A DNA stretch of 64,000 nucleotides from Prauserella marina (GTDB lineage: Bacteria; Actinomycetota; Actinomycetes; Mycobacteriales; Pseudonocardiaceae), in NCBI RefSeq assembly GCF_002240355.1, contig NZ_CP016353.1, forward strand, positions 3,398,501 through 3,462,500. The letters are read 5' to 3'. How positions within the stretch are numbered: the first letter of the stretch is position 1; the number at the start of each line of letters is the position of its first letter. Shown piece after piece: positions 1-64,000 of this stretch. The translations under genes and the position numbers were made by a program. The notes under the pieces are model-generated. The model was not told the DNA's origin. It did not search any database and was given only the letters and a program-made list of their open reading frames with translations.

Positions 1-446
1 GTGAACGCGGCGCGGAACGCGGGCACCTGCTCGCACAACCGGTCGATTTCCTCGCGTTTGGCCTTGCTCGATCCGGCCCTGACCGCGACGAGCACCACCG
101 GTGTGCGGCTCGCGCAACTGGCCAGCAGCACCAGCGCGGCCACCGCCGTGCCGAAGGACTCCTTCAGCAGCACGAACCGCGCGTCACCGGACACCAGTGA
201 CAACACCAGCCCCACGGCGAGTACCGCGGCCATCAGCCCGGAGACCACGTCGAACGAGCGGCGCCGCACCGCGACCCAGGTCAAGCGCAGGGCGGCCAGC
301 ACCGCACCGGCGAGCAACGCGATCTGCTCGTCCTGCCCGGCGAGGCGAAGTCCGTAGTAGGCGGCCAGCGGGAGTCCCGCGTCGATCAGCAGTTTGGCTA
401 GCGAGGAGCCGCCCCGCGCGTTGTCGTCCTCGGTCGTGTCGCTCAT
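1..446 (-). CDS. VC0807-like integral membrane protein, C-terminal part beyond window
   Basis: Reading leftwards from an ATG at 446 there is an open frame that runs off the left edge. It has a polar start (MSDTTEDDNARGG), then hydrophobic segments at roughly residues 15-31, 41-55, 68-84 and 95-115, then a basic stretch (SSKAKREEIDRL). Small membrane proteins of the VC0807/DUF3159 type look like this; transport or biosynthetic roles are not established for them. The start overlaps the stop of the downstream hydrolase... in minus-strand order this gene follows the hydrolase, whose stop shares an ATGA with this start (443-446), so the two are translationally coupled. The family call is from pattern recognition only. 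Confidence 0.6.
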   Translation of the reverse strand, partial: MSDTTEDDNARGGSSLAKLLIDAGLPLAAYYGLRLAGQDEQIALLAGAVLAALRLTWVAVRRRSFDVVSGLMAAVLAVGLVLSLVSGDARFVLLKESFGTAVAALVLLASCASRTPVVLVAVRAGSSKAKREEIDRLCEQVPAFRAAF

Positions 447-1336
447 CCCGCCGCCTCTTCTCGTTCGATCTCGCCGAGGAACCCCAGCACCGTGTCGTTG
501 ACCGCGTCCGGGTACTCCCCCGCGATCGAGTGGCTGGCCGAGGGCCACAGCTCCACACGCGCTCGGGGAAGCGCCACCCGTGCCCGCTCGGCGGCCTTGG
601 CGCCGTCGTGGATGACGCTGCGGCCCGCGATGAGCGCGAGCACCGGCATCGTGACGCCGCCCCACTGCGCGGCGGTGAACAACGTGGGCGTGGGCAGGGC
701 GATCCGGTAACTCCGCATCCCCGCGTTGATCACGCTCGCCACCGGGTCGTCGGCCGCCACGGTGTCGGTACCGCCGATCCAGCGAAGGAACGAGGCCCGC
801 GCCCGCTCGCGGATTCCCGGCACGAGCGTCAGTGCCGTGCGCAGCAGAAGTTGCATGGGAAACCGCGCGAAGGTCTGCACCGGGTCGATGAGCGTCAGCG
901 ACGCGACTCGCTCAGGTGCCCGGATCGCGAGATTGGCCGCGAGCCAGCCACCGAAGGAGTACCCGGCGAGGTGCACGCCGGGATGCCCGAGTTCATCCAG
1001 GACGGTGGTGAGCCACGCCGCTTGGTCGGCCGCGTTCGTGATCGGCGCGGTTTGCTCGCTGCGTCCTGGTTCACCGATCAGGTCCACGGCGTACACCGGG
1101 CCGCGCGCGGCGAACGCGGCGAGATTGGGTTCCCACATCACGGCGGTGCCCGCCCGCCCTGGCAGCAGAACCATCGGGGTCGCTTGCCCTTCGCCAAAGC
1201 GATACACCCGTGCCGTGCCGAAGGCCGTCGGGACGTCCCTTCGTTCCGAGGGCTCGGGCAGGACCGCGAACCCCCTGTCGTAAATCGTGTCGTAGTCGGC
1301 ACGAGCCGCCTGGGACACGAATTGTCCTACTGCCAT
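443..1336 (-). CDS. alpha/beta-fold hydrolase
   Basis: About 297 residues, the usual length for the alpha/beta hydrolase fold. The nucleophile elbow GYSFGG places the catalytic serine near residue 127, an oxyanion/early loop PGRAGTAVMWEPN precedes it, and a late His lies in SASHSIAGEYP. The substrate is not evident. I chose the ATG at 1336, which follows a GGGGAG box by 7 bases; a GTG three bases upstream is also possible. The gene diverges from a TetR gene and the gap holds two copies of an inverted repeat, so repression by that TetR protein is likely. It is coupled by ATGA to the downstream membrane protein gene. Confidence 0.85.
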   Translation of the reverse strand: MAVGQFVSQAARADYDTIYDRGFAVLPEPSERRDVPTAFGTARVYRFGEGQATPMVLLPGRAGTAVMWEPNLAAFAARGPVYAVDLIGEPGRSEQTAPITNAADQAAWLTTVLDELGHPGVHLAGYSFGGWLAANLAIRAPERVASLTLIDPVQTFARFPMQLLLRTALTLVPGIRERARASFLRWIGGTDTVAADDPVASVINAGMRSYRIALPTPTLFTAAQWGGVTMPVLALIAGRSVIHDGAKAAERARVALPRARVELWPSASHSIAGEYPDAVNDTVLGFLGEIEREEAAG

Positions 1337-1354
1337 CACATCTCTCCCCGTTGG

Positions 1355-1370
1355 CGATACGATCGTATCG
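1355..1370. promoter_or_regulatory. TetR operator, site 1 (perfect 16-bp palindrome)
   Basis: CGATACGATCGTATCG is a perfect palindrome between the divergent hydrolase and TetR genes, 19 bases upstream of the hydrolase ATG. A second copy lies 39 bases away (1394-1409). This is the expected size and position of a TetR-family operator; binding is inferred. Confidence 0.75.
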
Positions 1371-1393
1371 TAAACATGCGAAAGTCATGATCG

Positions 1394-1409
1394 CAATCCG
1401 ATCGTATCG
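1394..1409. promoter_or_regulatory. TetR operator, site 2
   Basis: CAATCCGATCGTATCG matches the upstream palindrome at 14 of 16 positions and ends 13 bases before the TetR GTG start. Occupancy would block initiation of the regulator gene, consistent with autorepression. Confidence 0.65.
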
Positions 1410-1422
1410 CCAAGGAGTCAGG

Positions 1423-2010
1423 GTGCCCCGTCTCGTCGACCACGACCAACGACGACAAGCCATCGCCGAGGCCGTTCGCCGGATCGCCGCCGACCGAGGG
1501 CTCGAAGCGGTCAGTCTCGGCCAGGTCGCGGCGGAGGCCGGAATCTCGAAGGGACTGGTGCAGCACTACTTCCCCTCCAAGGACGACATGCTGCGCTACG
1601 CCACCACGACCCTGCGCGAACGCGTCCACGACCAGCTCCCCGGAGGAAAACCGCCCAGACTGCGCGACGTCGTCGTCGCACTGCTCCCACTCGACGACGA
1701 CGCGCGCGCCGAAGCGCTGGTGGCCAACGCGTTCCTGTCCCGCGCGCTCAAGGACGACACCATCGCCGCCCGCTTCCGCGCCGGATACACCCAGCTCCAC
1801 GAGCTGCTGGCCACCACGATCGCCGGCGAGCAACAGGAGGGTACGCTCGCGAGCGACCTGTCCCCGCGCCACGAGGCCGATTTGCTGCTGGCCCTGGTCG
1901 CCGGGCTCGGTGACACGCTGCTGCTCGGTCACCGCGACAGCGAGGAGGTCATCGCCCTGCTGGAAGGCCACCTCGCCCGCCTCGCGGTCACCGGACACAC
2001 CGGTCGGTAG
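1423..2010 (+). CDS. TetR-family transcriptional regulator (BetI-like N-terminus)
   Basis: 195 residues with an N-terminal TetR helix-turn-helix (residues about 10-57, core VAAEAGISKGLVQHYFPSK) and a variable ligand-binding C-terminal half. The GTG at 1423 is preferred because AAGGAG lies 5 bases upstream; an in-frame ATG at 1387 would put the start inside the operator region and has no ribosome site. It diverges from the alpha/beta hydrolase gene with two matching operators between them, and the OsmC gene starts 10 bases after its stop, so regulator and OsmC probably form one transcript. The ligand is unknown. Confidence 0.9.
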   Translation: MPRLVDHDQRRQAIAEAVRRIAADRGLEAVSLGQVAAEAGISKGLVQHYFPSKDDMLRYATTTLRERVHDQLPGGKPPRLRDVVVALLPLDDDARAEALVANAFLSRALKDDTIAARFRAGYTQLHELLATTIAGEQQEGTLASDLSPRHEADLLLALVAGLGDTLLLGHRDSEEVIALLEGHLARLAVTGHTGR

Positions 2011-2019
2011 GTTCGCCGC

Positions 2020-2436
2020 ATGACCCAATCTCAGCGATCGGTCCGCATCGAACGTGTCTCCGCGGGCCGCTACGTCGCCCACAACGAACGCGGGGCGACG
2101 ATTCCCCTCGGCGGCGACGACGAGTTCAGCCCCGTCGAACTACTGCTCGCCGCCATCGGCGGCTGCACAGCCGTCGACACCGATGTCGCCACCACCAGGC
2201 GCACCGAACCCGACTCGTTCACCATCACCGTCCAGGGCGACAAGATCTCCGACCGCGACACCGGCAACCGCATGGAAGACCTCACCGTCACCTTCGCCGT
2301 GCGTTTCCCCGAGGGCGCGGCGGGAGACGCCGCGCGGGCGATGCTGCCCCGCACCGTCGCCCTCTCCCACGACAAGCTGTGCACCGTCAGTCGCACCGTC
2401 GAACTCGGCACCCCGGTCCGCACCGTCATCGAATAG
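2020..2436 (+). CDS. OsmC/Ohr-family protein
   Basis: 138 residues with the OsmC fold order and the two conserved cysteines of peroxide-reducing members: one in IGGCTAVD near residue 50 and one in HDKLCTVSRT near residue 121. OsmC proteins reduce organic hydroperoxides in the cytosol; this one could equally belong to the broader OsmC group of unknown role. It follows the TetR gene by 10 bases and is probably co-transcribed with it. Its 3' end is only three bases from the convergent coiled-coil gene. Confidence 0.85.
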   Translation: MTQSQRSVRIERVSAGRYVAHNERGATIPLGGDDEFSPVELLLAAIGGCTAVDTDVATTRRTEPDSFTITVQGDKISDRDTGNRMEDLTVTFAVRFPEGAAGDAARAMLPRTVALSHDKLCTVSRTVELGTPVRTVIE

Positions 2437-2439
2437 CGC

Positions 2440-3606
2440 TCACTCGCCTGACTCGGCCGCAGCGCCACCAGCGGTGGCCGCCTCCTCGGAGACCTGTTGC
2501 TGGCGTGCCAACAACAGGTCGACCCTGGCGTGCGCGGCACCGGCCTGCTCGCGGGCCTGGTCGAGCTGGCTGCGCGTGTCGGCGAGCGCGTTCTCGGCCG
2601 CCGTCCCGCGCTGCTCGGCCAGTGCGCGCGCGGCCCGCTGCTCGGCCAGTGAATCCCGCAGCCCCGTCAGCTCGTCCCTGACGGCGGCCAGCTCGTCCCG
2701 TGCCTCGTCCCGCTCACGCCGTGCATGTGCGAGTCCCGTCTCGGTGGCCGCCAGTCCGGCCGTCGCGGCTTTGAGTCGTTCCTGGCTGAGGGTGTGGGCG
2801 GTACCCAGCTCGCTCAGTTCCGTCCTGGCCACGGCGAATTCTTCGGCGAGCCGGGCGCGGGCCGTCCCGGCTTCGGTCAGCCGCGACTCGGCTGTCCTGA
2901 GTTTCGCGGCGAGCTCCTGCATCGTCTGTTCGCTCGCCCTCGCCGCCGCTTCCGCCGTTCCCCGCACACGTTCGTGCTGGGCGACGGTGGTCCATGCTTC
3001 CCGCTGGACCCGGTCGGCTTCGGTGGCGGCGCGTTCGGCGGCTTTGTCCGCGGCGGCCCGCGCCGCGCGGTCCTCACGGGCCGCGGCGAGCGCCTTGTCG
3101 CGGGCGCGTTCGGCGGCCTCGGCCCTGCGCGTGGCCGCGTCGGCCTCGGCTCTCGCGGTCGCGGCCTGTTCGTGAGCCTCCCGCACCTGGGACAGTGCCC
3201 CCTCATCGGCCGAGGAGAGCCGGGACAGCAGATCTTCGACGGCGCTGAGCACCGGCCGCGCCGTCACCCCGAACGCCTCGGCCCCTTTCCGCAACTCCAC
3301 CAACGGATCGAGCACCGCGGCCGTCTGCGCGGCCCTGCGCTGCCGGGACGCCGCGTCGGCATGTCCCTTGCAGCAGTAGGACGAGGGGCGCCCCCCTTTG
3401 CGCCGGCCTTGACCATCGGTCGCGGGTGGCGGCAGCGGGTTGTCACACCCCTCCAGCGCGCATCGGCCCTCCTCGCCGAAGCTCCCGGAGCCGTCGAAGC
3501 CCTCGGCAGTGCCGACAGTGTCTTCGGGACTGCCCTCATTGCCCTCGGCGGTGGCGGACTCGTCCAGCCCCGCGTCCTCCGGATCACCGGGCGCGCCGTC
3601 CGTCAT
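2440..3606 (-). CDS. coiled-coil protein with N-terminal Cys cluster
   Basis: 388 residues. Residues about 1-48 are acidic and low complexity. A small cysteine cluster follows (CALEGC at about 49-54, then SYCCKGHADAASRQRRA near 77-93), resembling a short zinc-binding, basic nucleic-acid-contact module. From about residue 120 to 375 the protein is one long Ala/Glu/Arg-rich coiled coil with no breaks. I do not recognise a named family; the layout (small DNA-binding head plus long coiled coil) recalls KfrA-type or chromosome-organising proteins by analogy only. A 26-bp perfect palindrome lies 57 bases upstream of the start and could be its own operator. Confidence 0.75.
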   Translation of the reverse strand: MTDGAPGDPEDAGLDESATAEGNEGSPEDTVGTAEGFDGSGSFGEEGRCALEGCDNPLPPPATDGQGRRKGGRPSSYCCKGHADAASRQRRAAQTAAVLDPLVELRKGAEAFGVTARPVLSAVEDLLSRLSSADEGALSQVREAHEQAATARAEADAATRRAEAAERARDKALAAAREDRAARAAADKAAERAATEADRVQREAWTTVAQHERVRGTAEAAARASEQTMQELAAKLRTAESRLTEAGTARARLAEEFAVARTELSELGTAHTLSQERLKAATAGLAATETGLAHARRERDEARDELAAVRDELTGLRDSLAEQRAARALAEQRGTAAENALADTRSQLDQAREQAGAAHARVDLLLARQQQVSEEAATAGGAAAESGE

Positions 3607-3662
3607 GTCGTCACCGTCGTCACCTGGATTTTCCCCTTCACCAGCGCGTTTTGCACCGTTCC

Positions 3663-3688
3663 AGTTTCGCGCACGCGTGCGCGAAACT
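3663..3688. promoter_or_regulatory. 26-bp perfect palindrome upstream of coiled-coil gene
   Basis: Half-site AGTTTCGCGCACG is followed directly by its exact complement. It lies 57 bases upstream of the coiled-coil gene and about 130 bases beyond the 3' end of the FAD monooxygenase gene. A related CGAAACT half-site recurs at 3711-3717. It could be an operator or a nucleoid-protein site; it has no adjacent T-run, so a terminator is less likely. Confidence 0.7.
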
Positions 3689-3817
3689 AGTTCAACGACA
3701 CGCCCAACTGCGAAACTGATCCAAGGATAGGCACCGTGATAATGCCCCTTATGACGGGTACTCGTGGTTATCGCTGTCGACGACGGCTCGGGCCTAGCGC
3801 TCCGGTCGGCCGGAGCG

Positions 3818-5392
3818 CTAGGAGGAGCGGACGGGGTCCGCAGAAGAACCGGGACGGATCCAGCGCCGCAGTGCCGCGCGGAGTGCCTGCTGGTCCGCGA
3901 CGCCGGGGCGGGGCCGTGTGGTTGCCCAGGCGACGTAGCAGTCCGGGCGGATCAGCAGGGCCGCGGGCGATCCGGGCTGGGGGCTGGCGGTGACGATGTC
4001 GACTTGGTCGTGCCACTCGGGCAGCATCCCCGCCAGCGAGGCGTCCTCGGTGAGATCCAGCAGCAGTGGCCGCGCGGTTCTGGTCAGCTCCGCAAGCCTC
4101 ACGGTCCCGGTCGTGGTTCGCAGCTCCATGCTCGGCGCGAACCGGCCGACCAGCGGATGCGGGTCGGGTTCGCCCATGTCGTAGCGAACGTCGGCGCCCG
4201 AGGTGAGTTCGGCAAGCCGGCGCACGGTGTCCCGGTCGCGGAGCAGTTCGCCGAACACCTCGCGCAGCCCGGTGACGTCGCCGCCGGGTGCGATCAGAAC
4301 CGATTGCGCTTGCGCGTTCAGCACCATGCGGGAAGCGGCTGCCCGGCGTTCGCTCGCATAGCTGTCCAGCAGACCGGGCGGAGCGCTGCCGGAGATCGCG
4401 GCGGCGAGTTTCCAGCCCAGGTTGGCGGCGTCCTGTAGGCCGAGGTTGAGCCCGGGCCCGCCTCCCGTGGCGGAGTACACGTGGGCGGCGTCGCCGATCA
4501 GGAATACCCGGCCGTCGGAGAATCGCTCGGCCACTCGGGTGTTGCCACCGGTCAACCGGCGCAGCACATGCGGACCTTCGCCGTCGGGTCGACCGAGCGG
4601 CACGTCGAGGCCGAGCACGCGGCGGACGCTCGCCCGCAACTCGCCGAGGCTCATCGGAACGTCGCTTTCGGGCTGGTCCCACTCCGTGGTGCTGATCAGC
4701 GGCGGGTGGCCGGGCAGCGGCGCGTAGGAGAATCCGCCGTGCTCGGTGCGGTGGGGCAGAAACGGTGCTACGGCACCGTAACCGGGCACGTTCAGTACAC
4801 CCGTCGCGGAATCAACCCACTCCGCCGGGACGGTCGCATGCGCCGATCGGACGGTCACCCGGTCGTAAGTGATGCCGGCGAAACCAATGCCCGACAACTT
4901 GCGCGTGACGCTGTGTGCCCCATCCGCACCGGCGAGGTAGCGCGCCCGCAATTGGTAGGCCCCTGCCGGGCCGGCGACCTCGACAATCACCGCGTCATCA
5001 TCCTGCGACACATTGACGACTTCGTGCCCGCGCCGAACGTCCACGCCGAGTTCGAGGGCACGTTCTTCCAGGACCCGCACGATCTTCCGCTGCGGGACCG
5101 GCAAGGCATAGACCGGACTGTCCTCCAGCATGCTCAGATCCAGGCCCATCGCGCCGAACATGAAATAGCCGGAGTTCGGCTGTGGCGGCTGCTCACTACC
5201 GCTGAGCCGCTGGTACAGCCCCCGGTGGTCGACCATTCTCACGACCTGGCCGAGCAACCCGTTGGCTTTCGGCTCCTCGCTCGGTTCCGTCAGGCGTTCC
5301 AGCACGATCGGCCGGACCCCTGCCAGAGTCAGCTCACAGGCCAGCATCAGTCCGTTCGGGCCGCCGCCGACGATGACGACATCAGTGTTCAC
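3818..5392 (-). CDS. FAD-dependent aromatic/polyketide hydroxylase-type monooxygenase
   Basis: 524 residues of the group A flavoprotein monooxygenase family (PheA/TfdB, MhpA, polyketide hydroxylases). Visible motifs are the N-terminal Rossmann GGGPNG at about residues 9-14, the mid DG motif in LAGADGAHSVTRKL, and the FAD-ribose GD motif in GDAAHVYSATGGGPGLNLG. The C-terminal thioredoxin-like domain typical of long members follows. NADPH-dependent ring hydroxylation is expected; the substrate is unknown. The GTG at 5392 follows AAAGGAG by 8 bases and starts directly at the Rossmann strand; an ATG at 5455 would add a non-homologous leader. It is divergent from a TetR gene with tandem operators. 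Confidence 0.9.
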   Translation of the reverse strand: MNTDVVIVGGGPNGLMLACELTLAGVRPIVLERLTEPSEEPKANGLLGQVVRMVDHRGLYQRLSGSEQPPQPNSGYFMFGAMGLDLSMLEDSPVYALPVPQRKIVRVLEERALELGVDVRRGHEVVNVSQDDDAVIVEVAGPAGAYQLRARYLAGADGAHSVTRKLSGIGFAGITYDRVTVRSAHATVPAEWVDSATGVLNVPGYGAVAPFLPHRTEHGGFSYAPLPGHPPLISTTEWDQPESDVPMSLGELRASVRRVLGLDVPLGRPDGEGPHVLRRLTGGNTRVAERFSDGRVFLIGDAAHVYSATGGGPGLNLGLQDAANLGWKLAAAISGSAPPGLLDSYASERRAAASRMVLNAQAQSVLIAPGGDVTGLREVFGELLRDRDTVRRLAELTSGADVRYDMGEPDPHPLVGRFAPSMELRTTTGTVRLAELTRTARPLLLDLTEDASLAGMLPEWHDQVDIVTASPQPGSPAALLIRPDCYVAWATTRPRPGVADQQALRAALRRWIRPGSSADPVRSS

Positions 5393-5549
5393 CAGAATTC
5401 TCCTTTGTTCGCATGGAAAAGGGCAGGACGGATCGGCCCCGCGATGGCAGGGCAAGCTCGGCGAGCGAGGTGTTTCGCGGGACGGACGGCCCGCCGTGAG
5501 TTGGTCGAACGTCCCAGAGCGAGCTCGGCCACGAGACTAGAACCAAAAG

Positions 5550-5577
5550 TGCGTGCACGCAACTTTGCGTGCACGCA
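5550..5577. promoter_or_regulatory. tandem TetR operators
   Basis: Two perfect copies of the 12-bp palindrome TGCGTGCACGCA occupy 5550-5561 and 5566-5577, 16 bases centre to centre, just upstream of the TetR start at 5600 and in the gap shared with the divergent monooxygenase. The spacing (about 1.5 turns) suits two dimers binding side by side. Binding is inferred. Confidence 0.8.
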
Positions 5578-5599
5578 TGCCGCCAGGGATACTGGGAGG

Positions 5600-6271
5600 G
5601 TGACGACACAACGGGCGGGACTGCGCGAGCAGAAGAAGCAGGCCACCAGAAAAGCGTTGCGCGAGGCGGCTCTGCGGCTGGCGCTGGAACATGGGGCCGA
5701 GAACGTCCGCGTCGACGACATCGCCGAGGCGGCTGGAGTCTCACCGAGGACCTACAACAACTACTTCTCCAGCCGCGAGCAGGCAATCGTCGCCGCCGTC
5801 ACCGCCCAGCGAGAAGCAGGGGTCGCGGCGGCGGTAGTCGCCCGGCCCGCAGGCGTCGGTCTCGCCGAGGCCGTGGTCGAAGCGATCGCGGAGCAGTACA
5901 CCGATCCAGGAGAGCGGCAGCGCGACGCGCTGCTGCTGATCACCACCCATCCCCCGTTGCGGGACGCGTTCGTCGACACGGCCGGCGCGCTCGAAAACTC
6001 CCTCGCTGAGGCGATCACCCAGCGCCTCGGCAACGCCGACCCAGACGCTGCCCGCGTCCTCGCGGCGAGTGTCGCCGCCGCGACGCGGGTCGCACTTCAG
6101 CGATGGATACAGCCGGCGACGGCGTCCCCCGCGACCGCTGGGTTCGTCGTGCCCTCGGGCTCGCTACCCGACCTGCTTCGCGCCGCACTCGCACCACTCG
6201 CGCCGGCGCTCGACGCCGCCGGGAAACCCCCCGTCGGCGTCAGTCCGGCGGCAGAGCCTGGACCTCGGTGA
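5600..6271 (+). CDS. TetR-family transcriptional regulator
   Basis: 223 residues; N-terminal TetR helix-turn-helix at about residues 10-60 (DDIAEAAGVSPRTYNNYFSSREQAI). The GTG at 5600 has GGGAGG immediately upstream with short spacing; the long in-frame extension upstream is not protein-like. The predicted role is repression of the divergent FAD monooxygenase and of itself through the two TGCGTGCACGCA sites. The C-terminal residues are Pro/Ala-rich. Confidence 0.88.
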   Translation: MTTQRAGLREQKKQATRKALREAALRLALEHGAENVRVDDIAEAAGVSPRTYNNYFSSREQAIVAAVTAQREAGVAAAVVARPAGVGLAEAVVEAIAEQYTDPGERQRDALLLITTHPPLRDAFVDTAGALENSLAEAITQRLGNADPDAARVLAASVAAATRVALQRWIQPATASPATAGFVVPSGSLPDLLRAALAPLAPALDAAGKPPVGVSPAAEPGPR

Positions 6272-6415
6272 AGGCAAGCAGGGGGTGGGGCGCTGCGCTC
6301 GGGGCCTTCGAGGATGGGGTCAGTGTCCGAGGCCGGACAGCATCTCGACCCGCGCACCTAGAACCGCGAGGTAGTCGGCTGCGGAGGAGGAACGCGCCAT
6401 CGCCCTGAGCGAGAT

Positions 6416-7618
6416 CTACCACGGCCCCGCGTGCGACGACGTCGACATCTTCGACGACTCGATCACGTCGGCTGCCGCCGAGGCTCCTCCGGCGGCCCTG
6501 GCGATCTTGTTGTGTTCGGCACACTGTTCGGCGATCTCGCGCGAGGAGGCGACTCGCAGCACTGCCTCACGTAGACGCTGCGGGGTGGCCTCGTCGGCCG
6601 GAAGATGCTCCCCGACGCCGAGTTCGGCGAGCCGTGGACCGTTGACGAACTGATCGGCCGCCTGTGGCACGGCCACCATCGGGACGCCGTGCCACAGGCC
6701 CTCCGAGCAGCCGCCCATCCCGGCGTGCGTGACGAAGGCCGACGCGTGCGCGAGCACCGCGAGTTGCGGTACCCATTCGCGGACGACGACGTCGTCAGGG
6801 AGGTCGCCGAGTTCGGTCACGTCGACGTAGGGGCCGACGGCCAGTACTGTCGTCCAGCCGGTGCCGTGCATGGCGGTGACACAGTCGCGCCAGAACGCGG
6901 GCCGGTCGTTGTAGGCCGATCCGAGCGAGACCAGCAACACCGGCCGGTCCGACCGCACTCCGAGGTCGGCGAACGATCCCTGGTGCGAGCGGTCACCGAT
7001 CACCGGTCCGACGAAGGTGTAGCGGTTCCGCTCGACCCGGTCGCGGTTGGGCTGCATCGCCTCGGGGATCAGCACCACCGACCGGTCCGGTGGACCGAGG
7101 AATTCCCGGTTCCCGAGCCCGACACCGACCTCGTCCAGCCAGGCATCCATGTCGGACTGCCAGGCCAATCCCTCCGGCGTGTCGTAGAACGCGTACGCCT
7201 CGGCGAAATCCTCTTCGAAGGTGTCCCAGGCGACCATGTGCGGGGCCAGTTCCACCCTCGGCAGCCCGTGCACCCTGGACAGAGCGTGCCCTGCCCAGCC
7301 GCTGCCGTCGTAGCAGACGATGTCTGGCAGATCACCGGACAGCGCCGCGGTGATCTGCGCAAACGCCGAGCGGGCCTCGTCGGAGAACAACCGCATCACC
7401 TCGACACCACCTTCCGGCCACTGCTGTCCCTTCGCCGGATCGGGAAGGTCGGTGTGGATCAGCAGCGGAGTGGCGCCGGTGGCGGCGACGGCGTCGGCGA
7501 AACGGTCAGGGACGGGATAGGTGACGCGGTGCCCGCGGGCAACCAACTCGGCCATCACCGGCAGGTTGGGGTGCACGTGACCATGCGCGGCTGAGGCGGA
7601 CATGAGGATGTGGCTCAT
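6416..7618 (-). CDS. macrolide glycosyltransferase-like GT1 enzyme (OleD/Mgt type)
   Basis: 400 residues, the usual GT-B fold length. The N-terminal acceptor domain carries AAHGHVHP with a catalytic-type His near residue 12 (equivalent to His19 of OleD). The C-terminal nucleotide-sugar site is THAGMGGCSEG...VPQAADQF. Similarity by eye to Streptomyces antibioticus OleD runs along the whole length. OleD and Mgt glucosylate macrolides in the cytosol and inactivate them, so a drug-tolerance or self-protection role is plausible. The start at 7618 follows AGGAG by 5 bases. No polyketide synthase lies in the window, so this looks like a stand-alone resistance gene. Confidence 0.88.
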   Translation of the reverse strand: MSHILMSASAAHGHVHPNLPVMAELVARGHRVTYPVPDRFADAVAATGATPLLIHTDLPDPAKGQQWPEGGVEVMRLFSDEARSAFAQITAALSGDLPDIVCYDGSGWAGHALSRVHGLPRVELAPHMVAWDTFEEDFAEAYAFYDTPEGLAWQSDMDAWLDEVGVGLGNREFLGPPDRSVVLIPEAMQPNRDRVERNRYTFVGPVIGDRSHQGSFADLGVRSDRPVLLVSLGSAYNDRPAFWRDCVTAMHGTGWTTVLAVGPYVDVTELGDLPDDVVVREWVPQLAVLAHASAFVTHAGMGGCSEGLWHGVPMVAVPQAADQFVNGPRLAELGVGEHLPADEATPQRLREAVLRVASSREIAEQCAEHNKIARAAGGASAAADVIESSKMSTSSHAGPW

Positions 7619-7820
7619 CGAAACTCCTGACTTCCGATTCTCAAGGGCAAGACGACAGCCCGCACGCCTTGGTGGCGGCGGGTTGAGAGCGCCTGGATCA
7701 GAGGTACAGAACTTCGAGCACCATGACGGTGATCATGGCAGGCCCCGCCGCTACGCCGCATTCGGTTTTGGCCCGTGCGAGCGACGTCAGGTGTCGGTGG
7801 CCGCCGCTACGGTTGCCCGC

Positions 7821-8543
7821 GTGATCGAAAACAGGTATTGGAGCAGCCCACGGGACCGGACCGTGTCCGGCTCGCTGGGGTTGTGCCACATGTCGGTGTT
7901 CGAGCCGCCGTTCAATGTCGATGCCAGGAACTACCCGCCTCAGGATCCGGTCCGGTCCCGCGCGTTCGCCGAGTCGCTGGACACCGTCGAACAGGTACTC
8001 GACGAACTCGGGCCGCGCTGCGTGCTGACACCGTTGCCGTCCGCGGTACGCGCCGATCTGGACGTGGTGCATGTCGCGGCGTGGGGAAGCATGGTAGGAA
8101 TCGCCGATCCGGTGTTCGCGGCGGCGAGTGGCGGGCCGCTGAAGGCCGTCGCCGCGCAGTTGCGCGAACGGTATCCGGCCGCGCGGATCGTCGGCAGGGT
8201 CACCTACTACTCCCCAGCCGAAGACACAGAGGACACCGAGGATCTGGTGTGGTTGCCGGACGGCGCGATGTTCCACGCGGCGGGCCGTTCGGGGGTGGAG
8301 CCGTTCGCCGTCATCGGTGACCCGGATGCGGTGATTGCCTCCCTTGGACTCGCGGGCTGGATGCTGGACAACGCGGGCGTCGACCTTGCCGAGAAAGCGA
8401 GCGAGGTCGAGTGGGCCCGGCTGGCGGGGCTCGCGCTGGGGCATTCGGACCCGTGGGGCTGGGAGCAGATGGAGACGACGGCGCTGCGGGTGCGGCATTC
8501 CGAGGCGGCGGTGCGGTCCATGGAACACCGGTACTTCGGCTGA
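7821..8543 (+). CDS. conserved hypothetical protein
   Basis: About 240 residues, no family recognised. It is acidic and soluble with no signal peptide or membrane segment. Recognisable stretches are SLGLCHMSVFEPPFNVDARNYP near the start and WMLDNAGVDLAEKASEVEWARLAG near the end. The start is uncertain: GTG at 7821, GTG at 7791 and ATG at 7891 are all in frame and none has a good ribosome site. It sits between the divergent glycosyltransferase and the convergent EamA gene. Strong codon bias across the frame supports a real gene. Confidence 0.65.
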   Translation: MIENRYWSSPRDRTVSGSLGLCHMSVFEPPFNVDARNYPPQDPVRSRAFAESLDTVEQVLDELGPRCVLTPLPSAVRADLDVVHVAAWGSMVGIADPVFAAASGGPLKAVAAQLRERYPAARIVGRVTYYSPAEDTEDTEDLVWLPDGAMFHAAGRSGVEPFAVIGDPDAVIASLGLAGWMLDNAGVDLAEKASEVEWARLAGLALGHSDPWGWEQMETTALRVRHSEAAVRSMEHRYFG

Positions 8544-8567
8544 CCGGGACCAGCCGGGTACCGGGCC

Positions 8568-9467
8568 TCACGTGGTGGGACGGACCGCAGTGGAGACGGC
8601 GACGGCGTTTGCCGCGACGATGACGGCGATGGCCAGCCAGGAAACGGCTTCCAGGTGCTGCCCGAGTACGACAACGCCGATCAGCGCGGCGAAAACGGGA
8701 TTGACGCTCGTGAAGACGGCGAAAAACCGCGCGGGGACCCTGCGCAGAGCGAGCAGGTCGGACAGGAACGGCACGGCGGAGGAGAGCACCCCCGCCGCCA
8801 GCCCGCACCCGAGCGCCACGAGCGTGACCGGGTGCTGCCAGAGCACCCACACGCCCACAGGCAGGTAGAGCGCACCGGAGACCATCGCGGCGGCGGCCGT
8901 TCCCTGTAGGCCGGGCAAGCGCGCTCCGACGGCCCGGTTGAGCAGGATGTAGCAGGCCCAGCACAGTGCCGCCAGCAGTGCAAGGCCGATACCGACGTAG
9001 TCGGTGGTGGGGGTGGGCCGGGCGAGCACGGCCACTGCCCCCGCCGCGGCGAGCGCGGCGACGACGTCGATCCGACGGCGGGCACCGGCCAGCGCGACGG
9101 TCAGCGGGCCGAGGAATTCGAGCGTGACAGCCAATCCGAGGCCGATCCGTTCGATCGCCGCGTACAGGGACAGGTTCATCGCGGCGAACACGAACGCCAG
9201 GCCGAGCACCGAACGCCACTGCGCCGCGGTGAATTGCCGCAGCTTCGGCCTTCCCGCCACCCCGAGTACGACGGCGGCAACCCATTGACGTACCGCCACC
9301 ACTCCCGCCGGTCCCAGCACCGGAAACGCCATGGCGGCGATCGAGGCACCGGTCTGATTGGACAGTGCGCTGCCCACCATCAGCGCCACCCCGGTACGGC
9401 GCTGCCCATGCGGGAAGGTGGCTGACGAGCCCGGTGAACCCGGCGGACGCGTTGAGGTGGTGGACAT
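8568..9467 (-). CDS. EamA/RhtA-family transporter
   Basis: 299 residues with ten predicted membrane helices arranged as two EamA repeats, the second starting near residue 155 (TDYVGIGLALLAALCWACYILLNRAVG). Family members such as RhtA export amino acids or small metabolites at the cytoplasmic membrane; the substrate here is unknown. The N-terminal 25 residues are polar. The gene diverges from a LysR regulator with a dyad in the 68-base gap, so LysR control is likely. Confidence 0.88.
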   Translation of the reverse strand: MSTTSTRPPGSPGSSATFPHGQRRTGVALMVGSALSNQTGASIAAMAFPVLGPAGVVAVRQWVAAVVLGVAGRPKLRQFTAAQWRSVLGLAFVFAAMNLSLYAAIERIGLGLAVTLEFLGPLTVALAGARRRIDVVAALAAAGAVAVLARPTPTTDYVGIGLALLAALCWACYILLNRAVGARLPGLQGTAAAAMVSGALYLPVGVWVLWQHPVTLVALGCGLAAGVLSSAVPFLSDLLALRRVPARFFAVFTSVNPVFAALIGVVVLGQHLEAVSWLAIAVIVAANAVAVSTAVRPTT

Positions 9468-9502
9468 GCCACCACCATGAGCACGGTCCGGCTATACGCA
9501 AA

Positions 9503-9524
9503 ATGCATTCAGGCCGTGATGCAT
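9503..9524. promoter_or_regulatory. candidate LysR binding dyad
   Basis: ATGCAT-N3-GGCC-N3-ATGCAT is a 22-bp dyad in the short gap between the divergent EamA and LysR genes, ending 11 bases before the LysR ATG. Position and symmetry fit an autoregulatory LysR site; the usual T-N11-A core is contained within it. Function is inferred. Confidence 0.6.
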
Positions 9525-9535
9525 ACGATGAGCGT

Positions 9536-10414
9536 ATGACTGGGAAGGGCCAGGCCGAGGGACTCGAACTGAAGCATCTGCGTTGTCTCGTCGCCATCGT
9601 GGACACCGGCACGTTCACCGACGCCGCCATTGAACTCGGAACCTCCCAGGCTGCCGTCTCCCGCACGCTCGCCGCGCTCGAACGCCTGCTCGGGGTCCGG
9701 TTGCTGCACCGCACCAGCCGTAGCGTCACCCCCACCACCGCGGGCGTTCAGGTGCTGGCCAGGGCACGCATCCTGCTCGCGGGGGCAGGCGAACTCGTCA
9801 GGGAGGCAACCACCGGTGACACCCGCCTGTACTTGGGGCACGCCTGGTCGGCTTTCGGCCGGTACACCACCGAATTCCAGCGCCGCTGGCACGACCAGCA
9901 CCCCGAGACCGAACTGCGGATCACCAAGCACAACAGTCCCACCGGCGGCCTCGCCGAAGGACTGTGCGACCTGGCCGTCATCCGCGCGCCCATCGATCCG
10001 CACCCGTGGGCGCACGCGCTGATCGGCCATGAGCCGCGCCTGGTCGCGCTCGCCGCCGACGATCCGTGGGCCCGCCGCCGCCACGTTCGCCTCGCCGAGA
10101 TCTCGGCCCGCACGCTGGTCATCGACCGCCGCACCGGGACCACCACTCTCGACCTGTGGCCGGAGGACGCGCGGCCCGCCGTCGAGTACAGCAACGACAT
10201 CGACGACTGGCTGGCCGCCATCGCCACCGGCCGCTGTGTCGGGCTGACCCCGCAGGGCACCGCGGCTCAATACCGCAGGGACGGCATCGTCTACCGGCGG
10301 CTGCGCGACGCCGCTCCCGTTCCGGTGCACCTCATCTGGCGCACCCACGATCCCCACCCGGCGACCCATACGGTCGTGGCACTGGCCACCGCCCTCTACC
10401 GCGAGGGCACATGA
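9536..10414 (+). CDS. LysR-family transcriptional regulator
   Basis: 292 residues. The N-terminal winged HTH (about residues 8-68) reads LKHLRCLVAIVDTGTFTDAA...TSQAAVSRTLAALE, the classic LysR signature. A periplasmic-binding-like effector domain follows, ending in WRTHDPHPAT. It is divergent from the EamA exporter and is its probable regulator. The ATG at 9536 is the first in frame next to the HTH; longer forms would extend into the EamA promoter. Confidence 0.9.
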   Translation: MTGKGQAEGLELKHLRCLVAIVDTGTFTDAAIELGTSQAAVSRTLAALERLLGVRLLHRTSRSVTPTTAGVQVLARARILLAGAGELVREATTGDTRLYLGHAWSAFGRYTTEFQRRWHDQHPETELRITKHNSPTGGLAEGLCDLAVIRAPIDPHPWAHALIGHEPRLVALAADDPWARRRHVRLAEISARTLVIDRRTGTTTLDLWPEDARPAVEYSNDIDDWLAAIATGRCVGLTPQGTAAQYRRDGIVYRRLRDAAPVPVHLIWRTHDPHPATHTVVALATALYREGT

Positions 10415-10444
10415 CAGCGCGGCCTGACCGGAGCTCACGTGCCC

Positions 10445-11599
10445 CTAGCCCGGCGGCACGTTCCGTTCCTGGCGCACGCGCGCCGCCTGCCTGGTGAGGT
10501 GATCGCGTTCGGCGAGGCTGGTAGCCGAACGCGCGGCCTCGGCGTACAACTCGGCGGCGAGACCAAGGTCGCCGGTGCGTTCATGAAGGTAGGCCGACAC
10601 CGCCGGGTACCGGGGCAGCGCGGGGTCGACGTCGGCAAGCGCGGCCAGCCCGGCTCGCGGACCGTCGGCTTCCCCGACGGCGACAGCACGGTTGAGCCGC
10701 ACGATCGGGCTACCGGTGAGCCGCAGCAGCTCGTCATACCACTCCACGATCTGCACCCAGTCGGTCTCGGCCGCGGTGGGCGCGTCGGCGTGCAGCGCGG
10801 CGATCGCGGCCTGCGCCTGATACTCACCCAGCCGGTCGGCCGACAGCGCGGTCTGGAGGATCGTCACTCCCTCGGCGATCAGCCCGGTGTCCCAGCACGA
10901 GCGGTCCTGCTCGGCCAGCGGCACCAGCTTGCCGCCGCGCCCGGTGCGCGACGACCTGCGCGCGTGGTGCAGGAGCATGAGCGCGAGCAACCCAGCGGCC
11001 TCCGGTTCACCGGAAAGCCCGGCAAGCTGGCGGGCGAGCCTGATCGCCTCGGCCGCCAGGTCGACATCCCCGCCGTATCCCTCGTTGAACACCAGGTACA
11101 GCACCCGCAACACGGTCGCCAGGTCACCGGGGCTGTCGAACCGGGCCCCCGCGATCCGCCGTTTCGCCCTGCTGATTCGCTGCGCCATCGTCGCTTCCGG
11201 AACCAGGTACGCCGTGGCGATCTGCTTGGTCGTCAAGCCGCCGACGGCACGCAGGGTCAGTGCGACCGCCGAGCCGGGAGCCAGCGCCGGATGCGCGCAC
11301 AGGAAGTGCAGGCGCAGTGTGTCGTCCTCGGCGGGCACCAGCTCACCAGCCGGCGCGGCCTCCACGGTGAGTTCCCGTTCCCTGCGGGTCTTGTCGGCCC
11401 GTGCCGCGTCGAGGAATCTGCGCCACGCGACGGAGATCAGCCACGCTTTCGGGTCGCGTGGCTGCTCCTCCCGCCAGGCATCGAGTGCCTTGATCAGGGC
11501 CTCCTGCACGGCGTCCTCGGCCGAGGCGAAGTCAGCTCCGCGCCGGACGAGGACGCCGATCACCGCGGGCACGAGTTCCCGCAGCGGTGCCTCGGTCAT
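10445..11599 (-). CDS. ECF sigma factor of the ECF42 type (C-terminal TPR-like extension)
   Basis: 384 residues, much longer than a bare ECF sigma. Region 2 is at about 20-85 (ASAEDAVQEALIKALDAW, then DPKAWLISVAWRRFLDAARAD), region 4 at about 130-175 (GGLTTKQIATAYLVPEATMAQRISRAKRRI), and the rest (about 180-384) is the helical DUF6596/TPR-like extension containing VLRVLYLVFNEGY. ECF42 factors have no classical anti-sigma and are encoded with a DGPF/YCII protein, which is exactly the neighbour here: the start codon shares ATGA (11596-11599) with its stop. Signal and regulon are unknown. Confidence 0.92.
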   Translation of the reverse strand: MTEAPLRELVPAVIGVLVRRGADFASAEDAVQEALIKALDAWREEQPRDPKAWLISVAWRRFLDAARADKTRRERELTVEAAPAGELVPAEDDTLRLHFLCAHPALAPGSAVALTLRAVGGLTTKQIATAYLVPEATMAQRISRAKRRIAGARFDSPGDLATVLRVLYLVFNEGYGGDVDLAAEAIRLARQLAGLSGEPEAAGLLALMLLHHARRSSRTGRGGKLVPLAEQDRSCWDTGLIAEGVTILQTALSADRLGEYQAQAAIAALHADAPTAAETDWVQIVEWYDELLRLTGSPIVRLNRAVAVGEADGPRAGLAALADVDPALPRYPAVSAYLHERTGDLGLAAELYAEAARSATSLAERDHLTRQAARVRQERNVPPG

Positions 11600-12003
11600 T
11601 CGGTGACCACGGGCGGCTCGGTGAGGAACGGCCGCACTTCGAGCCATTCGTGGATCGGCTCGCCACCCACGCCGGGAGCCGCCGACAGCTCCCCCGCCAG
11701 TTCGACGGCACGGTCCCAGGACTCCACGTCGATGATCATCCAGCCCGCGATGAGGTCCTTCGTCTCCGCGAACGGCCCGTCGGTCACCGGGGGACGCCCC
11801 GCGCCGTCGTAGCGGACGAACGCGCCTTCGGGGGCCAGCGCCTGCCCGTCCACGAACTCGCCGGAACGTTCGAGCTTGTCGGCGAAGTCCCTCATGTACT
11901 GGATGTGCGCGTCGACCTCCTTCGGGGTCCACTGGTCCATCGGCGGGTAGTCGGAAACCGGCGCCGGGCCACCGCGGTAGTGCTTGAGCAGCAGGTACTT
12001 CAT
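11596..12003 (-). CDS. DGPF/YCII-domain protein, partner of ECF42 sigma
   Basis: 135 residues. It starts MKYLLLKHY and carries the family hallmark VTDGPFAETKDLIAGWMIIDV at about residues 73-93. YCII proteins are ferredoxin-like; those next to ECF42 factors are regarded as conserved partners of unknown chemistry. AAGGAG lies 6 bases before the ATG at 12003. Translational coupling to the sigma gene points to a fixed ratio of the two products. Confidence 0.9.
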   Translation of the reverse strand: MKYLLLKHYRGGPAPVSDYPPMDQWTPKEVDAHIQYMRDFADKLERSGEFVDGQALAPEGAFVRYDGAGRPPVTDGPFAETKDLIAGWMIIDVESWDRAVELAGELSAAPGVGGEPIHEWLEVRPFLTEPPVVTE

Positions 12004-12122
12004 GGTGATCTCCTTCTGAGTCGCACGGCCGGGTGTGGCCGATCGTGTCCAAGGGACGGAGCGGCCGCGCCGTTCTCGACATCGCAGCCGGAATTTTCGC
12101 TGATTTTCTTCCAGCTCGCCGG

Positions 12123-12467
12123 TTATCTCCCCCACCGGCCTTCTCGCCGGGCCGCGGTGATCTCGGCGAAGCCGGGCACGCGCATCCTGCCCTCGGCGAT
12201 CAACCGTTCCGCACGGGCGACGTTGATTCGCGACCACGGGCTCGCCTTCCGGCGACGGGAGTAGCGCTGGAGGTAGTAATGCTCGTCGAGCGACTTACGG
12301 TTGCTGTCGATCCAGCCGAAGCACAACGCGACATCCAGAGCCTGCTCGATGGTCACCGAGGTGACCGGCGCGTTTTTCTTGGCGATTCGCAGCCACGCCT
12401 CGGCCGCGCTGTCGTGGTGCCCGGCCAGCCATGCCTCCCAAGCTGCCGCGTCGGGAAAGAGCATCAT
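12123..12467 (-). CDS. YdeI/OmpD-associated-family protein, short form
   Basis: 114 residues matching the N-terminal domain of YdeI/OmdA-type proteins (FPDAAAWEAWLAGHHDSAAEAWLRI, then ALDVALCFGWIDSNRKSLDEHYYLQRYSRRRKASPWS). Typical members are about 190 residues; this one stops after AARREGRWGR, where others continue into a second domain, so it may be truncated. GGAGG lies 6 bases before the ATG at 12467. Family members are linked to stress or bacteriocin tolerance, but the biochemical role is unknown. Confidence 0.75.
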   Translation of the reverse strand: MMLFPDAAAWEAWLAGHHDSAAEAWLRIAKKNAPVTSVTIEQALDVALCFGWIDSNRKSLDEHYYLQRYSRRRKASPWSRINVARAERLIAEGRMRVPGFAEITAARREGRWGR

Positions 12468-12587
12468 CGGTTTCCTCCCCTCGTGGGCCCGGCTCTCCCG
12501 GATGTCGCCGGTGACCTCAGTCTCCACGGCAAAGTGTTCATCTCGTGAGCGCTTTGCGGAGTGGGTTTTCCCGGCGACACTGGAGTC

Positions 12588-13535
12588 ATGCGCGCTGACC
12601 GGCTCGTCGCGGCCCTGCTGCTGATGCAGGCGCGAGGCAGGGTGACCGCCGCCGAGATGGCGCGCGAACTGGAAGTGTCCGTCGCGACGGCCCGCCGTGA
12701 CCTCGAAGCACTGTCGGCCGCGGGGATACCGGTCTACCCGAGACAGGGCCGGGGCGGCGGCTGGTCACTGGTCGGCGGCGCGCGCACTGACCTGAGCGGG
12801 CTCTCGGCCACGGAAACGCAGGCGCTGTTCCTGCTCATCGGCCCTGCCGCCTCGGCATCGGGTGAGGTGAAGGCTGCGCTGCGCAAGCTCGTCGGCGCGC
12901 TGCCGCGCACGTTCAGGGCGGACGCCTCCGCCGCGGCGCGGGCCACCATCGTCGACCCCGCGCGCTGGGGCGGCAGGGACCATCCCCGGCCCGAACTGGT
13001 TCCACTTCTCCAGTCGGCCGTGGTGTCGCGCCGCAAGGTGCGGCTGGGCTATGTGAACAACGCGGGCCACCGGAGCACCCGGCTGATCGACCCGTGGGGC
13101 CTCGTCGACAAGGACGACATCTGGTATCTCGTCGCGGGAACCGACAAGGGCCAGCGCACCTTCCGGGTCGACCGGATGCTCGACGCGGAGGTCACCGAGG
13201 AAACCGCGGCCCGCCCCGAGGACTTCACGCTCACCGCCGCGTGGAACGACGTGGTCACCGAGGTCGAACGACGGCGATCACGAACGAGCGCGACCGTGCT
13301 CGTCGAGACCAGGTTCGTCCCGGTACTGCGCGATCAGTTCGGCACCCACTGCCGGGCGGAGGACCACGACGGCGAACGCAGCCGTGTCACGGTCGCCGCG
13401 CCGACACCGCTGGACATCGCCAGACAACTCGCGGGTTGGGGAGCCATGATCGAGGTCGTCGAACCCAGCGACGTGCGCCGGGAACTCCACCGCATCGGCA
13501 CCGAACTCGCCGGCCGCTATGCCAGCGGGCATTGA
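12588..13535 (+). CDS. WYL-domain (DeoR-type HTH) transcriptional regulator
   Basis: 315 residues. A DeoR-like winged HTH occupies about 1-60 (MRADRLVAALLLMQARGRVTA...VSVATARRDLEAL), the WYL domain about 140-215 (VRLGYVNNAGHRSTRLIDPWGLVDKDDIWYLVA) and a WCX-type C-terminal domain the rest. WYL domains sense nucleic acids or small ligands in stress and phage-defence regulators, but no defence genes are adjacent. It is divergent from the short YdeI-like gene with a 120-base gap, making that gene a plausible target. Confidence 0.9.
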   Translation: MRADRLVAALLLMQARGRVTAAEMARELEVSVATARRDLEALSAAGIPVYPRQGRGGGWSLVGGARTDLSGLSATETQALFLLIGPAASASGEVKAALRKLVGALPRTFRADASAAARATIVDPARWGGRDHPRPELVPLLQSAVVSRRKVRLGYVNNAGHRSTRLIDPWGLVDKDDIWYLVAGTDKGQRTFRVDRMLDAEVTEETAARPEDFTLTAAWNDVVTEVERRRSRTSATVLVETRFVPVLRDQFGTHCRAEDHDGERSRVTVAAPTPLDIARQLAGWGAMIEVVEPSDVRRELHRIGTELAGRYASGH

Positions 13536-13578
13536 CCTTCCCTTGGGGCATCGACGGCACCACATACGTGCCGGTCGC

Positions 13579-13612
13579 CGCCCGGTGACCAGCAGAACCT
13601 GGCCACCGGGCG
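13579..13612. terminator. GC-rich hairpin between convergent genes
   Basis: CGCCCGGTG and CACCGGGCG pair as the outer stem and CCAG/CTGG as the inner stem, separated by one A-C mismatch, with a 6-base loop. It lies between the convergent WYL and VOC genes and could end both transcripts. There is no T-run, as is common in actinomycetes. Confidence 0.65.
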
Positions 13613-13647
13613 CCGTTCACGTCATCGACATCGACGCACGGGGACAG

Positions 13648-14037
13648 CTAGACCAGATCGGCGCCGTAGGGCTGGGTGATGACCTCCATGCCGTTGCCTC
13701 CGGGATCCCGGAAGTACACGCCACGGCCACCGTGGTTGTAGTTGATCTCGCCGAGTTGTTTTCCTTGCGGGTCGGCGTGATAGGTGACCTCGGCCTGCTG
13801 AATCCGCCGCAGAATCCCGTCGAATTCCGATTCGTCGACGAGAAACGCGTAATGCTGCAATCGCAGATCTTCCGGCGGAATGGTCGCGAAGTCCAGTCGC
13901 ACGCCATTGCTGGTCTCCAATGGAATGAACGGGCCCCACTCTTGCCCCAGTTCCACATCGAGGATGTGCGCGAGGAATTCAGCGGATTCGCGATTGTCTT
14001 TCGACGGAATGATCAGATGGTTGAATTGAACCGACAC
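13648..14037 (-). CDS. VOC-family protein (glyoxalase/bleomycin-resistance fold)
   Basis: 129 residues, one vicinal-oxygen-chelate domain: FNHLIIPSKDN at the start, LQHYAFLVDE in the middle and GRGVYFRDPGGNGMEVITQPYG at the end. The His near residue 7, the mid His and the Glu of MEVIT are in metal-ligand positions. The GTG at 14037 follows GGAGG by 9 bases. The substrate is unknown. It has its own transcript between two hairpins. Confidence 0.85.
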   Translation of the reverse strand: MSVQFNHLIIPSKDNRESAEFLAHILDVELGQEWGPFIPLETSNGVRLDFATIPPEDLRLQHYAFLVDESEFDGILRRIQQAEVTYHADPQGKQLGEINYNHGGRGVYFRDPGGNGMEVITQPYGADLV

Positions 14038-14123
14038 TGTGCGATGCCTCCACGGGCATGTCACAGGCACCTCCACGCTCACCCGGCCGGTGACCAACGC
14101 GCGATGCCGTGCGCTCACCCTAA

Positions 14124-14163
14124 CAAACGGCGGCACGGCGCGCGTGCACCGTGCCGCCGTTTG
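14124..14163. terminator. perfect 15-bp hairpin terminator
   Basis: CAAACGGCGGCACGG is followed after 10 bases by its exact complement, 34 bases beyond the stop of the acyltransferase gene. The A/T-rich outer base pairs and the position make it the likely terminator of that gene; it may also insulate the VOC gene. Confidence 0.8.
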
Positions 14164-14196
14164 ACCGGCGGGGCACCGGAGATGCCCCGCCGGGCG

Positions 14197-16248
14197 TCAC
14201 TTCGCCGGAACCATCGTGTCGTGCCAGCCGAGTGTCTCGACGAGACGTTCGTCCACCACCGCGGACAAGGTCTCCATGTAGGTGGCCGTGACGTGGTTGT
14301 CGTCCATGTAGACCAGGACGTTGCCGATCACCGGCGGACAAGTGTCGGCCGTGCAGTAATAATCACTCAGGTCCACAAAGGACACATTCGGCGGTATGCC
14401 CGGTGCCGTCTCGTACGGTGCCTGCGGCGCGTACATCTCGCTTCGCGGAGTCGAACACTGGTTGGCGTCGACGCCGTGCATCTGCACGCATTCGGACGGT
14501 TCGAAGGAGAACCTGGGGTTGTCGCGCATCGCGACGACGGGGATACCGGCCTCGTTGAGTCGTTGCCACTGGGCCACGTACCCCTCGGGGGTCCACTCCT
14601 TCAAACCGACCCGCACGTCCCTGGTGCCCATGGTCATCACGGCGTCCGGTTTGGTCTCGATGATCTCCTCGATCACCGCCGCGTTCCACGGAACACATTC
14701 CTCGTTGTTGGGCAGATCCTGCGTCGCGGTCAGCGGGCAACCGCCCCTGCCCATCGAGATGATCTGCCAGCCCCGCTTCTCCACCAGCGGCCGCAGCGCG
14801 GCGATGTACTGCTGGGAGTGCGAATCACCGACGACCACGAGCCTGCGCAGTGGCGGTTCCGTGGGATCGACCGTGCAGACCCGAAGTTCCTCGTGCCGCG
14901 CCGAGGTCGTGCACTCCTCGTCCTCAAACGTGTCGAACTGCTCGGGCAGCGCGGCGAACGGCGGCACGATGTCGGCTTCCAGGTTGAGGATGGGGCCGGG
15001 AGCAGTCATCACCTGCGCACCGGGGTGATCGGGATCGTCGAGGTCCAAAGCGAAGGACGCGCGCTGCTTGCTCACGATCTGCCATGCGCCGGCGACGCCC
15101 AGCACGACGACGAGGGACAGGGCGCCGAACCGGTAGGCGCCCCACTTGTTCTTGGCGCCGATCTTGGAGTCCCTGACCGGCTTTTCCACGATGTGGTAGG
15201 TGAGAATCGACAGCACCACCGACGCCGCGATGACGACCGCGCCGCCGCGCAACCCGACCTCGTCCCTGCCCCTGACGATCATGTAGAAGATCAGGACGGG
15301 CCAGTGCCACAAATACAGCGAGTAACTCAGGTTGCCCAGGTAGATTAGCGGGCGCGAGGAAAGGAACCTGTCGGCACCCACCTTGCTGTCCGTGGCCCCT
15401 GCCAGCAGCACCAGCGCCGCGGACATGGTCGGCCACAACGCGGCGTATCCGGGAAAGACCGTGCCGACCTGGAGGATGAGCCCGCAGGTGACCAGCCCGA
15501 TGAGGCCGAGCCAGCCGAAGCAGATCCGCAGTGCGCGCGGCAGCGAGATCACGTTGATGATCAGCGCGAGCAACCCGCCGAGCGCGAATTCCCAGATCCG
15601 GGTCAGCGACATGAAGTAGGCGAACGGCTGGTCGACGTTCGTCAGGAACACCGAGTAGGCCAGCGAGGCCGCGAACAGGACCGCCATCGACGCGAAGATG
15701 GTGCGGCGTATCCCCCAGCCCGCGCCCTTGGCAACCAACACCACCAACGCGATCACCAGCGGCCAGACCAGGTAGAACTGGCCCTGGATCGACAAAGACC
15801 AGAAGTGCTGCACGACGCTGGCCGTGCTCTGCTGGGCGAAGTAGTCCACCGAGTCGGCGGCGAGTTGCCAGTTCTCAAGGTAGAGCGCCGAGGCGACGAC
15901 CTCGCGAATGGTCTGGAACCACCGGTGTTCCGGCAACCACAGCACCGCCGCGACCATGGTGGCCATGAGGACGGTGAGGGCGGCGGGGAACAGCCGCTTC
16001 ATCATCCGGCCCCACATGGGCCGGAACTCGATGCGACCGCGCACGCTCGCTCTGTACAGCTGGCCCGTGATCAGAAAACCCGACACCAGAAAGAACACGT
16101 CGACGCCACCGGAAATCCGGTCAAGCCACACGTGGTACACGACCACCAGAATCGCCGCGAGCGCACGCAATCCTTGCAGCTCCGGGCGAAATTTCCGGTC
16201 AGTCTGTGTCGTCGCGGCTTTGGGCACACGTGCTCGCAGCAGGACCAT
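14197..16248 (-). CDS. OafA/YrhL-type membrane O-acyltransferase with SGNH domain
   Basis: 683 residues. The N-terminal half is an acyltransferase-3 membrane domain of ten or more helices, with the hallmark FRPELQGLRALAAILVVVYH near residues 20-39 and VFFLVSGFLIT near residue 52. The C-terminal half (from about residue 420) is an extracytoplasmic SGNH domain with nucleophile motif VVGDSHSQQY and the late Asp-His pair MDDNHVTATY. Such enzymes move acyl groups from the inner membrane face onto cell-wall glycans, lipids or secreted glycosides. GGAGG lies 10 bases before the ATG at 16248. It appears monocistronic, ending at the hairpin 14124-14163. Confidence 0.92.
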   Translation of the reverse strand: MVLLRARVPKAATTQTDRKFRPELQGLRALAAILVVVYHVWLDRISGGVDVFFLVSGFLITGQLYRASVRGRIEFRPMWGRMMKRLFPAALTVLMATMVAAVLWLPEHRWFQTIREVVASALYLENWQLAADSVDYFAQQSTASVVQHFWSLSIQGQFYLVWPLVIALVVLVAKGAGWGIRRTIFASMAVLFAASLAYSVFLTNVDQPFAYFMSLTRIWEFALGGLLALIINVISLPRALRICFGWLGLIGLVTCGLILQVGTVFPGYAALWPTMSAALVLLAGATDSKVGADRFLSSRPLIYLGNLSYSLYLWHWPVLIFYMIVRGRDEVGLRGGAVVIAASVVLSILTYHIVEKPVRDSKIGAKNKWGAYRFGALSLVVVLGVAGAWQIVSKQRASFALDLDDPDHPGAQVMTAPGPILNLEADIVPPFAALPEQFDTFEDEECTTSARHEELRVCTVDPTEPPLRRLVVVGDSHSQQYIAALRPLVEKRGWQIISMGRGGCPLTATQDLPNNEECVPWNAAVIEEIIETKPDAVMTMGTRDVRVGLKEWTPEGYVAQWQRLNEAGIPVVAMRDNPRFSFEPSECVQMHGVDANQCSTPRSEMYAPQAPYETAPGIPPNVSFVDLSDYYCTADTCPPVIGNVLVYMDDNHVTATYMETLSAVVDERLVETLGWHDTMVPAK

Positions 16249-16778
16249 CCGACAGTTTCCTCCGCGGCCGTTGATCAACCCCTACCAAACGCTGAGACTG
16301 TACTAGGGGAACGGCGCGGTTCCGTCAGTGGTGTGTTCATGCCCTTTATGGACATTCCCTTACCTGGGAAAACAGGGGGTAGTGACCGTCGGTCGCGAAG
16401 CCTCACGGCGTCACACCCGCCCTCGCTTCCACCAGCCGGAAAGTAACGAGGGTCCCGTAACAGAAAGTTCCACCGTGCCTTTTTTCGTGGCCCACAACGT
16501 GCCGTGACCTCGCGGCGTTCCGATTTCCTTGCCGGGCAACGACTCCGCGTGCCAGCCAAGGCACGCTCCGTTGTGTACTCGACAGGTTGTGGCCATGATC
16601 TTGCTCACTGGCCCGCGCACTCCGTGACCGGTGAAGCTCCCGCACGGACGCCCCCCCCCCGGGGGGCTCGTTGCTGGTTGTCCGTTTCGCTCCCTGGCCG
16701 ACCTGGAGTTCGGTACGCTCCGCGGCGCGAGAGCACGGCCGCCGTCCGTGCCAGCGGGGCGCCAGAGGGGGAGAGCCA
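16249..16778. other. 530-base divergent intergenic region
   Basis: No convincing gene lies between the acyltransferase and the membrane protein. The stretch is less GC-rich than its surroundings near 16300-16480, contains the promoters of both genes by position, and includes the homopolymer block at 16651-16666. Short open frames here lack ribosome sites and recognisable content. Confidence 0.6.
16651..16666. repeat. C10-G6 homopolymer block
   Basis: Ten cytosines are followed directly by six guanines, about 113 bases upstream of the membrane protein start. It may be a length-variable tract that affects promoter spacing, or a sequencing/assembly uncertainty. Confidence 0.9.
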
Positions 16779-17537
16779 GTGAATCAGCAGGGTTATCCAG
16801 TACCACGGCAGTCACCCGCGAGGCAGCCGGCGTCACCGGGTGTCCTGGTCGGGGTGAGCCTCTGGCGGTTGCTGATCGTGGCGTTCGCGTTCATCGGTTT
16901 CGGCTCGATCGTCGGTGAGCACGGCTGGGAATCCGCGGGGCCGGGCCTGAGCCAGCAAGCCAGCCTGCTCGTGGGCGTGGTGTACACCGGTTTGCTGTGC
17001 TATCCGCTTTTCACCGGCGGGAAGGCGCACGAGCCGCGTTCGCCGTGGCTGCGCGGCGCGATGACGGTGTTGTTGCTGCTGGTCGCGGTGACCTTCCTGA
17101 CGATCATGGGTGGCTCGCTCGACGAGACGTGGTCGCTGTTCGAGCACCTGCTGACCCCGCTGGTGGTGCTGATCGACTGGGCCGTGGTCGGGCGCAACCA
17201 GGCCAACGTGAAGTGGTGGCATCCGCTGACGTGGATCGTGTTCCCGGTCGCCTACCTCATCTATTACCTGGCCGCCGACGTGGGCCTCTATCGCGGCTTC
17301 CTCGATCCCGACAGCAGTGGCTTCGCTGGGACGATCCTCGGTTTTCTGGCTGCGGTGATCGTCGCGGGTTACGTGCTGTACGGCGTCGCGAAGCTCAAGG
17401 CGGCCGCGGCCGCTGGCAACCAGGCACACTCCCCGTACCCACCCGCACCCCAATATTCGCAGGGGCCGTACCCGCCGGGGCACCAGCATCCCCAGCAACC
17501 GGCGTATCCATCGCCGCGAGATCCGTGGCAGCGCTGA
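16779..17537 (+). CDS. Pr6Pr-like membrane protein with Pro/Tyr-rich tail
   Basis: 252 residues with about six membrane helices (residues about 25-45, 58-75, 90-108, 118-134, 148-166 and 183-203). The motif WWHPLTWIVFPVAYLIYYL and the overall topology resemble the Pr6Pr family of actinobacterial membrane proteins of unknown function. The C-terminal tail is rich in Pro, Tyr, Gln and His (AHSPYPPAPQYSQGPYPP), a common feature of actinomycete membrane proteins. The GTG at 16779 follows GGGGGAGAG. The stop is three bases from repeat array A. Confidence 0.8.
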   Translation: MNQQGYPVPRQSPARQPASPGVLVGVSLWRLLIVAFAFIGFGSIVGEHGWESAGPGLSQQASLLVGVVYTGLLCYPLFTGGKAHEPRSPWLRGAMTVLLLLVAVTFLTIMGGSLDETWSLFEHLLTPLVVLIDWAVVGRNQANVKWWHPLTWIVFPVAYLIYYLAADVGLYRGFLDPDSSGFAGTILGFLAAVIVAGYVLYGVAKLKAAAAAGNQAHSPYPPAPQYSQGPYPPGHQHPQQPAYPSPRDPWQR

Positions 17538-17540
17538 CTC

Positions 17541-17615
17541 CGCGAGTCCCCCGTCCAGGACGCCGAGTTCCGCGCTCAGGGCCACGAGATCCGCGTCCAG
17601 CACAGTGAGTTCCGC
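17541..17615 (-). repeat. 21-bp tandem repeat array A (minus orientation)
   Basis: On the minus strand: three 21-base units (17595-17615, 17574-17594, 17553-17573) beginning GCGGAACTC, GCGGATCTC, GCGGAACTC, then a terminal unit GGGGGACTCGCG (17541-17552). Unit pattern is GCGGAWCTC-N6-CTGGAC or a close variant, with alternating A/T at position 6. The terminal unit abuts the stop of the membrane protein gene. It is paired with oppositely oriented array B. Confidence 0.9.
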
Positions 17616-18161
17616 GCTCGCCTCACTCCGAACCAGCGGAGGCATCCGCCCGCCCCGGACAGCGCGCGCACGGAACTTCGTTCAACCGAGCCGGGTGAGC
17701 TGTCAACGGAGCTCGCCCGCGCCGCGCGACCCACGTTCGGCGACGAACGCCGTTCGTTCCGGTTGATAGTTCGTGGAGGGATGTCGCGGGTACCTCGCTC
17801 GGCGCGGTCGCGCAGGTGTGAGATGCCCGTTCGCGTGGCGCTCCGCTCCACCTGTGAGTCCGTCTTGGCCGCGTTCGTCGCGGTCCGGACGCCACGCCGG
17901 TTCTCCCGCCCCGGTGAGTAATGCCCGTTCGCCGCTCGCCTGAAGTCCCGCTGACACCTCGGTGCTCCCCCGGGGCCGCGCTGACGCCCCGCCGCACTCC
18001 TGCGGTCTCCGCCTACGCCCCGCCGTTTTTCGCGCGGCCAGCTGTTCCCGCGCGCGGGAACAGCTGGCCGACGACCCGCGCGAACGGAGCCAGTCACGGG
18101 GATCACCTGCCCGTTCGCGGTGTGCGACCGCCTTGGGCGAACTTCTCAGGCCGCCACGAGC
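17616..18161. other. spacer between repeat arrays A and B
   Basis: 546 bases between convergent genes with no credible coding region. It holds a perfect 36-bp palindrome (18035-18070) and three copies of the short motif CCCGTTCGC (about 17825, 17923 and 18111). The open frames crossing it are GC-bias artefacts without ribosome sites. It is flanked on both sides by the outward-facing 21-bp arrays. Confidence 0.6.
18035..18070. terminator. perfect 36-bp palindrome downstream of kynU-kmo
   Basis: CGGCCAGCTGTTCCCGCG is followed with no loop by its exact complement. It lies about 140 bases past the kmo stop. As RNA it would form a very stable hairpin, so terminator is the default reading; a dimeric protein site is the alternative. 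T5 sits on its upstream (+) side, which does not make a canonical intrinsic terminator in either direction. Confidence 0.6.
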
Positions 18162-18262
18162 GCGGTTCTCGATGTCCTGGACGCGGATCTCACGGCCTTG
18201 AATGCGGAACTCACCGTCCTGGGTGCGGATCTCGGCGTCCTGGACGGGGGACTCGCGCACGG
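18162..18262 (+). repeat. 21-bp tandem repeat array B (plus orientation)
   Basis: Units start at 18162, 18183, 18204 and 18225 with GCGGTTCTC, GCGGATCTC, GCGGAACTC and GCGGATCTC, each exactly 21 bases, followed by the terminal unit GGGGGACTCGCGCACGG at 18246. The last two units run through the kmo 3' end on the opposite strand. It is inverted relative to array A. Confidence 0.9.
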
Positions 18263-19596
18263 GCCAGCACGCGGAGCAGGGCACCCAGCGCGCCCAGCAG
18301 GCCGAACGCACCGATCGCGCCCAGCACACCGAGGAGCTGGTGTTGTCTGCGCACCCTTCGCCGCACGGCGCCGTACGGCACCGTCGAGAAGGACACCAGC
18401 TCGTAGCGGGACACGTACCGGCCCGGCAGCGCGCGTTCCAGGGCGTGCTCGACGGTTTTGCCCAGTTTGAACAGCGGCGAGGCGACCTTGTCGCGCATCT
18501 CCACGAAGTTGGCCAGCGCCATGCTCGCGATCGCCTCGGTGTCGGTGCGCCGCCGCTCGAACAGCGCCAGCGCGGCAGGCCAGTCGCCGCCGGCCGCGTC
18601 GAGGCAGTCCTCAAGCACCACGACATCCTCGAACGCGCAGTTGGCGCCTTGCCCGTAGAAGGGAACGATCGCGTGCGCGGCGTCACCGAGCAAACCCACG
18701 ACGCGCGCTCCCGCCACCACCGCGTGCCAAGGCGCGCACCGGACGGTGCCGAGCACACCGACAGGGTTGCGCTGATAGTCGGTCACCAGCTCGGGCAGAT
18801 ACGGCTCGACGTCGGGGTAATTCTCCCGGAAGCAGGCACGAATGGCGGTGGGGGTGTCCAGCGCGGCGAAGCTTCCCGCGCCACTGTCCGGCCAGAACAG
18901 GGTGCACGTGAAAGACCTGTCGGGGTTGGGCAACGCGATCATCATCGACCGGCCGCGTGGCCAGATGTGCAGCGCGCCCTCATCCACGACGAACCCACCG
19001 GACCCGGCGGGGACGGTCAGCTCCTTGTATCCGTAGTCGAGAAGGTCGACCGTTTCGGAGCTGAGCCCGTGCCGGACGAGCTCGCCACGCACGGCCGAAC
19101 GCGCGCCGTCGGCGCCGATGACGACCGGCGCCGACCCGGTCCGGACACCGTCTGGGGTGCTGAACCGCAGTTCGCCGCTCGCGGGATCGAACCGGTCGAG
19201 CCGGTGGGAGAACCTGATCTCGATGTTCGGCCGCGCGTGCGCGGCGGTGAGCAGGACGTTGTTGAGCGCTCCCCTGCTGATCGAGTTGATGGCCAGCGTG
19301 CCCTCCGCGCTGTAGGGCTGGAAATCCAGTTCCCCCGCCACCGGGTGGATCATGCGTCCCCGCATGGGCAGCGCGTCGGCCAGTACGGCGTCCTCAAGCC
19401 CGATCCCGCGCAGCGCGGCGATCCCGCGTTCGGACAGCGCGAGGTTGATGGAACGGCCCTGCTCTGGTCCGGTGAGCCGGGGGTCGGCTCTGCGCTCGTA
19501 GACGATCACCCGCTCACCACGCCTTGCGAGATAGCAAGCCAGCAGGCAACCGGTGAGTCCCGCACCGACGATCGCGACCGATGGGCTGCCGGTCAT
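18211..19596 (-). CDS. kmo: kynurenine 3-monooxygenase
   Basis: 461 residues. It converts L-kynurenine to 3-hydroxykynurenine with FAD and NADPH. The N-terminal Rossmann motif is GAGLTG (11-16), followed by GRSINLALSERG, the kynurenine-monooxygenase-specific stretch, and GDAAHAIVPFYGQGANCAFED for FAD. The C-terminus is strongly hydrophobic (LLGVLGAIGAFGLLGALGALL), like the membrane-associating tail of other KMOs. The last 18 or so residues (RVPRPGRRDPHPGR) and the stop are encoded by the complement of repeat array B. It is coupled by ATGA (19593-19596) to kynU; GGAGG precedes the ATG. Confidence 0.93.
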   Translation of the reverse strand: MTGSPSVAIVGAGLTGCLLACYLARRGERVIVYERRADPRLTGPEQGRSINLALSERGIAALRGIGLEDAVLADALPMRGRMIHPVAGELDFQPYSAEGTLAINSISRGALNNVLLTAAHARPNIEIRFSHRLDRFDPASGELRFSTPDGVRTGSAPVVIGADGARSAVRGELVRHGLSSETVDLLDYGYKELTVPAGSGGFVVDEGALHIWPRGRSMMIALPNPDRSFTCTLFWPDSGAGSFAALDTPTAIRACFRENYPDVEPYLPELVTDYQRNPVGVLGTVRCAPWHAVVAGARVVGLLGDAAHAIVPFYGQGANCAFEDVVVLEDCLDAAGGDWPAALALFERRRTDTEAIASMALANFVEMRDKVASPLFKLGKTVEHALERALPGRYVSRYELVSFSTVPYGAVRRRVRRQHQLLGVLGAIGAFGLLGALGALLRVLARARVPRPGRRDPHPGR

Positions 19597-20867
19597 GAGA
19601 CCTCCGGGAGAAGCGCGGCCAGCGCGGCAGCGGCCCGCCAGCAGTCGTGGTGGGTCGAGTACAGGGCGGTCGGCGCCATGCGCAGCACATCCGGTTCCCT
19701 GGCGTCGGCGACGACCCCGAATTCGCCGCTCAGCCGGGAACACAGCGCCGCGGCACCGGTCCCGACCCTGATCGACACCTGGCTTCCCCTGCGCGGCGGA
19801 TCCGCTGGGGTGAGCACGTCCGCGCCGATACCTTCCAGCAACTCGTACAGGTAGCCGCTCAGCCGCATCCCACGCGCCCTCAGCACGTCCATGCCGATGT
19901 CGTCGAACAATCGCAGCGACGTCAGCACCGGCGACATCGCCAGTATCGGCGGGTTCGACACCTGCCACGCATCAGCACTGGCCGGTGGGCGGGAAACCGG
20001 TGCCATCTCGAACCGGGTCTGTTCCTCCGTGCTCCACCAGCCTTCCAGCCGGGGCGGCCCCGCACCGCCGAGATGCCGCTCGTGGACGAACGCTCCGGCG
20101 ACCGCACCGGGACCCGCGTTGAGGTACTTGTACGAGCACCACGCGGCGAAGTCGACCTCCCAGTCGTGCAGCCGCAGCGGCACGTTGCCTGCCGCATGGG
20201 CGAGATCCCAGCCGACGACCGCCCCCGCCGCGTGCCCAGCCGCGGTGATGGCCGAAATGTCCAGCAATTCTCCCGTCAGGTAGTTGACCCCGCCGAGCAA
20301 CACCAGCGCGATGTTCTCGCCACGCGCGGCGAGAACATCGCGCACCTCGTCGGCCGAACGGGCGCGCAGTACCGTGCTGTCGGGATCGAGACCGTGGAAG
20401 ACGGCCTGGCTGCGCACCGCGTAGCTGTCCGAGGGGAAAGCCGTGTCCTCGATGAGGATGCGGGTGCGCGTGCCCCGGGGACGGTAGAACGACACCATCA
20501 GCAGATGCAGGTTCACCGTCAGCGAGTTCATGACGACGGTTTCGCGTGGCAGCGCGCCGACAAGCCGCGCGGCGGGTTCGGTCAGCAGCGCGTGATACGG
20601 CAACCACGGGCGCAGGGCGTCGTGGTGACCTTCGACGCCGAGCCTCGCCCATTCGCCGAGGTCTTCGAGCAGCCGGTTCCGAGTCGCCACGGGTTGCAGG
20701 CCGAGTGAGTTTCCCGCGAGATAGGCGGAATCGGAGTAGCGGCCACCCCTGGCTGGAGGGATCAGGAACCTGTCGCGATGTCCGGGGTCGGCGGCATCGC
20801 GATCGAGCGCGCCCGATTCGGCCGCGCCGAGCGCCATCGCGGCCGTCCCGCCGTCCGGGTCGTTCAT
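19593..20867 (-). CDS. kynU: kynureninase
   Basis: 424 residues, the usual length. A PLP enzyme cleaving kynurenine or 3-hydroxykynurenine to (3-hydroxy)anthranilate and alanine. WCSYKYLNAGPG gives the PLP lysine at about residue 247, and GWDLAHAAGN gives the PLP-ring Asp at about 221. GGAGG lies 8 bases before the ATG at 20867. It is first in a two-gene operon with kmo; tryptophan dioxygenase and formamidase are absent here, so supply of kynurenine must come from elsewhere. The product set (3-hydroxyanthranilate) fits NAD salvage, catabolism or secondary-metabolite precursor supply. Confidence 0.95.
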   Translation of the reverse strand: MNDPDGGTAAMALGAAESGALDRDAADPGHRDRFLIPPARGGRYSDSAYLAGNSLGLQPVATRNRLLEDLGEWARLGVEGHHDALRPWLPYHALLTEPAARLVGALPRETVVMNSLTVNLHLLMVSFYRPRGTRTRILIEDTAFPSDSYAVRSQAVFHGLDPDSTVLRARSADEVRDVLAARGENIALVLLGGVNYLTGELLDISAITAAGHAAGAVVGWDLAHAAGNVPLRLHDWEVDFAAWCSYKYLNAGPGAVAGAFVHERHLGGAGPPRLEGWWSTEEQTRFEMAPVSRPPASADAWQVSNPPILAMSPVLTSLRLFDDIGMDVLRARGMRLSGYLYELLEGIGADVLTPADPPRRGSQVSIRVGTGAAALCSRLSGEFGVVADAREPDVLRMAPTALYSTHHDCWRAAAALAALLPEVS

Positions 20868-21070
20868 GACCGCACCTCCGTGGCGTCACAACAACAACAC
20901 CAGCAATAACACACCGCCGCCGCCCGTGCCGCACCATCGAAGATCAACTTCGGTGACCCCGGTCCCGCACGCCACCGCCGATCTGTTTTGATCTTGGCTC
21001 GCGGCCCGCACGTCCCGCGCCGCCGGAGCCGTACCGAGCCTCCACTTTTCGTTCGGATCAAGGGAGAACC

Positions 21071-21952
21071 ATGGACCTGCCACCGGTCCCAGCCAGCGTC
21101 ACCGCCTTGATCGCCTCAGGGAATCTGCCACCCGAACTGGCCCCGTTGTTCACAGCGGAAGGGCAACTGGCGGCCGACACGGACTGGGCACACGTCGCCG
21201 AGGCAGGAGAAGACCATCTCGCCGCCTCCCCCGACGAACCCCACCGCGCGGCACTGGCCCTGGCCTGCGCCTACGGCCGCCTCGAAGACGCCGACGACGG
21301 CGTCGCCGATCCCGAACGCATGGCAAAGGACACCAGCAAAGCCATCACCCTGCTCGAACTGGCCGAGGCAACCGGAATCAACGAGGACGAGACCGCGCCC
21401 CTGTGGTCGTTCGCCCACCGCATGGAAGACCTCGCGGCCGAACTCATCGACGAAAACGCCGACCTGGACGCCTACATCACCGAACACGGAACGACCCCAC
21501 GCGAACAACTGCACACCAAGCTGCGCGACGCACACGACCGCTACGCGGCAGGCGACCGCGCCGCCGCGCTCACCCTGTTCCGCCAAGTCGCCGAAACCGA
21601 CATGTGGCTCACCTTCAGCGGCGGCGGCGACATCACCGAACCCATCGACATCGCATGGTGCCGCCTGCTCGACGACGCGGCCCACTCCGAAGGACCGGAC
21701 GCGGCGCGCGAGATCTGGCGGGAAGCCGCCACCGCCTACCGGGGCGCGACCTTCCCGCGCGTCGACCACGCGTGCCCCCTGATCGACGTACTGCTCGGAA
21801 CCGGCGTACCGGACATCGTCGCGGCCATCGCCGACATGCGACTACGAGCCGCCGCGCCGGACCAACCCTCCGGACTCCTGCCATGGCCACTGGACGAACA
21901 CGAACGCCACATCCTCGACCTCGCCTCGGCCGAAATCGCGGCCTCCGGCTGA
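21071..21952 (+). CDS. hypothetical helical (TPR-like) protein
   Basis: 293 acidic residues, predicted soluble and mostly helical, with TPR-like stretches (HRAALALACAYGRLEDADDG; DAHDRYAAGDRAAALTLFRQVAETD). No catalytic motif and no named family recognised. AGGGAG lies 5 bases before the ATG. It diverges from kynU across a 203-base gap and is followed by a hairpin at 22073-22092. A role as a scaffold or regulator is only a guess. Confidence 0.75.
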   Translation: MDLPPVPASVTALIASGNLPPELAPLFTAEGQLAADTDWAHVAEAGEDHLAASPDEPHRAALALACAYGRLEDADDGVADPERMAKDTSKAITLLELAEATGINEDETAPLWSFAHRMEDLAAELIDENADLDAYITEHGTTPREQLHTKLRDAHDRYAAGDRAAALTLFRQVAETDMWLTFSGGGDITEPIDIAWCRLLDDAAHSEGPDAAREIWREAATAYRGATFPRVDHACPLIDVLLGTGVPDIVAAIADMRLRAAAPDQPSGLLPWPLDEHERHILDLASAEIAASG

Positions 21953-22072
21953 GCACCAACGCCGAAAGCCGGGCAAAGGCCGGAATCCCATGGCGCGCAG
22001 CACTTGCCGCCACCCCGGCCTCGAACCGGCATCCGCGCTGTTCCCGACCTTCGACGGTGACACGATCGGGTT

Positions 22073-22092
22073 GGAAGGTTTACGGACCTTCC
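22073..22092. terminator. hairpin downstream of TPR-like gene
   Basis: GGAAGGT and ACCTTCC pair around a 6-base loop, extended by partial GGG/CCC pairing outside. It lies about 120 bases after the TPR-like gene and 60 before the next small gene. Confidence 0.5.
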
Positions 22093-22151
22093 CAGCCCAC
22101 CACCACCGGCGCTTAGTGTGTTGCAGTCGGACGATGGGGAGGTTGTCCTGA

Positions 22152-22364
22152 ATGGTGGTGTCGAGTATGTCGCCGGAGCAGACGGAATGGCTCGATCGTC
22201 AAGCAGACGACGCGCGAGCCGTCATCGCGGACCTGCACACGGCGGCCATGCGAGCGTTACTCGCGGGCACCGGAAACAACGCCACCACACAGGACTCCGA
22301 GTCATCGTCGCCGAAAACCGGCTGGTTCCACATTGATTCGGCAACCACCAGCCCGGCCGAGTGA
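22152..22364 (+). CDS. small hypothetical protein
   Basis: 70 residues, no family recognised. GGGGAGG lies 9 bases before the ATG, which supports real translation. The first half is a polar helix (MSPEQTEWLDRQADDARAVIADLHTAAMRALLAGTG); the rest is Ser/Thr-rich. It lies in a run of very small genes before the two-domain VOC gene, an arrangement common in actinomycete accessory regions. Confidence 0.5.
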   Translation: MVVSSMSPEQTEWLDRQADDARAVIADLHTAAMRALLAGTGNNATTQDSESSSPKTGWFHIDSATTSPAE

Positions 22365-22488
22365 CACATGACCGAGCACAGTGGACGGAAAACGGTTCAC
22401 GCACACAAGCCCGTCACCCGGCAACCCCGCGTGACGCGGACCAGCGAACAGCCTTGAGATCCCGCACCTCGCTCTGAAGGGATGAGTT

Positions 22489-22719
22489 GTGCGCGCCACT
22501 GAGATACAACTGCTGGTGGGCGACAAGGTCACCTACACCGCAGCACAACCCACGAACCACCAAGAACCCCGCGAGCACGGAAGCGTTGTCGCGACACCTG
22601 TTTTCGACCGCTACACCACCACGTGGTGGGTTCCGGTCCGCCCCGACGGCGCCGCGGCCGACACCGAGCCGGACTGGGTCAGCGGACGGCGGATCGTCGA
22701 GGTCGAGTCAGTGCCATGA
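22489..22719 (+). CDS. small hypothetical protein (beta-rich)
   Basis: 76 residues starting at a GTG with GAAGGG about 7 bases upstream. The sequence alternates short hydrophobic strands and turns (EIQLLVGDKVTYTAA, TWWVPVRPDG, RRIVEVESVP), suggesting a small beta-barrel. Its stop overlaps the next start in ATGA (22716-22719), so the two are translationally coupled. The function is unknown. Confidence 0.6.
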   Translation: MRATEIQLLVGDKVTYTAAQPTNHQEPREHGSVVATPVFDRYTTTWWVPVRPDGAAADTEPDWVSGRRIVEVESVP

Positions 22720-22868
22720 GCACACCGACGACACCGGCCGACGTCCACACCGAAAGGCCACCGGCCGATGGCGAACGCACCCCGATCTTCGACGAGGTCG
22801 TCAACCAGAGCGGCTACCACTGGCCCCAGGCGTGGCCCCAGGAGTCAGCCGACGAACCCCGCGGCTGA
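22716..22868 (+). CDS. very small hypothetical protein, coupled
   Basis: 50 residues, acidic and polar, with one aromatic patch (NQSGYHWPQAWPQE). Translation probably depends on coupling through the ATGA overlap with the preceding 76-residue gene. No homologue recognised. Confidence 0.5.
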   Translation: MSTPTTPADVHTERPPADGERTPIFDEVVNQSGYHWPQAWPQESADEPRG

Positions 22869-22898
22869 CGCCGCTCGACCCCACCCAGCCCCGAAAGA

Positions 22899-22927
22899 TG
22901 ATCAACAGAACCGGCCGGGACTATAGT
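22899..22927 (+). promoter_or_regulatory. sigma70-type promoter
   Basis: The -10 hexamer TATAGT (22922-22927) matches the consensus at 5 of 6 positions and lies 17 bases after a weak -35 TGATCA (22899-22904). An ATG follows the -10 by only 6 bases, the configuration of leaderless actinobacterial mRNAs. Confidence 0.6.
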
Positions 22928-22933
22928 GCCCCC

Positions 22934-22996
22934 ATGCTGCCTCACCGGGACTTCACACTCCGCCCCGCCCCGAATGAGCGGAGCGCGCGGGCATGA
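22934..22996 (+). CDS. 20-codon leader ORF, probably leaderless
   Basis: An ATG placed 6 bases after TATAGT opens a 20-codon basic ORF (MLPHRDFTLR at its start) whose TGA overlaps the VOC gene ATG in ATGA (22993-22996). The geometry suggests that the mRNA starts at or near this ATG and that the peptide's translation feeds the VOC gene. The frame is too short to judge by codon use. Confidence 0.45.
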   Translation: MLPHRDFTLRPAPNERSARA

Positions 22997-23811
22997 GCAC
23001 ACCCGTCGCGCCGGGAACCCCCTGCTGGATCGAACTGGCCACCCCCGACCTCGACCGCTCCATGCGGTTCGGCCAAGAACTCTACGGCTGGCACTTCGAA
23101 CGCGTACGCGACTCGGCCGGCGAAGACTACGTCATCGCGCTCCTGTTCGGAGAACCGGTAGCCGGCCTGCGCCGCCACCCAGCCGACATCCTCGACTGGA
23201 CCGTGTACCTCGCCACCGACAATCTCAGCACCGCGGGCAACCACGCGAGCAAACTCGGCGGACGAGTACTCCACCCCCGACCACACGCCGTACCCGGAGT
23301 CGGCACGAAAACCCTCATCGACGACCCCAGCGGCGCCACCGTCGGCCTACTCCAACCAGCCGCCGACTGGGCCTTCACGGCAGGTGTCCCCGGCGCACTG
23401 ATCTGGCTGGAGTTCGTCACCCGCAGGGCAACACTCGCCGACCGGTTCTTCGGCAGCCTGTTCGGCTACGACCAGCGCCAGTACGGCAACGGCAGGACCA
23501 TCGACTACGTCGTCTACTCCCACGGCGACGACTCGGCCATCGGCAGAGTCCGCATGGCAGCCGACACCCCCGCCGACGTACCACCCCGCTGGATCGCACA
23601 CTTCGCCGTCGACCCCGACCTCGGATTCGACAACACCCTGCAACGCGCGAGAGCCGCAGGCGCCAGGCTCCGCTTCCAGCCCTACACCAACTCACTCGGC
23701 AAAGTCGCCGTCATGTCCGACCCACTCGGAACCCGGTTCGCCATCATCGACCCCTCACTGGCCTCCGAATGGACCTTCGGCTCCGCGGCCGACGACCCCT
23801 ACGACGACTGA
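22993..23811 (+). CDS. two-domain VOC-family protein
   Basis: 272 residues with tandem VOC modules: residues about 8-120 (CWIELATPDLDRSMRFGQELYGW, ending DDPSGATVGLLQPA) and about 130-260 (LIWLEFVTRRATLADRFFGSLFGYD, ending SDPLGTRFAIIDPS). This matches the CFP-30B-like/hydroxylase group of unknown chemistry common in actinomycetes. It has GGAG 9 bases upstream and overlaps a 20-codon leader ORF. It is convergent with the YCII gene. Confidence 0.85.
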   Translation: MSTPVAPGTPCWIELATPDLDRSMRFGQELYGWHFERVRDSAGEDYVIALLFGEPVAGLRRHPADILDWTVYLATDNLSTAGNHASKLGGRVLHPRPHAVPGVGTKTLIDDPSGATVGLLQPAADWAFTAGVPGALIWLEFVTRRATLADRFFGSLFGYDQRQYGNGRTIDYVVYSHGDDSAIGRVRMAADTPADVPPRWIAHFAVDPDLGFDNTLQRARAAGARLRFQPYTNSLGKVAVMSDPLGTRFAIIDPSLASEWTFGSAADDPYDD

Positions 23812-23871
23812 CCCGGACCGGGACGGCCCCAACGGCCGCCCCGGTCCACCGCACAGCACGGCAAAACCCGA

Positions 23872-24267
23872 TCAGGCCCCGAAAACCGACACCTCGTCGA
23901 CCGGCCGCACCTCGACCGCCCCGAACCTACTGTCCGGAAACCGCGACGCGATCTCCACCGCACGCCGCTCACTCTCGCAATCGAGAACGAAATACCCGGC
24001 CAGAACCTCCTTCGCCTCACCGAACGGCCCATCGGTCACCACCGGAAGCCCATCCACCGGCCGCACCGTCCTCGCCCGCGCGGGAGACCCCAGCGCAACA
24101 CCCGACACCAGCTCACCCGAGGCCACCAACTCGCTCGCCAACACCTCAGCCTCACCAGAAACCTCGGCCCGCTCCCGCTCGGACAACGCCTCGAACCCCG
24201 CGTCCCGCTCGAACATCGGATGCTCCCACCGCGTGGGGTTGCTGTAGATCAAGAGCAAATACTTCAC
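23872..24267 (-). CDS. YCII/DGPF-domain protein
   Basis: 131 residues starting MKYLLLIYSNPTRWE with the family core VTDGPFGEAKEVLAGYFVLDC at about 78-98. It resembles the ECF42 partner at 11596 but has no sigma gene beside it. Its start overlaps the upstream VOC stop in ATGA (24264-24267), so the pair is co-translated. Confidence 0.85.
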   Translation of the reverse strand: MKYLLLIYSNPTRWEHPMFERDAGFEALSERERAEVSGEAEVLASELVASGELVSGVALGSPARARTVRPVDGLPVVTDGPFGEAKEVLAGYFVLDCESERRAVEIASRFPDSRFGAVEVRPVDEVSVFGA

Positions 24268-24689
24268 TCCGGCTCCTCCTCACCACGCTTCGCGGCGACA
24301 CCAGCCACCCCGACCACATTCCCCTCCGGATCCACGAACCGACCGACTACAAGACCACCGGGCTCCGCCTCCGCCGGTTCCGGCCCCAGCACCACCGTCC
24401 CACCTAGCCGCCGCGCCTCACGCAAGGCTTCCCCCACATCGTCGACACCCACATAAAACAACGCCCTGCTCGCATACCCGGCACCACCGGCCACCCCGCC
24501 ATTGATCCCCATCACGCCCTCCTGCTCCGTCGTCGCACCATCGACGAACCCGTACTCACCCGGCGCCGACACCGCGTCCGTCGCGGCATCACCGACCTGG
24601 AACCGCCAGCCGAACAACGCGCCATAGAACTCACGTAGCCCAACCGGATCCGAACCGATCACCTCGAAATGCACGACAGGCTGTCCCAT
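24264..24689 (-). CDS. VOC-family protein (glyoxalase-like)
   Basis: 141 residues, one VOC domain: VVHFEVIGSDPVGLREFYGALFGW at the start, YVGVDDVGEALREARRLGGTVV in the middle and GRFVDPEGNVVGVAG at the end. GGGGAG lies 4 bases before the ATG at 24689. It is coupled to the YCII gene. The substrate is unknown. Confidence 0.88.
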   Translation of the reverse strand: MGQPVVHFEVIGSDPVGLREFYGALFGWRFQVGDAATDAVSAPGEYGFVDGATTEQEGVMGINGGVAGGAGYASRALFYVGVDDVGEALREARRLGGTVVLGPEPAEAEPGGLVVGRFVDPEGNVVGVAGVAAKRGEEEPE

Positions 24690-24794
24690 GATCTCCCCTT
24701 CCGTAACCGACCGGCGCCGCCCAACGCGACGCCACCCCCATAGGTCGAAGCCACGAACCCCCGCTCGACATCCCCACCACAATCGCGCCCCGAA

Positions 24795-25370
24795 TCACCC
24801 ACCCACCGGATAACGGCCGAGCACCCCACGCACCAGAACCCGGGTCGCCGACCCCGTATCCACCAGCGAACCCGTCGTCAAGCCCGTGAACACGATCCCC
24901 AGCACCCCCATCTCCAGCACCTCGGCATCCTCGTCGCTGATCGCGATCCCCGCGGCCACACACTGCTCGACGATGAGAGCACGCCTTCGAGCCAGCGCAC
25001 CCGCCAGCACACGTCGTACAGCCACGTCCCTCGTACCAACCAGATGCAACTCGAACAACGCCAACGGCTCGTCCGAAAGATCAGTCACCATCGACGTCAG
25101 CACCGTCACCAGCGCCTGTTCAAGGTCGGCAGGCTCAAGCGGGCGCACCACCTGAGCGGCCACCCGCTCGTCCAGCCGCGTCATAAACCGCTCCACGATC
25201 CCCGTGATCAGCGCCTGCCGCGTCCGGAAATACCGCGACGTCGTCCCAGCGGGAACCCCGGCAGCGGCATCCACCGCCCTGTGCGTCAAGCCATGAGAAC
25301 CCTGCGCGGCAAGCACCCCGATACTCGCGTCGGCCAGCAGATCTCTGCGTTGCGAATTAGGACGCGGCAC
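24795..25370 (-). CDS. TetR-family transcriptional regulator
   Basis: 191 residues. HTH at about 10-57 (GLTHRAVDAAAGVPAGTTSRYFRTRQALI), then a TetR_C-type domain. The GTG at 25370 lies 14 bases inside the 3' end of the FAD monooxygenase gene, so the two are an operon and the regulator probably controls it through the repeats upstream of the monooxygenase (26805-26834). Confidence 0.88.
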   Translation of the reverse strand: MPRPNSQRRDLLADASIGVLAAQGSHGLTHRAVDAAAGVPAGTTSRYFRTRQALITGIVERFMTRLDERVAAQVVRPLEPADLEQALVTVLTSMVTDLSDEPLALFELHLVGTRDVAVRRVLAGALARRRALIVEQCVAAGIAISDEDAEVLEMGVLGIVFTGLTTGSLVDTGSATRVLVRGVLGRYPVGG

Positions 25371-26793
25371 GGTCGGCTCGTTCTCCTCGTTCAGCGGTTT
25401 CCACAGGACCACACCATTCCAGCAGCGCCGACCCCAGCCGGTCGCGGTGTCCGGCCCACGCCACATAGCCGTCCGGACGAACAAGCACCGCCCTCGGCCC
25501 CACCGCACCTACCGGAACACCCGTCACCACCCGCTCCGCCCACCACCCAGTCAACAGCCCGGGCTCCCCGGCCAGCACGACGAACCTCCCCTCCCGCAAC
25601 AACCGGTACAACCGGTCGCCGCCCGCCAGTGCCCAATCCGGCGCCCTGCGCCCGGCAAGCCGGTCGGCGCCCGGCGCGTACGCGATCTCCAACCCCGACA
25701 GCACACCGAGAATCCGGCGCCGCCCCGCGACGGTGCGCAATGCCGCCGCCATCGCGACCCGGTTCAACCGCTGCCGGACCCGCGACCTCGTCAACACCAG
25801 CCGTGTCAGGTGATCCGTCATCGCCAGCACTCGCTCACCAACGGGATGCCGTTCCGAGTGATAACTGTCGAGTAACCACGGCGGTGCCTCGCCTCGCACC
25901 GCCGCGGCCAGCTTCCAACCGAGATTCACCGCGTCCTGGATACCGGTGTTCATGCCCTGTCCACCGATCGGCGAGTTCACATGCGCCGCGTCCCCCACCA
26001 GGAACACCCGCCCCGACCGGTACCGGCGAGCCTGCCGTCGCTGCGCCACGAACCGCGAGAACCAGCGCGGTTCACTCATCCCGTAATCGGTTCCCGCTAT
26101 CCGCACGAACGCGTCCCTGATCCGCCCGAACCGCGCTTCGTCCCGCTCGTCGTTGTCGAGCAACCACGCGCCGACCCGGAACCAGCCGTCGCCGAACGGA
26201 AGCGTCACCACCGCCCCCGCCTCGCCGATCTGAGTGATGGGTGGCGTCGCACCGGGAATCCGCACGTCCGCGAGCAACATCGGCAGGTCGTAGGTCTCGC
26301 CGGTGAACCCGACATCGAGCAGGCCGCGCACGGTGCTGTGTGCCCCGTCGGCCCCCACGACGTACCTCGCATCGAGTTCGGTCCCATCGTTCAACCCGAC
26401 CCTGACCGAGTCCGGAGACTGAACGAGCCCGACGACCTCGCCTCTGAACATGCGCACCCCAAGCGCTGAAACCCGCTCTCGCAGCGCCCGCTCGGTGCCG
26501 CTCTGCGGGACGATCAACATCATCGGATAGCGGGTGCGCAGGCGCCCGAAATCCACTCGCGAGGCATAGCCGGGGTGGACCGTCCGCATGGGATTTCCCT
26601 CCGCGACCAGCCGGTCGGCGAGCCCACGAGCGTCGAGCAGTTCCAGCGCTCTGGCGTGCAAGCTGAAAGCTCGCGTGACGCCGCTTTCGCCGTCCCGTTT
26701 CTCGACGATCACGCACGACACCCCGCGCATGGCCAGTTCGGCTGCCGACATCAGTCCCGCTGGCCCGGCCCCCACGACGATCACGTCATACAT
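25357..26793 (-). CDS. FAD-dependent monooxygenase (PheA/TfdB-like)
   Basis: 478 residues. Motifs: GAGPAG at about 8-13, GADGAHSTVRGLL mid-protein, and GDAAHVNSPIGGQGMNTGIQDAVNLGWKL for FAD. The C-terminal domain is shorter than in the monooxygenase at 3818. It resembles rifampicin-type and polyketide hydroxylases as well as phenolic hydroxylases, so drug modification is one option. The ATG at 26793 starts at the Rossmann strand, preceded by GGGGGC. It lies in an operon with the TetR gene. Confidence 0.88.
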   Translation of the reverse strand: MYDVIVVGAGPAGLMSAAELAMRGVSCVIVEKRDGESGVTRAFSLHARALELLDARGLADRLVAEGNPMRTVHPGYASRVDFGRLRTRYPMMLIVPQSGTERALRERVSALGVRMFRGEVVGLVQSPDSVRVGLNDGTELDARYVVGADGAHSTVRGLLDVGFTGETYDLPMLLADVRIPGATPPITQIGEAGAVVTLPFGDGWFRVGAWLLDNDERDEARFGRIRDAFVRIAGTDYGMSEPRWFSRFVAQRRQARRYRSGRVFLVGDAAHVNSPIGGQGMNTGIQDAVNLGWKLAAAVRGEAPPWLLDSYHSERHPVGERVLAMTDHLTRLVLTRSRVRQRLNRVAMAAALRTVAGRRRILGVLSGLEIAYAPGADRLAGRRAPDWALAGGDRLYRLLREGRFVVLAGEPGLLTGWWAERVVTGVPVGAVGPRAVLVRPDGYVAWAGHRDRLGSALLEWCGPVETAERGERADRAAS

Positions 26794-26804
26794 GAAGCCC
26801 CCAT

Positions 26805-26834
26805 TCGCTACATTCGTATCGCTACATTTATAGC
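26805..26834. promoter_or_regulatory. AT-rich operator/promoter repeats
   Basis: TCGCTACATT occurs twice, at 26805-26814 and 26819-26828, and the second copy forms a GCTA-N6-TAGC inverted repeat to 26834. The element starts 12 bases upstream of the FAD monooxygenase start in a region that is otherwise GC-rich. It is a candidate site for the TetR protein encoded downstream. Confidence 0.55.
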
Positions 26835-26926
26835 GCATACGGCCCGCGCGGGCCAGCACTCCGTTGGTGCTGGTCAGCCGAGTGCGGCACACTCACTCCT
26901 TCACCGGCCGACAATGAAGGAGTCCC

Positions 26927-27355
26927 ATGTCGTTCACCGAAGAAGAGGCTGCCTACCTGCGCTCACAGCCCGTTGCCCGCCTGGCCACGGTCGACGAAAA
27001 AGGGCAACCCGACGTCGTGCCCGTCGCTTGCGAGTACGACGGCAGCTACCTGTGGGTCGGCGGAGTCGGCGCCGGCGTCCTCGCCACGCGCAAGTTCCGC
27101 AACGTCAACGACGGAAACCACCGGGTGGCACTCGTCGTCGACGACCTCGTGTCCTTCGATCCCTTCATTACCAGGTCAATGCGGATCTACGGCCACGCCG
27201 AACAACCCTTCGAAAGGGTCGGAATGGTCGGCCCCGGCACCTTCATGCGCATCACGCCCACCGTGTCGTGGAGCTGGAACCTGGAAGGCGCACCAGCGGG
27301 CGAAACCTGGTATCGGCCCCGCAGGACCGAACACGGATCACCGCCCTCGCCCTGA
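26927..27355 (+). CDS. PPOX-class F420/FMN-binding protein
   Basis: 142 residues of the pyridoxamine-5'-phosphate-oxidase-like split-barrel fold. FTEEEAAYLRSQPVARLATVDEKGQPDVVPVA is the typical N-terminal dimer and cofactor region, with HRVALVVDDLVSFDPF and MRIYGHAEQ following. Actinobacterial members bind F420 and reduce small substrates. A GAAGGAG lies 5 bases upstream of the ATG. It diverges from the FAD monooxygenase across 133 bases. Confidence 0.85.
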   Translation: MSFTEEEAAYLRSQPVARLATVDEKGQPDVVPVACEYDGSYLWVGGVGAGVLATRKFRNVNDGNHRVALVVDDLVSFDPFITRSMRIYGHAEQPFERVGMVGPGTFMRITPTVSWSWNLEGAPAGETWYRPRRTEHGSPPSP

Positions 27356-27524
27356 AAATGTTGTCCGTCCGGAGCGGTTTTTCATGGTTGCTTAGGTGGG
27401 CAAAGGAGGTGTTGTGCGCGCCAATGCCCGGCCGTATAGGCCGTTATACACCTGACTATCGTGAGTGCCATCCGCCTCGGCGAGGTCGACACCCTCCCCC
27501 TTCACAGGGGCGACGTCGCGGCCT

Positions 27525-28166
27525 TCAGCGACTCCCCCGCTCCGCTATCGCGGCGCCCGCCTTGTCCCAGTTGTCATGCAGACGGTCCACATAGGACTGT
27601 GCTTGCGACCCCGGTGTCACTCCCCTTGCGAACTCCGCCATGTTGCCCGCTCCCGCGTTGTATCCCATGGCAAGCAGGTCGTCCCTGCTGTAATCGCCCG
27701 GAAGCTCCGCGGGGAGTTGCGCGTCGAGGTCGTGCAGGTGCCAGGCCGCGGCCTGGACCGCGAGATCCGGATCGTCCGGTAGCTCATGCCAGTCGCGGTC
27801 GGCGAAATCCCTGCCCTGTTTGGTGTCGTTGAAAGCGGCCTCGTGCATGTTCGCGATGCCGAAAGCCGCATCGGGGTCGATCCGCTGCCAGGCCCGCTGC
27901 AACGCCGGATCATGCGGTTTGTACGACTCGTTGTACAAAACGGCCATGAGCAGCCTCGGATTGATGCCGGCGGCGGTGGCGTGTTCCACGACGGGCTCCG
28001 CGAAGCGAGCGACCTCGTCCGAGCCGTCCTCGGGTGAACTCAGTTCACTCGCGGCACCACCCTGCTGTCCTGAACCGGGCCGCTGCTCGTCACGCGTACC
28101 GGCCCACCACACCACGAGCACGACGACGGCCATGACCACGATCCAGCGGCCCCGCTTGCGTGCCAC
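27525..28166 (-). CDS. lytic-transglycosylase-like protein, membrane anchored
   Basis: 213 residues. A basic start and one hydrophobic helix (about 7-22, WIVVMAVVVLVVWWAG) anchor it, followed by a Gly/Ser linker. The SLT-like domain begins near residue 60 with PRLLMAVLYNESY (candidate catalytic Glu) and ends with LLAMGYNAGAGNMAEFARG, the YNAG motif. It would cleave peptidoglycan glycan strands outside the membrane. The GTG at 28166 follows GGAGG by 8 bases. Confidence 0.8.
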   Translation of the reverse strand: MARKRGRWIVVMAVVVLVVWWAGTRDEQRPGSGQQGGAASELSSPEDGSDEVARFAEPVVEHATAAGINPRLLMAVLYNESYKPHDPALQRAWQRIDPDAAFGIANMHEAAFNDTKQGRDFADRDWHELPDDPDLAVQAAAWHLHDLDAQLPAELPGDYSRDDLLAMGYNAGAGNMAEFARGVTPGSQAQSYVDRLHDNWDKAGAAIAERGSR

Positions 28167-28337
28167 GAGCGTCTCCTCCCCTGCTACCCGAGATCCACGG
28201 TACCGCCGACCCACCTGGCGCGGCATGCGCTGAGTCCACAGTGGTCGTGGGAGTACGCCGAAACGACCACACTCCCGGATCGGTGGGCATAAGGTGTCGA
28301 CGGCGGTCAGCGAGACCGGCCGGAGAGGACATGGCAC

Positions 28338-28958
28338 ATGACGGTCGGGCGAGCACGCACCAGGCGATTCACGACGATGCTTGTGGTGGCCATGGCCATG
28401 GTGACAGCGGGTTGCGCGACCCCGGTCGCCGGAGAACCCCGGCCACGGCAGAGCGCCGAGGACGGTCCTGAGCGGCAACCGCGACAGCCAGGCAGCTACC
28501 AATACGTGGCTGGCCTATGCGAACAACTCGACTTCGGCGCGCTGGACGCGCTGTCCTACATCGCCGACAGAGGTGGCAGCGACACCCACACCCCTGGGTC
28601 GCCGTACTCTGCGACCAACTGCCGACTTCTGCACAGCGGACCGGGCGAGACCAGGGGAAACACCTCGCTGCGCATCGAGTATCTGCCCGACCCCGCCGTC
28701 GGTCCCGGCACCTACGAACAGCATCTCGAACAGTTTCGGGACGGGGCGAAAGAGACCTCGCGGCCGGAGGGCGACTGGGAGCAGGCCGAACTCGCCATCG
28801 GCGACGGCGTACACCCGACGGCGGTCCGCATGCTCATGCAGGACGGAAACCTCTGCCTGCGCCTCGACGTCGCGCTCGACGGGCTGGCCGCCGACGATCA
28901 GGTCGCCGGAATCCTCCCCTCCATCGCCGACGAGGTCAGGGAACTCTCGGCGACCTGA
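28338..28958 (+). CDS. DUF3558-family lipoprotein
   Basis: 206 residues. A twin-Arg/basic start, hydrophobic core and lipobox-like VTAGC put the lipidated Cys at residue 26. The mature part has the two Cys characteristic of DUF3558 (LCEQLDFGAL near 60, ATNCRLL near 94) and ends CLRLDVALDGL...REL. DUF3558 lipoproteins are actinobacterial surface proteins of unknown role. It diverges from the transglycosylase gene. Confidence 0.85.
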   Translation: MTVGRARTRRFTTMLVVAMAMVTAGCATPVAGEPRPRQSAEDGPERQPRQPGSYQYVAGLCEQLDFGALDALSYIADRGGSDTHTPGSPYSATNCRLLHSGPGETRGNTSLRIEYLPDPAVGPGTYEQHLEQFRDGAKETSRPEGDWEQAELAIGDGVHPTAVRMLMQDGNLCLRLDVALDGLAADDQVAGILPSIADEVRELSAT

Positions 28959-29173
28959 ACCCCACGCCGCGACGTGTTTCGGGGCTTTCGAGGAAACGGA
29001 AACGACGAGCTTTACCGAATATTTCGGGCGCGCTGGATCAGCTCGCCGGCGTCGCCGAGGACGCGGCCGTGATTCCCCGCCGCACATTGTGTTCTCGCCG
29101 CGAGGTTTATGTCAGCGCTCGGTGGTAGAACAGACCGATACCGGAAACGGGCACTGAGGGGTTAGGAGCTTTG

Positions 29174-29989
29174 ATGAGTTTCTGGATTTGCCGCACCTGC
29201 GCGGTCGAGCACGCCGAAGCACGCGGAACCTGCGCCATCTGCGCCGACGAAAGACAATGGGTCCCATCGACGGGTCAGCAGTGGACGACGCTGGCCGAAC
29301 TCACCGACGAGGGCAGACGCACGGAAATCACCCCACTCGAACCGGGACTTTCCGCCGTCACCGCCAACCCACACGTGGGAATAGGGCAATACGCGAAATT
29401 GCTGACCACCCCCGCGGGGAGCCTGCTGTGGGACCCCATCGGCTTTCTCGACAAGGCCGCCGTCGACGCGATTCTCGAACTCGGGCCCGTCGCGGCCGTC
29501 GCGGCCAGCCATCCGCACATGTTCGGTGTCCAGGTCGAATGGAGCAAGGCGTTCGGCAACGTACCCGTGTTCGTCAGCGAACCCGATCTCGAATGGGTCG
29601 CCAGGCCCGATCCGGTCATCACGCCGTGGAAGGAGACCGTCGAGGTCCTGCCTGGCGTCACCATGACCCAGCTCGGCGGGCACTTCCCCGGCAGCGCGGT
29701 CGTGCACTGGGCCGGTGGCGCCGACGGCAGGGGCGTGCTGCTGAGCAGCGACACGATCTTCGCCAACCCCGATCGCACCTCGGTGAGCTTCATGCGCAGC
29801 TTCCCCAACCGGATCCCGCTGTCCGGAGCGGTCGTCGAGCGGGTGACCAGCGCCGTAGAGGAGTTCGCTTTCGACCGCCTCTACGCCAACTTCGGCAACA
29901 TCATCGACAGTGACGCCCGCGAGGTCGTCCGGCGATCGGCGGACCGGCACATCGGCTGGGCCAGGGGCGACTTCGATCACCTGACCTGA
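29174..29989 (+). CDS. metallo-beta-lactamase-fold-like protein with zinc ribbon
   Basis: 271 residues. An N-terminal ribbon with four Cys (C6, C9, C20, C23) precedes a beta-lactamase-like domain. The canonical HxHxDH is here HPHMFG (H113, H115), so the Asp-His pair is lost, while the later His170 (GGHFPGS) and Asp193 (SSDT) remain. It may bind one metal or none. AGGAG lies 6 bases before the ATG. Similar actinobacterial proteins are annotated as hydrolases without known substrate. It stands alone upstream of the SDR gene. Confidence 0.75.
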   Translation: MSFWICRTCAVEHAEARGTCAICADERQWVPSTGQQWTTLAELTDEGRRTEITPLEPGLSAVTANPHVGIGQYAKLLTTPAGSLLWDPIGFLDKAAVDAILELGPVAAVAASHPHMFGVQVEWSKAFGNVPVFVSEPDLEWVARPDPVITPWKETVEVLPGVTMTQLGGHFPGSAVVHWAGGADGRGVLLSSDTIFANPDRTSVSFMRSFPNRIPLSGAVVERVTSAVEEFAFDRLYANFGNIIDSDAREVVRRSADRHIGWARGDFDHLT

Positions 29990-30158
29990 ACACGGGGCAC
30001 CGAGGGGCCGGAGTAAGCCGACGCTCGTGGTCCGCCCAACGGGAACACGTCCTCGCGGCCGCCCGGTTTCTCCTATCGTCGCCGGTTGAGCCCGCCCGTG
30101 ATGCCTTCGGGCGCACGGCATCGCGGACGGGAGCACGGCCACGGCGAGGAGGAGTTCC

Positions 30159-31079
30159 ATGCTGGAGGGACGGCTGGCCGGCCGGACCGCGATCGTCACC
30201 GGAGCGGGCGCGGGACTCGGCAGGGCGGAGGCGCTGGCGCTCGCCGGCGAGGGCGCCAACGTCGTCGTCAACGATCTCGGCTCCGCCGCCGACACGGTGG
30301 CCGCCGAGATCACCGAGGATGGTGGCTCGGCCATCGCGGTCACGGGCGACGTCGGCCACTGGCCGCTCGGCGACTCGCTCGTGTCGGCGGCGGCCGACAC
30401 GTTCGGTGGACTCGACATCGTCGTCAACAACGCGGGCGTCACCCGTGACGCCATGCTGTTCAACCTCACCGAGCGACAGTGGGACGACGTGCTCCGCGTC
30501 CACCTCAAAGGTCACGCGGCGGTGTCCGGGGCCGCTTCCAGACACTGGCGGGCAGCCTCGAAGGCGACCGGGGAGCCCTGCTACGGCAGGGTGATCAACA
30601 CGGCGTCGGAGGCATTCCTGTTCGGCTCGGCTGGACAGGCCAACTACGCGGCGGCGAAGGCGGGCATCGTGGCGCTCACCCTCGCGACCGCGCGGGGCCT
30701 TGGCCGCTACGGGGTGAAGGCCAACGCCATCTGCCCTCGTGCACGCACCGCGATGACCGAGAACGTGTTCCCTGGCGGACCGCGCGACACCGGAGCGCGC
30801 GGACTCGATCCGCTCGCCCCTGAGCGCGTCGCGACGTTCGTCACCTACCTCGCCTCCCCCTCGGCCAAGGACATCAGCGGCCAGGTTTTCGTGGTGTACA
30901 ACGACCTGGTCGCGTTAATGGCGGCACCGAAGGTCGAGCACACGTTCACCGCGGCCGACGGCGCGTTTTCGCTCGCCGAACTCGATTCCCGGATATCCGG
31001 CTACTTCGAGGACAGGCTGCCAGAGAAGACCTTCGCGGCCTCCGAAGTTTCCACATTGGACAACACGGGCACCGGCTGA
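30159..31079 (+). CDS. short-chain dehydrogenase (hydroxyacyl-CoA dehydrogenase type)
   Basis: 306 residues. Rossmann TGAGAGLGR at about 14-22, NNAG at about 92-95, catalytic Ser in INTASEAF and YAAAK for Tyr/Lys (near residue 165). The about 50-residue C-terminal extension and the motif VVVNDLGS resemble peroxisomal multifunctional-enzyme-type dehydrogenases that oxidise 3-hydroxyacyl-CoA. GAGGAGG lies 5 bases before the ATG. It is convergent, with a 13-base gap, to the acyl-CoA synthetase gene. Confidence 0.85.
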   Translation: MLEGRLAGRTAIVTGAGAGLGRAEALALAGEGANVVVNDLGSAADTVAAEITEDGGSAIAVTGDVGHWPLGDSLVSAAADTFGGLDIVVNNAGVTRDAMLFNLTERQWDDVLRVHLKGHAAVSGAASRHWRAASKATGEPCYGRVINTASEAFLFGSAGQANYAAAKAGIVALTLATARGLGRYGVKANAICPRARTAMTENVFPGGPRDTGARGLDPLAPERVATFVTYLASPSAKDISGQVFVVYNDLVALMAAPKVEHTFTAADGAFSLAELDSRISGYFEDRLPEKTFAASEVSTLDNTGTG

Positions 31080-31092
31080 GACGATCGCCGGG

Positions 31093-32655
31093 TCAGGCGT
31101 CGCGGGCTTCCCGAGATCCGGCCGTGGCGCTGAGCCGACCTCTGGCGACCTTTCCCGTCGCGGTGCGAGGAAGCTCGCCGAGCACGACGAAATCGCGCGG
31201 CACCTTGTAGGCGGCGAGGTGAGTCCTGCCGAAAGCGATGAGGTCCTCGTCGTCGACGGTCGCTCCCGGTCGTGGGACGAGGAAGGCCACGAGCCGCTGT
31301 CCCTGTCTGCCGTCGGCGACGCCGACCACGGCGATGTCGGCGACCGCGCCGTGCCGGGTGAACACGTCCTCCACCTCGGCCGGGCGCACGTTGAAGCCGC
31401 TGACGATCATGCTGTCCTTGCTTCGGCCCACCACGGTCAGCAGCCCGTGCTCGTCGGTTCTGCCGAGGTCGCCGGTATCGCACCACTCGGTGTCCCTCGC
31501 CCGCCCCCTGTCGGTCGCGTATCCGCGCACCACGTTGAAACCGCGTACGAGGATCCTGCCTTCCGTGCGCGGCGGTAGCGGCTCCCCCGCTTCGCCCGCG
31601 ATCCTGACCTCGACCCCCGGTACGGGCGCGAGCTCCGGGCCCGCCGCGCCGACCTCGCCGGGAATCCGGCCGAGCGCGACCGTCCCACAGGTCTCGGTCA
31701 TGCCGTACCCCACGACGATCTCAGGAATACCGAGCAGATCGCAGGTCGCCCGCATCGTCGGCGCCGAGATCGCGGTGCTGCCGGTGATCGCGAGGCGGCA
31801 GGTTCCGCCGATGGCGGCGCGTCCTCCGGAGGCGAGGTCGTGGTAGATCGTCGGCGGCCCCGCCAGCACCGTCAGCCGTTCGTCACGAATCAAGGTGGCG
31901 AGCTGGCCTGCGGCATACCGCCGCGCGAGCCGCACGTAGGCACCCGCGATGAGCGAGATGAGCAATACGCCGTTGAGGCCGAAGGAATGCGCGAGCGGAA
32001 CGACACCCAGCAGCCGGTCGTGTTCGGTGAGCCCGACCGTGGCCGAGACATCGGTGTAGAGGCGCAGGAGCTGCCGATGGGTCATGGCGACGTACTTGAC
32101 GGCGCCACTGGTTCCCGATGTCGGGAGCACGACCGCGGCGGAATCCGGGGAGATGTGCGCAGGGGGCGGATGCCCTCCTCCAACGTCGAGGTCGGCGAAG
32201 GTCAGTACCGCGAGGGGGCTGGGGCCGGTATCGGGAGTGCGGCCACTGCCCGTGCTGGCCTCGCCGGGGGTGGTTCCGGGTGATGTCGTCGACGGCGGTT
32301 CGTGCCGTGTCGTGGGCGGTTCGGTGATGACCAGCCGTGGCCGGAGGCTGTCGAGAATGCGAGTGCGTTCGGTGTGGCTGCTGCCGTGGCCGATCGGCAC
32401 GACCGTCGCGCCCGCGTAGCTGGCTCCGAGTGCCGCCACGACCCATGGCACGCAGTTGGCGCCGATGAGGGCGACCCGGTCGCCCGCGCCGACGCCGAGC
32501 CCGGCGAGCTGGGCCGCGACCGATGTCGCCGAGGACGCCAGATCGGCGTAGGACAATGCGCCGTTCTCGTCGCCGACGGCGAGCCGCCCGCCATGTGTGG
32601 TCGCCCGCGCCGTGCACAACTGCGTCAGCGTCAGCGGCTCGGCTGCGGGGCGCAT
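31093..32655 (-). CDS. acyl-CoA synthetase (class I adenylate-forming)
   Basis: 520 residues. Motifs: P-loop TSGTSGAVKYV (the usual TGxPKG is altered), YGMTETCGT, WCDTGDLGR, and C-terminal LPRTATGKVARG with the catalytic Lys. A Pro/Thr/Gly-rich insertion lies at about 145-185, before the P-loop. The substrate is a carboxylic acid of unknown type. The start at 32655 has no good ribosome site; longer forms would run into repeat array C. It is the first gene after the 425-base repeat-bearing gap. Confidence 0.85.
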   Translation of the reverse strand: MRPAAEPLTLTQLCTARATTHGGRLAVGDENGALSYADLASSATSVAAQLAGLGVGAGDRVALIGANCVPWVVAALGASYAGATVVPIGHGSSHTERTRILDSLRPRLVITEPPTTRHEPPSTTSPGTTPGEASTGSGRTPDTGPSPLAVLTFADLDVGGGHPPPAHISPDSAAVVLPTSGTSGAVKYVAMTHRQLLRLYTDVSATVGLTEHDRLLGVVPLAHSFGLNGVLLISLIAGAYVRLARRYAAGQLATLIRDERLTVLAGPPTIYHDLASGGRAAIGGTCRLAITGSTAISAPTMRATCDLLGIPEIVVGYGMTETCGTVALGRIPGEVGAAGPELAPVPGVEVRIAGEAGEPLPPRTEGRILVRGFNVVRGYATDRGRARDTEWCDTGDLGRTDEHGLLTVVGRSKDSMIVSGFNVRPAEVEDVFTRHGAVADIAVVGVADGRQGQRLVAFLVPRPGATVDDEDLIAFGRTHLAAYKVPRDFVVLGELPRTATGKVARGRLSATAGSREARDA

Positions 32656-32721
32656 GCGCGGATTGAACCACGAGCAGCCCGGTACTCGCACGCCGTTCCC
32701 GGCCAGCAGCACCACCCGCCG

Positions 32722-32866
32722 CGCCACGCCGCCGAGACCCGCGTCCGTGCGCGAGTCCCCCGTCCAGCCCGCCGAGATCCGCGTCCGCGCCCGCGAGCCC
32801 TGCGCCCATGTCGCCGAGATCCGCATTCGCGACGTCGAGTTCAGCAGTCCGGCCATCGAGTTCCGC
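32722..32866 (-). repeat. 21-bp tandem repeat array C (minus orientation)
   Basis: Minus-strand units begin at 32866, 32845, 32824, 32803 and 32782 with GCGGAACTC, GCTGAACTC, GCGGATCTC, GCAGGGCTC and GCGGATCTC, followed by GGGGGACTCGCGCACGG (from 32761) and a last unit GCGGGTCTC (from 32742). It has the same period, motif and end unit as arrays A and B, with the end unit pointing toward the acyl-CoA synthetase gene. Confidence 0.88.
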
Positions 32867-32992
32867 GTTCACGGCGCCGGGAACTGCCCAGCGGTCCGCC
32901 GACCGGGGCACCACGCCGCCCGGTGGCTAGCCTCGCCGGAAACCGAGAGGTCGAGCTGCCCGAACCCGGTGTGGGCTGCCTGAGCCCGGAAC

Positions 32993-33076
32993 GCGGATCT
33001 CAGCGGCCCCAGCGCAGAACTCGCCGACCTGAGTGCGGATCTCGCCGACCCGGGCGCGGGACTCGCGGGGCAACCG
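32993..33076 (+). repeat. 21-bp tandem repeat array D (plus orientation)
   Basis: Four exact 21-base units begin at 32993, 33014, 33035 and 33056: GCGGATCTC, GCAGAACTC, GCGGATCTC and GCGGGACTCGCGGGG. The end unit stops 4 bases short of the SDR stop codon. It is inverted relative to array C. Confidence 0.88.
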
Positions 33077-33080
33077 GCGG

Positions 33081-33809
33081 TCAGGCGGTGGCTCCACCAT
33101 CGACCACGACATCGGTTCCCGTGGTGTAGGCGCTGGCATCGGAGGCCAGGAACGCCACCGTCACCGCGATCTCCTCCGGCGAAGCCGGACGAGGGATCGG
33201 CAGGTGACTCAGATCCAGGTTCGCCGCATCCACCATCGGCGTGTCGACGGCACCGGGACACACGCAGTTGACCCTGATCCCCAGCGGGGCGAACTCGCGG
33301 GCGGCCGAACGGCTCGCGCCCCGCAAGCCCCATTTCGACGCCGCGTACGGCAGCGCACCGGCGTGCCCCCTCATCCCGGAGATCGAGGCGACGTTCACGA
33401 TCGACCCGCCACGGGACATGACCGGGACCACCGCCTTCATCCCGAGCACCGGCCCGACGAGGTTGATGTCCAGCAACGCCCGCAAGTCGGCCTCCGGCCA
33501 GTCGGCGAGATCGTTCTTCCAGTACACGCCCGCGTTGTTGACGAGGATGTCGATCCGCCCATACCGGCCGGCGACGGTCTCCACGACCCGCGCCCACCCG
33601 GCCGCCGACGCCGTGTCATGCGAGAGGTACGTCGCCCGGTGACCGAGTTTCGCCGCCACCGCCTCACCGTCGGCATCGTCCACATCGGTCAGTACCGTGT
33701 CGGCCCCCAGTTCCGTGAACAGCGCCGCCTCCGCCGCTCCCTGCCCGCGTGCCGCTCCGGTGATCACCGCGACCTTGCCGGTGAGTCCCATCAGCTCGGT
33801 GTCCTTCAT
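33081..33809 (-). CDS. short-chain dehydrogenase/reductase
   Basis: 242 residues, classical SDR length. TGAARGQG at about 18-25, NNAG at about 92-95, Ser in VNVASISG and YAASK for Tyr/Lys; the C-terminal DVVVDGG is standard. It lies 31 bases after the BVMO stop in the esterase-BVMO-SDR operon, so an alcohol-to-ketone oxidation that feeds the BVMO is the simplest role. A weak GGGGAA precedes the ATG. Confidence 0.9.
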   Translation of the reverse strand: MKDTELMGLTGKVAVITGAARGQGAAEAALFTELGADTVLTDVDDADGEAVAAKLGHRATYLSHDTASAAGWARVVETVAGRYGRIDILVNNAGVYWKNDLADWPEADLRALLDINLVGPVLGMKAVVPVMSRGGSIVNVASISGMRGHAGALPYAASKWGLRGASRSAAREFAPLGIRVNCVCPGAVDTPMVDAANLDLSHLPIPRPASPEEIAVTVAFLASDASAYTTGTDVVVDGGATA

Positions 33810-33840
33810 CGAGTTTCCCCATCTCCGGCCGCCACCGGGA

Positions 33841-35439
33841 CTACGCCGTGAACACGAACCCGCGATAGTCGGCGTCCCTGACCGCATCGCACAGTTGGCC
33901 GTACGCGGCGAATCCACCGATGTAGGGCATGAACCCCTGTGGTTTGCCCGCGATGTTGGCGCCCATGTACCAGGAAGCCGCCTTCGGGAACAGGGTCGCA
34001 CCAGCCACTTCGTCGACGTGCCTCGTCCACGCCTCCGCCGCGTCCCGGCGGGACTCGACCTGGGTGAACCCCGATTCGGCACAGTGAAGCAGCAGGTCGA
34101 TGAGCCAGTTCACCTGCTGTTCGGCGGCGAGGATCATGTTGGCCAGCACCGAGGGACTGCCCGGGCCGGTCAGGCTGAACAGGTTGGGCAGCCCCGGAAT
34201 CCCCATCCCGAGATAGGTCGACGGCCCGTTGCCCCACACCGTGGAGATGTGGTTTCCCCTCGCCCCTTCGAGGTCGATGCGGGTGAGCGCACCGGTCATG
34301 GCGTCGAAGCCGGTCGCGAGCACGAGCGTGTCCAGTTCGTAGTGGGCGTCGCTGGTACGGATGCCGTCGCCGGTCAGTGTCGTGATGGGTTCCCTGCGCA
34401 GGTTGACGAGCGTGACGTGCGGCAGGTTGAACGTTTCGAAGTAGCCACTGTCGGTGCAGATCCGCTTGGTTCCGATGGGATGGTCGGAAGGCACGAGGTC
34501 GTCGGCCGTGCGCGGATCTCGCACGATGGTCCTGATCTTGGCCTCCGCGAAGTCGCGGGCGAGCCGGTTGACGCGCTCGTCGATGGTCTGCTGGGGGAAG
34601 GTTTTTCCGAACAGGACACCGCCCTGCTGCCAGCGAGCCTCGAAGACCTCCCTGCGCGTGTCCTCGTCGAGTTCCAGCGCGCTGTCGGGGTGAGCGTCAT
34701 GCGGGGAACCCGCGGTGCTCGCCCACGACTTGCGCCGCCGCTGCGGGTAGTCGCGTTGCGCCCGCACCTGGTCGGCGTCGGTGAGCGGCCGGTTGCCCGC
34801 GGGGACGCTGTAGTTGGCGGAACGCTGGAACACGGTCACCGAAGCCGCCTGCTCGGCGATGATCGGCACCGACTGGATTCCGGAGGAACCGGTCCCGATC
34901 ACGCCGACTCGCTTGCCGGTGAGATCCGCGCCCTGTTCAGGCCAGCGCGCGGTGAACAGGACCTCGCCCGCGAAGTCGTCGAATCCGGGCAGCCCTGGCT
35001 GATGCGGGGCGGAGAGACTGCCCGTCGCGAACACCAGGAACCTCGTGGAGTACTGGCGCCCGGTGTCCGTGCTCACCGTCCAGGTCGCCGTGTCGTCGCG
35101 AAACCGCGCGGACACGACTCTGCTGGAGAATTCCAAGTGCCCTCGCAGGTCGAAGCGGTCCGCGACGTGTTCGGCGTAGGCGAGGATTTCCGGCTGCGTG
35201 GCGTAGCGCTCGCTCCACCGCCATTCCCGTTGCAGCGCCTCGTCGAACGAGTAGGAGTAGTCGAGGCTCTCCACGTCGCAGCGCGCGCCGGGATACCTGT
35301 TCCAGTACCAGGTTCCGCCCACGGTCGGCGCCGCTTCGACACCGGCGACGCGAAAGCCTGCTTCCCGTGCCTTGTACAGCGCGTAGAGCCCGGAGAAACC
35401 GGCGCCGACGACGAGCACGTCCAACCGGGGTGTGCTCAT
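33841..35439 (-). CDS. Baeyer-Villiger-type flavin monooxygenase
   Basis: 532 residues of the cyclohexanone-monooxygenase type: FAD site GAGFSG (12-17), the family's GGTWYWNRYPGARCD (41-55), NADPH site GTGSSG (182-187) and ATGFDA late. The short BVMO fingerprint FxGxxxHxxxWP appears as FAGEVLFTARWP (156-167), with Phe162 in place of the His. The expected reaction is ketone to ester or lactone. Its start shares ATGA (35436-35439) with the esterase stop, so product formation and hydrolysis are coupled. Confidence 0.9.
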   Translation of the reverse strand: MSTPRLDVLVVGAGFSGLYALYKAREAGFRVAGVEAAPTVGGTWYWNRYPGARCDVESLDYSYSFDEALQREWRWSERYATQPEILAYAEHVADRFDLRGHLEFSSRVVSARFRDDTATWTVSTDTGRQYSTRFLVFATGSLSAPHQPGLPGFDDFAGEVLFTARWPEQGADLTGKRVGVIGTGSSGIQSVPIIAEQAASVTVFQRSANYSVPAGNRPLTDADQVRAQRDYPQRRRKSWASTAGSPHDAHPDSALELDEDTRREVFEARWQQGGVLFGKTFPQQTIDERVNRLARDFAEAKIRTIVRDPRTADDLVPSDHPIGTKRICTDSGYFETFNLPHVTLVNLRREPITTLTGDGIRTSDAHYELDTLVLATGFDAMTGALTRIDLEGARGNHISTVWGNGPSTYLGMGIPGLPNLFSLTGPGSPSVLANMILAAEQQVNWLIDLLLHCAESGFTQVESRRDAAEAWTRHVDEVAGATLFPKAASWYMGANIAGKPQGFMPYIGGFAAYGQLCDAVRDADYRGFVFTA

Positions 35440-36395
35440 GCCGGCACCTCCTTGTTATCGGTGAGCGCACGGATGTCGCTCCACACCATGTCGCGGGCCG
35501 CCTCGGCCGCTCCCAGCGCGACGATAGTGAAGAATCCGTGGAACAGTTCAGGAAAATGCCGGTGCCGCACGCCGATCCCCGCCGAGCGCAGGGTTTCGGC
35601 GTAGCGACGGCCCTCCGAGCACAGCGGATCTCTGCCTGCCGTCACGATCACGGCGGGTGGCAGGCCCGCGTGGCGCGGCGCCCTAGACGGGGCGACGTAC
35701 TCCTCGGGTCGCGGAAGGGCATCGTGCTCGTCGCCGCCGAGGTACTGGCGCCAGTACCAGCGCATCGCCGCCGTGGTGTTGAAGTGTCCCTTGCCGAACC
35801 GGCGGTGGCTGTCGTTGTCGAAATCCGGTTCGATGACCGGGTAGATGAGCAGCTGCCCGGCGATCACCGGTCCATCTCGGTCGCGGGCGAGCAGGCAGCA
35901 CACGGCGGCGAGGTTGCCGCCCGCGCTGTCGCCGGCGGTGAGCAGTTTCGCCGGATCGACGCCGAGCCGCCGCGCGTTGGCCTCGGTCCACCGCAGCCCG
36001 GCCAGCGCGTCCTCCGCCGCCGTTGGGGCGCGGTGTTCCGGCGCGCGCCGGTAGCCGACGGACACGACCACCGAGGCCGTACCCGCCGCGAGCAGCCTGC
36101 AGAAATCGTCATGGCTTTCGATGTCGCACAATACGAAGCCGCCACCGTGGAAGAACACGATTCCGGGCAGCACCCTGCCCTGGGTACCGCGTGGCCGGTA
36201 GACCCTCGCGGGTATCGTTCCGCCCTCGACGTCAATGGTGTAGTCCTCTGTCGCCGCGAGCGCGGCGACTTCCCCGTCTTTCGGAGGGCGGCGCGCCGCG
36301 ACGGCCGCCCTCGCCGCGCGGCCTGACATCTCTTGTACCGCAGGGAAACCCGAGTCGAGTACCGCGAGCATCCGGTCAACCTCGTCGTCGAACAC
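35436..36395 (-). CDS. HSL-family esterase/lipase
   Basis: 319 residues of the hormone-sensitive-lipase family. Oxyanion motif HGGGF at about 77-81, nucleophile GDSAGG near residue 150, Asp in VTAGRDPL and His in LFHGF. It would hydrolyse the ester made by the BVMO encoded next. The GTG at 36395 follows GGGAG by 5 bases. It is the first gene of the esterase-BVMO-SDR operon, divergent from PadR. Confidence 0.9.
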   Translation of the reverse strand: MFDDEVDRMLAVLDSGFPAVQEMSGRAARAAVAARRPPKDGEVAALAATEDYTIDVEGGTIPARVYRPRGTQGRVLPGIVFFHGGGFVLCDIESHDDFCRLLAAGTASVVVSVGYRRAPEHRAPTAAEDALAGLRWTEANARRLGVDPAKLLTAGDSAGGNLAAVCCLLARDRDGPVIAGQLLIYPVIEPDFDNDSHRRFGKGHFNTTAAMRWYWRQYLGGDEHDALPRPEEYVAPSRAPRHAGLPPAVIVTAGRDPLCSEGRRYAETLRSAGIGVRHRHFPELFHGFFTIVALGAAEAARDMVWSDIRALTDNKEVPA

Positions 36396-36416
36396 GATCG
36401 CTCCCTTCTCAAGCAA

Positions 36417-36437
36417 ACTATGTCTAGAAGAAATAGT
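36417..36437. promoter_or_regulatory. AT-rich dyad in PadR/esterase gap
   Basis: ACTAT-N11-ATAGT lies 22 bases upstream of the esterase start in the divergent gap with PadR. It is the only AT-rich patch there and is the best candidate for overlapping promoter and operator. Confidence 0.5.
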
Positions 36438-36535
36438 CCGACCCGGCAAGGCAGGTCCCACTGACAAGAACAACGGAGCCGAATCATCGGTATCGTCGGG
36501 GCTCGGAGCGCACTGGAAGCGGTAGGGTGCCTGCC

Positions 36536-37186
36536 ATGCCGCACGACGACACCGCAGCCGAATTGCCGACGCTCCGCCCGACGAGCTGGGCGGTGCTGGG
36601 ATTGCTCTCGTTCGGCGAGGAACTGTCCGGATACGACCTCAAGAAGTGGGCGGACTGGAGCTTGCGGTTCTTCTACTGGGCGCCGTCCTACAGTCAGATC
36701 TACGGAGAATTGCGCAGGCTCGAACACATCGGCTATGCGGCGTCGAGGGTCGTCACCAAGGACGACGTGCGCGGCAAACGGTTGTACGCGATCACCCCGG
36801 AGGGAGAACAGGCCGTGACGAGGTGGGCCAACGAGGCCCCGCTCGAACCCGCCGTGCTCAAACACGGTGTCATGTTGCGCATGTGGCTCGGTCACGCGGC
36901 CGATCCCGCACACCTCAAGGACATGCTCACCGAGCACAGGGCGCAATCGGAAAAGATGCGCGTCAGGGCCGAGGCGGACGCCGAAGGCGCCGAGAGCGAA
37001 CCGGGCTGGGCGTACCCGCACATGGTCCTCAAGTGGGCGGCCCGCTACTACCAGGACGAGCGCGACAGGGCCGATTCGATGCTCGCCGACCTCGAACTGC
37101 TCTCGGCGCAGCGCCGTCGCTCGGCGGCGAAACGCCGCACCAGCGCCCGCCGCACCTCCACCGAACTCCGGTCGCACAAGTCGTGA
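36536..37186 (+). CDS. PadR-family transcriptional regulator
   Basis: 216 residues. The N-terminal winged HTH is ideal for PadR (SWAVLGLLSFGEELSGYDLKKW, then YSQIYGELRRLEHIGYAASR, then YAITPEGEQAV), followed by a helical C-terminal dimer domain and a basic tail. It is divergent from the esterase-BVMO-SDR operon and probably represses it. The ATG at 36536 follows GGTAGGG by 8 bases; a GTG at 36527 is possible. It ends 16 bases from the convergent ABC gene. Confidence 0.9.
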   Translation: MPHDDTAAELPTLRPTSWAVLGLLSFGEELSGYDLKKWADWSLRFFYWAPSYSQIYGELRRLEHIGYAASRVVTKDDVRGKRLYAITPEGEQAVTRWANEAPLEPAVLKHGVMLRMWLGHAADPAHLKDMLTEHRAQSEKMRVRAEADAEGAESEPGWAYPHMVLKWAARYYQDERDRADSMLADLELLSAQRRRSAAKRRTSARRTSTELRSHKS

Positions 37187-37202
37187 CCGTTCCCGCGCGG
37201 AG

Positions 37203-38177
37203 TCACGCGTGGTGGCACGCCACGTAATGGCCTTCGGCCGCCTCTCGCAACTCGGGTTCCCTTTCCTCGCACAGAGAGGTCGCCAGCGGACAGCGGGTGC
37301 GAAACCGGCAGCCGCTCGGCGGCCGCATGGGCGAGGGTAGTTCGGTGTGCGTTTTCGTATTCGCTCGCGCGGCTTGTTTCCGCTGTTGTGGCACGGAATC
37401 CAGCAACAGCCGGGTGTAGGGATGCGCCGCGTCGGCGACGAAGCCGGCCGACGGCGCGATCTCGCACACCTTTCCCAGGTACATCACCATCACCCGGTCA
37501 CTGATGTTCTTCACCACCGCCACGTCGTGCGCGATGAAGACCATGCTGAGCCGGTACCGTTGTCTGGTGTCCTCAAGCAGATTCAGTATCTGCGCCTGCA
37601 CCGAAACGTCCAGACTGGACACCGGTTCGTCGAGAATGAGCACCTTCGGATCGAGCATCAGCGCCCTCGCGATGCACACCCGCTGACACTGTCCTCCTGA
37701 CAACTCGTGGGGGCGCCGGTTCCAGACCACGCCTGGATCGAGCCCCACGGCCCGCAGCATGGCCTCGACGCGCTCGCGGCTCACCCGCTCGCCCCTGATG
37801 CCGGGCCCCTCGGCGATCAGATCCTTGACCCTGCGCCGGGGATTGAGCGACGACACCGGATCCTGGAAGATCATCTGCATTCCGGATCTGCGCTGCCGCA
37901 GGCTCTGTCCGGCGATACCGGTCAGCTCGTCGGAGCCGAGCCGCACCGAGCCCGACGTCGGTGAGGGAAGCTGCATCAGCGCCCTTCCCGCGCTCGACTT
38001 CCCGCACCCCGACTCGCCGAGTATGCCAAGGGTCTCGCCGTCGAGCAGGTCGAAGCTGACGCCCGAGACGGCGTGCACGATCTGCTTGCGCCGTGCGGGA
38101 AACTCGACGACGAGATCCGCGACGCTGAGCACCGGTTCCTCTCCGGGACGCAGGTGTGCCGTTCCGCTGCCTGCCAT
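37203..38177 (-). CDS. peptide-type ABC importer ATPase 2 (OppF/DppF-like)
   Basis: 324 residues. Walker A GESGCGKSS (54-62), signature LSGGQCQR (usual LSGGQ), Walker B VLILDEP. The C-terminal oligopeptide-type extension carries the Cys cluster CRFRTRCPLATSLC. It is the last gene of the transporter operon; its start overlaps the previous stop by one base (TGATG). Confidence 0.93.
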   Translation of the reverse strand: MAGSGTAHLRPGEEPVLSVADLVVEFPARRKQIVHAVSGVSFDLLDGETLGILGESGCGKSSAGRALMQLPSPTSGSVRLGSDELTGIAGQSLRQRRSGMQMIFQDPVSSLNPRRRVKDLIAEGPGIRGERVSRERVEAMLRAVGLDPGVVWNRRPHELSGGQCQRVCIARALMLDPKVLILDEPVSSLDVSVQAQILNLLEDTRQRYRLSMVFIAHDVAVVKNISDRVMVMYLGKVCEIAPSAGFVADAAHPYTRLLLDSVPQQRKQAARANTKTHTELPSPMRPPSGCRFRTRCPLATSLCEEREPELREAAEGHYVACHHA

Positions 38178-39187
38178 CAGTTGTCTCCTTGTCCGACCGG
38201 GTGGTGGCAGGCGAACTCGTGCCCAGCCAAATCCGGTACCGGTCGCAGGTGCGGCAGTACCGTCGTGCAGTCGTCCTTCGCGTACTGGCACCGGGGCGCG
38301 AAGCGGCAGCCCTTCGGCGGGGCCACCATGTCTGGTGGTGCGCCCCCGATGGCGGCCAGTCGCAGGTGCGGGCGTTGCTCCAATCGCGGGATCGCCCCGA
38401 GCAGCGCGTGCGTGTAGGGGTGCCGCGGATCGTCGAACACCGCGTCGGTCGGCGCCGTCTCGGCCAGCCGTCCCGCGTACATGACGGCGACCCGGTCGGC
38501 TCGTCCCGCGACGACACCGAGGTTGTGGCTGATCAGGATGATCGCCATGCCCAACTCCGATTGCAGGGTGTCGAGCAGGTCGAGGATCTGGCGTTGCACG
38601 GTGACGTCAAGCGCCGTCGTCGGCTCGTCGGCGATCAGCAGCGCGGGTTCGTTCGCCAGCGCCATGGCGATGACGACACGCTGCCGCATTCCACCGGACA
38701 GTTCGTGCGGGTACTGCGCGAGCCTGCGCCGGGGGTCGGGGATCCCGACGAGGTCGAGCAGTTCGGCTGCCTTTTCCACGGCCGGTGTCCTGCCGAGCGT
38801 CTGGTGCCTTCGCAACGTCTCGGTCAAGTGCGCGCCGACCTTCTTCACCGGGTTGAGCGCGGTCATCGGGTCCTGGAAGACCATGCCGATCTCCGCGCCC
38901 CACAAGGCTCTTCGCTCGCGCTGGCCCATCGCGTGAATGTCCTCGCCAGCGAAGCGCACCTCGCCGGTGATGGTGACCGGGCCCCGCGTCGTGTAGAGGC
39001 CCATGATGGTGCGTCCCAGCACCGATTTGCCCGAACCGGACTCGCCGACGATGCCGAGGGTCTCGCCCCGGCCGACCGTCAGCGACACCCCGTCGACGGC
39101 GGTGACCACGCCGCCGGTGGTGCTGATACTGGTGCGAAGGCCGTCCACGGCGAGCAGCGCCGAGCCGGTGGCCGGGCTGGGGGGCAT
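38177..39187 (-). CDS. peptide-type ABC importer ATPase 1 (OppD/DppD-like)
   Basis: 336 residues. Walker A GESGSGKS at about 48-55, signature LSGGMRQR, Walker B ALLIADEP, C-terminal Cys cluster CRFAPRCQYAKDDC. AGGAG lies 5 bases before the ATG at 39187. It pairs with the neighbouring ATPase in a heterodimeric importer. Confidence 0.93.
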   Translation of the reverse strand: MPPSPATGSALLAVDGLRTSISTTGGVVTAVDGVSLTVGRGETLGIVGESGSGKSVLGRTIMGLYTTRGPVTITGEVRFAGEDIHAMGQRERRALWGAEIGMVFQDPMTALNPVKKVGAHLTETLRRHQTLGRTPAVEKAAELLDLVGIPDPRRRLAQYPHELSGGMRQRVVIAMALANEPALLIADEPTTALDVTVQRQILDLLDTLQSELGMAIILISHNLGVVAGRADRVAVMYAGRLAETAPTDAVFDDPRHPYTHALLGAIPRLEQRPHLRLAAIGGAPPDMVAPPKGCRFAPRCQYAKDDCTTVLPHLRPVPDLAGHEFACHHPVGQGDN

Positions 39188-39203
39188 GAGCACTCCTAGG
39201 TCT

Positions 39204-40277
39204 TCAGAGCTTCGCCTGACGGGAATCGAACCGTTTGCGGGCCTTCTCGCCGAGAACGTTGAACGAGTACACGGTCAGGAACAACACGATGCCCGGCACG
39301 AGCACGATGTGCGGGTGCTGCTCGAAGGCGCCTCCCTCGCCTTCGGCGATCATGTTGCCCCACGAGGGATCGGGAGCCTGGATACCGAGACCGAGGAAGC
39401 TCAGCGACGCCTCGGCGACGATCAGCACCGACACGATGACCATCGCGTAGGAGGCCAGCGGCAACAACACGTTGGGCAGCAGTTCCCTTGTCATCAACCG
39501 CAGGTTCGACGCGCCCATCGCCCTGCCGGCGGTGACGAACTCGCGCTGACTGAAGCTCAGTGTGCTCGCTCTCGCCATTCTGATCATGCTCGGCAGTGCC
39601 AGCAGCGACAACGCGAAGGCGATGTTGCGCAGGCTGGGCTCCAGCACGGTCGCCAGCGCGATGAGCAGGATGAGCGGCGGCACGGCCAGCAGCGAGTTGC
39701 TGAGGATGCCGGCCACCGTGTCGGTGGCCTTGCGGAAGTAGCCCGCCGCGATCCCGATCGCGCCGCCGATCACCATGCCGATCAGCACGGCGCCGACGGA
39801 GACGACCAATGAAGCGCGGGCACCGTAGATCAGCCTTGCCAGCAGGTCGAGGCCGAGGTTGTTGGTCCCGAGCGGGTAGGCGCCGAGCGGATCGGGCCGG
39901 GCCATGACCGGGTTGCCGATCGTGGACGCGATGTCCTCGTGCTCGCCCAGCGGCAGCAGCGGGGCCAGAATCGCCGCGCCCACCAAGAGCACCACCCAGA
40001 TCAGGCACAACCACATCGTCAGGTCGAAGGCGGGCCCGAACCGGCGCTTTCCGAGATTTCCCAGGCCGATGTAGACGAACACGAACGCGGCGAGCACCGC
40101 GCCAGCCTGCGCCCAGCCCGTCCCGCGCAACAGCAGCAGTGCCAGCACGAAACCGGTGAGACCGGCGATGAGCGGCAGCAGTCCCCGCCACAGCGCGGGC
40201 CCCTCGTCGCGAGGCCCCGGAACGGGTGAGGGGGTTCTGGCAATGGTGCTCTTCGGAAGTTCGGCGAGTTCAGACAT
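39204..40277 (-). CDS. peptide-type ABC importer permease (DppC-like)
   Basis: 357 residues. The N-terminal 75 residues add extra hydrophobic segments before the usual DppC core; the permease loop is GRAMGASNLRLMTRELLPN. Its start overlaps the DppB-like stop by 8 bases, and the two permeases form the membrane channel. Confidence 0.92.
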   Translation of the reverse strand: MSELAELPKSTIARTPSPVPGPRDEGPALWRGLLPLIAGLTGFVLALLLLRGTGWAQAGAVLAAFVFVYIGLGNLGKRRFGPAFDLTMWLCLIWVVLLVGAAILAPLLPLGEHEDIASTIGNPVMARPDPLGAYPLGTNNLGLDLLARLIYGARASLVVSVGAVLIGMVIGGAIGIAAGYFRKATDTVAGILSNSLLAVPPLILLIALATVLEPSLRNIAFALSLLALPSMIRMARASTLSFSQREFVTAGRAMGASNLRLMTRELLPNVLLPLASYAMVIVSVLIVAEASLSFLGLGIQAPDPSWGNMIAEGEGGAFEQHPHIVLVPGIVLFLTVYSFNVLGEKARKRFDSRQAKL

Positions 40278-41235
40278 GCGCCCTCCGAATACGTGGATCG
40301 AGGTAGCCGTAGGACACGTCGATGAGCGCGTTGGTCACCACGTAGATGACCGCGATGATCAGCACCGCGCCTTGCACCATCGTGAAGTCACCGGTGTTGG
40401 CCGCGCCGATCACCAGCGATCCCATCCCGGGAAGCGCGAAAAGGTACTCGACGATGACCGTGCTGCCGATCAGCCTGCCGAGACCGATCCCGAGCAGCGT
40501 CATGAGCGAGAACGACGAGGGCCGCAGCGCGTCGCTGAACAGGATGTGCACCGTACCCATCCCCTTGGCCCTCGCCGAGAGAATGAAGTCCTCCCGCAGG
40601 GTTGTGATGAGGTCGTTACGCAGGATCCTGGTGAACATCGCGGTCTCGGCCAGCGCGATCGTCAGCGCGGGCAGGAACGCGTGATAGAGATTGCCGCCGA
40701 CGCTTTCGCTCAACCGCGCCCATTCCGCGCGGGGGAACCAGCCGAGCTGGTTGGCGAACACCATGATGATCACCAGACCGGCGAGGAAGCTCGGCACCGA
40801 CAGCACCCCGAAGGTGCCCGCGCTGACGATCCGGTCGACCCTGCCTCCGGCGTGGTAGGCCGACCACATCGCGAGCGGGATGCTCAGCAGCAATGCCATT
40901 CCCATGCCGAGCACGGCCAGTTCGACGCTGACCGGAAGCGCGGCCGCGATGCGTTCCATCACGTCGCTGTAGGGCGGAACGACCGAACTGCCGAGGTCCC
41001 CGGTGAGCGCGGCGCCGAGCCAGCTTCCGTAGCGCACCACGAGCGAGTCGTCGAGGCCGAGGTCGGTACGCACGGCGGCGTACTCCTCCTCGCTGTGCCC
41101 CTCGCCGAGAATCGTCACGGCCGGATCGGCGTCCATCAGCGACACCAGCATGAAGGTGCCGAAGCTGACCACGATCAGTACCGCGATCAGCTCGGCGAGC
41201 CTTCGCACGAGTTTCCCGATCGCCACGTCGTTCAC
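40270..41235 (-). CDS. peptide-type ABC importer permease (DppB-like)
   Basis: About 321 residues with six helices and the family's N-terminal RRLAELIAVLIVVSFGTFMLV and the loop RAKGMGTVHILFSDALRP. The start is uncertain: GTG at 41235 has GGAGG only 3 bases upstream and GTG at 41226 has it 12 bases upstream. It lies 140 bases after the binding-protein gene, with a hairpin in between. Confidence 0.9.
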   Translation of the reverse strand: MNDVAIGKLVRRLAELIAVLIVVSFGTFMLVSLMDADPAVTILGEGHSEEEYAAVRTDLGLDDSLVVRYGSWLGAALTGDLGSSVVPPYSDVMERIAAALPVSVELAVLGMGMALLLSIPLAMWSAYHAGGRVDRIVSAGTFGVLSVPSFLAGLVIIMVFANQLGWFPRAEWARLSESVGGNLYHAFLPALTIALAETAMFTRILRNDLITTLREDFILSARAKGMGTVHILFSDALRPSSFSLMTLLGIGLGRLIGSTVIVEYLFALPGMGSLVIGAANTGDFTMVQGAVLIIAVIYVVTNALIDVSYGYLDPRIRRAHV

Positions 41236-41319
41236 CCACCTCCGGCCGCGTGTCCACAATGGATCCCTTGGCTGTCACGGGCTCCCATGGGAAGCACACC
41301 GAATCCACGTCCGGCGCGC

Positions 41320-41358
41320 CCCGCCGCTCCCATCCGGTCAGAGAAAGGCAGCGGCGGG
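41320..41358. terminator. intra-operon hairpin after binding-protein gene
   Basis: CCCGCCGCT and AGCGGCGGG form a perfect 9-bp stem around a 21-base loop, 16 bases past the substrate-binding-protein stop. Such elements often lower downstream permease expression or protect the upstream message. The role is inferred. Confidence 0.45.
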
Positions 41359-41374
41359 AAGCGACGGCGAGCGA

Positions 41375-42988
41375 TCAGCTCTTCCACGAGGAACCGAGCA
41401 GCACCATGGAGTTCGCCGCGCCGAGGACGCCGTGGACGTTGTCGTTCCAGGTGACAATCTCGGCGAACGGGCCCCACGACAGGAACGGGACGTCCTCGTT
41501 GACCTGCCGCTGGATCTCGTCCATGACGGCGAGCTGGTCCTGCTCGGTGGCCGCGGCCTGGAACCGCTCGATCAGCCCGTCCAGCTTGTCGCTGCTGTAT
41601 CCGCTGTAGACCTGAGTTCCGTTGCTGTGCATCGTCGCGTACATCTTCGAGAACGGGTCGCTCTCGCGGTAGCTCAGTCCCCACGCGACGACGTCGTAGT
41701 CCTTCTCGACCGAGATCTTGCTGATCTGGTCGGCCACCGTGCGCGCGAGGTTGGTCGTCACCTCGAATCCGACCGCTTCGAGCTGGGCCTTGAAGGCCAG
41801 CGCGGTCGAACGGGACGCGGGATCGGACGCGTCGAGGAACTCCACCTTGCCGTCGAATCCGTCGGCCTTGGCCTCGTCGAGGAGCCGCTTGGCTTCCGCC
41901 GTGTCGTGGGCGAGCCCTCCGGTCTCGGTGTGCCATCGGGAGTACTCGGGGAACATCGCGCTGCTGCCGTACCCCGCTCCGTTGAAAGCCCGCTCCATCA
42001 TGAGCTGTGGATTGGTTGCGAGCTGCATGGCTTTGCGGACCCTGGGATCCTCGCCCGGTCTTCCTCCCGAGGCGTTGATGAGCGCGATGTTGCTCAACGC
42101 CACCATGTTGACGTAGGCGGGCTTGTCCTCCCCCAGTACGGTGTCGACCTTGTCGGGGTCGCGGACGAACACCGCGTCGACGCCGCCGGAATCGAGCGAG
42201 TCGATACCGGCCTGCTGGTCGGTGAGGTAGGCGAACCGGACTTTGTCGAGGTGTGGTTCGCCCGCCCAGTAGTCCTTTCTCGCGGCGAGCACCATTTCCT
42301 CCTGCGGCGCCCAGCGGTCGAGGGCGAACGGCCCGGCCCCCACCGGGGTGAAGGACTCGCCCTCGCCCGCGCTCTCGGCGACGATCATGCCCGGCCCGGT
42401 GCTGAGCACGCTCGGGAACGAGGGCCACGGGCCGTCCAGCCGGTACACGACGGTCTTCGCATCGGGGGTTTCGATGCCGGTGACGTTGTCGTTCCACAGC
42501 GCGGCTTCCGGCGCGGGCATCCCGGCGTAGCGCTCCTGGCTGAACTTGACGGCCCCGGCGTCGAGCGGGCTTCCGTCGGAGAAGGTGACTCCCTCGCGCA
42601 GGGTCAGCGTCCAGGTCGTGCTGTCCTCACCCGCTTCGAGCTTTTCCGCGAGCTGGGGCACGAAGTCCTTTTCCGCGCTGTCGTAGCGCATCAGAGTGTC
42701 GTAGATGTTGATCATCTCGATGCCGCCGGTCGATCCGGAGGCGATGGTCACGGCGGGATCGAGCGAGCGTGGTTCGGCGAACGGGGCGAGGCTCAGCGTG
42801 CCTCCCTCGACGGGGTCGCCGCCCTTGCCGCCGCCGACGATGCCCTCCTGATAGCTGATCTCCGACGGTTTCCCGGCTCCCGCGCCGGAATCCGGGGCCG
42901 CCGCGGAGCAGCTCGCGGTCACCGCGAGCGCGGTCACCATGGCCGCGCCGAAGAACGAGCGCACGGCGGCCGTTCGGGTTCGTTTCAT
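41375..42988 (-). CDS. extracellular solute-binding protein, family 5 lipoprotein
   Basis: 537 residues of the peptide/nickel-binding family 5. Signal peptide with basic start MKRTRTAAVRSFF and lipobox-like VTASC (Cys27). Mature motifs: EPRSLDPA, WTLTLREGVTFSDGSPLDAGAVKFS, and GIDSLDSGGVDAVF. It delivers ligand to the permeases encoded next. Family 5 proteins bind peptides but also other solutes; with a D-aminoacylase-like enzyme upstream, an N-acyl amino acid or acyl-peptide is one guess. Confidence 0.93.
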   Translation of the reverse strand: MKRTRTAAVRSFFGAAMVTALAVTASCSAAAPDSGAGAGKPSEISYQEGIVGGGKGGDPVEGGTLSLAPFAEPRSLDPAVTIASGSTGGIEMINIYDTLMRYDSAEKDFVPQLAEKLEAGEDSTTWTLTLREGVTFSDGSPLDAGAVKFSQERYAGMPAPEAALWNDNVTGIETPDAKTVVYRLDGPWPSFPSVLSTGPGMIVAESAGEGESFTPVGAGPFALDRWAPQEEMVLAARKDYWAGEPHLDKVRFAYLTDQQAGIDSLDSGGVDAVFVRDPDKVDTVLGEDKPAYVNMVALSNIALINASGGRPGEDPRVRKAMQLATNPQLMMERAFNGAGYGSSAMFPEYSRWHTETGGLAHDTAEAKRLLDEAKADGFDGKVEFLDASDPASRSTALAFKAQLEAVGFEVTTNLARTVADQISKISVEKDYDVVAWGLSYRESDPFSKMYATMHSNGTQVYSGYSSDKLDGLIERFQAAATEQDQLAVMDEIQRQVNEDVPFLSWGPFAEIVTWNDNVHGVLGAANSMVLLGSSWKS

Positions 42989-43105
42989 CCGATCCTCCTC
43001 ATCGAGGCCAGAACAGGGCAGAAGGGTGTGCTACTCGCACCGGGAACGTGATGCGGGGCGCCGATGGCGCGTACGGGTATGGCCGTTGTGCGGTGAACAG
43101 ACGCT

Positions 43106-43129
43106 ACGACAACGGGGGCGCGTTGTCGT
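43106..43129. terminator. hairpin between amidohydrolase and transporter genes
   Basis: ACGACAACG and CGTTGTCGT pair perfectly around a 6-base loop, 23 bases downstream of the amidohydrolase stop. It may end the upstream transcript, leaving the transporter with its own promoter within the 163-base gap, or serve as an operator. Confidence 0.5.
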
Positions 43130-43151
43130 GTCTACTCCAGACCAATGGGAG

Positions 43152-44879
43152 TCAGCTCGCCATCAGGTCACCGCCGCGCACGAGCCTGCCTGGCAGCTCG
43201 CCGGTCGGCTCACCTCCGGTGTAGGTGGGAACACCGCTGACGACGGTGTGCAGGTAGCCCTCGGCGCGCTGGACGAACCTTCGGCCTCCGGCGGGGAGGT
43301 CGTGCCTGATTTCGGGACGGTGCAACCGAAGCGATGGCAGATCGATCACGTTGAGGTCGGCCTTGTATCCCTGCCGCAACAGTCCCCTGTCGGTCAGGCC
43401 GACCGCCTCCGCCGTGGCTCGCGACTGTCTGGCCACCACGAATTCCAGCGGCAGACGTCCTTCCTGACGGTCTCGTACCCAGTGTTGCAGCAGCGTGGTG
43501 GGGAAGCTGCCGTCGCAGATGGTGCCGACATGCGCCCCTCCGTCGGAAAGGCCGGGGACGGTGAAGTCGTGGGCGAGCATGTCCCTGACGCCGTCGAGGG
43601 AGCCGTCGACGTAGTTGCTGAAGGGCAGGTACAGCATGCCCGTTCCCTCGCCGGACAGCAGGATGTCGTAGGCGAGTTCCTGTGGAGTACGACCCGTGGC
43701 GGCGGCTCTGGCCGCGACCGCCGATGAGGGGTCGGGTTCGTAGTCGGGAGGGTCACCGAGCTCGAACATCAGCTCGTACCTGTCGAGGAAGGCGCCGCCG
43801 ATGAGGTTGCGCGCGGGTCCCGTTCCCTCGGCCAGTATCGCCTCGCGCACCGCCGGATCGGCCATTCTTGCCGCCTGTTCGGCGACCGGAAGTCCGGCCA
43901 GCGTCCGCCACACCGGGTTGGCCGTGAACGGGTTGAGCGTGCAGTCGAGCCCGAGCAGTACGCCGATGCCGCGAGCCGCGACCTGCGCGCGCAGCCGGTG
44001 CCCACGGGCGTTGACCTCGGTGAGGAAGTCGAGCGCGGCACGGAATCGCTCGGGGCTGGCGGGGTTTTGGCCGAGTGAGAACGACATCGGCCGCCCGGCC
44101 GCGGCGACCATCGCCTCGATGAGCGCGAAGTCGGTCGCGATGGTCTCGTCCGTCCAGTCGGTGACGAGTTGCAGCACTCCCCTGCCCGTCGCGCCGATGG
44201 CGGCGGCGATGGCGGTCAGCTCGTCCTCGCCCGCGGCGTAGGAGGGGATCAGTTCACCCGATACGCTCTTGTGGTTGAGCGTGCGCGAGGTGCTGAATCC
44301 GAGTGCACCGGCTTCGACGGCCTCGGCGGCGAGTGCGGCCATCTCGGCGATCTCGCTCGCGTTCGCCCGCGCGTGCGCGGCCGCTCGCTCACCCATCACC
44401 CGCACGCGCAGCGCCGCGTGCGGGACCTGTGCCGCGATGTCGAGGTCGTAGTTCCGGCCCGCCAGTACGTCGAGGTAGTCGGCGAAGCCGCGCCATTCCC
44501 AGCTCAGCCCCTCGGTCAGCGCGACACCGGGAATGTCCTCCACGCCTTCCATCAACTCGACCAGCCGCGCCCTGTCCTTCGGCAGCGCGGGCGCGAAGCC
44601 GACTCCGCAGTTGCCCATGACGACGGTCGTCACGCCGTGCCACGACGAGGGCTGGAGCCGGTTGTCCCACGTAGCCTGCCCGTCGTAGTGGGTGTGCAGG
44701 TCGACGAATCCGGGCACAACGAGCGCGCCGTCGGCGTCGATCTCGCGCTCGCCCTTGCCGGGCACCCTTCCCACCTCGATGACGATTCCGTCCCGCACGG
44801 CGACGTCCGCTGTCCGGGAAGGAGCGCCCGATCCGTCGACGAGAGTCCCGCCGCGCACGACGAGGTCGAAGGCGGTCAT
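43152..44879 (-). CDS. D-aminoacylase-like amidohydrolase (amidohydrolase 3 family)
   Basis: 575 residues. Metal site VVPGFVDLHTHYDGQ at about 55-69, mid-domain TLNHKSVSGELIPSYAAGEDEL and late SDGGAHVG, which are typical of N-acyl-D-amino-acid deacylase relatives. Proteins of this type recur in actinobacterial FadE/Ltp catabolic clusters without a proven substrate, so hydrolysis of an amide or cyclic intermediate is possible. Its start shares ATGA with the DUF35 gene stop (44876-44879). Confidence 0.88.
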   Translation of the reverse strand: MTAFDLVVRGGTLVDGSGAPSRTADVAVRDGIVIEVGRVPGKGEREIDADGALVVPGFVDLHTHYDGQATWDNRLQPSSWHGVTTVVMGNCGVGFAPALPKDRARLVELMEGVEDIPGVALTEGLSWEWRGFADYLDVLAGRNYDLDIAAQVPHAALRVRVMGERAAAHARANASEIAEMAALAAEAVEAGALGFSTSRTLNHKSVSGELIPSYAAGEDELTAIAAAIGATGRGVLQLVTDWTDETIATDFALIEAMVAAAGRPMSFSLGQNPASPERFRAALDFLTEVNARGHRLRAQVAARGIGVLLGLDCTLNPFTANPVWRTLAGLPVAEQAARMADPAVREAILAEGTGPARNLIGGAFLDRYELMFELGDPPDYEPDPSSAVAARAAATGRTPQELAYDILLSGEGTGMLYLPFSNYVDGSLDGVRDMLAHDFTVPGLSDGGAHVGTICDGSFPTTLLQHWVRDRQEGRLPLEFVVARQSRATAEAVGLTDRGLLRQGYKADLNVIDLPSLRLHRPEIRHDLPAGGRRFVQRAEGYLHTVVSGVPTYTGGEPTGELPGRLVRGGDLMAS

Positions 44880-45319
44880 CGCGCCTCCTCGGGCCGGTAG
44901 CGCAGCAGCGTGGTTCCGGTCGCCTCGTCGGTGTCGAACACGGGCACGACCCGCATGCCGACGGTGATGCCGGAGCGGGTCACGCCGACCAGTTCCGTGC
45001 TGACGCGCGGTCCCTCGTCCCATTGGACGACGGCGGGAAACTGCGGCACGGCATCGGCCCACGGCGGTGCGGTCGGGCGTTCGGCGACCGTGTAGGTGTA
45101 GAGCGTTCCCCTGCCGCTGATCTGCCTCCACTCCAGGTCGTCGGCGAGCGTGCCGGGCGCGAGGGTGCGGGGATAGAAGACGTAGCCGCCGAGCGAAGGC
45201 GAATACTGCACCAGAATGCGGTGTTCGGACAGCGCGTCCCAGAACGGCCGCGACACGGGCGTGGGTTCGGGAAGCGGTTTCGATACCGTCGATCCGGCGG
45301 CTGTGCCCGTCTCGCCCAT
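44876..45319 (-). CDS. DUF35 OB-fold protein lacking zinc-ribbon cysteines
   Basis: 147 residues. The DUF35 layout is clear (PEPTPVSRPFWDALSEHRILVQ, then FYPRTLAPG, then the OB part RGTLYTYTVAERPTAPPW...VGVTRSGITVGMRV), but the four Cys of the rubredoxin-like ribbon are absent (about residues 37-59). DUF35 proteins bind thiolase-like partners; in steroid catabolism the DUF35 domain of ChsH2 forms the aldolase with Ltp2. The Ltp2-like gene ends one base upstream, supporting that partnership. Confidence 0.85.
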   Translation of the reverse strand: MGETGTAAGSTVSKPLPEPTPVSRPFWDALSEHRILVQYSPSLGGYVFYPRTLAPGTLADDLEWRQISGRGTLYTYTVAERPTAPPWADAVPQFPAVVQWDEGPRVSTELVGVTRSGITVGMRVVPVFDTDEATGTTLLRYRPEEAR

Positions 45320-45320
45320 C

Positions 45321-46520
45321 TCATCCTCCTTGTAACAGCAGTGCGACCTGCTCGCTCATGATTCCGCCGTTGCCGGTGACGAACGCGGTGTCGCAGCGCT
45401 CGACCTGCGCCTGTTGCGCCCTGCCCATGAGCTGCCTCGCCCCATCGACCACGTGGTGCATCCCGCCCGCCATTCCGGCCTGTCCGAAGGAAAGCTGCCC
45501 TCCCGCCGTGTTGAGCGGAAAGTCGCCACGGAAGGTCAGATCGTGCTCGCGGACCCAGCGCATGCCGGTGCCTTTCCGGCAGAACCCGGCGTCTTCGAGG
45601 CTCATGAGGACGGTGATCGTGTAGCAGTCGTAGATCGAGGCGACGTCGACGTCCTCGCGGGAGACACCGGCCATGCCGAACGCGGTGTCGGCTGCCCTGG
45701 CGATCGGGGTGTGCACGAGATCTTCGGCGTAGGTGGGGGTCTTGAACGCGATGTGCTCACCGAAGCCGGTGATCCACACCGGACGGTGCCGTGCCTTTGC
45801 CGCGAGCCGCTTGCCGGCCACCAGCACGGCGGCCCCGCCCTGTACCGGCATCACGATGTCGAGCTTGCGGATCGGGTCGGCGATGACCGGGCTCGCGAGT
45901 ACGTCCTCGACGGTCAGCGGCATGTCGTGGAAGATCGCGCCGGGATGAGCACCCGCGTTGGTGCGCTGATCGACGGCGATCTTGGCCGTCGCGACCGGGT
46001 CGTAGCCGAATTCGGCGGCGTATCGGTTGGCGATCTGCGCGTACGGCGCGTTCTGTCCCACGTTGCCGTACGGGATCTCGAATTCGGCCTGCGGTGAGCC
46101 GAAGTCGCCGCTCGACGCGCCGTACCAGCCCGGTCCTCTTGCCGGTGCGCGCTCCGATGCGGGCAGTACGCTCGATCCCGGTACGACCGCGAGCACCGCG
46201 TCGCAGATCCCGAGTTCGACGGCGGCCGCCGCGCGCCACACCATGCCTGCCGCGGTCGCTCCGCCGAGGTCGACCCGCTCGCCGAAGTCCAGTGGCAAAC
46301 CCAGGTACTCGGCGAGGGTCGCGGGGGCGAACATCGCCGACTCGCGAACGCCATGGGTGACCAGCCCGGTCACGGCACGAGGGTCGAGACCGGCGTCGGC
46401 GGTGACGACCGCGGCGAGCTTGGCGTACTGGTCGAGCGTGAACGCGGGCGGCGTCGACCTGGCGCGCTGGGCCGGAAGTTCGGCGATGCCGACGATCGCG
46501 GCCTCGCCCTTGAGTCCCAT
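45321..46520 (-). CDS. Ltp2-like thiolase-fold protein (probable retro-aldolase)
   Basis: 399 residues of the SCP-x/Ltp thiolase-like group. The nucleophilic Cys position is VDLGGATAAGMVWRA (no Cys), as in Ltp2. IYDCYTITVLMSLEDAGFC carries the Tyr-rich segment, and NTAGGQLSFGQAGMAGGMHH and the C-terminal GNGGIMSEQVALLL are family hallmarks. Ltp2 with DUF35 cleaves beta-hydroxyacyl-CoA side chains by a retro-aldol reaction, releasing a ketone. The start overlaps the hydratase stop by one base (TGATG). Confidence 0.88.
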   Translation of the reverse strand: MGLKGEAAIVGIAELPAQRARSTPPAFTLDQYAKLAAVVTADAGLDPRAVTGLVTHGVRESAMFAPATLAEYLGLPLDFGERVDLGGATAAGMVWRAAAAVELGICDAVLAVVPGSSVLPASERAPARGPGWYGASSGDFGSPQAEFEIPYGNVGQNAPYAQIANRYAAEFGYDPVATAKIAVDQRTNAGAHPGAIFHDMPLTVEDVLASPVIADPIRKLDIVMPVQGGAAVLVAGKRLAAKARHRPVWITGFGEHIAFKTPTYAEDLVHTPIARAADTAFGMAGVSREDVDVASIYDCYTITVLMSLEDAGFCRKGTGMRWVREHDLTFRGDFPLNTAGGQLSFGQAGMAGGMHHVVDGARQLMGRAQQAQVERCDTAFVTGNGGIMSEQVALLLQGG

Positions 46521-46960
46521 CAGCACCGTCCCTCTCGGCGGGGCAGCGCGACGGTCGCCGTCCCCGGCATCAGCACCCGCTCGCCGCGTCTGCCCTCGAC
46601 GTCGAGATCGACCAGCCCGCGCTCGCCGTCCTCTTTGGTCGCGGTGACCATTCCACCGAAGGTGAGTTCCTGCCCGGGGAAGGCGACGGCGCGGTTGCGC
46701 ACCGAGAAGGTGACCAGCCGCCCATGCCCTCCTATCCAGTCGGTGATGGCTCTTGCCAGCAGCGCGGCCTGCAACGGACCGTGCACCAGCACGTCGTCGT
46801 AGCCCTCGACATCGCGGGCCCACTCCTTGTCGTAGTGGATGCGATGACCGTTGTAGGTCGCCGCGCTGAAGAAGAACAGCCGCGTCTCGTCGGGGGTCAC
46901 CACGAGCGACGGGAGCGCGGTACCGACCGCGACGTCCTCGAAACAGACCTGCTCGGCCAT
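46520..46960 (-). CDS. MaoC-like/HTD2-type enoyl-CoA hydratase
   Basis: 146 residues, single hot-dog fold. The HTD2-type active-site segment ATYNGHRIHYDKEW is at about 34-47 and the LVHGPLQAAL helix follows. With the next gene it forms a two-subunit hydratase, comparable with ChsH1-ChsH2, adding water across the double bond made by the FadE pair. 30 bases separate it from the upstream partner. Confidence 0.87.
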   Translation of the reverse strand: MAEQVCFEDVAVGTALPSLVVTPDETRLFFFSAATYNGHRIHYDKEWARDVEGYDDVLVHGPLQAALLARAITDWIGGHGRLVTFSVRNRAVAFPGQELTFGGMVTATKEDGERGLVDLDVEGRRGERVLMPGTATVALPRREGRC

Positions 46961-46990
46961 GGCCGTTGTCCTTCCCTGCCGGATCGGCTC

Positions 46991-47491
46991 TCAGGGGCGG
47001 GCGATCATCGACGAGGTGGCTTCGGCCACCAGGTCCAGCCGCTGGTTCGTGTAGGTGGTGTGCCAGGTGACCAGGACGAACCGGCCGGAGCGGCCGTTCT
47101 TCTCGACGATCGAGGCGGTCGTGCGCACCATCGTGATCTCGTCCCGGTGATAGGCGGGCAGGTGGAAGGTCGTCGATTCGCCACCTGCCATGCGTTTCGG
47201 AGCGGCCGGAAAAGCCAGGTTGCCCGTTGCCGCGCCGGACGTGCCGTCCTCGCGCAGACCGCTGAGCGTGCTGACGCCGAGCGCGGCGCATTGCAGGAAC
47301 AACGGCGGGCACACGATGTCGGCGTAGCCGTGGGAGCGGGCGTAGTCAGGGTCGAACCACAGTGGATTGTGGTCGCCGACGGCGGCGGCCCAGCGCTGCC
47401 ATTCCCTGCGGTGTACCTCACCGGTCGCCGTGGCGGCCACGGTGCCGACCGTGGCCTCGGCCTCGGCAGGGATCAGCGATTCTCCGGTCAT
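46991..47491 (-). CDS. FAS1-like/MaoC N-terminal hydratase subunit
   Basis: 166 residues, hot-dog fold of the MaoC_dehydrat_N type: EVHRREWQRWAAAVGDHNPLWFDPDYARSHGYADIVCPPLFL, then HLPAYHRDEITMVRTTASIVEKNGRSG. Such subunits pair with HTD2-like partners. ATG at 47491 with GAGAGG 8 bases upstream; a GTG 9 bases earlier is possible. Confidence 0.85.
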   Translation of the reverse strand: MTGESLIPAEAEATVGTVAATATGEVHRREWQRWAAAVGDHNPLWFDPDYARSHGYADIVCPPLFLQCAALGVSTLSGLREDGTSGAATGNLAFPAAPKRMAGGESTTFHLPAYHRDEITMVRTTASIVEKNGRSGRFVLVTWHTTYTNQRLDLVAEATSSMIARP

Positions 47492-47503
47492 GCCGGGCAC
47501 CTC

Positions 47504-48799
47504 TCATGCTTTCTGGTGGTCGGTGATGAGTCCTTTTGCGACCTGGTCGGCGTAGCGGTCTTCCGGCCAGCCGAGCACCTCGCGGTAGACGTACTCGTTG
47601 TCCTGCCCGAATCCCGGAAGCGGTCTGCCGTGGCACAGTTCGAAATCCTCGCTGCGCCACGGATGTCCCGGGTACTCGTGCGTCCCGGTGCTGGGATGCT
47701 CGCGGGTCCGGAACCAGCCTCGCTCGGCCAGGTGCGGGTCGGTGAGCACGCGCGGTTCGGACAGCACCTCCGCGGCGGGGACTCCGTGCCGTCGCAGCAG
47801 GCCGACGATGTCGTCCGGTTCCCGTTCGGCGCACCATTCGCCGATCCGCCGCCTGATCGGCTTCGACCGCGCGCGGCGGTCTTCCGCCGTCGCGCCGAGC
47901 GCGGCGAGTCCCGGCAAGGCGAGCGCTCGGGCCAGGGCGGACCAGTCCCGGTCGTCCCGCACGGAGATCGCGACCCAGCGTTCGTCGGCAGCGGTCGGGA
48001 ACACGTCCTGCACCACGTGCGGGTCGGTGTTGCCGAGCGGGACCGGGTCCCTGCCGTTGACCTGCGCGTCGAGGAAGTACTCGCCTATCTCGGCCATGAC
48101 GTTCTCCGCCTGCGGGAACTCGATGACACAGCCGCTTCCGGTGTTTTCCCTGTCCCACAGCGCGGCAAGGACGGCGAACGCGAGCCCGGCCGGTGCTGCC
48201 TCGTCCATGTGGTAGTTCTCGCCTGCCGAGTCGGGTTCGTGGTCCTCGTACCCGTCCATCGCCGCGATGCCGACGAGCGAGTTGAAGTTCGGCCCGTAGC
48301 CGAGGTAGCCGCTCATCGGACCGGTGAACCCGAGCGGCGGCATGCTCGCCACGATCAGCCGGGGGTTGCGTTCCCTCAGTCGCGCGTGCCCGATGCCGAG
48401 CTTGTCGAGTACACCGTTGCTGTTGTTCTCCACGAGGACGTCGCTGACGTTGGCCAGTTCCAGTAACGCCTGATGGCCTTCCGGGGTGTCCAGGTTCATG
48501 CACGCCGAGAGCTTGTTGCGGGCGTGCCAGTTGAACACCGCCGAGCGGTCGTAGGGCCGGGCACCGGGATCCTTGCCGGGGTAGGTTCCGCCGTGGTAGC
48601 CGGTCGCGGCGATGGTTTCCTTGGTGACCTTCGCCGACACCTGCCTGCTGAGCCGGTCGTTTCCCTCGACCCTGATCACTTCCGCGCCGAGGTCGCCGAG
48701 CAGCACGGTCGCGCCGGGCCCCGACCACACGACGGTGAGGTCGATGACGCGGATTCCGGTCAGCGGCAGCACGGTGTCGGTGTCGCAGTGTCGCGTCAT
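47504..48799 (-). CDS. CaiB/BaiF (class III) CoA-transferase 1
   Basis: 431 residues. VIDLTVVWSGPGATVLLGDLGAEVIRVE is the family's N-terminus, with RNKLSACMNLDTPEGH and a GFTGPMSGYLGYG segment. Class III enzymes move CoA between acids through a covalent Asp intermediate. Two such genes in tandem suggest a heteromeric enzyme, activating the substrate acid in place of a ligase. Coupled to the next CoA-transferase by an ATGA overlap. Confidence 0.92.
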   Translation of the reverse strand: MTRHCDTDTVLPLTGIRVIDLTVVWSGPGATVLLGDLGAEVIRVEGNDRLSRQVSAKVTKETIAATGYHGGTYPGKDPGARPYDRSAVFNWHARNKLSACMNLDTPEGHQALLELANVSDVLVENNSNGVLDKLGIGHARLRERNPRLIVASMPPLGFTGPMSGYLGYGPNFNSLVGIAAMDGYEDHEPDSAGENYHMDEAAPAGLAFAVLAALWDRENTGSGCVIEFPQAENVMAEIGEYFLDAQVNGRDPVPLGNTDPHVVQDVFPTAADERWVAISVRDDRDWSALARALALPGLAALGATAEDRRARSKPIRRRIGEWCAEREPDDIVGLLRRHGVPAAEVLSEPRVLTDPHLAERGWFRTREHPSTGTHEYPGHPWRSEDFELCHGRPLPGFGQDNEYVYREVLGWPEDRYADQVAKGLITDHQKA

Positions 48800-49995
48800 G
48801 CCACTCCCTCGGCGTTTCGATCCCCAGGAGCGCCGAAGTCCGCCCTGATCCGTTCGCCGTGCTGGTCGAGTACCGGTGCGGTGGAGCGCAGCGCGTAGCC
48901 ACGTTCCATGCGCCACGGCGGCCCCGGGTAGTCGAGCGGTCCCGCGTGCGGATGGTCCGCGCTGACGAAAGCGCCCCGTTCCCGGAAATGCGGGTGCGCC
49001 AGCACCTCCGACACCGACAGGTAGGCGGTGACCGGGATCCGCGCCGCTTCGGCGGCCTCCATCGCGGCAACCTTGTCGCGGACGGCGAACCAGCCGGCGA
49101 CATGGTCGAGGAAGTTCTCGCGGTCGGCGCCACGCACGGTCTGCCGGTCCCGGTAACGGTCGCGGAAGCCGGGATCGTCGGCACCGACGAGGTCGACGAA
49201 CCGGTTCCAGAAAGCCTGATTCGTCACGTACACCATGACGAAGCCGTCGCGGGTCCGGAACGGGCCCGTGAACGTCGCGCCGTGCCGGTGCGGGCTCCGC
49301 GCCCCTCTCGGCGCGACCATGCCGGAGTAGGCGGCCGACAACAGGTACGACGCCCTGCGGTCTGCTCCGGCGAGCAGGACCTCCTGCCCCGAAACGTCGA
49401 TCGTGGCACCGAGTCCGCTTCGCCGCGCCCTCAGCACGCCGGCCATCGTCGCTTCTCCCGCCATCCTGCCGACCGTGTAGTGCTCAAGCAGTCCGGGTTT
49501 GCGCAATGGTGCCTCACCGGCTTGGCCGGTGGCGTTCATCGGCCCTCCGGTCGCCTGTAGAACCAGCCCGCTGGCCTCCCTGTCCCTGTCAGGGCCGGTC
49601 TGGCCGAACGCGCTGATCCTGGTGACGACGAGCGCCGGGTTCCACGAGCGCAGCACCTCCGGGCCGATCCCGAGTCGTTCGAGTCCTCCCGGCCGGAACG
49701 ACTCGACGACCGCGTGCGCCGACCGGACCAGCCCGGCCAGCAGGTCGTGCTCGGTGCGCAGATCCATCGCGATGGAGCGTTTGTTCGTGTTGAGGTGCAG
49801 GAAGAGCGCGCTGCGCTCAGGATCGGGCCGGTCGCCGGGAAACGGGCCCCACTTTCTCGTGAGGCTGCCCTCGCCTGGTCGTTCGACCTTCACCACGTCG
49901 GCGCCGAAGTCGGCGAAGAGCTTGCTCGCGAACTCACCGGCGACCCAGCGGGAGAGGTCGAGCACCCTGATGCCGGAAAGGACCTGCTCAGTCAA
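48796..49995 (-). CDS. CaiB/BaiF (class III) CoA-transferase 2, TTG start
   Basis: 399 residues. LSGIRVLDLSRWVAGEFASKLFADFGADVVKVE starts the protein and LNTNKRSIAMDLRTE follows. The TTG at 49995 is preferred: GGAGG lies 6 bases upstream, the protein then begins at the family's usual position, and no ATG or GTG is close. It overlaps the dehydrogenase stop by 8 bases. Likely partner of CoA-transferase 1. Confidence 0.9.
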   Translation of the reverse strand: MTEQVLSGIRVLDLSRWVAGEFASKLFADFGADVVKVERPGEGSLTRKWGPFPGDRPDPERSALFLHLNTNKRSIAMDLRTEHDLLAGLVRSAHAVVESFRPGGLERLGIGPEVLRSWNPALVVTRISAFGQTGPDRDREASGLVLQATGGPMNATGQAGEAPLRKPGLLEHYTVGRMAGEATMAGVLRARRSGLGATIDVSGQEVLLAGADRRASYLLSAAYSGMVAPRGARSPHRHGATFTGPFRTRDGFVMVYVTNQAFWNRFVDLVGADDPGFRDRYRDRQTVRGADRENFLDHVAGWFAVRDKVAAMEAAEAARIPVTAYLSVSEVLAHPHFRERGAFVSADHPHAGPLDYPGPPWRMERGYALRSTAPVLDQHGERIRADFGAPGDRNAEGVA

Positions 49996-51139
49996 GGCCG
50001 ACCTCCTCGCGAAGCCAGCCTGCCGCGGTGTCGGCCGTCCCGCCGAAGGTGCCGAGCGAGCGCGCCCGCTCCGACCACAGGTGCAGATCGGTGTCGAGTA
50101 CGTAGCCCATGCCACCGTGCAACTGGTGTGCGTCGAGGGTGACGCGCCTGCACGCCGAGGCGGCGTGCATCCTGGCTATCGCGGTTTCCCTTGTCGCGCA
50201 CCGGCCCTTGCCAAGCCAGAACACCGCGCTCCTTGCCGCGAGCCGCGCGGCGCCGAGCGCGATGTGCATGTCGGCCACGATGTGCTGTGCTGCTTGGAAA
50301 CCCGCGATCGGCCTTCCGAACTGGTGGCGGCTCGTCGTGTACTCGACGGTGGCGGCGAGGACGGCCTCGGCACCGCCGACGAGGTCGAGGCAGCCCAGCG
50401 CGACGGCCGTGTTGGCCAGCGCGCGCAGTTTCTCCGCCGACAGCCCGTTCTCGTCTTCTCCCGCCATGACGTCGATCGCGGCCACCTCGACGTCGCTGAG
50501 CACGACGCGGTGCCACGCGCCGTGCCTGGTCGGGCGCGCTTCGATGCCGACTCCGTCGGCGGAGGTGTCGACCACGAGCGCGACGGTGCGGCGTGGTTCG
50601 CCGGGGTCGGCAGCGGCGTCCACGGTCGCCGCGACGAGCAGGACGTCGGCGAGGTCGGTGTCGGGAACCCAGTCCAAGGTCCCGTTGACCGTCCACGCGC
50701 CGGACGAGGTCGCGCGGGCCGCGCGGACGCCGGGTGCCTGGACGGCGGCGTCGGCCGCTGCCCACAGTGCCGTCGTCGCCCGCAGCTTTCCCTCGGCGAG
50801 CGAGGTGAGGTGACGGGAGCGCTGACCGGCATCGCCGAGCCGGTCCACTCCCAGCCCGAACAGCACCGTGTTGGTCACGATCGTCGGGCACAGCGCCCTT
50901 CCCGCTTCCTGGAAGCACAGGCCGAGTTCAGGCAGTGTTCCACCGGCTCCGCCGTGTTCCTCGGCGAAGGCGAGACCGAACAGTCCGGCGTCGGTCAGCG
51001 CCTGCCACAACCGTGCGGGAAACCGGCTCGCCCCTTCACTGCCGAGTTCGCGCACAAGACCGGTGGGGCATTCGGCTGCGAACAGTTTCCGCATCATCGT
51101 GGTCAGGTCGTTGTCCTGTTCGCTCGCGACGAGTCGCAC
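49988..51139 (-). CDS. acyl-CoA dehydrogenase, FadE pair subunit 2
   Basis: 383 residues. ACAD fold with helical N-terminus (LFGLAFAEEHGGAGGTLPELGL), a beta domain with relaxed motifs and the C-terminal QFGRPIAGFQAAQHIVADMHIALGAARL and HQLHGGMGY. In actinobacterial steroid degradation FadE28/29 are alpha2-beta2 pairs; this gene and the next-upstream FadE look like such a pair. GGAGG lies 5 bases before the GTG at 51139. Confidence 0.9.
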   Translation of the reverse strand: MRLVASEQDNDLTTMMRKLFAAECPTGLVRELGSEGASRFPARLWQALTDAGLFGLAFAEEHGGAGGTLPELGLCFQEAGRALCPTIVTNTVLFGLGVDRLGDAGQRSRHLTSLAEGKLRATTALWAAADAAVQAPGVRAARATSSGAWTVNGTLDWVPDTDLADVLLVAATVDAAADPGEPRRTVALVVDTSADGVGIEARPTRHGAWHRVVLSDVEVAAIDVMAGEDENGLSAEKLRALANTAVALGCLDLVGGAEAVLAATVEYTTSRHQFGRPIAGFQAAQHIVADMHIALGAARLAARSAVFWLGKGRCATRETAIARMHAASACRRVTLDAHQLHGGMGYVLDTDLHLWSERARSLGTFGGTADTAAGWLREEVGLD

Positions 51140-51149
51140 CGGTTCCTCC

Positions 51150-52310
51150 TCAACGTCCGTAGCCGGGCATGCCATGTCCTCGCTGGGCGATCACGTCGCG
51201 CAGGACCTCGTTGGTTCCGGCGCCGAATCTCAGCAGAGGTGCCGAGCGGTACAACCGCTCGAACTTCCCGTGAAGCGGGCCGGACGCGCCGGTGAGCAGA
51301 CCGGTGGGCCCGAGCAGATCGAGTGCGACCGTGGCGATGCGCTGCCGCAGTTCGCTCGTGAAGATCTTCTCGGCGCTGACCTCGACCGTCGGGATCGTGC
51401 CTTCCTCAAGCAGCGACGCCGCCTCGTATCCCATCAGCGTCGCGACCTCGACGTCGGCGTCAAGCTCGGCTATCCGCCGGTACACATCGGACGGTCGGTG
51501 CGGCGATGCCGATTCCCGCGCGATCGCGAGCAGGTCGTCGACGGCCCTGCGCAGATCGCCCGCGTTGGTGAGCGCGCCGCGTTCGAGATCGAGCGCGCCG
51601 GTGATGTAGCGCCAGCCCTTTCCCTGTTCGCCAACGAGGTTGGTCGCCGGAACGCGGACGTCGTCGAAGAACGTCTCGTTCGTGCGGTATCCCGACCAGG
51701 CGACGAGTGGCCTGATCGTCACTCCCGGTGTGTCGACGGGAACGATGATGACCGAGATTCCCTTGTGCCTTGACTCGGACGGGTCGGTGCGCACGCACAG
51801 CCATTCGTGCGTCGCCCTGTGTGCTCCGCTGTTCCAGATCTTGCTGCCGTTGACGACCCACTCGTCGCCGTCGAGTACCGCGCTCGTACGCAGGCTCGCC
51901 AGGTCGGTTCCCGCGCCGGGCTCGGAATAGCCCACCGCGCAGACGAGCTCACCGCGAGCGATCGGCGGAAGGAATTCCGCTTTGTTGCGCGAAGTTCCGT
52001 GTCGCATGATCATCGGCGCGACCGACGTCACCGTCAGATCGGGACCGGGCACGCCCCAGTATTCGAACTCGTTCACCAGCAGGTGCTGGTGAACGGGACC
52101 AAGGCCGAGCCCGCCGTACTCGGTGGGCCAGTTCAGCCCGAACCAGCCTTTTTCCCCGATCTTGCGCCGGAAATCGGCCACCTCACCGTCCACGACGTCG
52201 AGGTCGTGTTCGGCGAGTTCGGCACGCAATGCGCCAGTGACGTTGTCCCGCAGGAATTCCCGTACCTCGTCGCGCCACGCACGCTGTTCGGCGTCGAGCT
52301 CGAAGTCCAC
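51150..52310 (-). CDS. acyl-CoA dehydrogenase, FadE pair subunit 1
   Basis: 386 residues. GWFGLNWPTEYGGLGLGPVHQ near residue 60, then the FAD/substrate motif CAVGYSEPGAGTDLASLRT and KIWNSGAHRATHEWL, and C-terminal FGAGTNEVLRDVIAQRG. It is the first gene of the IclR-controlled operon and would introduce the 2,3-double bond. The GTG at 52310 follows AGGTGG. Confidence 0.93.
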   Translation of the reverse strand: MDFELDAEQRAWRDEVREFLRDNVTGALRAELAEHDLDVVDGEVADFRRKIGEKGWFGLNWPTEYGGLGLGPVHQHLLVNEFEYWGVPGPDLTVTSVAPMIMRHGTSRNKAEFLPPIARGELVCAVGYSEPGAGTDLASLRTSAVLDGDEWVVNGSKIWNSGAHRATHEWLCVRTDPSESRHKGISVIIVPVDTPGVTIRPLVAWSGYRTNETFFDDVRVPATNLVGEQGKGWRYITGALDLERGALTNAGDLRRAVDDLLAIARESASPHRPSDVYRRIAELDADVEVATLMGYEAASLLEEGTIPTVEVSAEKIFTSELRQRIATVALDLLGPTGLLTGASGPLHGKFERLYRSAPLLRFGAGTNEVLRDVIAQRGHGMPGYGR

Positions 52311-52365
52311 GAAGCCACCTCGATCCGCAAACCCGGAGTATTCCGATTAGGCATAGTGAGTCAAA

Positions 52366-52418
52366 CCTAGCAATTGCTTGGTGTCAACCATCGTGACGAA
52401 AGGCAAGCAAATGCTAGG
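52366..52418. promoter_or_regulatory. paired IclR operators
   Basis: CCTAGCAATTGCTTGG (52366-52381) and, inverted, GCAAGCAAATGCTAGG (52403-52418) are copies of one pseudo-palindrome, 14 of 16 positions identical when aligned in the same sense. They lie in the gap between the catabolic operon start (52310) and the IclR gene (52452). Binding by IclR is inferred. Confidence 0.75.
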
Positions 52419-52451
52419 TTGGCCCGAGGGAGCGACGAACGGGAGCACGCC

Positions 52452-53324
52452 ATGACAGCGATGCACAGTGATCCGGACGTGGTCGAGGTCGGCGAAAAGA
52501 CCGCGCGGCCCAGCGTGATCGAACGCGTGACCCAGATACTCGACGTATTCATGATGGGACCGGAGCGCTTACTGCTGGAGGACATCACGAGGGTCACCGG
52601 CCTTCCGAGGTCGACCGCGTTCCGGATCCTCAGTCAGCTCGTCGGCCTGCAATGGCTGGAGCACGACAATCGCGGATACCGGCTGGGCACCAGACTGCAC
52701 GGGCTGGGCGCGCGGCGTCACGACCACGGTGACGTAAGGGCAGCAGCGGCGACGGCACTCAACGATCTGCATCTTGCGACCGGAGCGGTCGCGCACCTCG
52801 CGGTGCTGGAAGGCGCAAACGTCCACTATCTCGACAAGATCGGTGGCGCGGCCGCGGCTTCGGTGCCGTCCGGGGTCGGGTCCCGCGTTCCCGCTGACGC
52901 GGCGGTGACCGGACTGGCGATGCTGGCCTGCCTTGTCCCGGAACAGGTCGACACCCTGCTGGCGATCTCACCAGGTTCGCGCTACCGCGAAGCGGCCGTC
53001 CTCGCGAAACTGCACCGCAAGCTCGGCGCGATCAGGCAACGGCACGGACTGGCCTTCGCGCCTGCCTCGCGCTGCCCGCTCGGCATCAGCGCGGTCGCCG
53101 CTCCGGTCGTCGGCCCCGACGGGGCCGTCGGAGCGATCTCGGTGGCCGGCAAGGGCCTGCGGTTCGAAACCGTCGCGCCGATGGTCATGTTCGCGAGCCG
53201 TCGCACCGCACGCACCATGTTTCCCGGCAAGGCTCGCGGGCAGGGCGGGAATACCACTGCCCGGCCTTTCGCCGCCCAGCGGAGCCCAGACGCTCCATTG
53301 TGGACCGCGAAACCGGGGCGCTAG
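52452..53324 (+). CDS. IclR-family transcriptional regulator
   Basis: 290 residues. The winged HTH lies at about 20-80 (VIERVTQILDVFMM...VTGLPRSTAFRILSQLV) and the IclR effector domain at about 90-260 (LATGAVAHLAVLEGANVHYLDKIGG, then SRCPLGISAVAAPVVGPDG). It diverges from the FadE-Ltp operon and probably responds to a pathway intermediate. CGGGAG lies 6 bases before the ATG. Its stop TAG sits in a CTAG shared with the convergent carboxyltransferase gene. Confidence 0.92.
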   Translation: MTAMHSDPDVVEVGEKTARPSVIERVTQILDVFMMGPERLLLEDITRVTGLPRSTAFRILSQLVGLQWLEHDNRGYRLGTRLHGLGARRHDHGDVRAAAATALNDLHLATGAVAHLAVLEGANVHYLDKIGGAAAASVPSGVGSRVPADAAVTGLAMLACLVPEQVDTLLAISPGSRYREAAVLAKLHRKLGAIRQRHGLAFAPASRCPLGISAVAAPVVGPDGAVGAISVAGKGLRFETVAPMVMFASRRTARTMFPGKARGQGGNTTARPFAAQRSPDAPLWTAKPGR

Positions 53325-54832
53325 GGAAGGTAGCCGGTGCGCGACACCGGTTCGAAGGGCCCTTCTCGCCGGGCCGCCGCGAGCCGCAGGCCGTCCAGCA
53401 ACGCGGTGCGCAGTTCGCCCGGTTCGATGACCTCGTCGTAGGTCACCGAACCGGCCAGCCGCCATGGGCCCGCGCTTTCGGCTTCGAGCAACGCCTTTCT
53501 CGTCCCGGGGTCGGCCTTGGCCGTCGCGCCGCCGACGGCGGCCGGGATCGCCCCCAGCGTCGCGCCGGGAAAAGCCAGTGAGACGGTCTGGTTGTCGTAG
53601 GCGTTCATGCCCATCACCGACGAGCCGAATCCGAACACCTTGCGCAGGGTGACGTGCAGTTTCGGAACGTGGGCGCGATGCTGGGCCGCGAACATCCGCG
53701 CACCGGCCCGCAGGATGCCGTCCTTTTCCGACGCGCTGCCCGCGAGCACCCCGGGATTGTCGGCCAGCAGCACGAGGGGAAGGTGAAACGCGGTCGTCCG
53801 CTCGACGAACCGGGCCGCCTTGTCGGCCGCGCGGACGTCGATCGCCCCCGCGAGGACGGCCGGCTGGTTGGCCACGACCGCGACCGGAACTCCGCCGAGC
53901 CTGGCGAAAGCGGTCAGCAGCGAGGTTCCGTACCTGGCGTGCGGCTCGCACACCGAACCGGCGTCGAACACCTCCTTGATGACCGCGCGCATGTCGTAAG
54001 GTCTGCGCGCGTCGGGAGGAACGATGTCCAGGAGTGCGGGCACCGCCCGGGGTTCCACGTCCTCTCCCGCGTTCACCGGCGGCCGCTGCCACGCGCTGGA
54101 CGGCAGATAGCTCAGGTAGCGCCGTGCCGTGTCCAGCGCTTCGAGCACGGTCGCGGCGACGTGGTGCGCGAGCCCGGAACCCTCCGCGTGCACGGTCGTG
54201 CCACCCAGTTCCTCCTTGGTGACGCGCTCCCCCACCGAGGCCAGCACCAGCGGAGGACCCGCGGTGAACAGCGACGCCTGACCCTCCACCATGATCGTGA
54301 AGTCGGCGAGCGGCGCGGTGAGCGCGCCGTGACCCGCCGAAGGACCGGTGACCACCGCGATCGTCGGCACGAGCCCGGAAAGCTCCACCAGCGCCTGCAA
54401 GTCGCCTGGCGCGGGGCGGTGCGGGGTGAGCGCGTTGGTTGCCCTGTGTCCCGCTCCCTCCAGCATCAGCACCAGAGGCAGCCGTTCTTGCCTCGCCAGC
54501 GTCGCGAGCCTCGCGCGCTTGGACGCGGCGGCCGTACCGATCGAGCCTCCCGCGACGGTGAAGTCCTCTGCCCCGACGAGCACGCCCCTGCCGTCGACCG
54601 TGCCGGAGCCGGCGACGAAGGCGTCGGCTGGGATGGTGCCGTCACCGGCGAGGGTGCCGAGTTCGACGAAGCTGCCCTCGTCGAGCAGTGCCTCGACCCG
54701 GGCTCGCGCGGGCAGGCCGCCGCGCGCCTTCACCCTGGCGAGCTTGGCCTCGCCGCCCATGGCTCTCGCACCGGCCCGCCGGGTGGCCAGTTCGTCGAGC
54801 AGCGGCAGCCATTCCTCGCGGTATCCGGTCAC
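53321..54832 (-). CDS. acyl-CoA carboxylase carboxyltransferase (beta) subunit
   Basis: 503 residues. Crotonase-like carboxyltransferase halves: VGAEDFTVAGGSIGTAAASKRARL in the first and LLADNPGVLAGSASEKDGILRAGARMFAA...VTLRKVFGFGSSVMGMNAYDN in the second. The biotin-carboxylase subunit is absent here. It would carboxylate an acyl-CoA such as propionyl-, methylcrotonyl- or geranyl-CoA. The GTG start shares GTGA with the ligase stop. Confidence 0.9.
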   Translation of the reverse strand: MTGYREEWLPLLDELATRRAGARAMGGEAKLARVKARGGLPARARVEALLDEGSFVELGTLAGDGTIPADAFVAGSGTVDGRGVLVGAEDFTVAGGSIGTAAASKRARLATLARQERLPLVLMLEGAGHRATNALTPHRPAPGDLQALVELSGLVPTIAVVTGPSAGHGALTAPLADFTIMVEGQASLFTAGPPLVLASVGERVTKEELGGTTVHAEGSGLAHHVAATVLEALDTARRYLSYLPSSAWQRPPVNAGEDVEPRAVPALLDIVPPDARRPYDMRAVIKEVFDAGSVCEPHARYGTSLLTAFARLGGVPVAVVANQPAVLAGAIDVRAADKAARFVERTTAFHLPLVLLADNPGVLAGSASEKDGILRAGARMFAAQHRAHVPKLHVTLRKVFGFGSSVMGMNAYDNQTVSLAFPGATLGAIPAAVGGATAKADPGTRKALLEAESAGPWRLAGSVTYDEVIEPGELRTALLDGLRLAAARREGPFEPVSRTGYLP

Positions 54833-56457
54833 GGCAGCCGCACCTTCGCCCTTTCGACCTTGCCGGTCGCGTTGCGCGGCAGTTCACGCGTGGTGAGCAG
54901 CCACCGGGAGGGCACCTTGTAGCGGGCGAGCCTCGCCAGCAGGTGTTCGCGCAGTTCGGTTTCCGACACCTCGCCCTCGGCGCGCAGCACCACGACCGCG
55001 CCGACCTCCTGGCCGAGATCGGGATGGGCGAGGCCGAGCACGATGCACTCGCGCACCGAGGGATGCGCGGCGAGCTGCGTTTCCACCTCCGCCGGGTACA
55101 CGTTCTCCGCGCCGCGCAGGATCAGATCGGAGCGCCTGCTCGACACCCGCAACGCCCCGCCGGACATCGTGCCGAGATCGCCGGTGCGAAACCAGCCGTG
55201 CGGCGCGCTCGCCGCCTCGGTCGCCTCCGGATCGCCCCAATAGCCGAGCATGAGCTGCGGGCCGCGCAGCCAGATCTCACCCTCGGTCCCCTCCGCGACG
55301 GGTCTGCCGTCGGTGCCCCTGATCTCCACGCTCATGGTGGGGACGGGTCTGCCGACGGTGTCCGGGTCCGCCCGGAGTTCGGCGGCCGAGGCGAGGGTGG
55401 CCGCCGTGGAGGACTCGGTCAGCCCGTATGTCGTGCCCAGCGTCTTTCCAGCCGAGGGCAACACTGCTCGCAGGCGTTGCTTGAGCGCGGGCGAAGAGGG
55501 CGCGCTGCCCACCGAGATGGTGCGCAGCGAACTGAGGTCCCTTCCTCCCCCTCCCGGTTGCTCCAGTCGTTCCACCAGCCGCGACACCATCGTCGGTACC
55601 GCGCCCCAGTTGGTCACCCGCTCCTGCTCGATCAGCGCGACCACCCTGTCGATGTCGAACTTGCCGAGGTGGATGACGGCGGTGTCGCCGACGGCCAGGC
55701 GGACGACGGCGAGGTTGTGCAGCGCGGCGATGTGGAACAGCGGTGTGGCGAGCAGGAACCGGCGCCCGGCCTGCGGATGGCCGAGTTCCGCCGCGATCGC
55801 GTCGTTGAGCAGGTGGAACCAGCAGGCGGCGATGACGTTGCGATGCGAGTGGGTCGCGCCTTTCGCCCTGCCGGTCGTGCCGCTGGTGAACAGGATGACA
55901 GCCGGGTCGTCCTCGTCGACGGTGAGCGAGGGCAAGCCCGCGCCCCGGTACTTCGCGACGAGCGCGGGCAGGTCCCGCTCCACCGAGAGCAGCGGGATGC
56001 CGGACGCGCCACCGCGCGCGGCGCGGCGCTCGTCGGCCACGAGCACGACCGGCCTGGTCAGCGAGAGCCCGTAGCCGATCTCGTCTCCGGCCCACATGGA
56101 GTTCATGCCGACGGCGACGGCGCCGAGCGCGACGGTGGCCCAGAACGCGATGATCCACTCCGGGCCGTTGGCCGCGCACAGCGCGACCCGGTCACCTCTG
56201 CCGACGCCGTACTCCTCGCGCAACCCGGTGGCCAGCGCGGCGACGGCGGCATGGTGTTCGGCGAAGCTGATGCCGCCGTGCTCCGTGACCAGGTAGTCGG
56301 CTTCGCCGAACGCGGTCGAGGCACGCAGCAGTTCGCCGAGACACCGCTGCCTGCCCGCGAACACGGGAAGCGCCTCACCGCGCACGTCTTCCGTGCGAAT
56401 CTCGAAGGGCGCTCCCGGCGCGGTGAGCTTCGCCAGCGCCTGTTCACGGGTGCTCAT
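54829..56457 (-). CDS. long/medium-chain acyl-CoA ligase
   Basis: 542 residues. P-loop LFTSGTTGRAKGATHSH, YGLTESSTAA, GWFRTGDLG and the terminal Lys in LPRNATGKVERA, all canonical. An activation enzyme for the second operon; the substrate is unknown. It is coupled by overlap to the carboxyltransferase and lies 21 bases after the SDR stop. Confidence 0.93.
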   Translation of the reverse strand: MSTREQALAKLTAPGAPFEIRTEDVRGEALPVFAGRQRCLGELLRASTAFGEADYLVTEHGGISFAEHHAAVAALATGLREEYGVGRGDRVALCAANGPEWIIAFWATVALGAVAVGMNSMWAGDEIGYGLSLTRPVVLVADERRAARGGASGIPLLSVERDLPALVAKYRGAGLPSLTVDEDDPAVILFTSGTTGRAKGATHSHRNVIAACWFHLLNDAIAAELGHPQAGRRFLLATPLFHIAALHNLAVVRLAVGDTAVIHLGKFDIDRVVALIEQERVTNWGAVPTMVSRLVERLEQPGGGGRDLSSLRTISVGSAPSSPALKQRLRAVLPSAGKTLGTTYGLTESSTAATLASAAELRADPDTVGRPVPTMSVEIRGTDGRPVAEGTEGEIWLRGPQLMLGYWGDPEATEAASAPHGWFRTGDLGTMSGGALRVSSRRSDLILRGAENVYPAEVETQLAAHPSVRECIVLGLAHPDLGQEVGAVVVLRAEGEVSETELREHLLARLARYKVPSRWLLTTRELPRNATGKVERAKVRLP

Positions 56458-56478
56458 CGGTTCGTCTCCCTTCCACGC

Positions 56479-57303
56479 TCAGCGCACGGTCAACTGTCCT
56501 CCGTCGACGTTCCACGCCTGCCCGGTCACCCAGCAAGCCTGGTCGCTGGCGAGGAACACGACGGCGTCGGCGACCTCTTCGGGTTTCCCCGCGCGCCGCA
56601 ACGGCACCTGAGTGTCCACATAGGTCCTCCAGTGGTCTTCGGGGAGATCGTCGAGGCGGCCCGTTCCGGTGACGCCGGGGCACACGGCGTTGACCCTGAT
56701 GCCGTAGCGACCCCATTCCCGCGCGGTCGAGGCCGTCAGTGACTGCACGGCGGCCTTGGACGCCGAGTACGCGGCGCTGCCGGGACTGCCCAGCTTGCCG
56801 CCGATCGAGGACATATTGACGACGCAACCACCCTTGCCCTGCGCGATGAGCCGCCTGCCGAACGCCTTGCTCATCAGGAACGTTCCCCGCAGGTTGGTGG
56901 CAAGCACGGTGTCCCACACCCCGGCGTCGACGTCGATCACCGGCTTGCGGTCGCTTTCCCGCGCGGCGGCGGCGTTGTTCACCACGACATCGACCGTCCC
57001 GAACGCGGCCAGCGTCTCGGCGAGCAGCGCGTCGACGGAGGATTCGCTGGACACGTCGCACACCACCGGCACGGCGCGCCTGCCTGCCGACCTGATCTCG
57101 GCGGCGACCGATTCGATGTCCCGCCAGCCGGCCTCCCGCTCCTCGCCCGGGTAACGGAAAGGATCGCGACCCGTTCCGGTGAGCACGATGTCGCAGCCCG
57201 CCCTGGCGAGCGCGAGCGCGACGGCCCTGCCGATGGAGCGCATCCGCCCCGCTCCCGTGACGACGGCGACCTTGTCGTCCAGCCCGGTCAACGCGAAGAC
57301 CAC
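56479..57303 (-). CDS. short-chain dehydrogenase
   Basis: 274 residues. The nucleotide loop is TGAGRMRSIGRA (extended), NNAAA replaces NNAG, and Ser in VNMSSIGG and YSASK supply the catalytic residues. It follows the thiolase by only 4 bases, so a 3-hydroxyacyl-CoA dehydrogenase step before thiolysis is likely. GTG start with weak ribosome site. Confidence 0.9.
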   Translation of the reverse strand: MVFALTGLDDKVAVVTGAGRMRSIGRAVALALARAGCDIVLTGTGRDPFRYPGEEREAGWRDIESVAAEIRSAGRRAVPVVCDVSSESSVDALLAETLAAFGTVDVVVNNAAAARESDRKPVIDVDAGVWDTVLATNLRGTFLMSKAFGRRLIAQGKGGCVVNMSSIGGKLGSPGSAAYSASKAAVQSLTASTAREWGRYGIRVNAVCPGVTGTGRLDDLPEDHWRTYVDTQVPLRRAGKPEEVADAVVFLASDQACWVTGQAWNVDGGQLTVR

Positions 57304-57307
57304 GGTG

Positions 57308-58441
57308 TCACATCCGTTCGATGAGCATGCCGGTCGCCATGGCTCCGCCCGCGCAGACGGCGACCATGCCGATGCTTCCCCCTGTGCGTTCGAGTTCGTC
57401 GAGGACCGTGGCGATCAATCTGATTCCGCTCGATCCGACCGGATGGCCGAGCGCGATGGCTCCGCCGTTGACGTTGAGCCGGTTCTCGTCAACCTCGTGG
57501 ACGCGCGCGAACGACATCGGCACCGCCGCGAACGCCTCGTTGACCTCGAACACGTCCACGTCGCCGATACTCAGCCCGGTCCGCTCCAGCAGCCGCCGGG
57601 CCGCCTGGACAGGTCCGTCGAGCAGGTAGCGGATCTCCGCGCCGATCAGGCACTGGGCCAGGATCCGGGCTCGTGGCCGCAGTCCGAGGTCTCGCGCGAC
57701 GCGCTCCTCCACCAGCACCGCCGCGCTCGCGCCGTCGGAGATCTGGGAGGCGGTACCGGCGGTGTGCAGACCGCCTTCGAGGATCGGGGCCAGCCCGGCC
57801 AGCGCCTCCATGCTGGTGTCGCGCAGCCCTTCGTCCCTGGCAACGACCGTGCCGTCAGGCAGGGTGACCGGCAGGATCTGCCCTTCCAGCCTTCCCAGCT
57901 CCCACGCCGTGGCGGCGCGGCGCTGCGAGCGCAGTCCGAACGCGTCCAGGTCGGTCCTGGTGAACCCGCGCCGGGCGGCGATACGGTCGGCCGCGACGTA
58001 CTGGGTGGGCAGGTCGAGCGACCAATCGTCCGGCCGGGGACGGCCGATGCCGTCACCGATGTTGGCTTGCAAGGGAATGCGGGACATCACCTCGACCCCG
58101 CAGGCCATCCCAACCTCGATCGTGCCGCCCGCGATCTGGGCCGCGACGAGATGCACCGACTGTTGCGCCGAACCGCACTGGGCGTCGATCGTGGTCGCGC
58201 CGGTCGTCTCGCCGAGTCCGGCGTGCAGCCACGCCGTGCGCACGACGTGGCCCGCTTGTTCCCCCGCTTGCGTGACGCAGCCACCGATCACCTCGCCGAC
58301 CCGCGAGGGTTCGACACCCGCCCTGGTGAGCAGATCTCGTTGCACACCACCGAGCAGGGTCACCGGATGGCAGCCCGACAACGCACCGCGCCGCCGCCCG
58401 TAGGGGGTTCTCGCGGCATCCACGATCACCGGGGTCGGCAT
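57308..58441 (-). CDS. acetyl-CoA acyltransferase (thiolase)
   Basis: 377 residues. Nucleophile Cys89 in TTIDAQCGSAQQS, catalytic His in NGGAIALGHPVGSSG, second Cys in VCAGGAMATGMLIERM. Resembles FadA5/FadA6-type steroid thiolases. Part of the second minus-strand operon, 49 bases after the dehydrogenase. Confidence 0.93.
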   Translation of the reverse strand: MPTPVIVDAARTPYGRRRGALSGCHPVTLLGGVQRDLLTRAGVEPSRVGEVIGGCVTQAGEQAGHVVRTAWLHAGLGETTGATTIDAQCGSAQQSVHLVAAQIAGGTIEVGMACGVEVMSRIPLQANIGDGIGRPRPDDWSLDLPTQYVAADRIAARRGFTRTDLDAFGLRSQRRAATAWELGRLEGQILPVTLPDGTVVARDEGLRDTSMEALAGLAPILEGGLHTAGTASQISDGASAAVLVEERVARDLGLRPRARILAQCLIGAEIRYLLDGPVQAARRLLERTGLSIGDVDVFEVNEAFAAVPMSFARVHEVDENRLNVNGGAIALGHPVGSSGIRLIATVLDELERTGGSIGMVAVCAGGAMATGMLIERM

Positions 58442-58490
58442 GCGAATCCTCCTCGTTCGGCTCGTCCGGCACCGACGCTAAGTGAGCGGG

Positions 58491-59624
58491 TCATCCCGTC
58501 GTGACCGCGTTCCCGGCAGGTGAAACCGGCGGTGTCCCGAGGAGATCACCGAGTTCGGCGGCTATCGCGTTCGCGCCGCCCAGCGTGAACGCGATCTGCC
58601 TTCCCCACAGGAAGTACCGGTGCACCGGGTAGTCGATGTCGGCGCCGATGCCGCCGTGCAGGTGCTGGCTCGTGTGCACCACCCGCAGGCCCCCTTCCGA
58701 TGCCCACCACTTGGCGACGAGTACCGCGGCAGCCGCATCGGCGCCGTCCTGATCCGCGGTGTCGAGCAGCCACGCGGCCCTGTGCGTGGTGAGCCGGATG
58801 CTCTGCACGTCCAGGTACGCGTCGGCGGCCCGCACGGCGACGGCCTGGTTGGTGGAAAGCGGCCTGCCGAACTGTTCGCGCTGGGAGGTGTAGCCGGCAG
58901 TAAGGCGCAGCGCTTCGGAGCACACCCCGAGTTGCACGGCGGCCAGCGCGACGCGCGTTCTGGCCGTCATCCAGTCGGCGACCTCGCGGCCACGGCGGTC
59001 ACTCAGGTGCTCTTGCTCGCCGATTCGCACCCCGGTGAGATTGACGGCCGCGTGACTCTCCTGACTGGTCGGCCGCACCGCGGTCAGTTCGACCCCGCTG
59101 CGCGTCGCGGGCACGATGAACACGCCACGGATCTTGTCTCCCGTGTCCGCTGCGAGGACGATCGCGTCGGCGACCCCGGCAGCGGGCACCGAGGGCAGTT
59201 CGCCGTCCAGTACCCAGCCGGGCCCTTCGCGGCGCGCGGTCACGCCCGGTTCGACGCTGCCGGTCAGCAGAGCCGTCCCCGCGACGATTCCCGGCAACCA
59301 GGCCGCCCGTTGTCCGGCGGTTCCGAACTCGGCGACCGGTAACGCCGCGGTCGCGATCGCGGCGCACAGCGGAACCTGGCCGAGCCTTCGGCCCTGCTGT
59401 TCGAGCAGGATCACCAGGCCCAGCATCCCGAGCCCGGCACCGCCGTCACGCTCAGGCAGGGCGACGCCGGTCAGTCCCGCTTCACCGAGCGTGCGCCACA
59501 GCGCCGCGTCGTAACCCGTGTCGTCGGCGACCTCGCGAACCCGTTCGGCGGACGACTGGCCGGCGAAGATCCGCTCAGCCAGTTCACGTACCGCGCTCAG
59601 TTCCTCGTCCAGTTCGAACCGCAC
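58491..59624 (-). CDS. acyl-CoA dehydrogenase (pair subunit)
   Basis: 377 residues. ACAD fold with degenerate mid motifs (GSVEPGVTARREGPGWVLDGELPSVP replaces the usual TEP-GSD) and the C-terminal REQFGRPLSTNQAVAVRAADAYLD and HLHGGIGADIDYPVHRYF. With the adjacent larger FadE (1-base gap) it forms an alpha-beta pair like FadE28/29, the weak-motif subunit being this one. Confidence 0.9.
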   Translation of the reverse strand: MRFELDEELSAVRELAERIFAGQSSAERVREVADDTGYDAALWRTLGEAGLTGVALPERDGGAGLGMLGLVILLEQQGRRLGQVPLCAAIATAALPVAEFGTAGQRAAWLPGIVAGTALLTGSVEPGVTARREGPGWVLDGELPSVPAAGVADAIVLAADTGDKIRGVFIVPATRSGVELTAVRPTSQESHAAVNLTGVRIGEQEHLSDRRGREVADWMTARTRVALAAVQLGVCSEALRLTAGYTSQREQFGRPLSTNQAVAVRAADAYLDVQSIRLTTHRAAWLLDTADQDGADAAAAVLVAKWWASEGGLRVVHTSQHLHGGIGADIDYPVHRYFLWGRQIAFTLGGANAIAAELGDLLGTPPVSPAGNAVTTG

Positions 59625-59625
59625 G

Positions 59626-60828
59626 TCACTTCCTCCCGTTTCCCCTGCGGGCGGCCAGTGTCATGCCGAGGCACTTCGCGGCGACGATCTCCCGCATCAC
59701 CTCGTTGGTGCCGCCGCCGAAGGTGTTGTTCTGTGCCCGGCGCCCGAGATTCTCCAGCCGTCCGCGCAGGGCCGCGCCCTTGCTTCCCGGTCGCAGCAGC
59801 CCTTGTGCGCCAACCACTTCCTGTAGTTTCGAGTAGGCGGTGACCACGCCCTCGGTCCCGAAGACCTTCGCGGCTGCCGAATCACCGCCGCCCAGCGTTC
59901 CCGCCGCGACGTCGGCGACAAGCCGCAGGTTCACCACGTCCATGGCACTCAGCAGCGCGTACACCTCGCCCAGTGTGGAGCGCACCCACGGCACGTCGAA
60001 CAGAACGCCTTCACCGTGCGGCTGCGCTTTCGACCAGTCGAGCACCTCGGCGAACAGTTCGCCTGCGATACCGCCTCTCGCCGCGAGCGCGACCCGCTCG
60101 TGGTTGAGCTGGCTCGTCATCAGCTTCCAGCCGCCGCCGAGTTCGCCGACGACGTTGCCGAGCGGGACGCGGACGTCGGTGTAGTAGGTGGCCGAGGTGC
60201 TGATACCGCCGACCGTCTTGATCTCGGTGACCGAGAAACCCGGATCGCTCGTGGGGACAAGCACCACCGAGATGCCGTGGTGCCCGCGCGATTCGGGGTC
60301 GGTGCGCACGGCGAGCCAGATCCAGTCGGCGTGTATCCCGGCGCTTGTGAAGATCTTGTTGCCGTTGACGACGAGTTCGTCGCCGTCGAGTCGCGCGCTG
60401 GTGCGCAGCGAGGCGAGGTCGGTTCCCGCGTCCGGTTCGGTGTAGCCGATGGCGAAGATGAGGTCACCGGCGAGGATGCGCGGGAGGAAGTAGTCCTTCT
60501 GCTCGGCAGTCCCGTACTTCATCAGCGCGGGCCCCACGGTGTTGAGCGTGACCAGCGACAGCGGCGCGTTCGCCCTGATCACCTCGTCATAGAAAACGTA
60601 CAGCGCTTCGGGATCCTCACCCCTTCCGCCGTATTCCTCCGGCCAGCCGAGCCCGAGCCAGCCGTCCTTGCCCATCCTGCGCAGGATCCTGCTGAACGTC
60701 GGGCCGCCCTCGGTCTGGTCGACGAGATCGCGCCGGTCCCGCTCCGAGATGATGGCGGCGAAGTACTCCCGCAACTGCCTTCGTAGCGCCTTCGCCTCGG
60801 AGGAAAGGTCCAACCGCATCGTCGTCAC
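59626..60828 (-). CDS. acyl-CoA dehydrogenase (pair subunit)
   Basis: 400 residues with canonical motifs: GWLGLGWPEEYGGRGED, AIGYTEPDAGTDLASLRTSA, KIFTSAGIHADWIWLA, and C-terminal FGGGTNEVMREIVAAKCLG. It is encoded one base before the partner FadE gene. The GTG at 60828 or the ATG at 60819 may be the start. Confidence 0.92.
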   Translation of the reverse strand: MTTMRLDLSSEAKALRRQLREYFAAIISERDRRDLVDQTEGGPTFSRILRRMGKDGWLGLGWPEEYGGRGEDPEALYVFYDEVIRANAPLSLVTLNTVGPALMKYGTAEQKDYFLPRILAGDLIFAIGYTEPDAGTDLASLRTSARLDGDELVVNGNKIFTSAGIHADWIWLAVRTDPESRGHHGISVVLVPTSDPGFSVTEIKTVGGISTSATYYTDVRVPLGNVVGELGGGWKLMTSQLNHERVALAARGGIAGELFAEVLDWSKAQPHGEGVLFDVPWVRSTLGEVYALLSAMDVVNLRLVADVAAGTLGGGDSAAAKVFGTEGVVTAYSKLQEVVGAQGLLRPGSKGAALRGRLENLGRRAQNNTFGGGTNEVMREIVAAKCLGMTLAARRGNGRK

Positions 60829-60847
60829 GCCTCGTCACGCTCCTCGC

Positions 60848-63028
60848 TCATCTGGGCAGACCGAGCACTCGCGTCGCCAGAACGGTCAACTGGATCTCGA
60901 TGGTGCCGCCGCCGAGCAGTACGGCGGGAAGTCCGATGTGGTCCATCACGGGTTCGCTCGCCACCGCACCGGAATGACCGAGCAGCGTCAGCAGCTCGCG
61001 CGATCCCTCTCGCTGCGCGATCGCGCTGTACACCTTGAGCACGCTGGCTTCCGGGCCTGGCTCGCCGTCGGCGAGCCGCACCAGCACACTCTTGAGGTTG
61101 AGCGCCGACAGCGACAGCTCCCGTGCGCTCGCCCTGCCCAGCGCGCGCACGACGTCCGCCCTGCTGCCCGGTGAGTTCAGCAACTCCCGGAACCGGGCCG
61201 CCGAGCCGTGATTGAGCAGGGTGGAGCCCATGCTCAGCCGCTCGTTGGACAACGTGGTCACCGCGAGCGTCCAGCCCGCTCCCTCGTCGCCGACGAGGCA
61301 GTCGCCGGGTACGAACACCTCGTCGAGGAACACCTCGTTGAACTCCGACTCCCCCGTCGCCTGCCGCAGCGGGCGCACGTCGACTCCCGGCGAGCGCATG
61401 TCGACGAGGAAGTACGACAGGCCACGATGTTTGGCTGCGTCCGGGTCGGTCCTGGCGAGGCACACTCCCCAGTCGGCCTTGTGTGCCAGCGAGTTCCACA
61501 CTTTCTGGCCGCTCAGCGACCAGCCGCCCTCGACGCGTTTCGCGCGGGTGCGCAGGCTCGCCAGGTCGGACCCCGCGCCTGGTTCGCTGAACAGCTGGCA
61601 CCACACCAGTTCGCCACGCAGGGTCGGCCGCACGAACCGGTCCTGCTGCTCGTGCCCGCCGTGGGCCAGAATCGTCGGCAGCACCCATTCGCCGATCACC
61701 GTCGTGGGCGCGGCCAGGTTCCGGGCGGCGAACTCCTGTGCGATGACGGCCTGTTCGCGCGCCCCCGCCGCTCGCCCGTAGGGAACCGGGTAGTGCGGCG
61801 CGACCAGTCCCGCCTCGGCGAGCGCGATCCTGCGCTCCGCCTCGTCCGGCATGGCGGCGACCTCGTCGAGTACGGCGCCGACCTCCGCGCGCAGCGCGGC
61901 ACATTCTCCGCCGGTCACCGCCGAGAAGTCCCTCGTGCCCGCGAGGGCGGCCTCACCGAGCGCGGTTTCCCAATCACCCGCGCTTCCGGCCAGCGCGGCG
62001 ATGCTGATCGCCCTGCGCCAGTAGAGGTGCACGTCGTGTTCCCAGGTGAAGCCGATTCCGCCGAGTAGCGTGACGCAGTCGAGAGCGAGGTCGACGGCAA
62101 GCGGTAACGCGGTGAGCGCCGCCTGCCCCGCCGCCAGCCGCCACTGGTCAGGCGGCTGGCTCGCGGCCCTCGCCGCGTCCCACGCCGACGCGCTCGCGCG
62201 TTCGGCTCCCACGAGCATCATCGCCGCTTTGTGTTGCACGGCTTGAAAAGCGCCGACCGGTTTGCCGAACTGGATCCGTGTCTTGACGTACTCGACCGCG
62301 GTGCGAAGACACCAGGCCGCGATGCCGCTCGCCTCGGCTGCGAGCAACGCGGTGCCGGCAAGGCGGACGTAGTCCTCCGGCACGGAAGGAAGGACCCGCG
62401 CCGGGGGCACCCTGTGCTCGTGCAGCGACAGTGTTCCGACAGCACGGGTGAGGTCGACGCCGTCGGCGGCGGTCACCGTTGCCGAAGCCCCTTCGGCCAC
62501 CACGAACCACAGTGTCTCTGCTGGCTCTGCTGGCTTCCCCCGCGCGGGGATCGCGGCACGGGCCACCACGATCTCGGCGCCGGGCAGGCCAAGGACGGGG
62601 CCCGCCTGGCCGTCGACGAGCCAGCCACCGTCGCCGGCCGGCGTCGCGACGAGTCCTTCGCCCACGACCAGCGCTCCGGTCGCTCCCTCCGCGAGCGAGG
62701 CGAGCGCGTCACCGGGATCGCCGTCCGCACCGGCGAGCACCGCGCTGGTCAGCACCGTCGGCAGGTAGGGGCCGGGAAACAACGCGCCGCCCAGTTGCTC
62801 GGCCACCACGGCCAGCTCGGCGAGCCCGGCACCCGCGCCGCCCAGCGCTTCCGGCAGGTGCACGGCGTGCAGGCCCTGGCGCACGAGTTCCGGCCACGCG
62901 GCGGGAGCCTCGCCCTTGGCGCAGGCGGCGAAGGCGGCTCTCGTGGCGGACACGGGAGCGGCCCGTGTCGCGAACGCGGCGGCGGCGTCGGCCAGCGCAC
63001 GCTGATCATCGGTCACTGCGAGCGGCAT
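60848..63028 (-). CDS. fused two-unit acyl-CoA dehydrogenase (FadE34-like)
   Basis: 726 residues, about twice a normal ACAD. Residues about 1-350 form one ACAD unit with weak motifs (SLHEHRVPPARV, then KTRIQFGKPVGAFQAVQHKAAMMLVGAER and LLGGIGFTWEHDVHLYWRRA); residues about 360-726 form a second with canonical ones (CQLFSEPGAGSDLASLRTRA, KVWNSLAHKADWGV, EIQLTVLATRVLG). Mycobacterial FadE34 (ChsE3) has this fused architecture and acts on a steroid side-chain acyl-CoA. Here it lies in one operon with separate FadE pairs. Confidence 0.9.
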   Translation of the reverse strand: MPLAVTDDQRALADAAAAFATRAAPVSATRAAFAACAKGEAPAAWPELVRQGLHAVHLPEALGGAGAGLAELAVVAEQLGGALFPGPYLPTVLTSAVLAGADGDPGDALASLAEGATGALVVGEGLVATPAGDGGWLVDGQAGPVLGLPGAEIVVARAAIPARGKPAEPAETLWFVVAEGASATVTAADGVDLTRAVGTLSLHEHRVPPARVLPSVPEDYVRLAGTALLAAEASGIAAWCLRTAVEYVKTRIQFGKPVGAFQAVQHKAAMMLVGAERASASAWDAARAASQPPDQWRLAAGQAALTALPLAVDLALDCVTLLGGIGFTWEHDVHLYWRRAISIAALAGSAGDWETALGEAALAGTRDFSAVTGGECAALRAEVGAVLDEVAAMPDEAERRIALAEAGLVAPHYPVPYGRAAGAREQAVIAQEFAARNLAAPTTVIGEWVLPTILAHGGHEQQDRFVRPTLRGELVWCQLFSEPGAGSDLASLRTRAKRVEGGWSLSGQKVWNSLAHKADWGVCLARTDPDAAKHRGLSYFLVDMRSPGVDVRPLRQATGESEFNEVFLDEVFVPGDCLVGDEGAGWTLAVTTLSNERLSMGSTLLNHGSAARFRELLNSPGSRADVVRALGRASARELSLSALNLKSVLVRLADGEPGPEASVLKVYSAIAQREGSRELLTLLGHSGAVASEPVMDHIGLPAVLLGGGTIEIQLTVLATRVLGLPR

Positions 63029-63070
63029 CCGTCCGTCCTCCGTTGTCGATGTCGTTGCGGCTGGAACAGT

Positions 63071-64000
63071 TCACAGGCGTTCCAGGATCAGGCAGCTCGT
63101 GGCAGCCGAGGCGCAGATGGCGATCATGGCCGTGCTGGCGTCCCTTCGCTCCAGTTCGGCCAGCGCGGTGGCAAGCAGCCGGATTCCGGTCGCTCCGGCC
63201 GGATGGCCGAGCGCGATGGCCCCGCCGCTGACGTTGAGCCGGTCCTCGGCGATGCCGTGGACACGCGCGAACGACATCGGCACCGCCGCGAACGCCTCGT
63301 TGACCTCGAAGAGGTCGATGTCGGCGACGGTCATTCCGGTGCGCTCGAACAGCAGGGACGCGGCCTCGACGGGCCCGTCGAGGAGGTACTCGGTGTCCCC
63401 GCCGACGACGCGGTGCGCGGTCAGGCGCGCGAGCGGCGTCACGCCGGTCTCCTCTGCCGCGCGCGAGGACATCAGCAGCGCGGCACTCGCTCCGTCGGAG
63501 ACCTGCGAGGAGGTACCCGCCGTGTGCAGGCCGTCCGGTTTCGTCGGAGTCAGCGCCGCCAGCGCGGCCATGCTGGTGTCGCGAAGCCCCTCATCCTTTT
63601 CGACCAGCCCGCCGCCAGCGGCGACGGGGATGATCTGCCTCGCGAAGCGCCGTTCGCGCCACGCCGTCGCAGCCCTTCGCTGGGAACGCAGCCCGTAGGC
63701 GTCGATGTCGGCCCTGCCGAACCCCCTGCGGGCCGCGATGCGATCGGCGGCGGTGTACTGATCGGGCGTGTCGAGTGCCCAGTTTTCCGGTCGCGGGGTG
63801 CCGAGCCCGCGACCGGACTTCGGCGTCAGCGGCACACGCGACATGACCTCGACGCCGCAGGCGAGACCCACGTCGAGCGAGCCCGTCGCGATCTGGCCGG
63901 CCACGAGCAGCACGGCCTGCAAGGCCGTGGAGCACTGCGCGTCGATCGTGGTGGCTCCGGTAGCGGCGGGCAGACCGGCGTGCAGCCACGCGGTGCGGGT
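63071..64000 (-). CDS. acetyl-CoA acyltransferase (thiolase), N-terminus beyond window
   Basis: 310 residues are visible; the frame continues past the right edge. Nucleophile in DAQCSTALQAVLL, His in GGAIALGHPAGATG, C-terminal SAATSCLILERL. It closely resembles the thiolase at 57308, but the glycine-rich loop after the second Cys reads CASAATS instead of CAGGAMA. It lies 42 bases before the fused FadE. Confidence 0.9.
   Translation of the reverse strand, partial: TRTAWLHAGLPAATGATTIDAQCSTALQAVLLVAGQIATGSLDVGLACGVEVMSRVPLTPKSGRGLGTPRPENWALDTPDQYTAADRIAARRGFGRADIDAYGLRSQRRAATAWRERRFARQIIPVAAGGGLVEKDEGLRDTSMAALAALTPTKPDGLHTAGTSSQVSDGASAALLMSSRAAEETGVTPLARLTAHRVVGGDTEYLLDGPVEAASLLFERTGMTVADIDLFEVNEAFAAVPMSFARVHGIAEDRLNVSGGAIALGHPAGATGIRLLATALAELERRDASTAMIAICASAATSCLILERL

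What the first reader, a model, noticed from the sequence alone, without database searches (positions are those of the whole stretch)
17541..18262. Two outward-facing arrays of a 21-bp oriented tandem repeat around a spacer (A/B)
Arrays A (minus) and B (plus) share an exact 21-base period, the unit core GCGGAWCTC, alternating A/T at unit position 6, and the same closing unit GGGGGACTCGCG. They face outward from a 546-base spacer that carries a perfect 36-bp palindrome. Units vary at every codon position, which argues against a protein, although in one frame they read as Ala-(Asp/Glu)-Leu heptads without stops. I know of no described element of this form; it could be a structured RNA, a nucleoid-protein array or a REP-like mobile relic.
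Basis: partly seen in the sequence, partly recalled or inferred. Interest (0 to 1): 0.8.

Follow-up and report, generated by a model that had tools for sequence, protein, structure and literature searches.

The report
Oriented 21-bp arrays at gene ends
A soil actinobacterium carries dozens, probably over a hundred, short arrays of an oriented 21-letter DNA repeat, most often in the gap between genes that face each other, and relatives keep such arrays at the same gene ends in altered spelling, which suggests an undescribed kind of transcription stop or boundary signal.

Summary
Arrays A (17544-17627, minus) and B (18150-18254, plus) belong to a genome-wide family: the two-unit pattern has 139+139 matches in the 7.0 Mb genome, none read backwards. 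A second outward pair lies at 32753-32878/32981-33064. Period 21 in 225 of 234 spacings. In the sample, 33 of 46 arrays lie between convergent genes, which are 67 of 440 intergenic gaps; 16 of 16 opposite pairs face outward, but single arrays show no clear polarity. The outer-end unit is special (GGGACTC in 28 of 41 against 9 of 186). Single arms have no RNA fold; arms do not coevolve. Genus mates keep arrays at the same gene ends in other 'dialects'. At mrp/tatB, array genomes lack the strong hairpin of many others (0 of 8 against 19 of 29); inside this genome that contrast is not significant. In Amycolatopsis the unit often faces inward and forms hairpins. Best reading: a gene-end boundary or terminator element, here probably protein-read. 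Coding and RAYT origin are not supported. No description was found. Function is inferred.

The parts
17544..17627 (-). Array A: 4 tandem 21-bp units, starting 7 nt past the last base of the + gene 16854-17537
17544..17564 (-). Outer, gene-proximal 'cap' unit of array A, GGCGTCCTGGACGGGGGACTC
   Evidence: difference of the outer unit
17628..18149 (.). Spacer between the outward arms (522 bp); holds three copies of GCGAACGGGCA on the minus strand
18035..18070 (.). Perfect 36-bp palindrome (hairpin z 8.3 against shuffles), terminator-like but not a general feature of such spacers
18150..18254 (+). Array B: 5 tandem 21-bp units, overlapping the 3' end of the minus-strand FAD monooxygenase ORF
18234..18254 (+). 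Cap unit of array B, identical to that of array A (21 of 21)
16854..17537 (+). Gene upstream of array A (membrane-like by eye, no Pfam match)
18211..19596 (-). Gene upstream of array B: kynurenine 3-monooxygenase-like FAD monooxygenase; its last codons read into the array
   Evidence: Pfam FAD_binding_3; tblastn matches in genus mates stop at residues 420-440 of 461 and the next gene follows directly; the enzyme name is recalled
32753..32878 (-). Second locus, arm A': 6 units, upstream of the likely start of a minus-strand AMP-binding enzyme gene
   Evidence: start codon judged by eye
32981..33064 (+). Second locus, arm B': 4 units, ending 17 nt before the 3' end of a minus-strand short-chain dehydrogenase gene (33081-33809)

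Best explanation
The arrays are cis-acting gene-end boundary elements, used above all between genes that face each other. Transcription leaving a gene runs into the distinctive outer unit and then into a phased row of units. I think the row is read as duplex DNA by a still unidentified sequence-specific protein that sits on the same face of the helix every two turns, and that this stops or insulates transcription between the two genes; at a convergent pair there is usually one arm behind each gene, so the arms face outward from a spacer. Shown: a genome-wide family, exact phasing, concentration between convergent genes, outward pairing, a distinct outer unit, a conserved core without a maintained fold, retention at orthologous gene ends, and at one site an inverse relation to hairpins across genomes. 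Inferred: that the function is termination or insulation.
For: 33 of 46 sampled arrays lie between convergent genes, which are 67 of 440 intergenic gaps and 31% of intergenic bases of the sample. 16 of 16 opposite pairs within 900 bp face outward, none inward. 33 of 46 arrays have a gene 3' end within -60 to +90 nt. In 400 kb picked without knowing hits, the 9 arrays (8 after merging) all point at the nearer gene, which there is a 3' end. 225 of 234 spacings are 21 bp. The outer unit carries GGGACTC in 28 of 41 arrays against 9 of 186 other units (p 2e-18). Of 159 interior units 104 have the exact core and 137 at most one mismatch, while variable positions are nearly as different between neighbours (0.569 identity) as between arrays (0.521). 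Orthologous convergent gene ends carry arrays in the genus: mrp/tatB 4 of 4, dapD/dapC 4 of 4, cobT/ilvE 3 of 4 with one leftover unit in the fourth (read; the sites were chosen because this genome has arrays there). At mrp/tatB a strong hairpin (z>3) is found in 0 of 8 genomes with arrays and 19 of 29 without (p 0.001; 37 of 60 genomes could be scored).
Against: No transcript ends, no binding data, no candidate protein. Single arrays have no clear polarity: between tandem genes 4 of 7 singles are sense to the upstream gene, and in convergent gaps 3 of 6 point at the nearer gene. Within this genome the hairpin contrast is not significant: 5 of 17 convergent gaps with arrays have z>3 against 21 of 42 without (p 0.25), and the locus in question holds both. 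At cobT/ilvE the array locus of G084 scores z 4.6. In Amycolatopsis-type genomes 11 of 14 opposite pairs that I picked by eye from capped listings face inward, and four such loci fold into strong hairpins (z -7.4 to -11.2), so the same unit can work as a hairpin there. Most of the 200 family genomes examined show no excess of the pattern, so the arrays are dispensable or spelled beyond recognition there. Core conservation is somewhat inflated because arrays were found by that core. The genomes of the mrp/tatB test are related, and the array criterion was set after seeing the values.
Confidence: 0.36

Rival explanations
1. RNA-level element: the two arms of a convergent locus pair over the spacer in the read-through transcript, as a giant hairpin that ends transcription or guards the 3' end from exonucleases.
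For: All 16 opposite pairs are inverted outward pairs. Arms pair far better than shuffled partners (mean z -11.7 over 16 pairs). Arms of the related Amycolatopsis element face inward with short loops and fold into long hairpins (z -7.4, -9.9, -11.2, -10.6 against mononucleotide shuffles).
Against: In this genome own arms pair no better than arms swapped between loci (-112.6 against -112.0 kcal/mol, 14 pairs), opposite arms share no variants (0.523 against 0.521), 14 of 46 arrays have no opposite array within 900 bp, spacers reach several hundred bases, and a single arm has no structure.
Confidence: 0.25
2. Selfish or neutral minisatellite: the unit spreads and is homogenised by an unknown drive, and piles up behind gene ends because insertion elsewhere is removed by selection.
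For: Patchy copy number inside genera (in g19, G019 has 1112 pattern hits and five mates of 10-12 Mb have 3-9) and lineage-leaning dialects; the T form of W, common here, is absent from the G014, G053 and G084 units sampled. Local homogenisation shows in runs of like W states. Single arrays lack clear polarity.
Against: A distinct outer unit and strictly outward pairs are not expected of neutral repeats. Orthologous sites keep arrays across the genus. The core is held while the rest is diverged. No Y1/RAYT transposase in the four genomes of the genus.
Confidence: 0.27
3. Supercoiling or nucleoid element: the arrays bind gyrase or a nucleoid protein between convergent genes, where positive supercoils gather, as has been proposed for E. 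coli BIMEs (recalled).
For: Placement between convergent genes (33 of 46 arrays) and helical phasing of 21 bp.
Against: Arrays also lie between tandem genes (12 of 46); no A-tracts in the unit; not tested directly.
Confidence: 0.08
4. Protein-coding heptad repeat.
For: One frame is nearly open (3 stops in 1617 codons).
Against: Second codon positions vary most, 20/22-bp spacings occur, no family match, another dialect puts a stop in this frame.
Confidence: 0.02

Closest known systems
REP/BIME elements (GTAG/CGTC-tagged extragenic palindromes)
   Same: Short dispersed intergenic repeats, mostly behind coding regions and between convergent or unidirectional genes, often as opposite neighbours (passages of PMC3733652)
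   Different: The unit is not palindromic, lies in tandem at fixed 21-bp phase, has a distinct outer unit, and no Y1/RAYT transposase was found in this genome or its genus mates
DNA uptake sequence dialects of Neisseriaceae
   Same: Short repeats with dialects, inverted pairs associated with transcription terminators (passage of PMC3630211)
   Different: Here 21-bp tandem arrays at gene ends; no link to DNA uptake tested; inverted arms do not coevolve in this genome
Clustered TTF-I terminator sites behind mammalian rRNA genes
   Same: A cluster of oriented protein-binding sites behind a gene end that specifies termination (passages of PMC3772059); analogy only
   Different: Eukaryotic, one gene type; no binding protein known here
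Bidirectional hairpin terminators of convergent bacterial genes
   Same: Same place; at mrp/tatB hairpins stand where other genomes have arrays
   Different: No compact hairpin in the array arms of this genome
TAACTGA direct repeats of marine Beggiatoaceae
   Same: Abundant intergenic direct repeats in many sets per genome (title and start of abstract of PMC4679880 in the listing)
   Different: Heptamers, another phylum; only the listing was seen

Membership tests
REP/BIME | Unit is a palindrome forming a stem-loop | tested here: not met
   33 arrays in this genome fold no better than shuffles on either strand
REP/BIME | RAYT (Y1 transposase) in the genome or clade | tested here: not met
   PF01797 in 41 of 200 family genomes; none in G000, G014, G053, G084 or G019; present in 2 of the 25 genomes rich in ACTCGCG arrays, G049 and G172. 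RAYT-less REP families exist by recall
REP/BIME | Extragenic, behind coding regions, often in opposite pairs | tested here: met
Intrinsic terminator | GC-rich hairpin in the element | tested here: not met
   No hairpin in single arms; the local palindrome of this spacer is an exception
Intrinsic terminator | U-run behind the hairpin | not tested
   T-runs were not scanned
Intrinsic terminator | Ends transcripts in vivo | not testable with these tools
   No expression data
DNA uptake sequence | Biased uptake of DNA that carries the motif | not testable with these tools
   No uptake data
Coding tandem repeat | Variation mainly at third codon positions, frame kept | tested here: not met
Known structured RNA family | Match to an Rfam model | tested here: not met
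   0 matches at E up to 0.1 in window 16500-34000
Protein-bound terminator array (TTF-I-like in action) | Sites keep one polarity towards the gene | tested here: inconclusive
   Pairs 16 of 16 outward, singles without clear polarity, mostly inward in Amycolatopsis-type genomes
Protein-bound terminator array (TTF-I-like in action) | A protein binds the repeats and stops the polymerase | not testable with these tools
   No candidate protein identified

The most novel reading that the evidence does not exclude
A dedicated bacterial transcription-boundary system: an unknown DNA-binding protein reads phased 21-bp arrays with a special outer unit at many gene ends in place of hairpin terminators, and protein and arrays have changed together, giving lineage-specific dialects at orthologous gene ends.
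Probability: 0.17. Interest if true: 0.88.

Novelty: new variant of a known kind. Interest (0 to 1): 0.68.

Why it matters
If the arrays end or insulate transcription, Pseudonocardiaceae have a way of marking gene ends that is not a compact hairpin, and that changes spelling across a whole genome while staying at the same genes. That would make two questions testable: how convergent genes are insulated in GC-rich actinobacteria, and how dispersed non-coding repeats evolve in concert in bacteria. Many antibiotic producers belong to this family, so gene-end signals also matter for engineering them (general knowledge).

Tried and rejected
Single-array hairpins: rejected. Covariation inside the unit: the strongest signals are between near positions and show no complementary pattern. 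Arm-to-arm pairing as the maintained feature: rejected for this genome, although arms can pair. RAYT/REP origin: not supported. Rfam: nothing. Coding: rejected. A conserved core of the spacer: not found; the best hairpins of the spacers differ, and the 36-bp palindrome is local. A second motif, CGAACGGGCA, is only mildly in excess genome-wide (50 against 35 reversed). Alternating A/T: not general. Full separation of dialects: only partial; leave-one-array-out assignment is right for 79% of units in G000, 87% in G019, 76% in G044, 65% in G084, 63% in G014 but 19% in G053 (G077 was left out of the choice as too small). The KMO site could not be compared because in the genus mates that gene is followed directly by another gene. 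A syntenic block of 17 genes shared with G053 turned up but was not used. Naming the species through its second contig failed. The paper searches for an earlier description gave none in the rows shown; several lists were cut (for example 15 of 658, 10 of 6,465).

A measure of my own was found empty on re-check: one search counts arrays whose outer neighbour is a gene 3' end (40 of 46, 33 of 33 between convergent genes), but between convergent genes this is true by definition.

Full report
WHAT IS THERE. The window is G000:C1:3398501-3462500 of a 6.99 Mb genome in two contigs. One genus mate, G053, has a contig of 320,027 bases, the length of a Prauserella endophytica contig that carries the same motif (NZ_SWMS01000006.1), so the genus is very probably Prauserella, family Pseudonocardiaceae (lineage). 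Arrays A (17544-17627, minus, 4 units) and B (18150-18254, plus, 5 units) have an exact 21-bp period and end on the same outer unit. A second outward pair, 32753-32878 and 32981-33064, lies in the same window. The perfect 36-bp palindrome of the spacer is real (18035-18070).

A GENOME-WIDE FAMILY. GCGGAWCTC-N10-14-GCGGAWCTC has 139 forward and 139 reverse matches in the genome and none when read backwards. A PWM of the unit finds 40 arrays in the window plus 20 stretches chosen for hits and 9 arrays in 400 kb chosen without knowing hits there; the reversed sequence of the latter set plus the window gives none. The unit is GCGGAWCTCG-SSGN-CCYGRRY. Of 234 spacings 225 are 21, four 22, one 20, one 41 and three 42.

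WHERE THE ARRAYS SIT. Genes were called with a simple codon-usage caller, which is a limit. After merging fragments 46 arrays remain. 33 lie between convergent genes, 12 between tandem genes, 1 between divergent genes; convergent gaps are 67 of 440 intergenic gaps and 31% of intergenic bases of the sample. 33 of 46 arrays have a gene 3' end within -60 to +90 nt. Opposite arrays within 900 bp form 16 outward pairs and no inward pair. In convergent gaps 29 of 33 arrays point at the nearer gene (26 of 27 paired, 3 of 6 single); between tandem genes 7 of 12 are sense to the upstream gene (3 of 5 paired, 4 of 7 single). So outward pairing is firm, while a polarity of single arrays is not shown. An earlier count of mine (40 of 46 with a 3' end on the outer side) is true by definition between convergent genes and is not used. 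The outer unit, usually the one next to the gene, differs: core GGGACTC in 28 of 41 arrays against 9 of 186 other units (p 2e-18; first seen).

WHAT KEEPS THE SEQUENCE. Neighbouring units agree at 57% of the variable positions and units of different arrays at 52%. Of 159 interior units, taken by register between the ends of arrays, 104 have the exact core and 137 at most one mismatch; since arrays were found by a matrix dominated by this core, conservation is somewhat overstated. Single arrays fold no better than dinucleotide shuffles or than arrays resampled column by column, on either strand (33 arrays). The strongest covariation inside the unit is short-range and not complementary. Opposite arms at one locus are no more alike than arms of different loci (0.523 against 0.521; same index from the outer end 0.528 against 0.526) and pair no better than swapped arms (-112.6 against -112.0 kcal/mol), although any two arms pair well because they share the core (mean z -11.7). 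This points to recognition of duplex DNA at a two-turn phase rather than to a maintained RNA fold; it is an inference. A protein-coding reading is disfavoured by the pattern of variation over codon positions and gets no Pfam match; Rfam has none either.

RELATIVES. With GGRWCTCR-N13-GGRWCTCR, 200 family genomes give 1112 hits in G019, 493 in G000, 312 in G129, 223 in G014, 217 in G053, 177 in G077, 112 in G044 and 0-10 in most; in 246 genomes drawn from the class no genome but G000 exceeds 10 (this pattern misses other dialects). With ACTCGCG-N14-ACTCGCG, 25 of 200 family genomes in 9 genera have at least 20 hits (my count; one, G041, also has 33 in the control), while G000 has only 14. So the arrays span at least eight genera, nine with G041, and the spelling differs: in register the consensus units are GCGGaaCTCGccggCctGagc (G000), GgGGgACTCGCGcgCcgGaGc (G014), GCAcgACTCGCGgtCcgGagc (G084), GcgGaACTCGCGGGcgggagc (G044), gCGGGACTCgCGcgCcccagg (G019). 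The separation of dialects is partial (G053 units are assigned correctly in only 19%). Y1/RAYT transposases occur in 41 of 200 family genomes, not in G000, G014, G053, G084 or G019, and in 2 of the 25 array-rich ones.

THE SAME GENE ENDS. Three conserved convergent pairs that carry arrays in G000 were followed in 30 family genomes each, mrp/tatB in 30 more. Within the genus, arrays stand at mrp/tatB in 4 of 4 genomes, at dapD/dapC in 4 of 4 and at cobT/ilvE in 3 of 4, with one leftover unit beside a hairpin in the fourth (read), in varying spelling. At mrp/tatB 37 of 60 genomes could be scored. Eight have a clear 21-bp periodicity (G000, G053, G077, G084, G044, G014, G197, G003) and none of them a hairpin of z>3; 19 of the other 29 have one (Fisher p 0.001). 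The genomes are not independent, and the periodicity criterion was set after the values were seen. Inside G000 the same contrast is 5 of 17 against 21 of 42, not significant (p 0.25), the window's own locus has both arrays and a palindrome, and at cobT/ilvE the array locus of G084 scores z 4.6. So replacement of hairpins by arrays is suggested, not established.

A COUNTER-EXAMPLE THAT TEACHES. In six named Amycolatopsis loci the same core appears as inward-facing arms in four and as a single arm in two within the stretch read; the four inward ones fold into long hairpins (z -7.4 to -11.2). In the capped hit listings of five g15 genomes, which share this spelling and are probably Amycolatopsis, 11 of 14 opposite pairs that I picked by eye are inward. 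Polarity towards the gene is therefore not fixed across the family, which weakens a strictly polar barrier, and the same unit can serve in a hairpin.

MECHANISM. My best reading is a gene-end boundary element that ends or insulates transcription, above all between genes that face each other; in this genome the arms are most likely read as DNA by an unidentified protein. Shown are family, phase, placement, outward pairing, special outer unit, held core, lack of a maintained fold and retention at orthologous sites. Inferred are the function and the protein. The main rivals are a long-range RNA duplex of the two arms and a driven but functionless minisatellite.

COMPARISON WITH WHAT IS KNOWN. It resembles REP/BIMEs in place, DNA uptake sequences in having dialects and inverted pairs tied to terminators, and TTF-I terminator clusters in layout (passages of PMC3733652, PMC3630211 and PMC3772059). 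It fails the palindrome and RAYT tests of REPs, and has no compact hairpin in its arms. Searches of the open-access library showed no description in the rows listed; most subscription papers are not held. Two Pseudonocardiaceae genome papers were searched for the words repeat, intergenic and tandem; the passages mention nothing of this kind (PMC3469384, PMC4210621). I rate it a new variant of a known kind (dispersed gene-end repeats), with a possible but unproven new kind of gene-end signal behind it.

Noticed in passing
L109:19517-19539, L110:16764-16814, L114:17475-17580, L116:2269-2374 (genome G019): A second tandem family with a 22-bp period (GCGTGTCGGCGCTTCCGGTACG) lies in intergenic regions of G019, in three of these four places next to a 21-bp array.
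   Followed up: partly
window 17824-17834, 17922-17932, 18108-18118; L085:5235; L143:7239: GCGAACGGGCA: 5 of its 6 copies in the sampled sequence lie in spacers between array arms, but genome-wide excess of its 10-base core is mild (50 against 35 reversed).
   Followed up: partly
window 18211-18260: The FAD monooxygenase ORF reads into array B, so its C-terminus is partly array-coded; in genus mates the gene ends earlier and an aldehyde dehydrogenase-like gene follows directly (the latter name is from reading the sequence).
   Followed up: partly
L183, L184, L185, L187, L271, L272: Genomes of genus g15 carry long near-perfect hairpins at convergent gene ends that themselves look like dispersed families (for example similar ATGAAGGGGCCTTTCAT arms at two sites of G015).
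   Followed up: no
L174, L180 (G058, G009 mrp/tatB site): Another gene-end repeat with core GTGTCCGCG at about 21-22 bp, combined with a strong hairpin in G058.
   Followed up: no
L107 (G000:C2:40001-60000): 10 kb of the second contig (134,495 bases, perhaps a plasmid) has only short near matches in one record of the plasmid collection (the genome's own record may be left out there).
   Followed up: no
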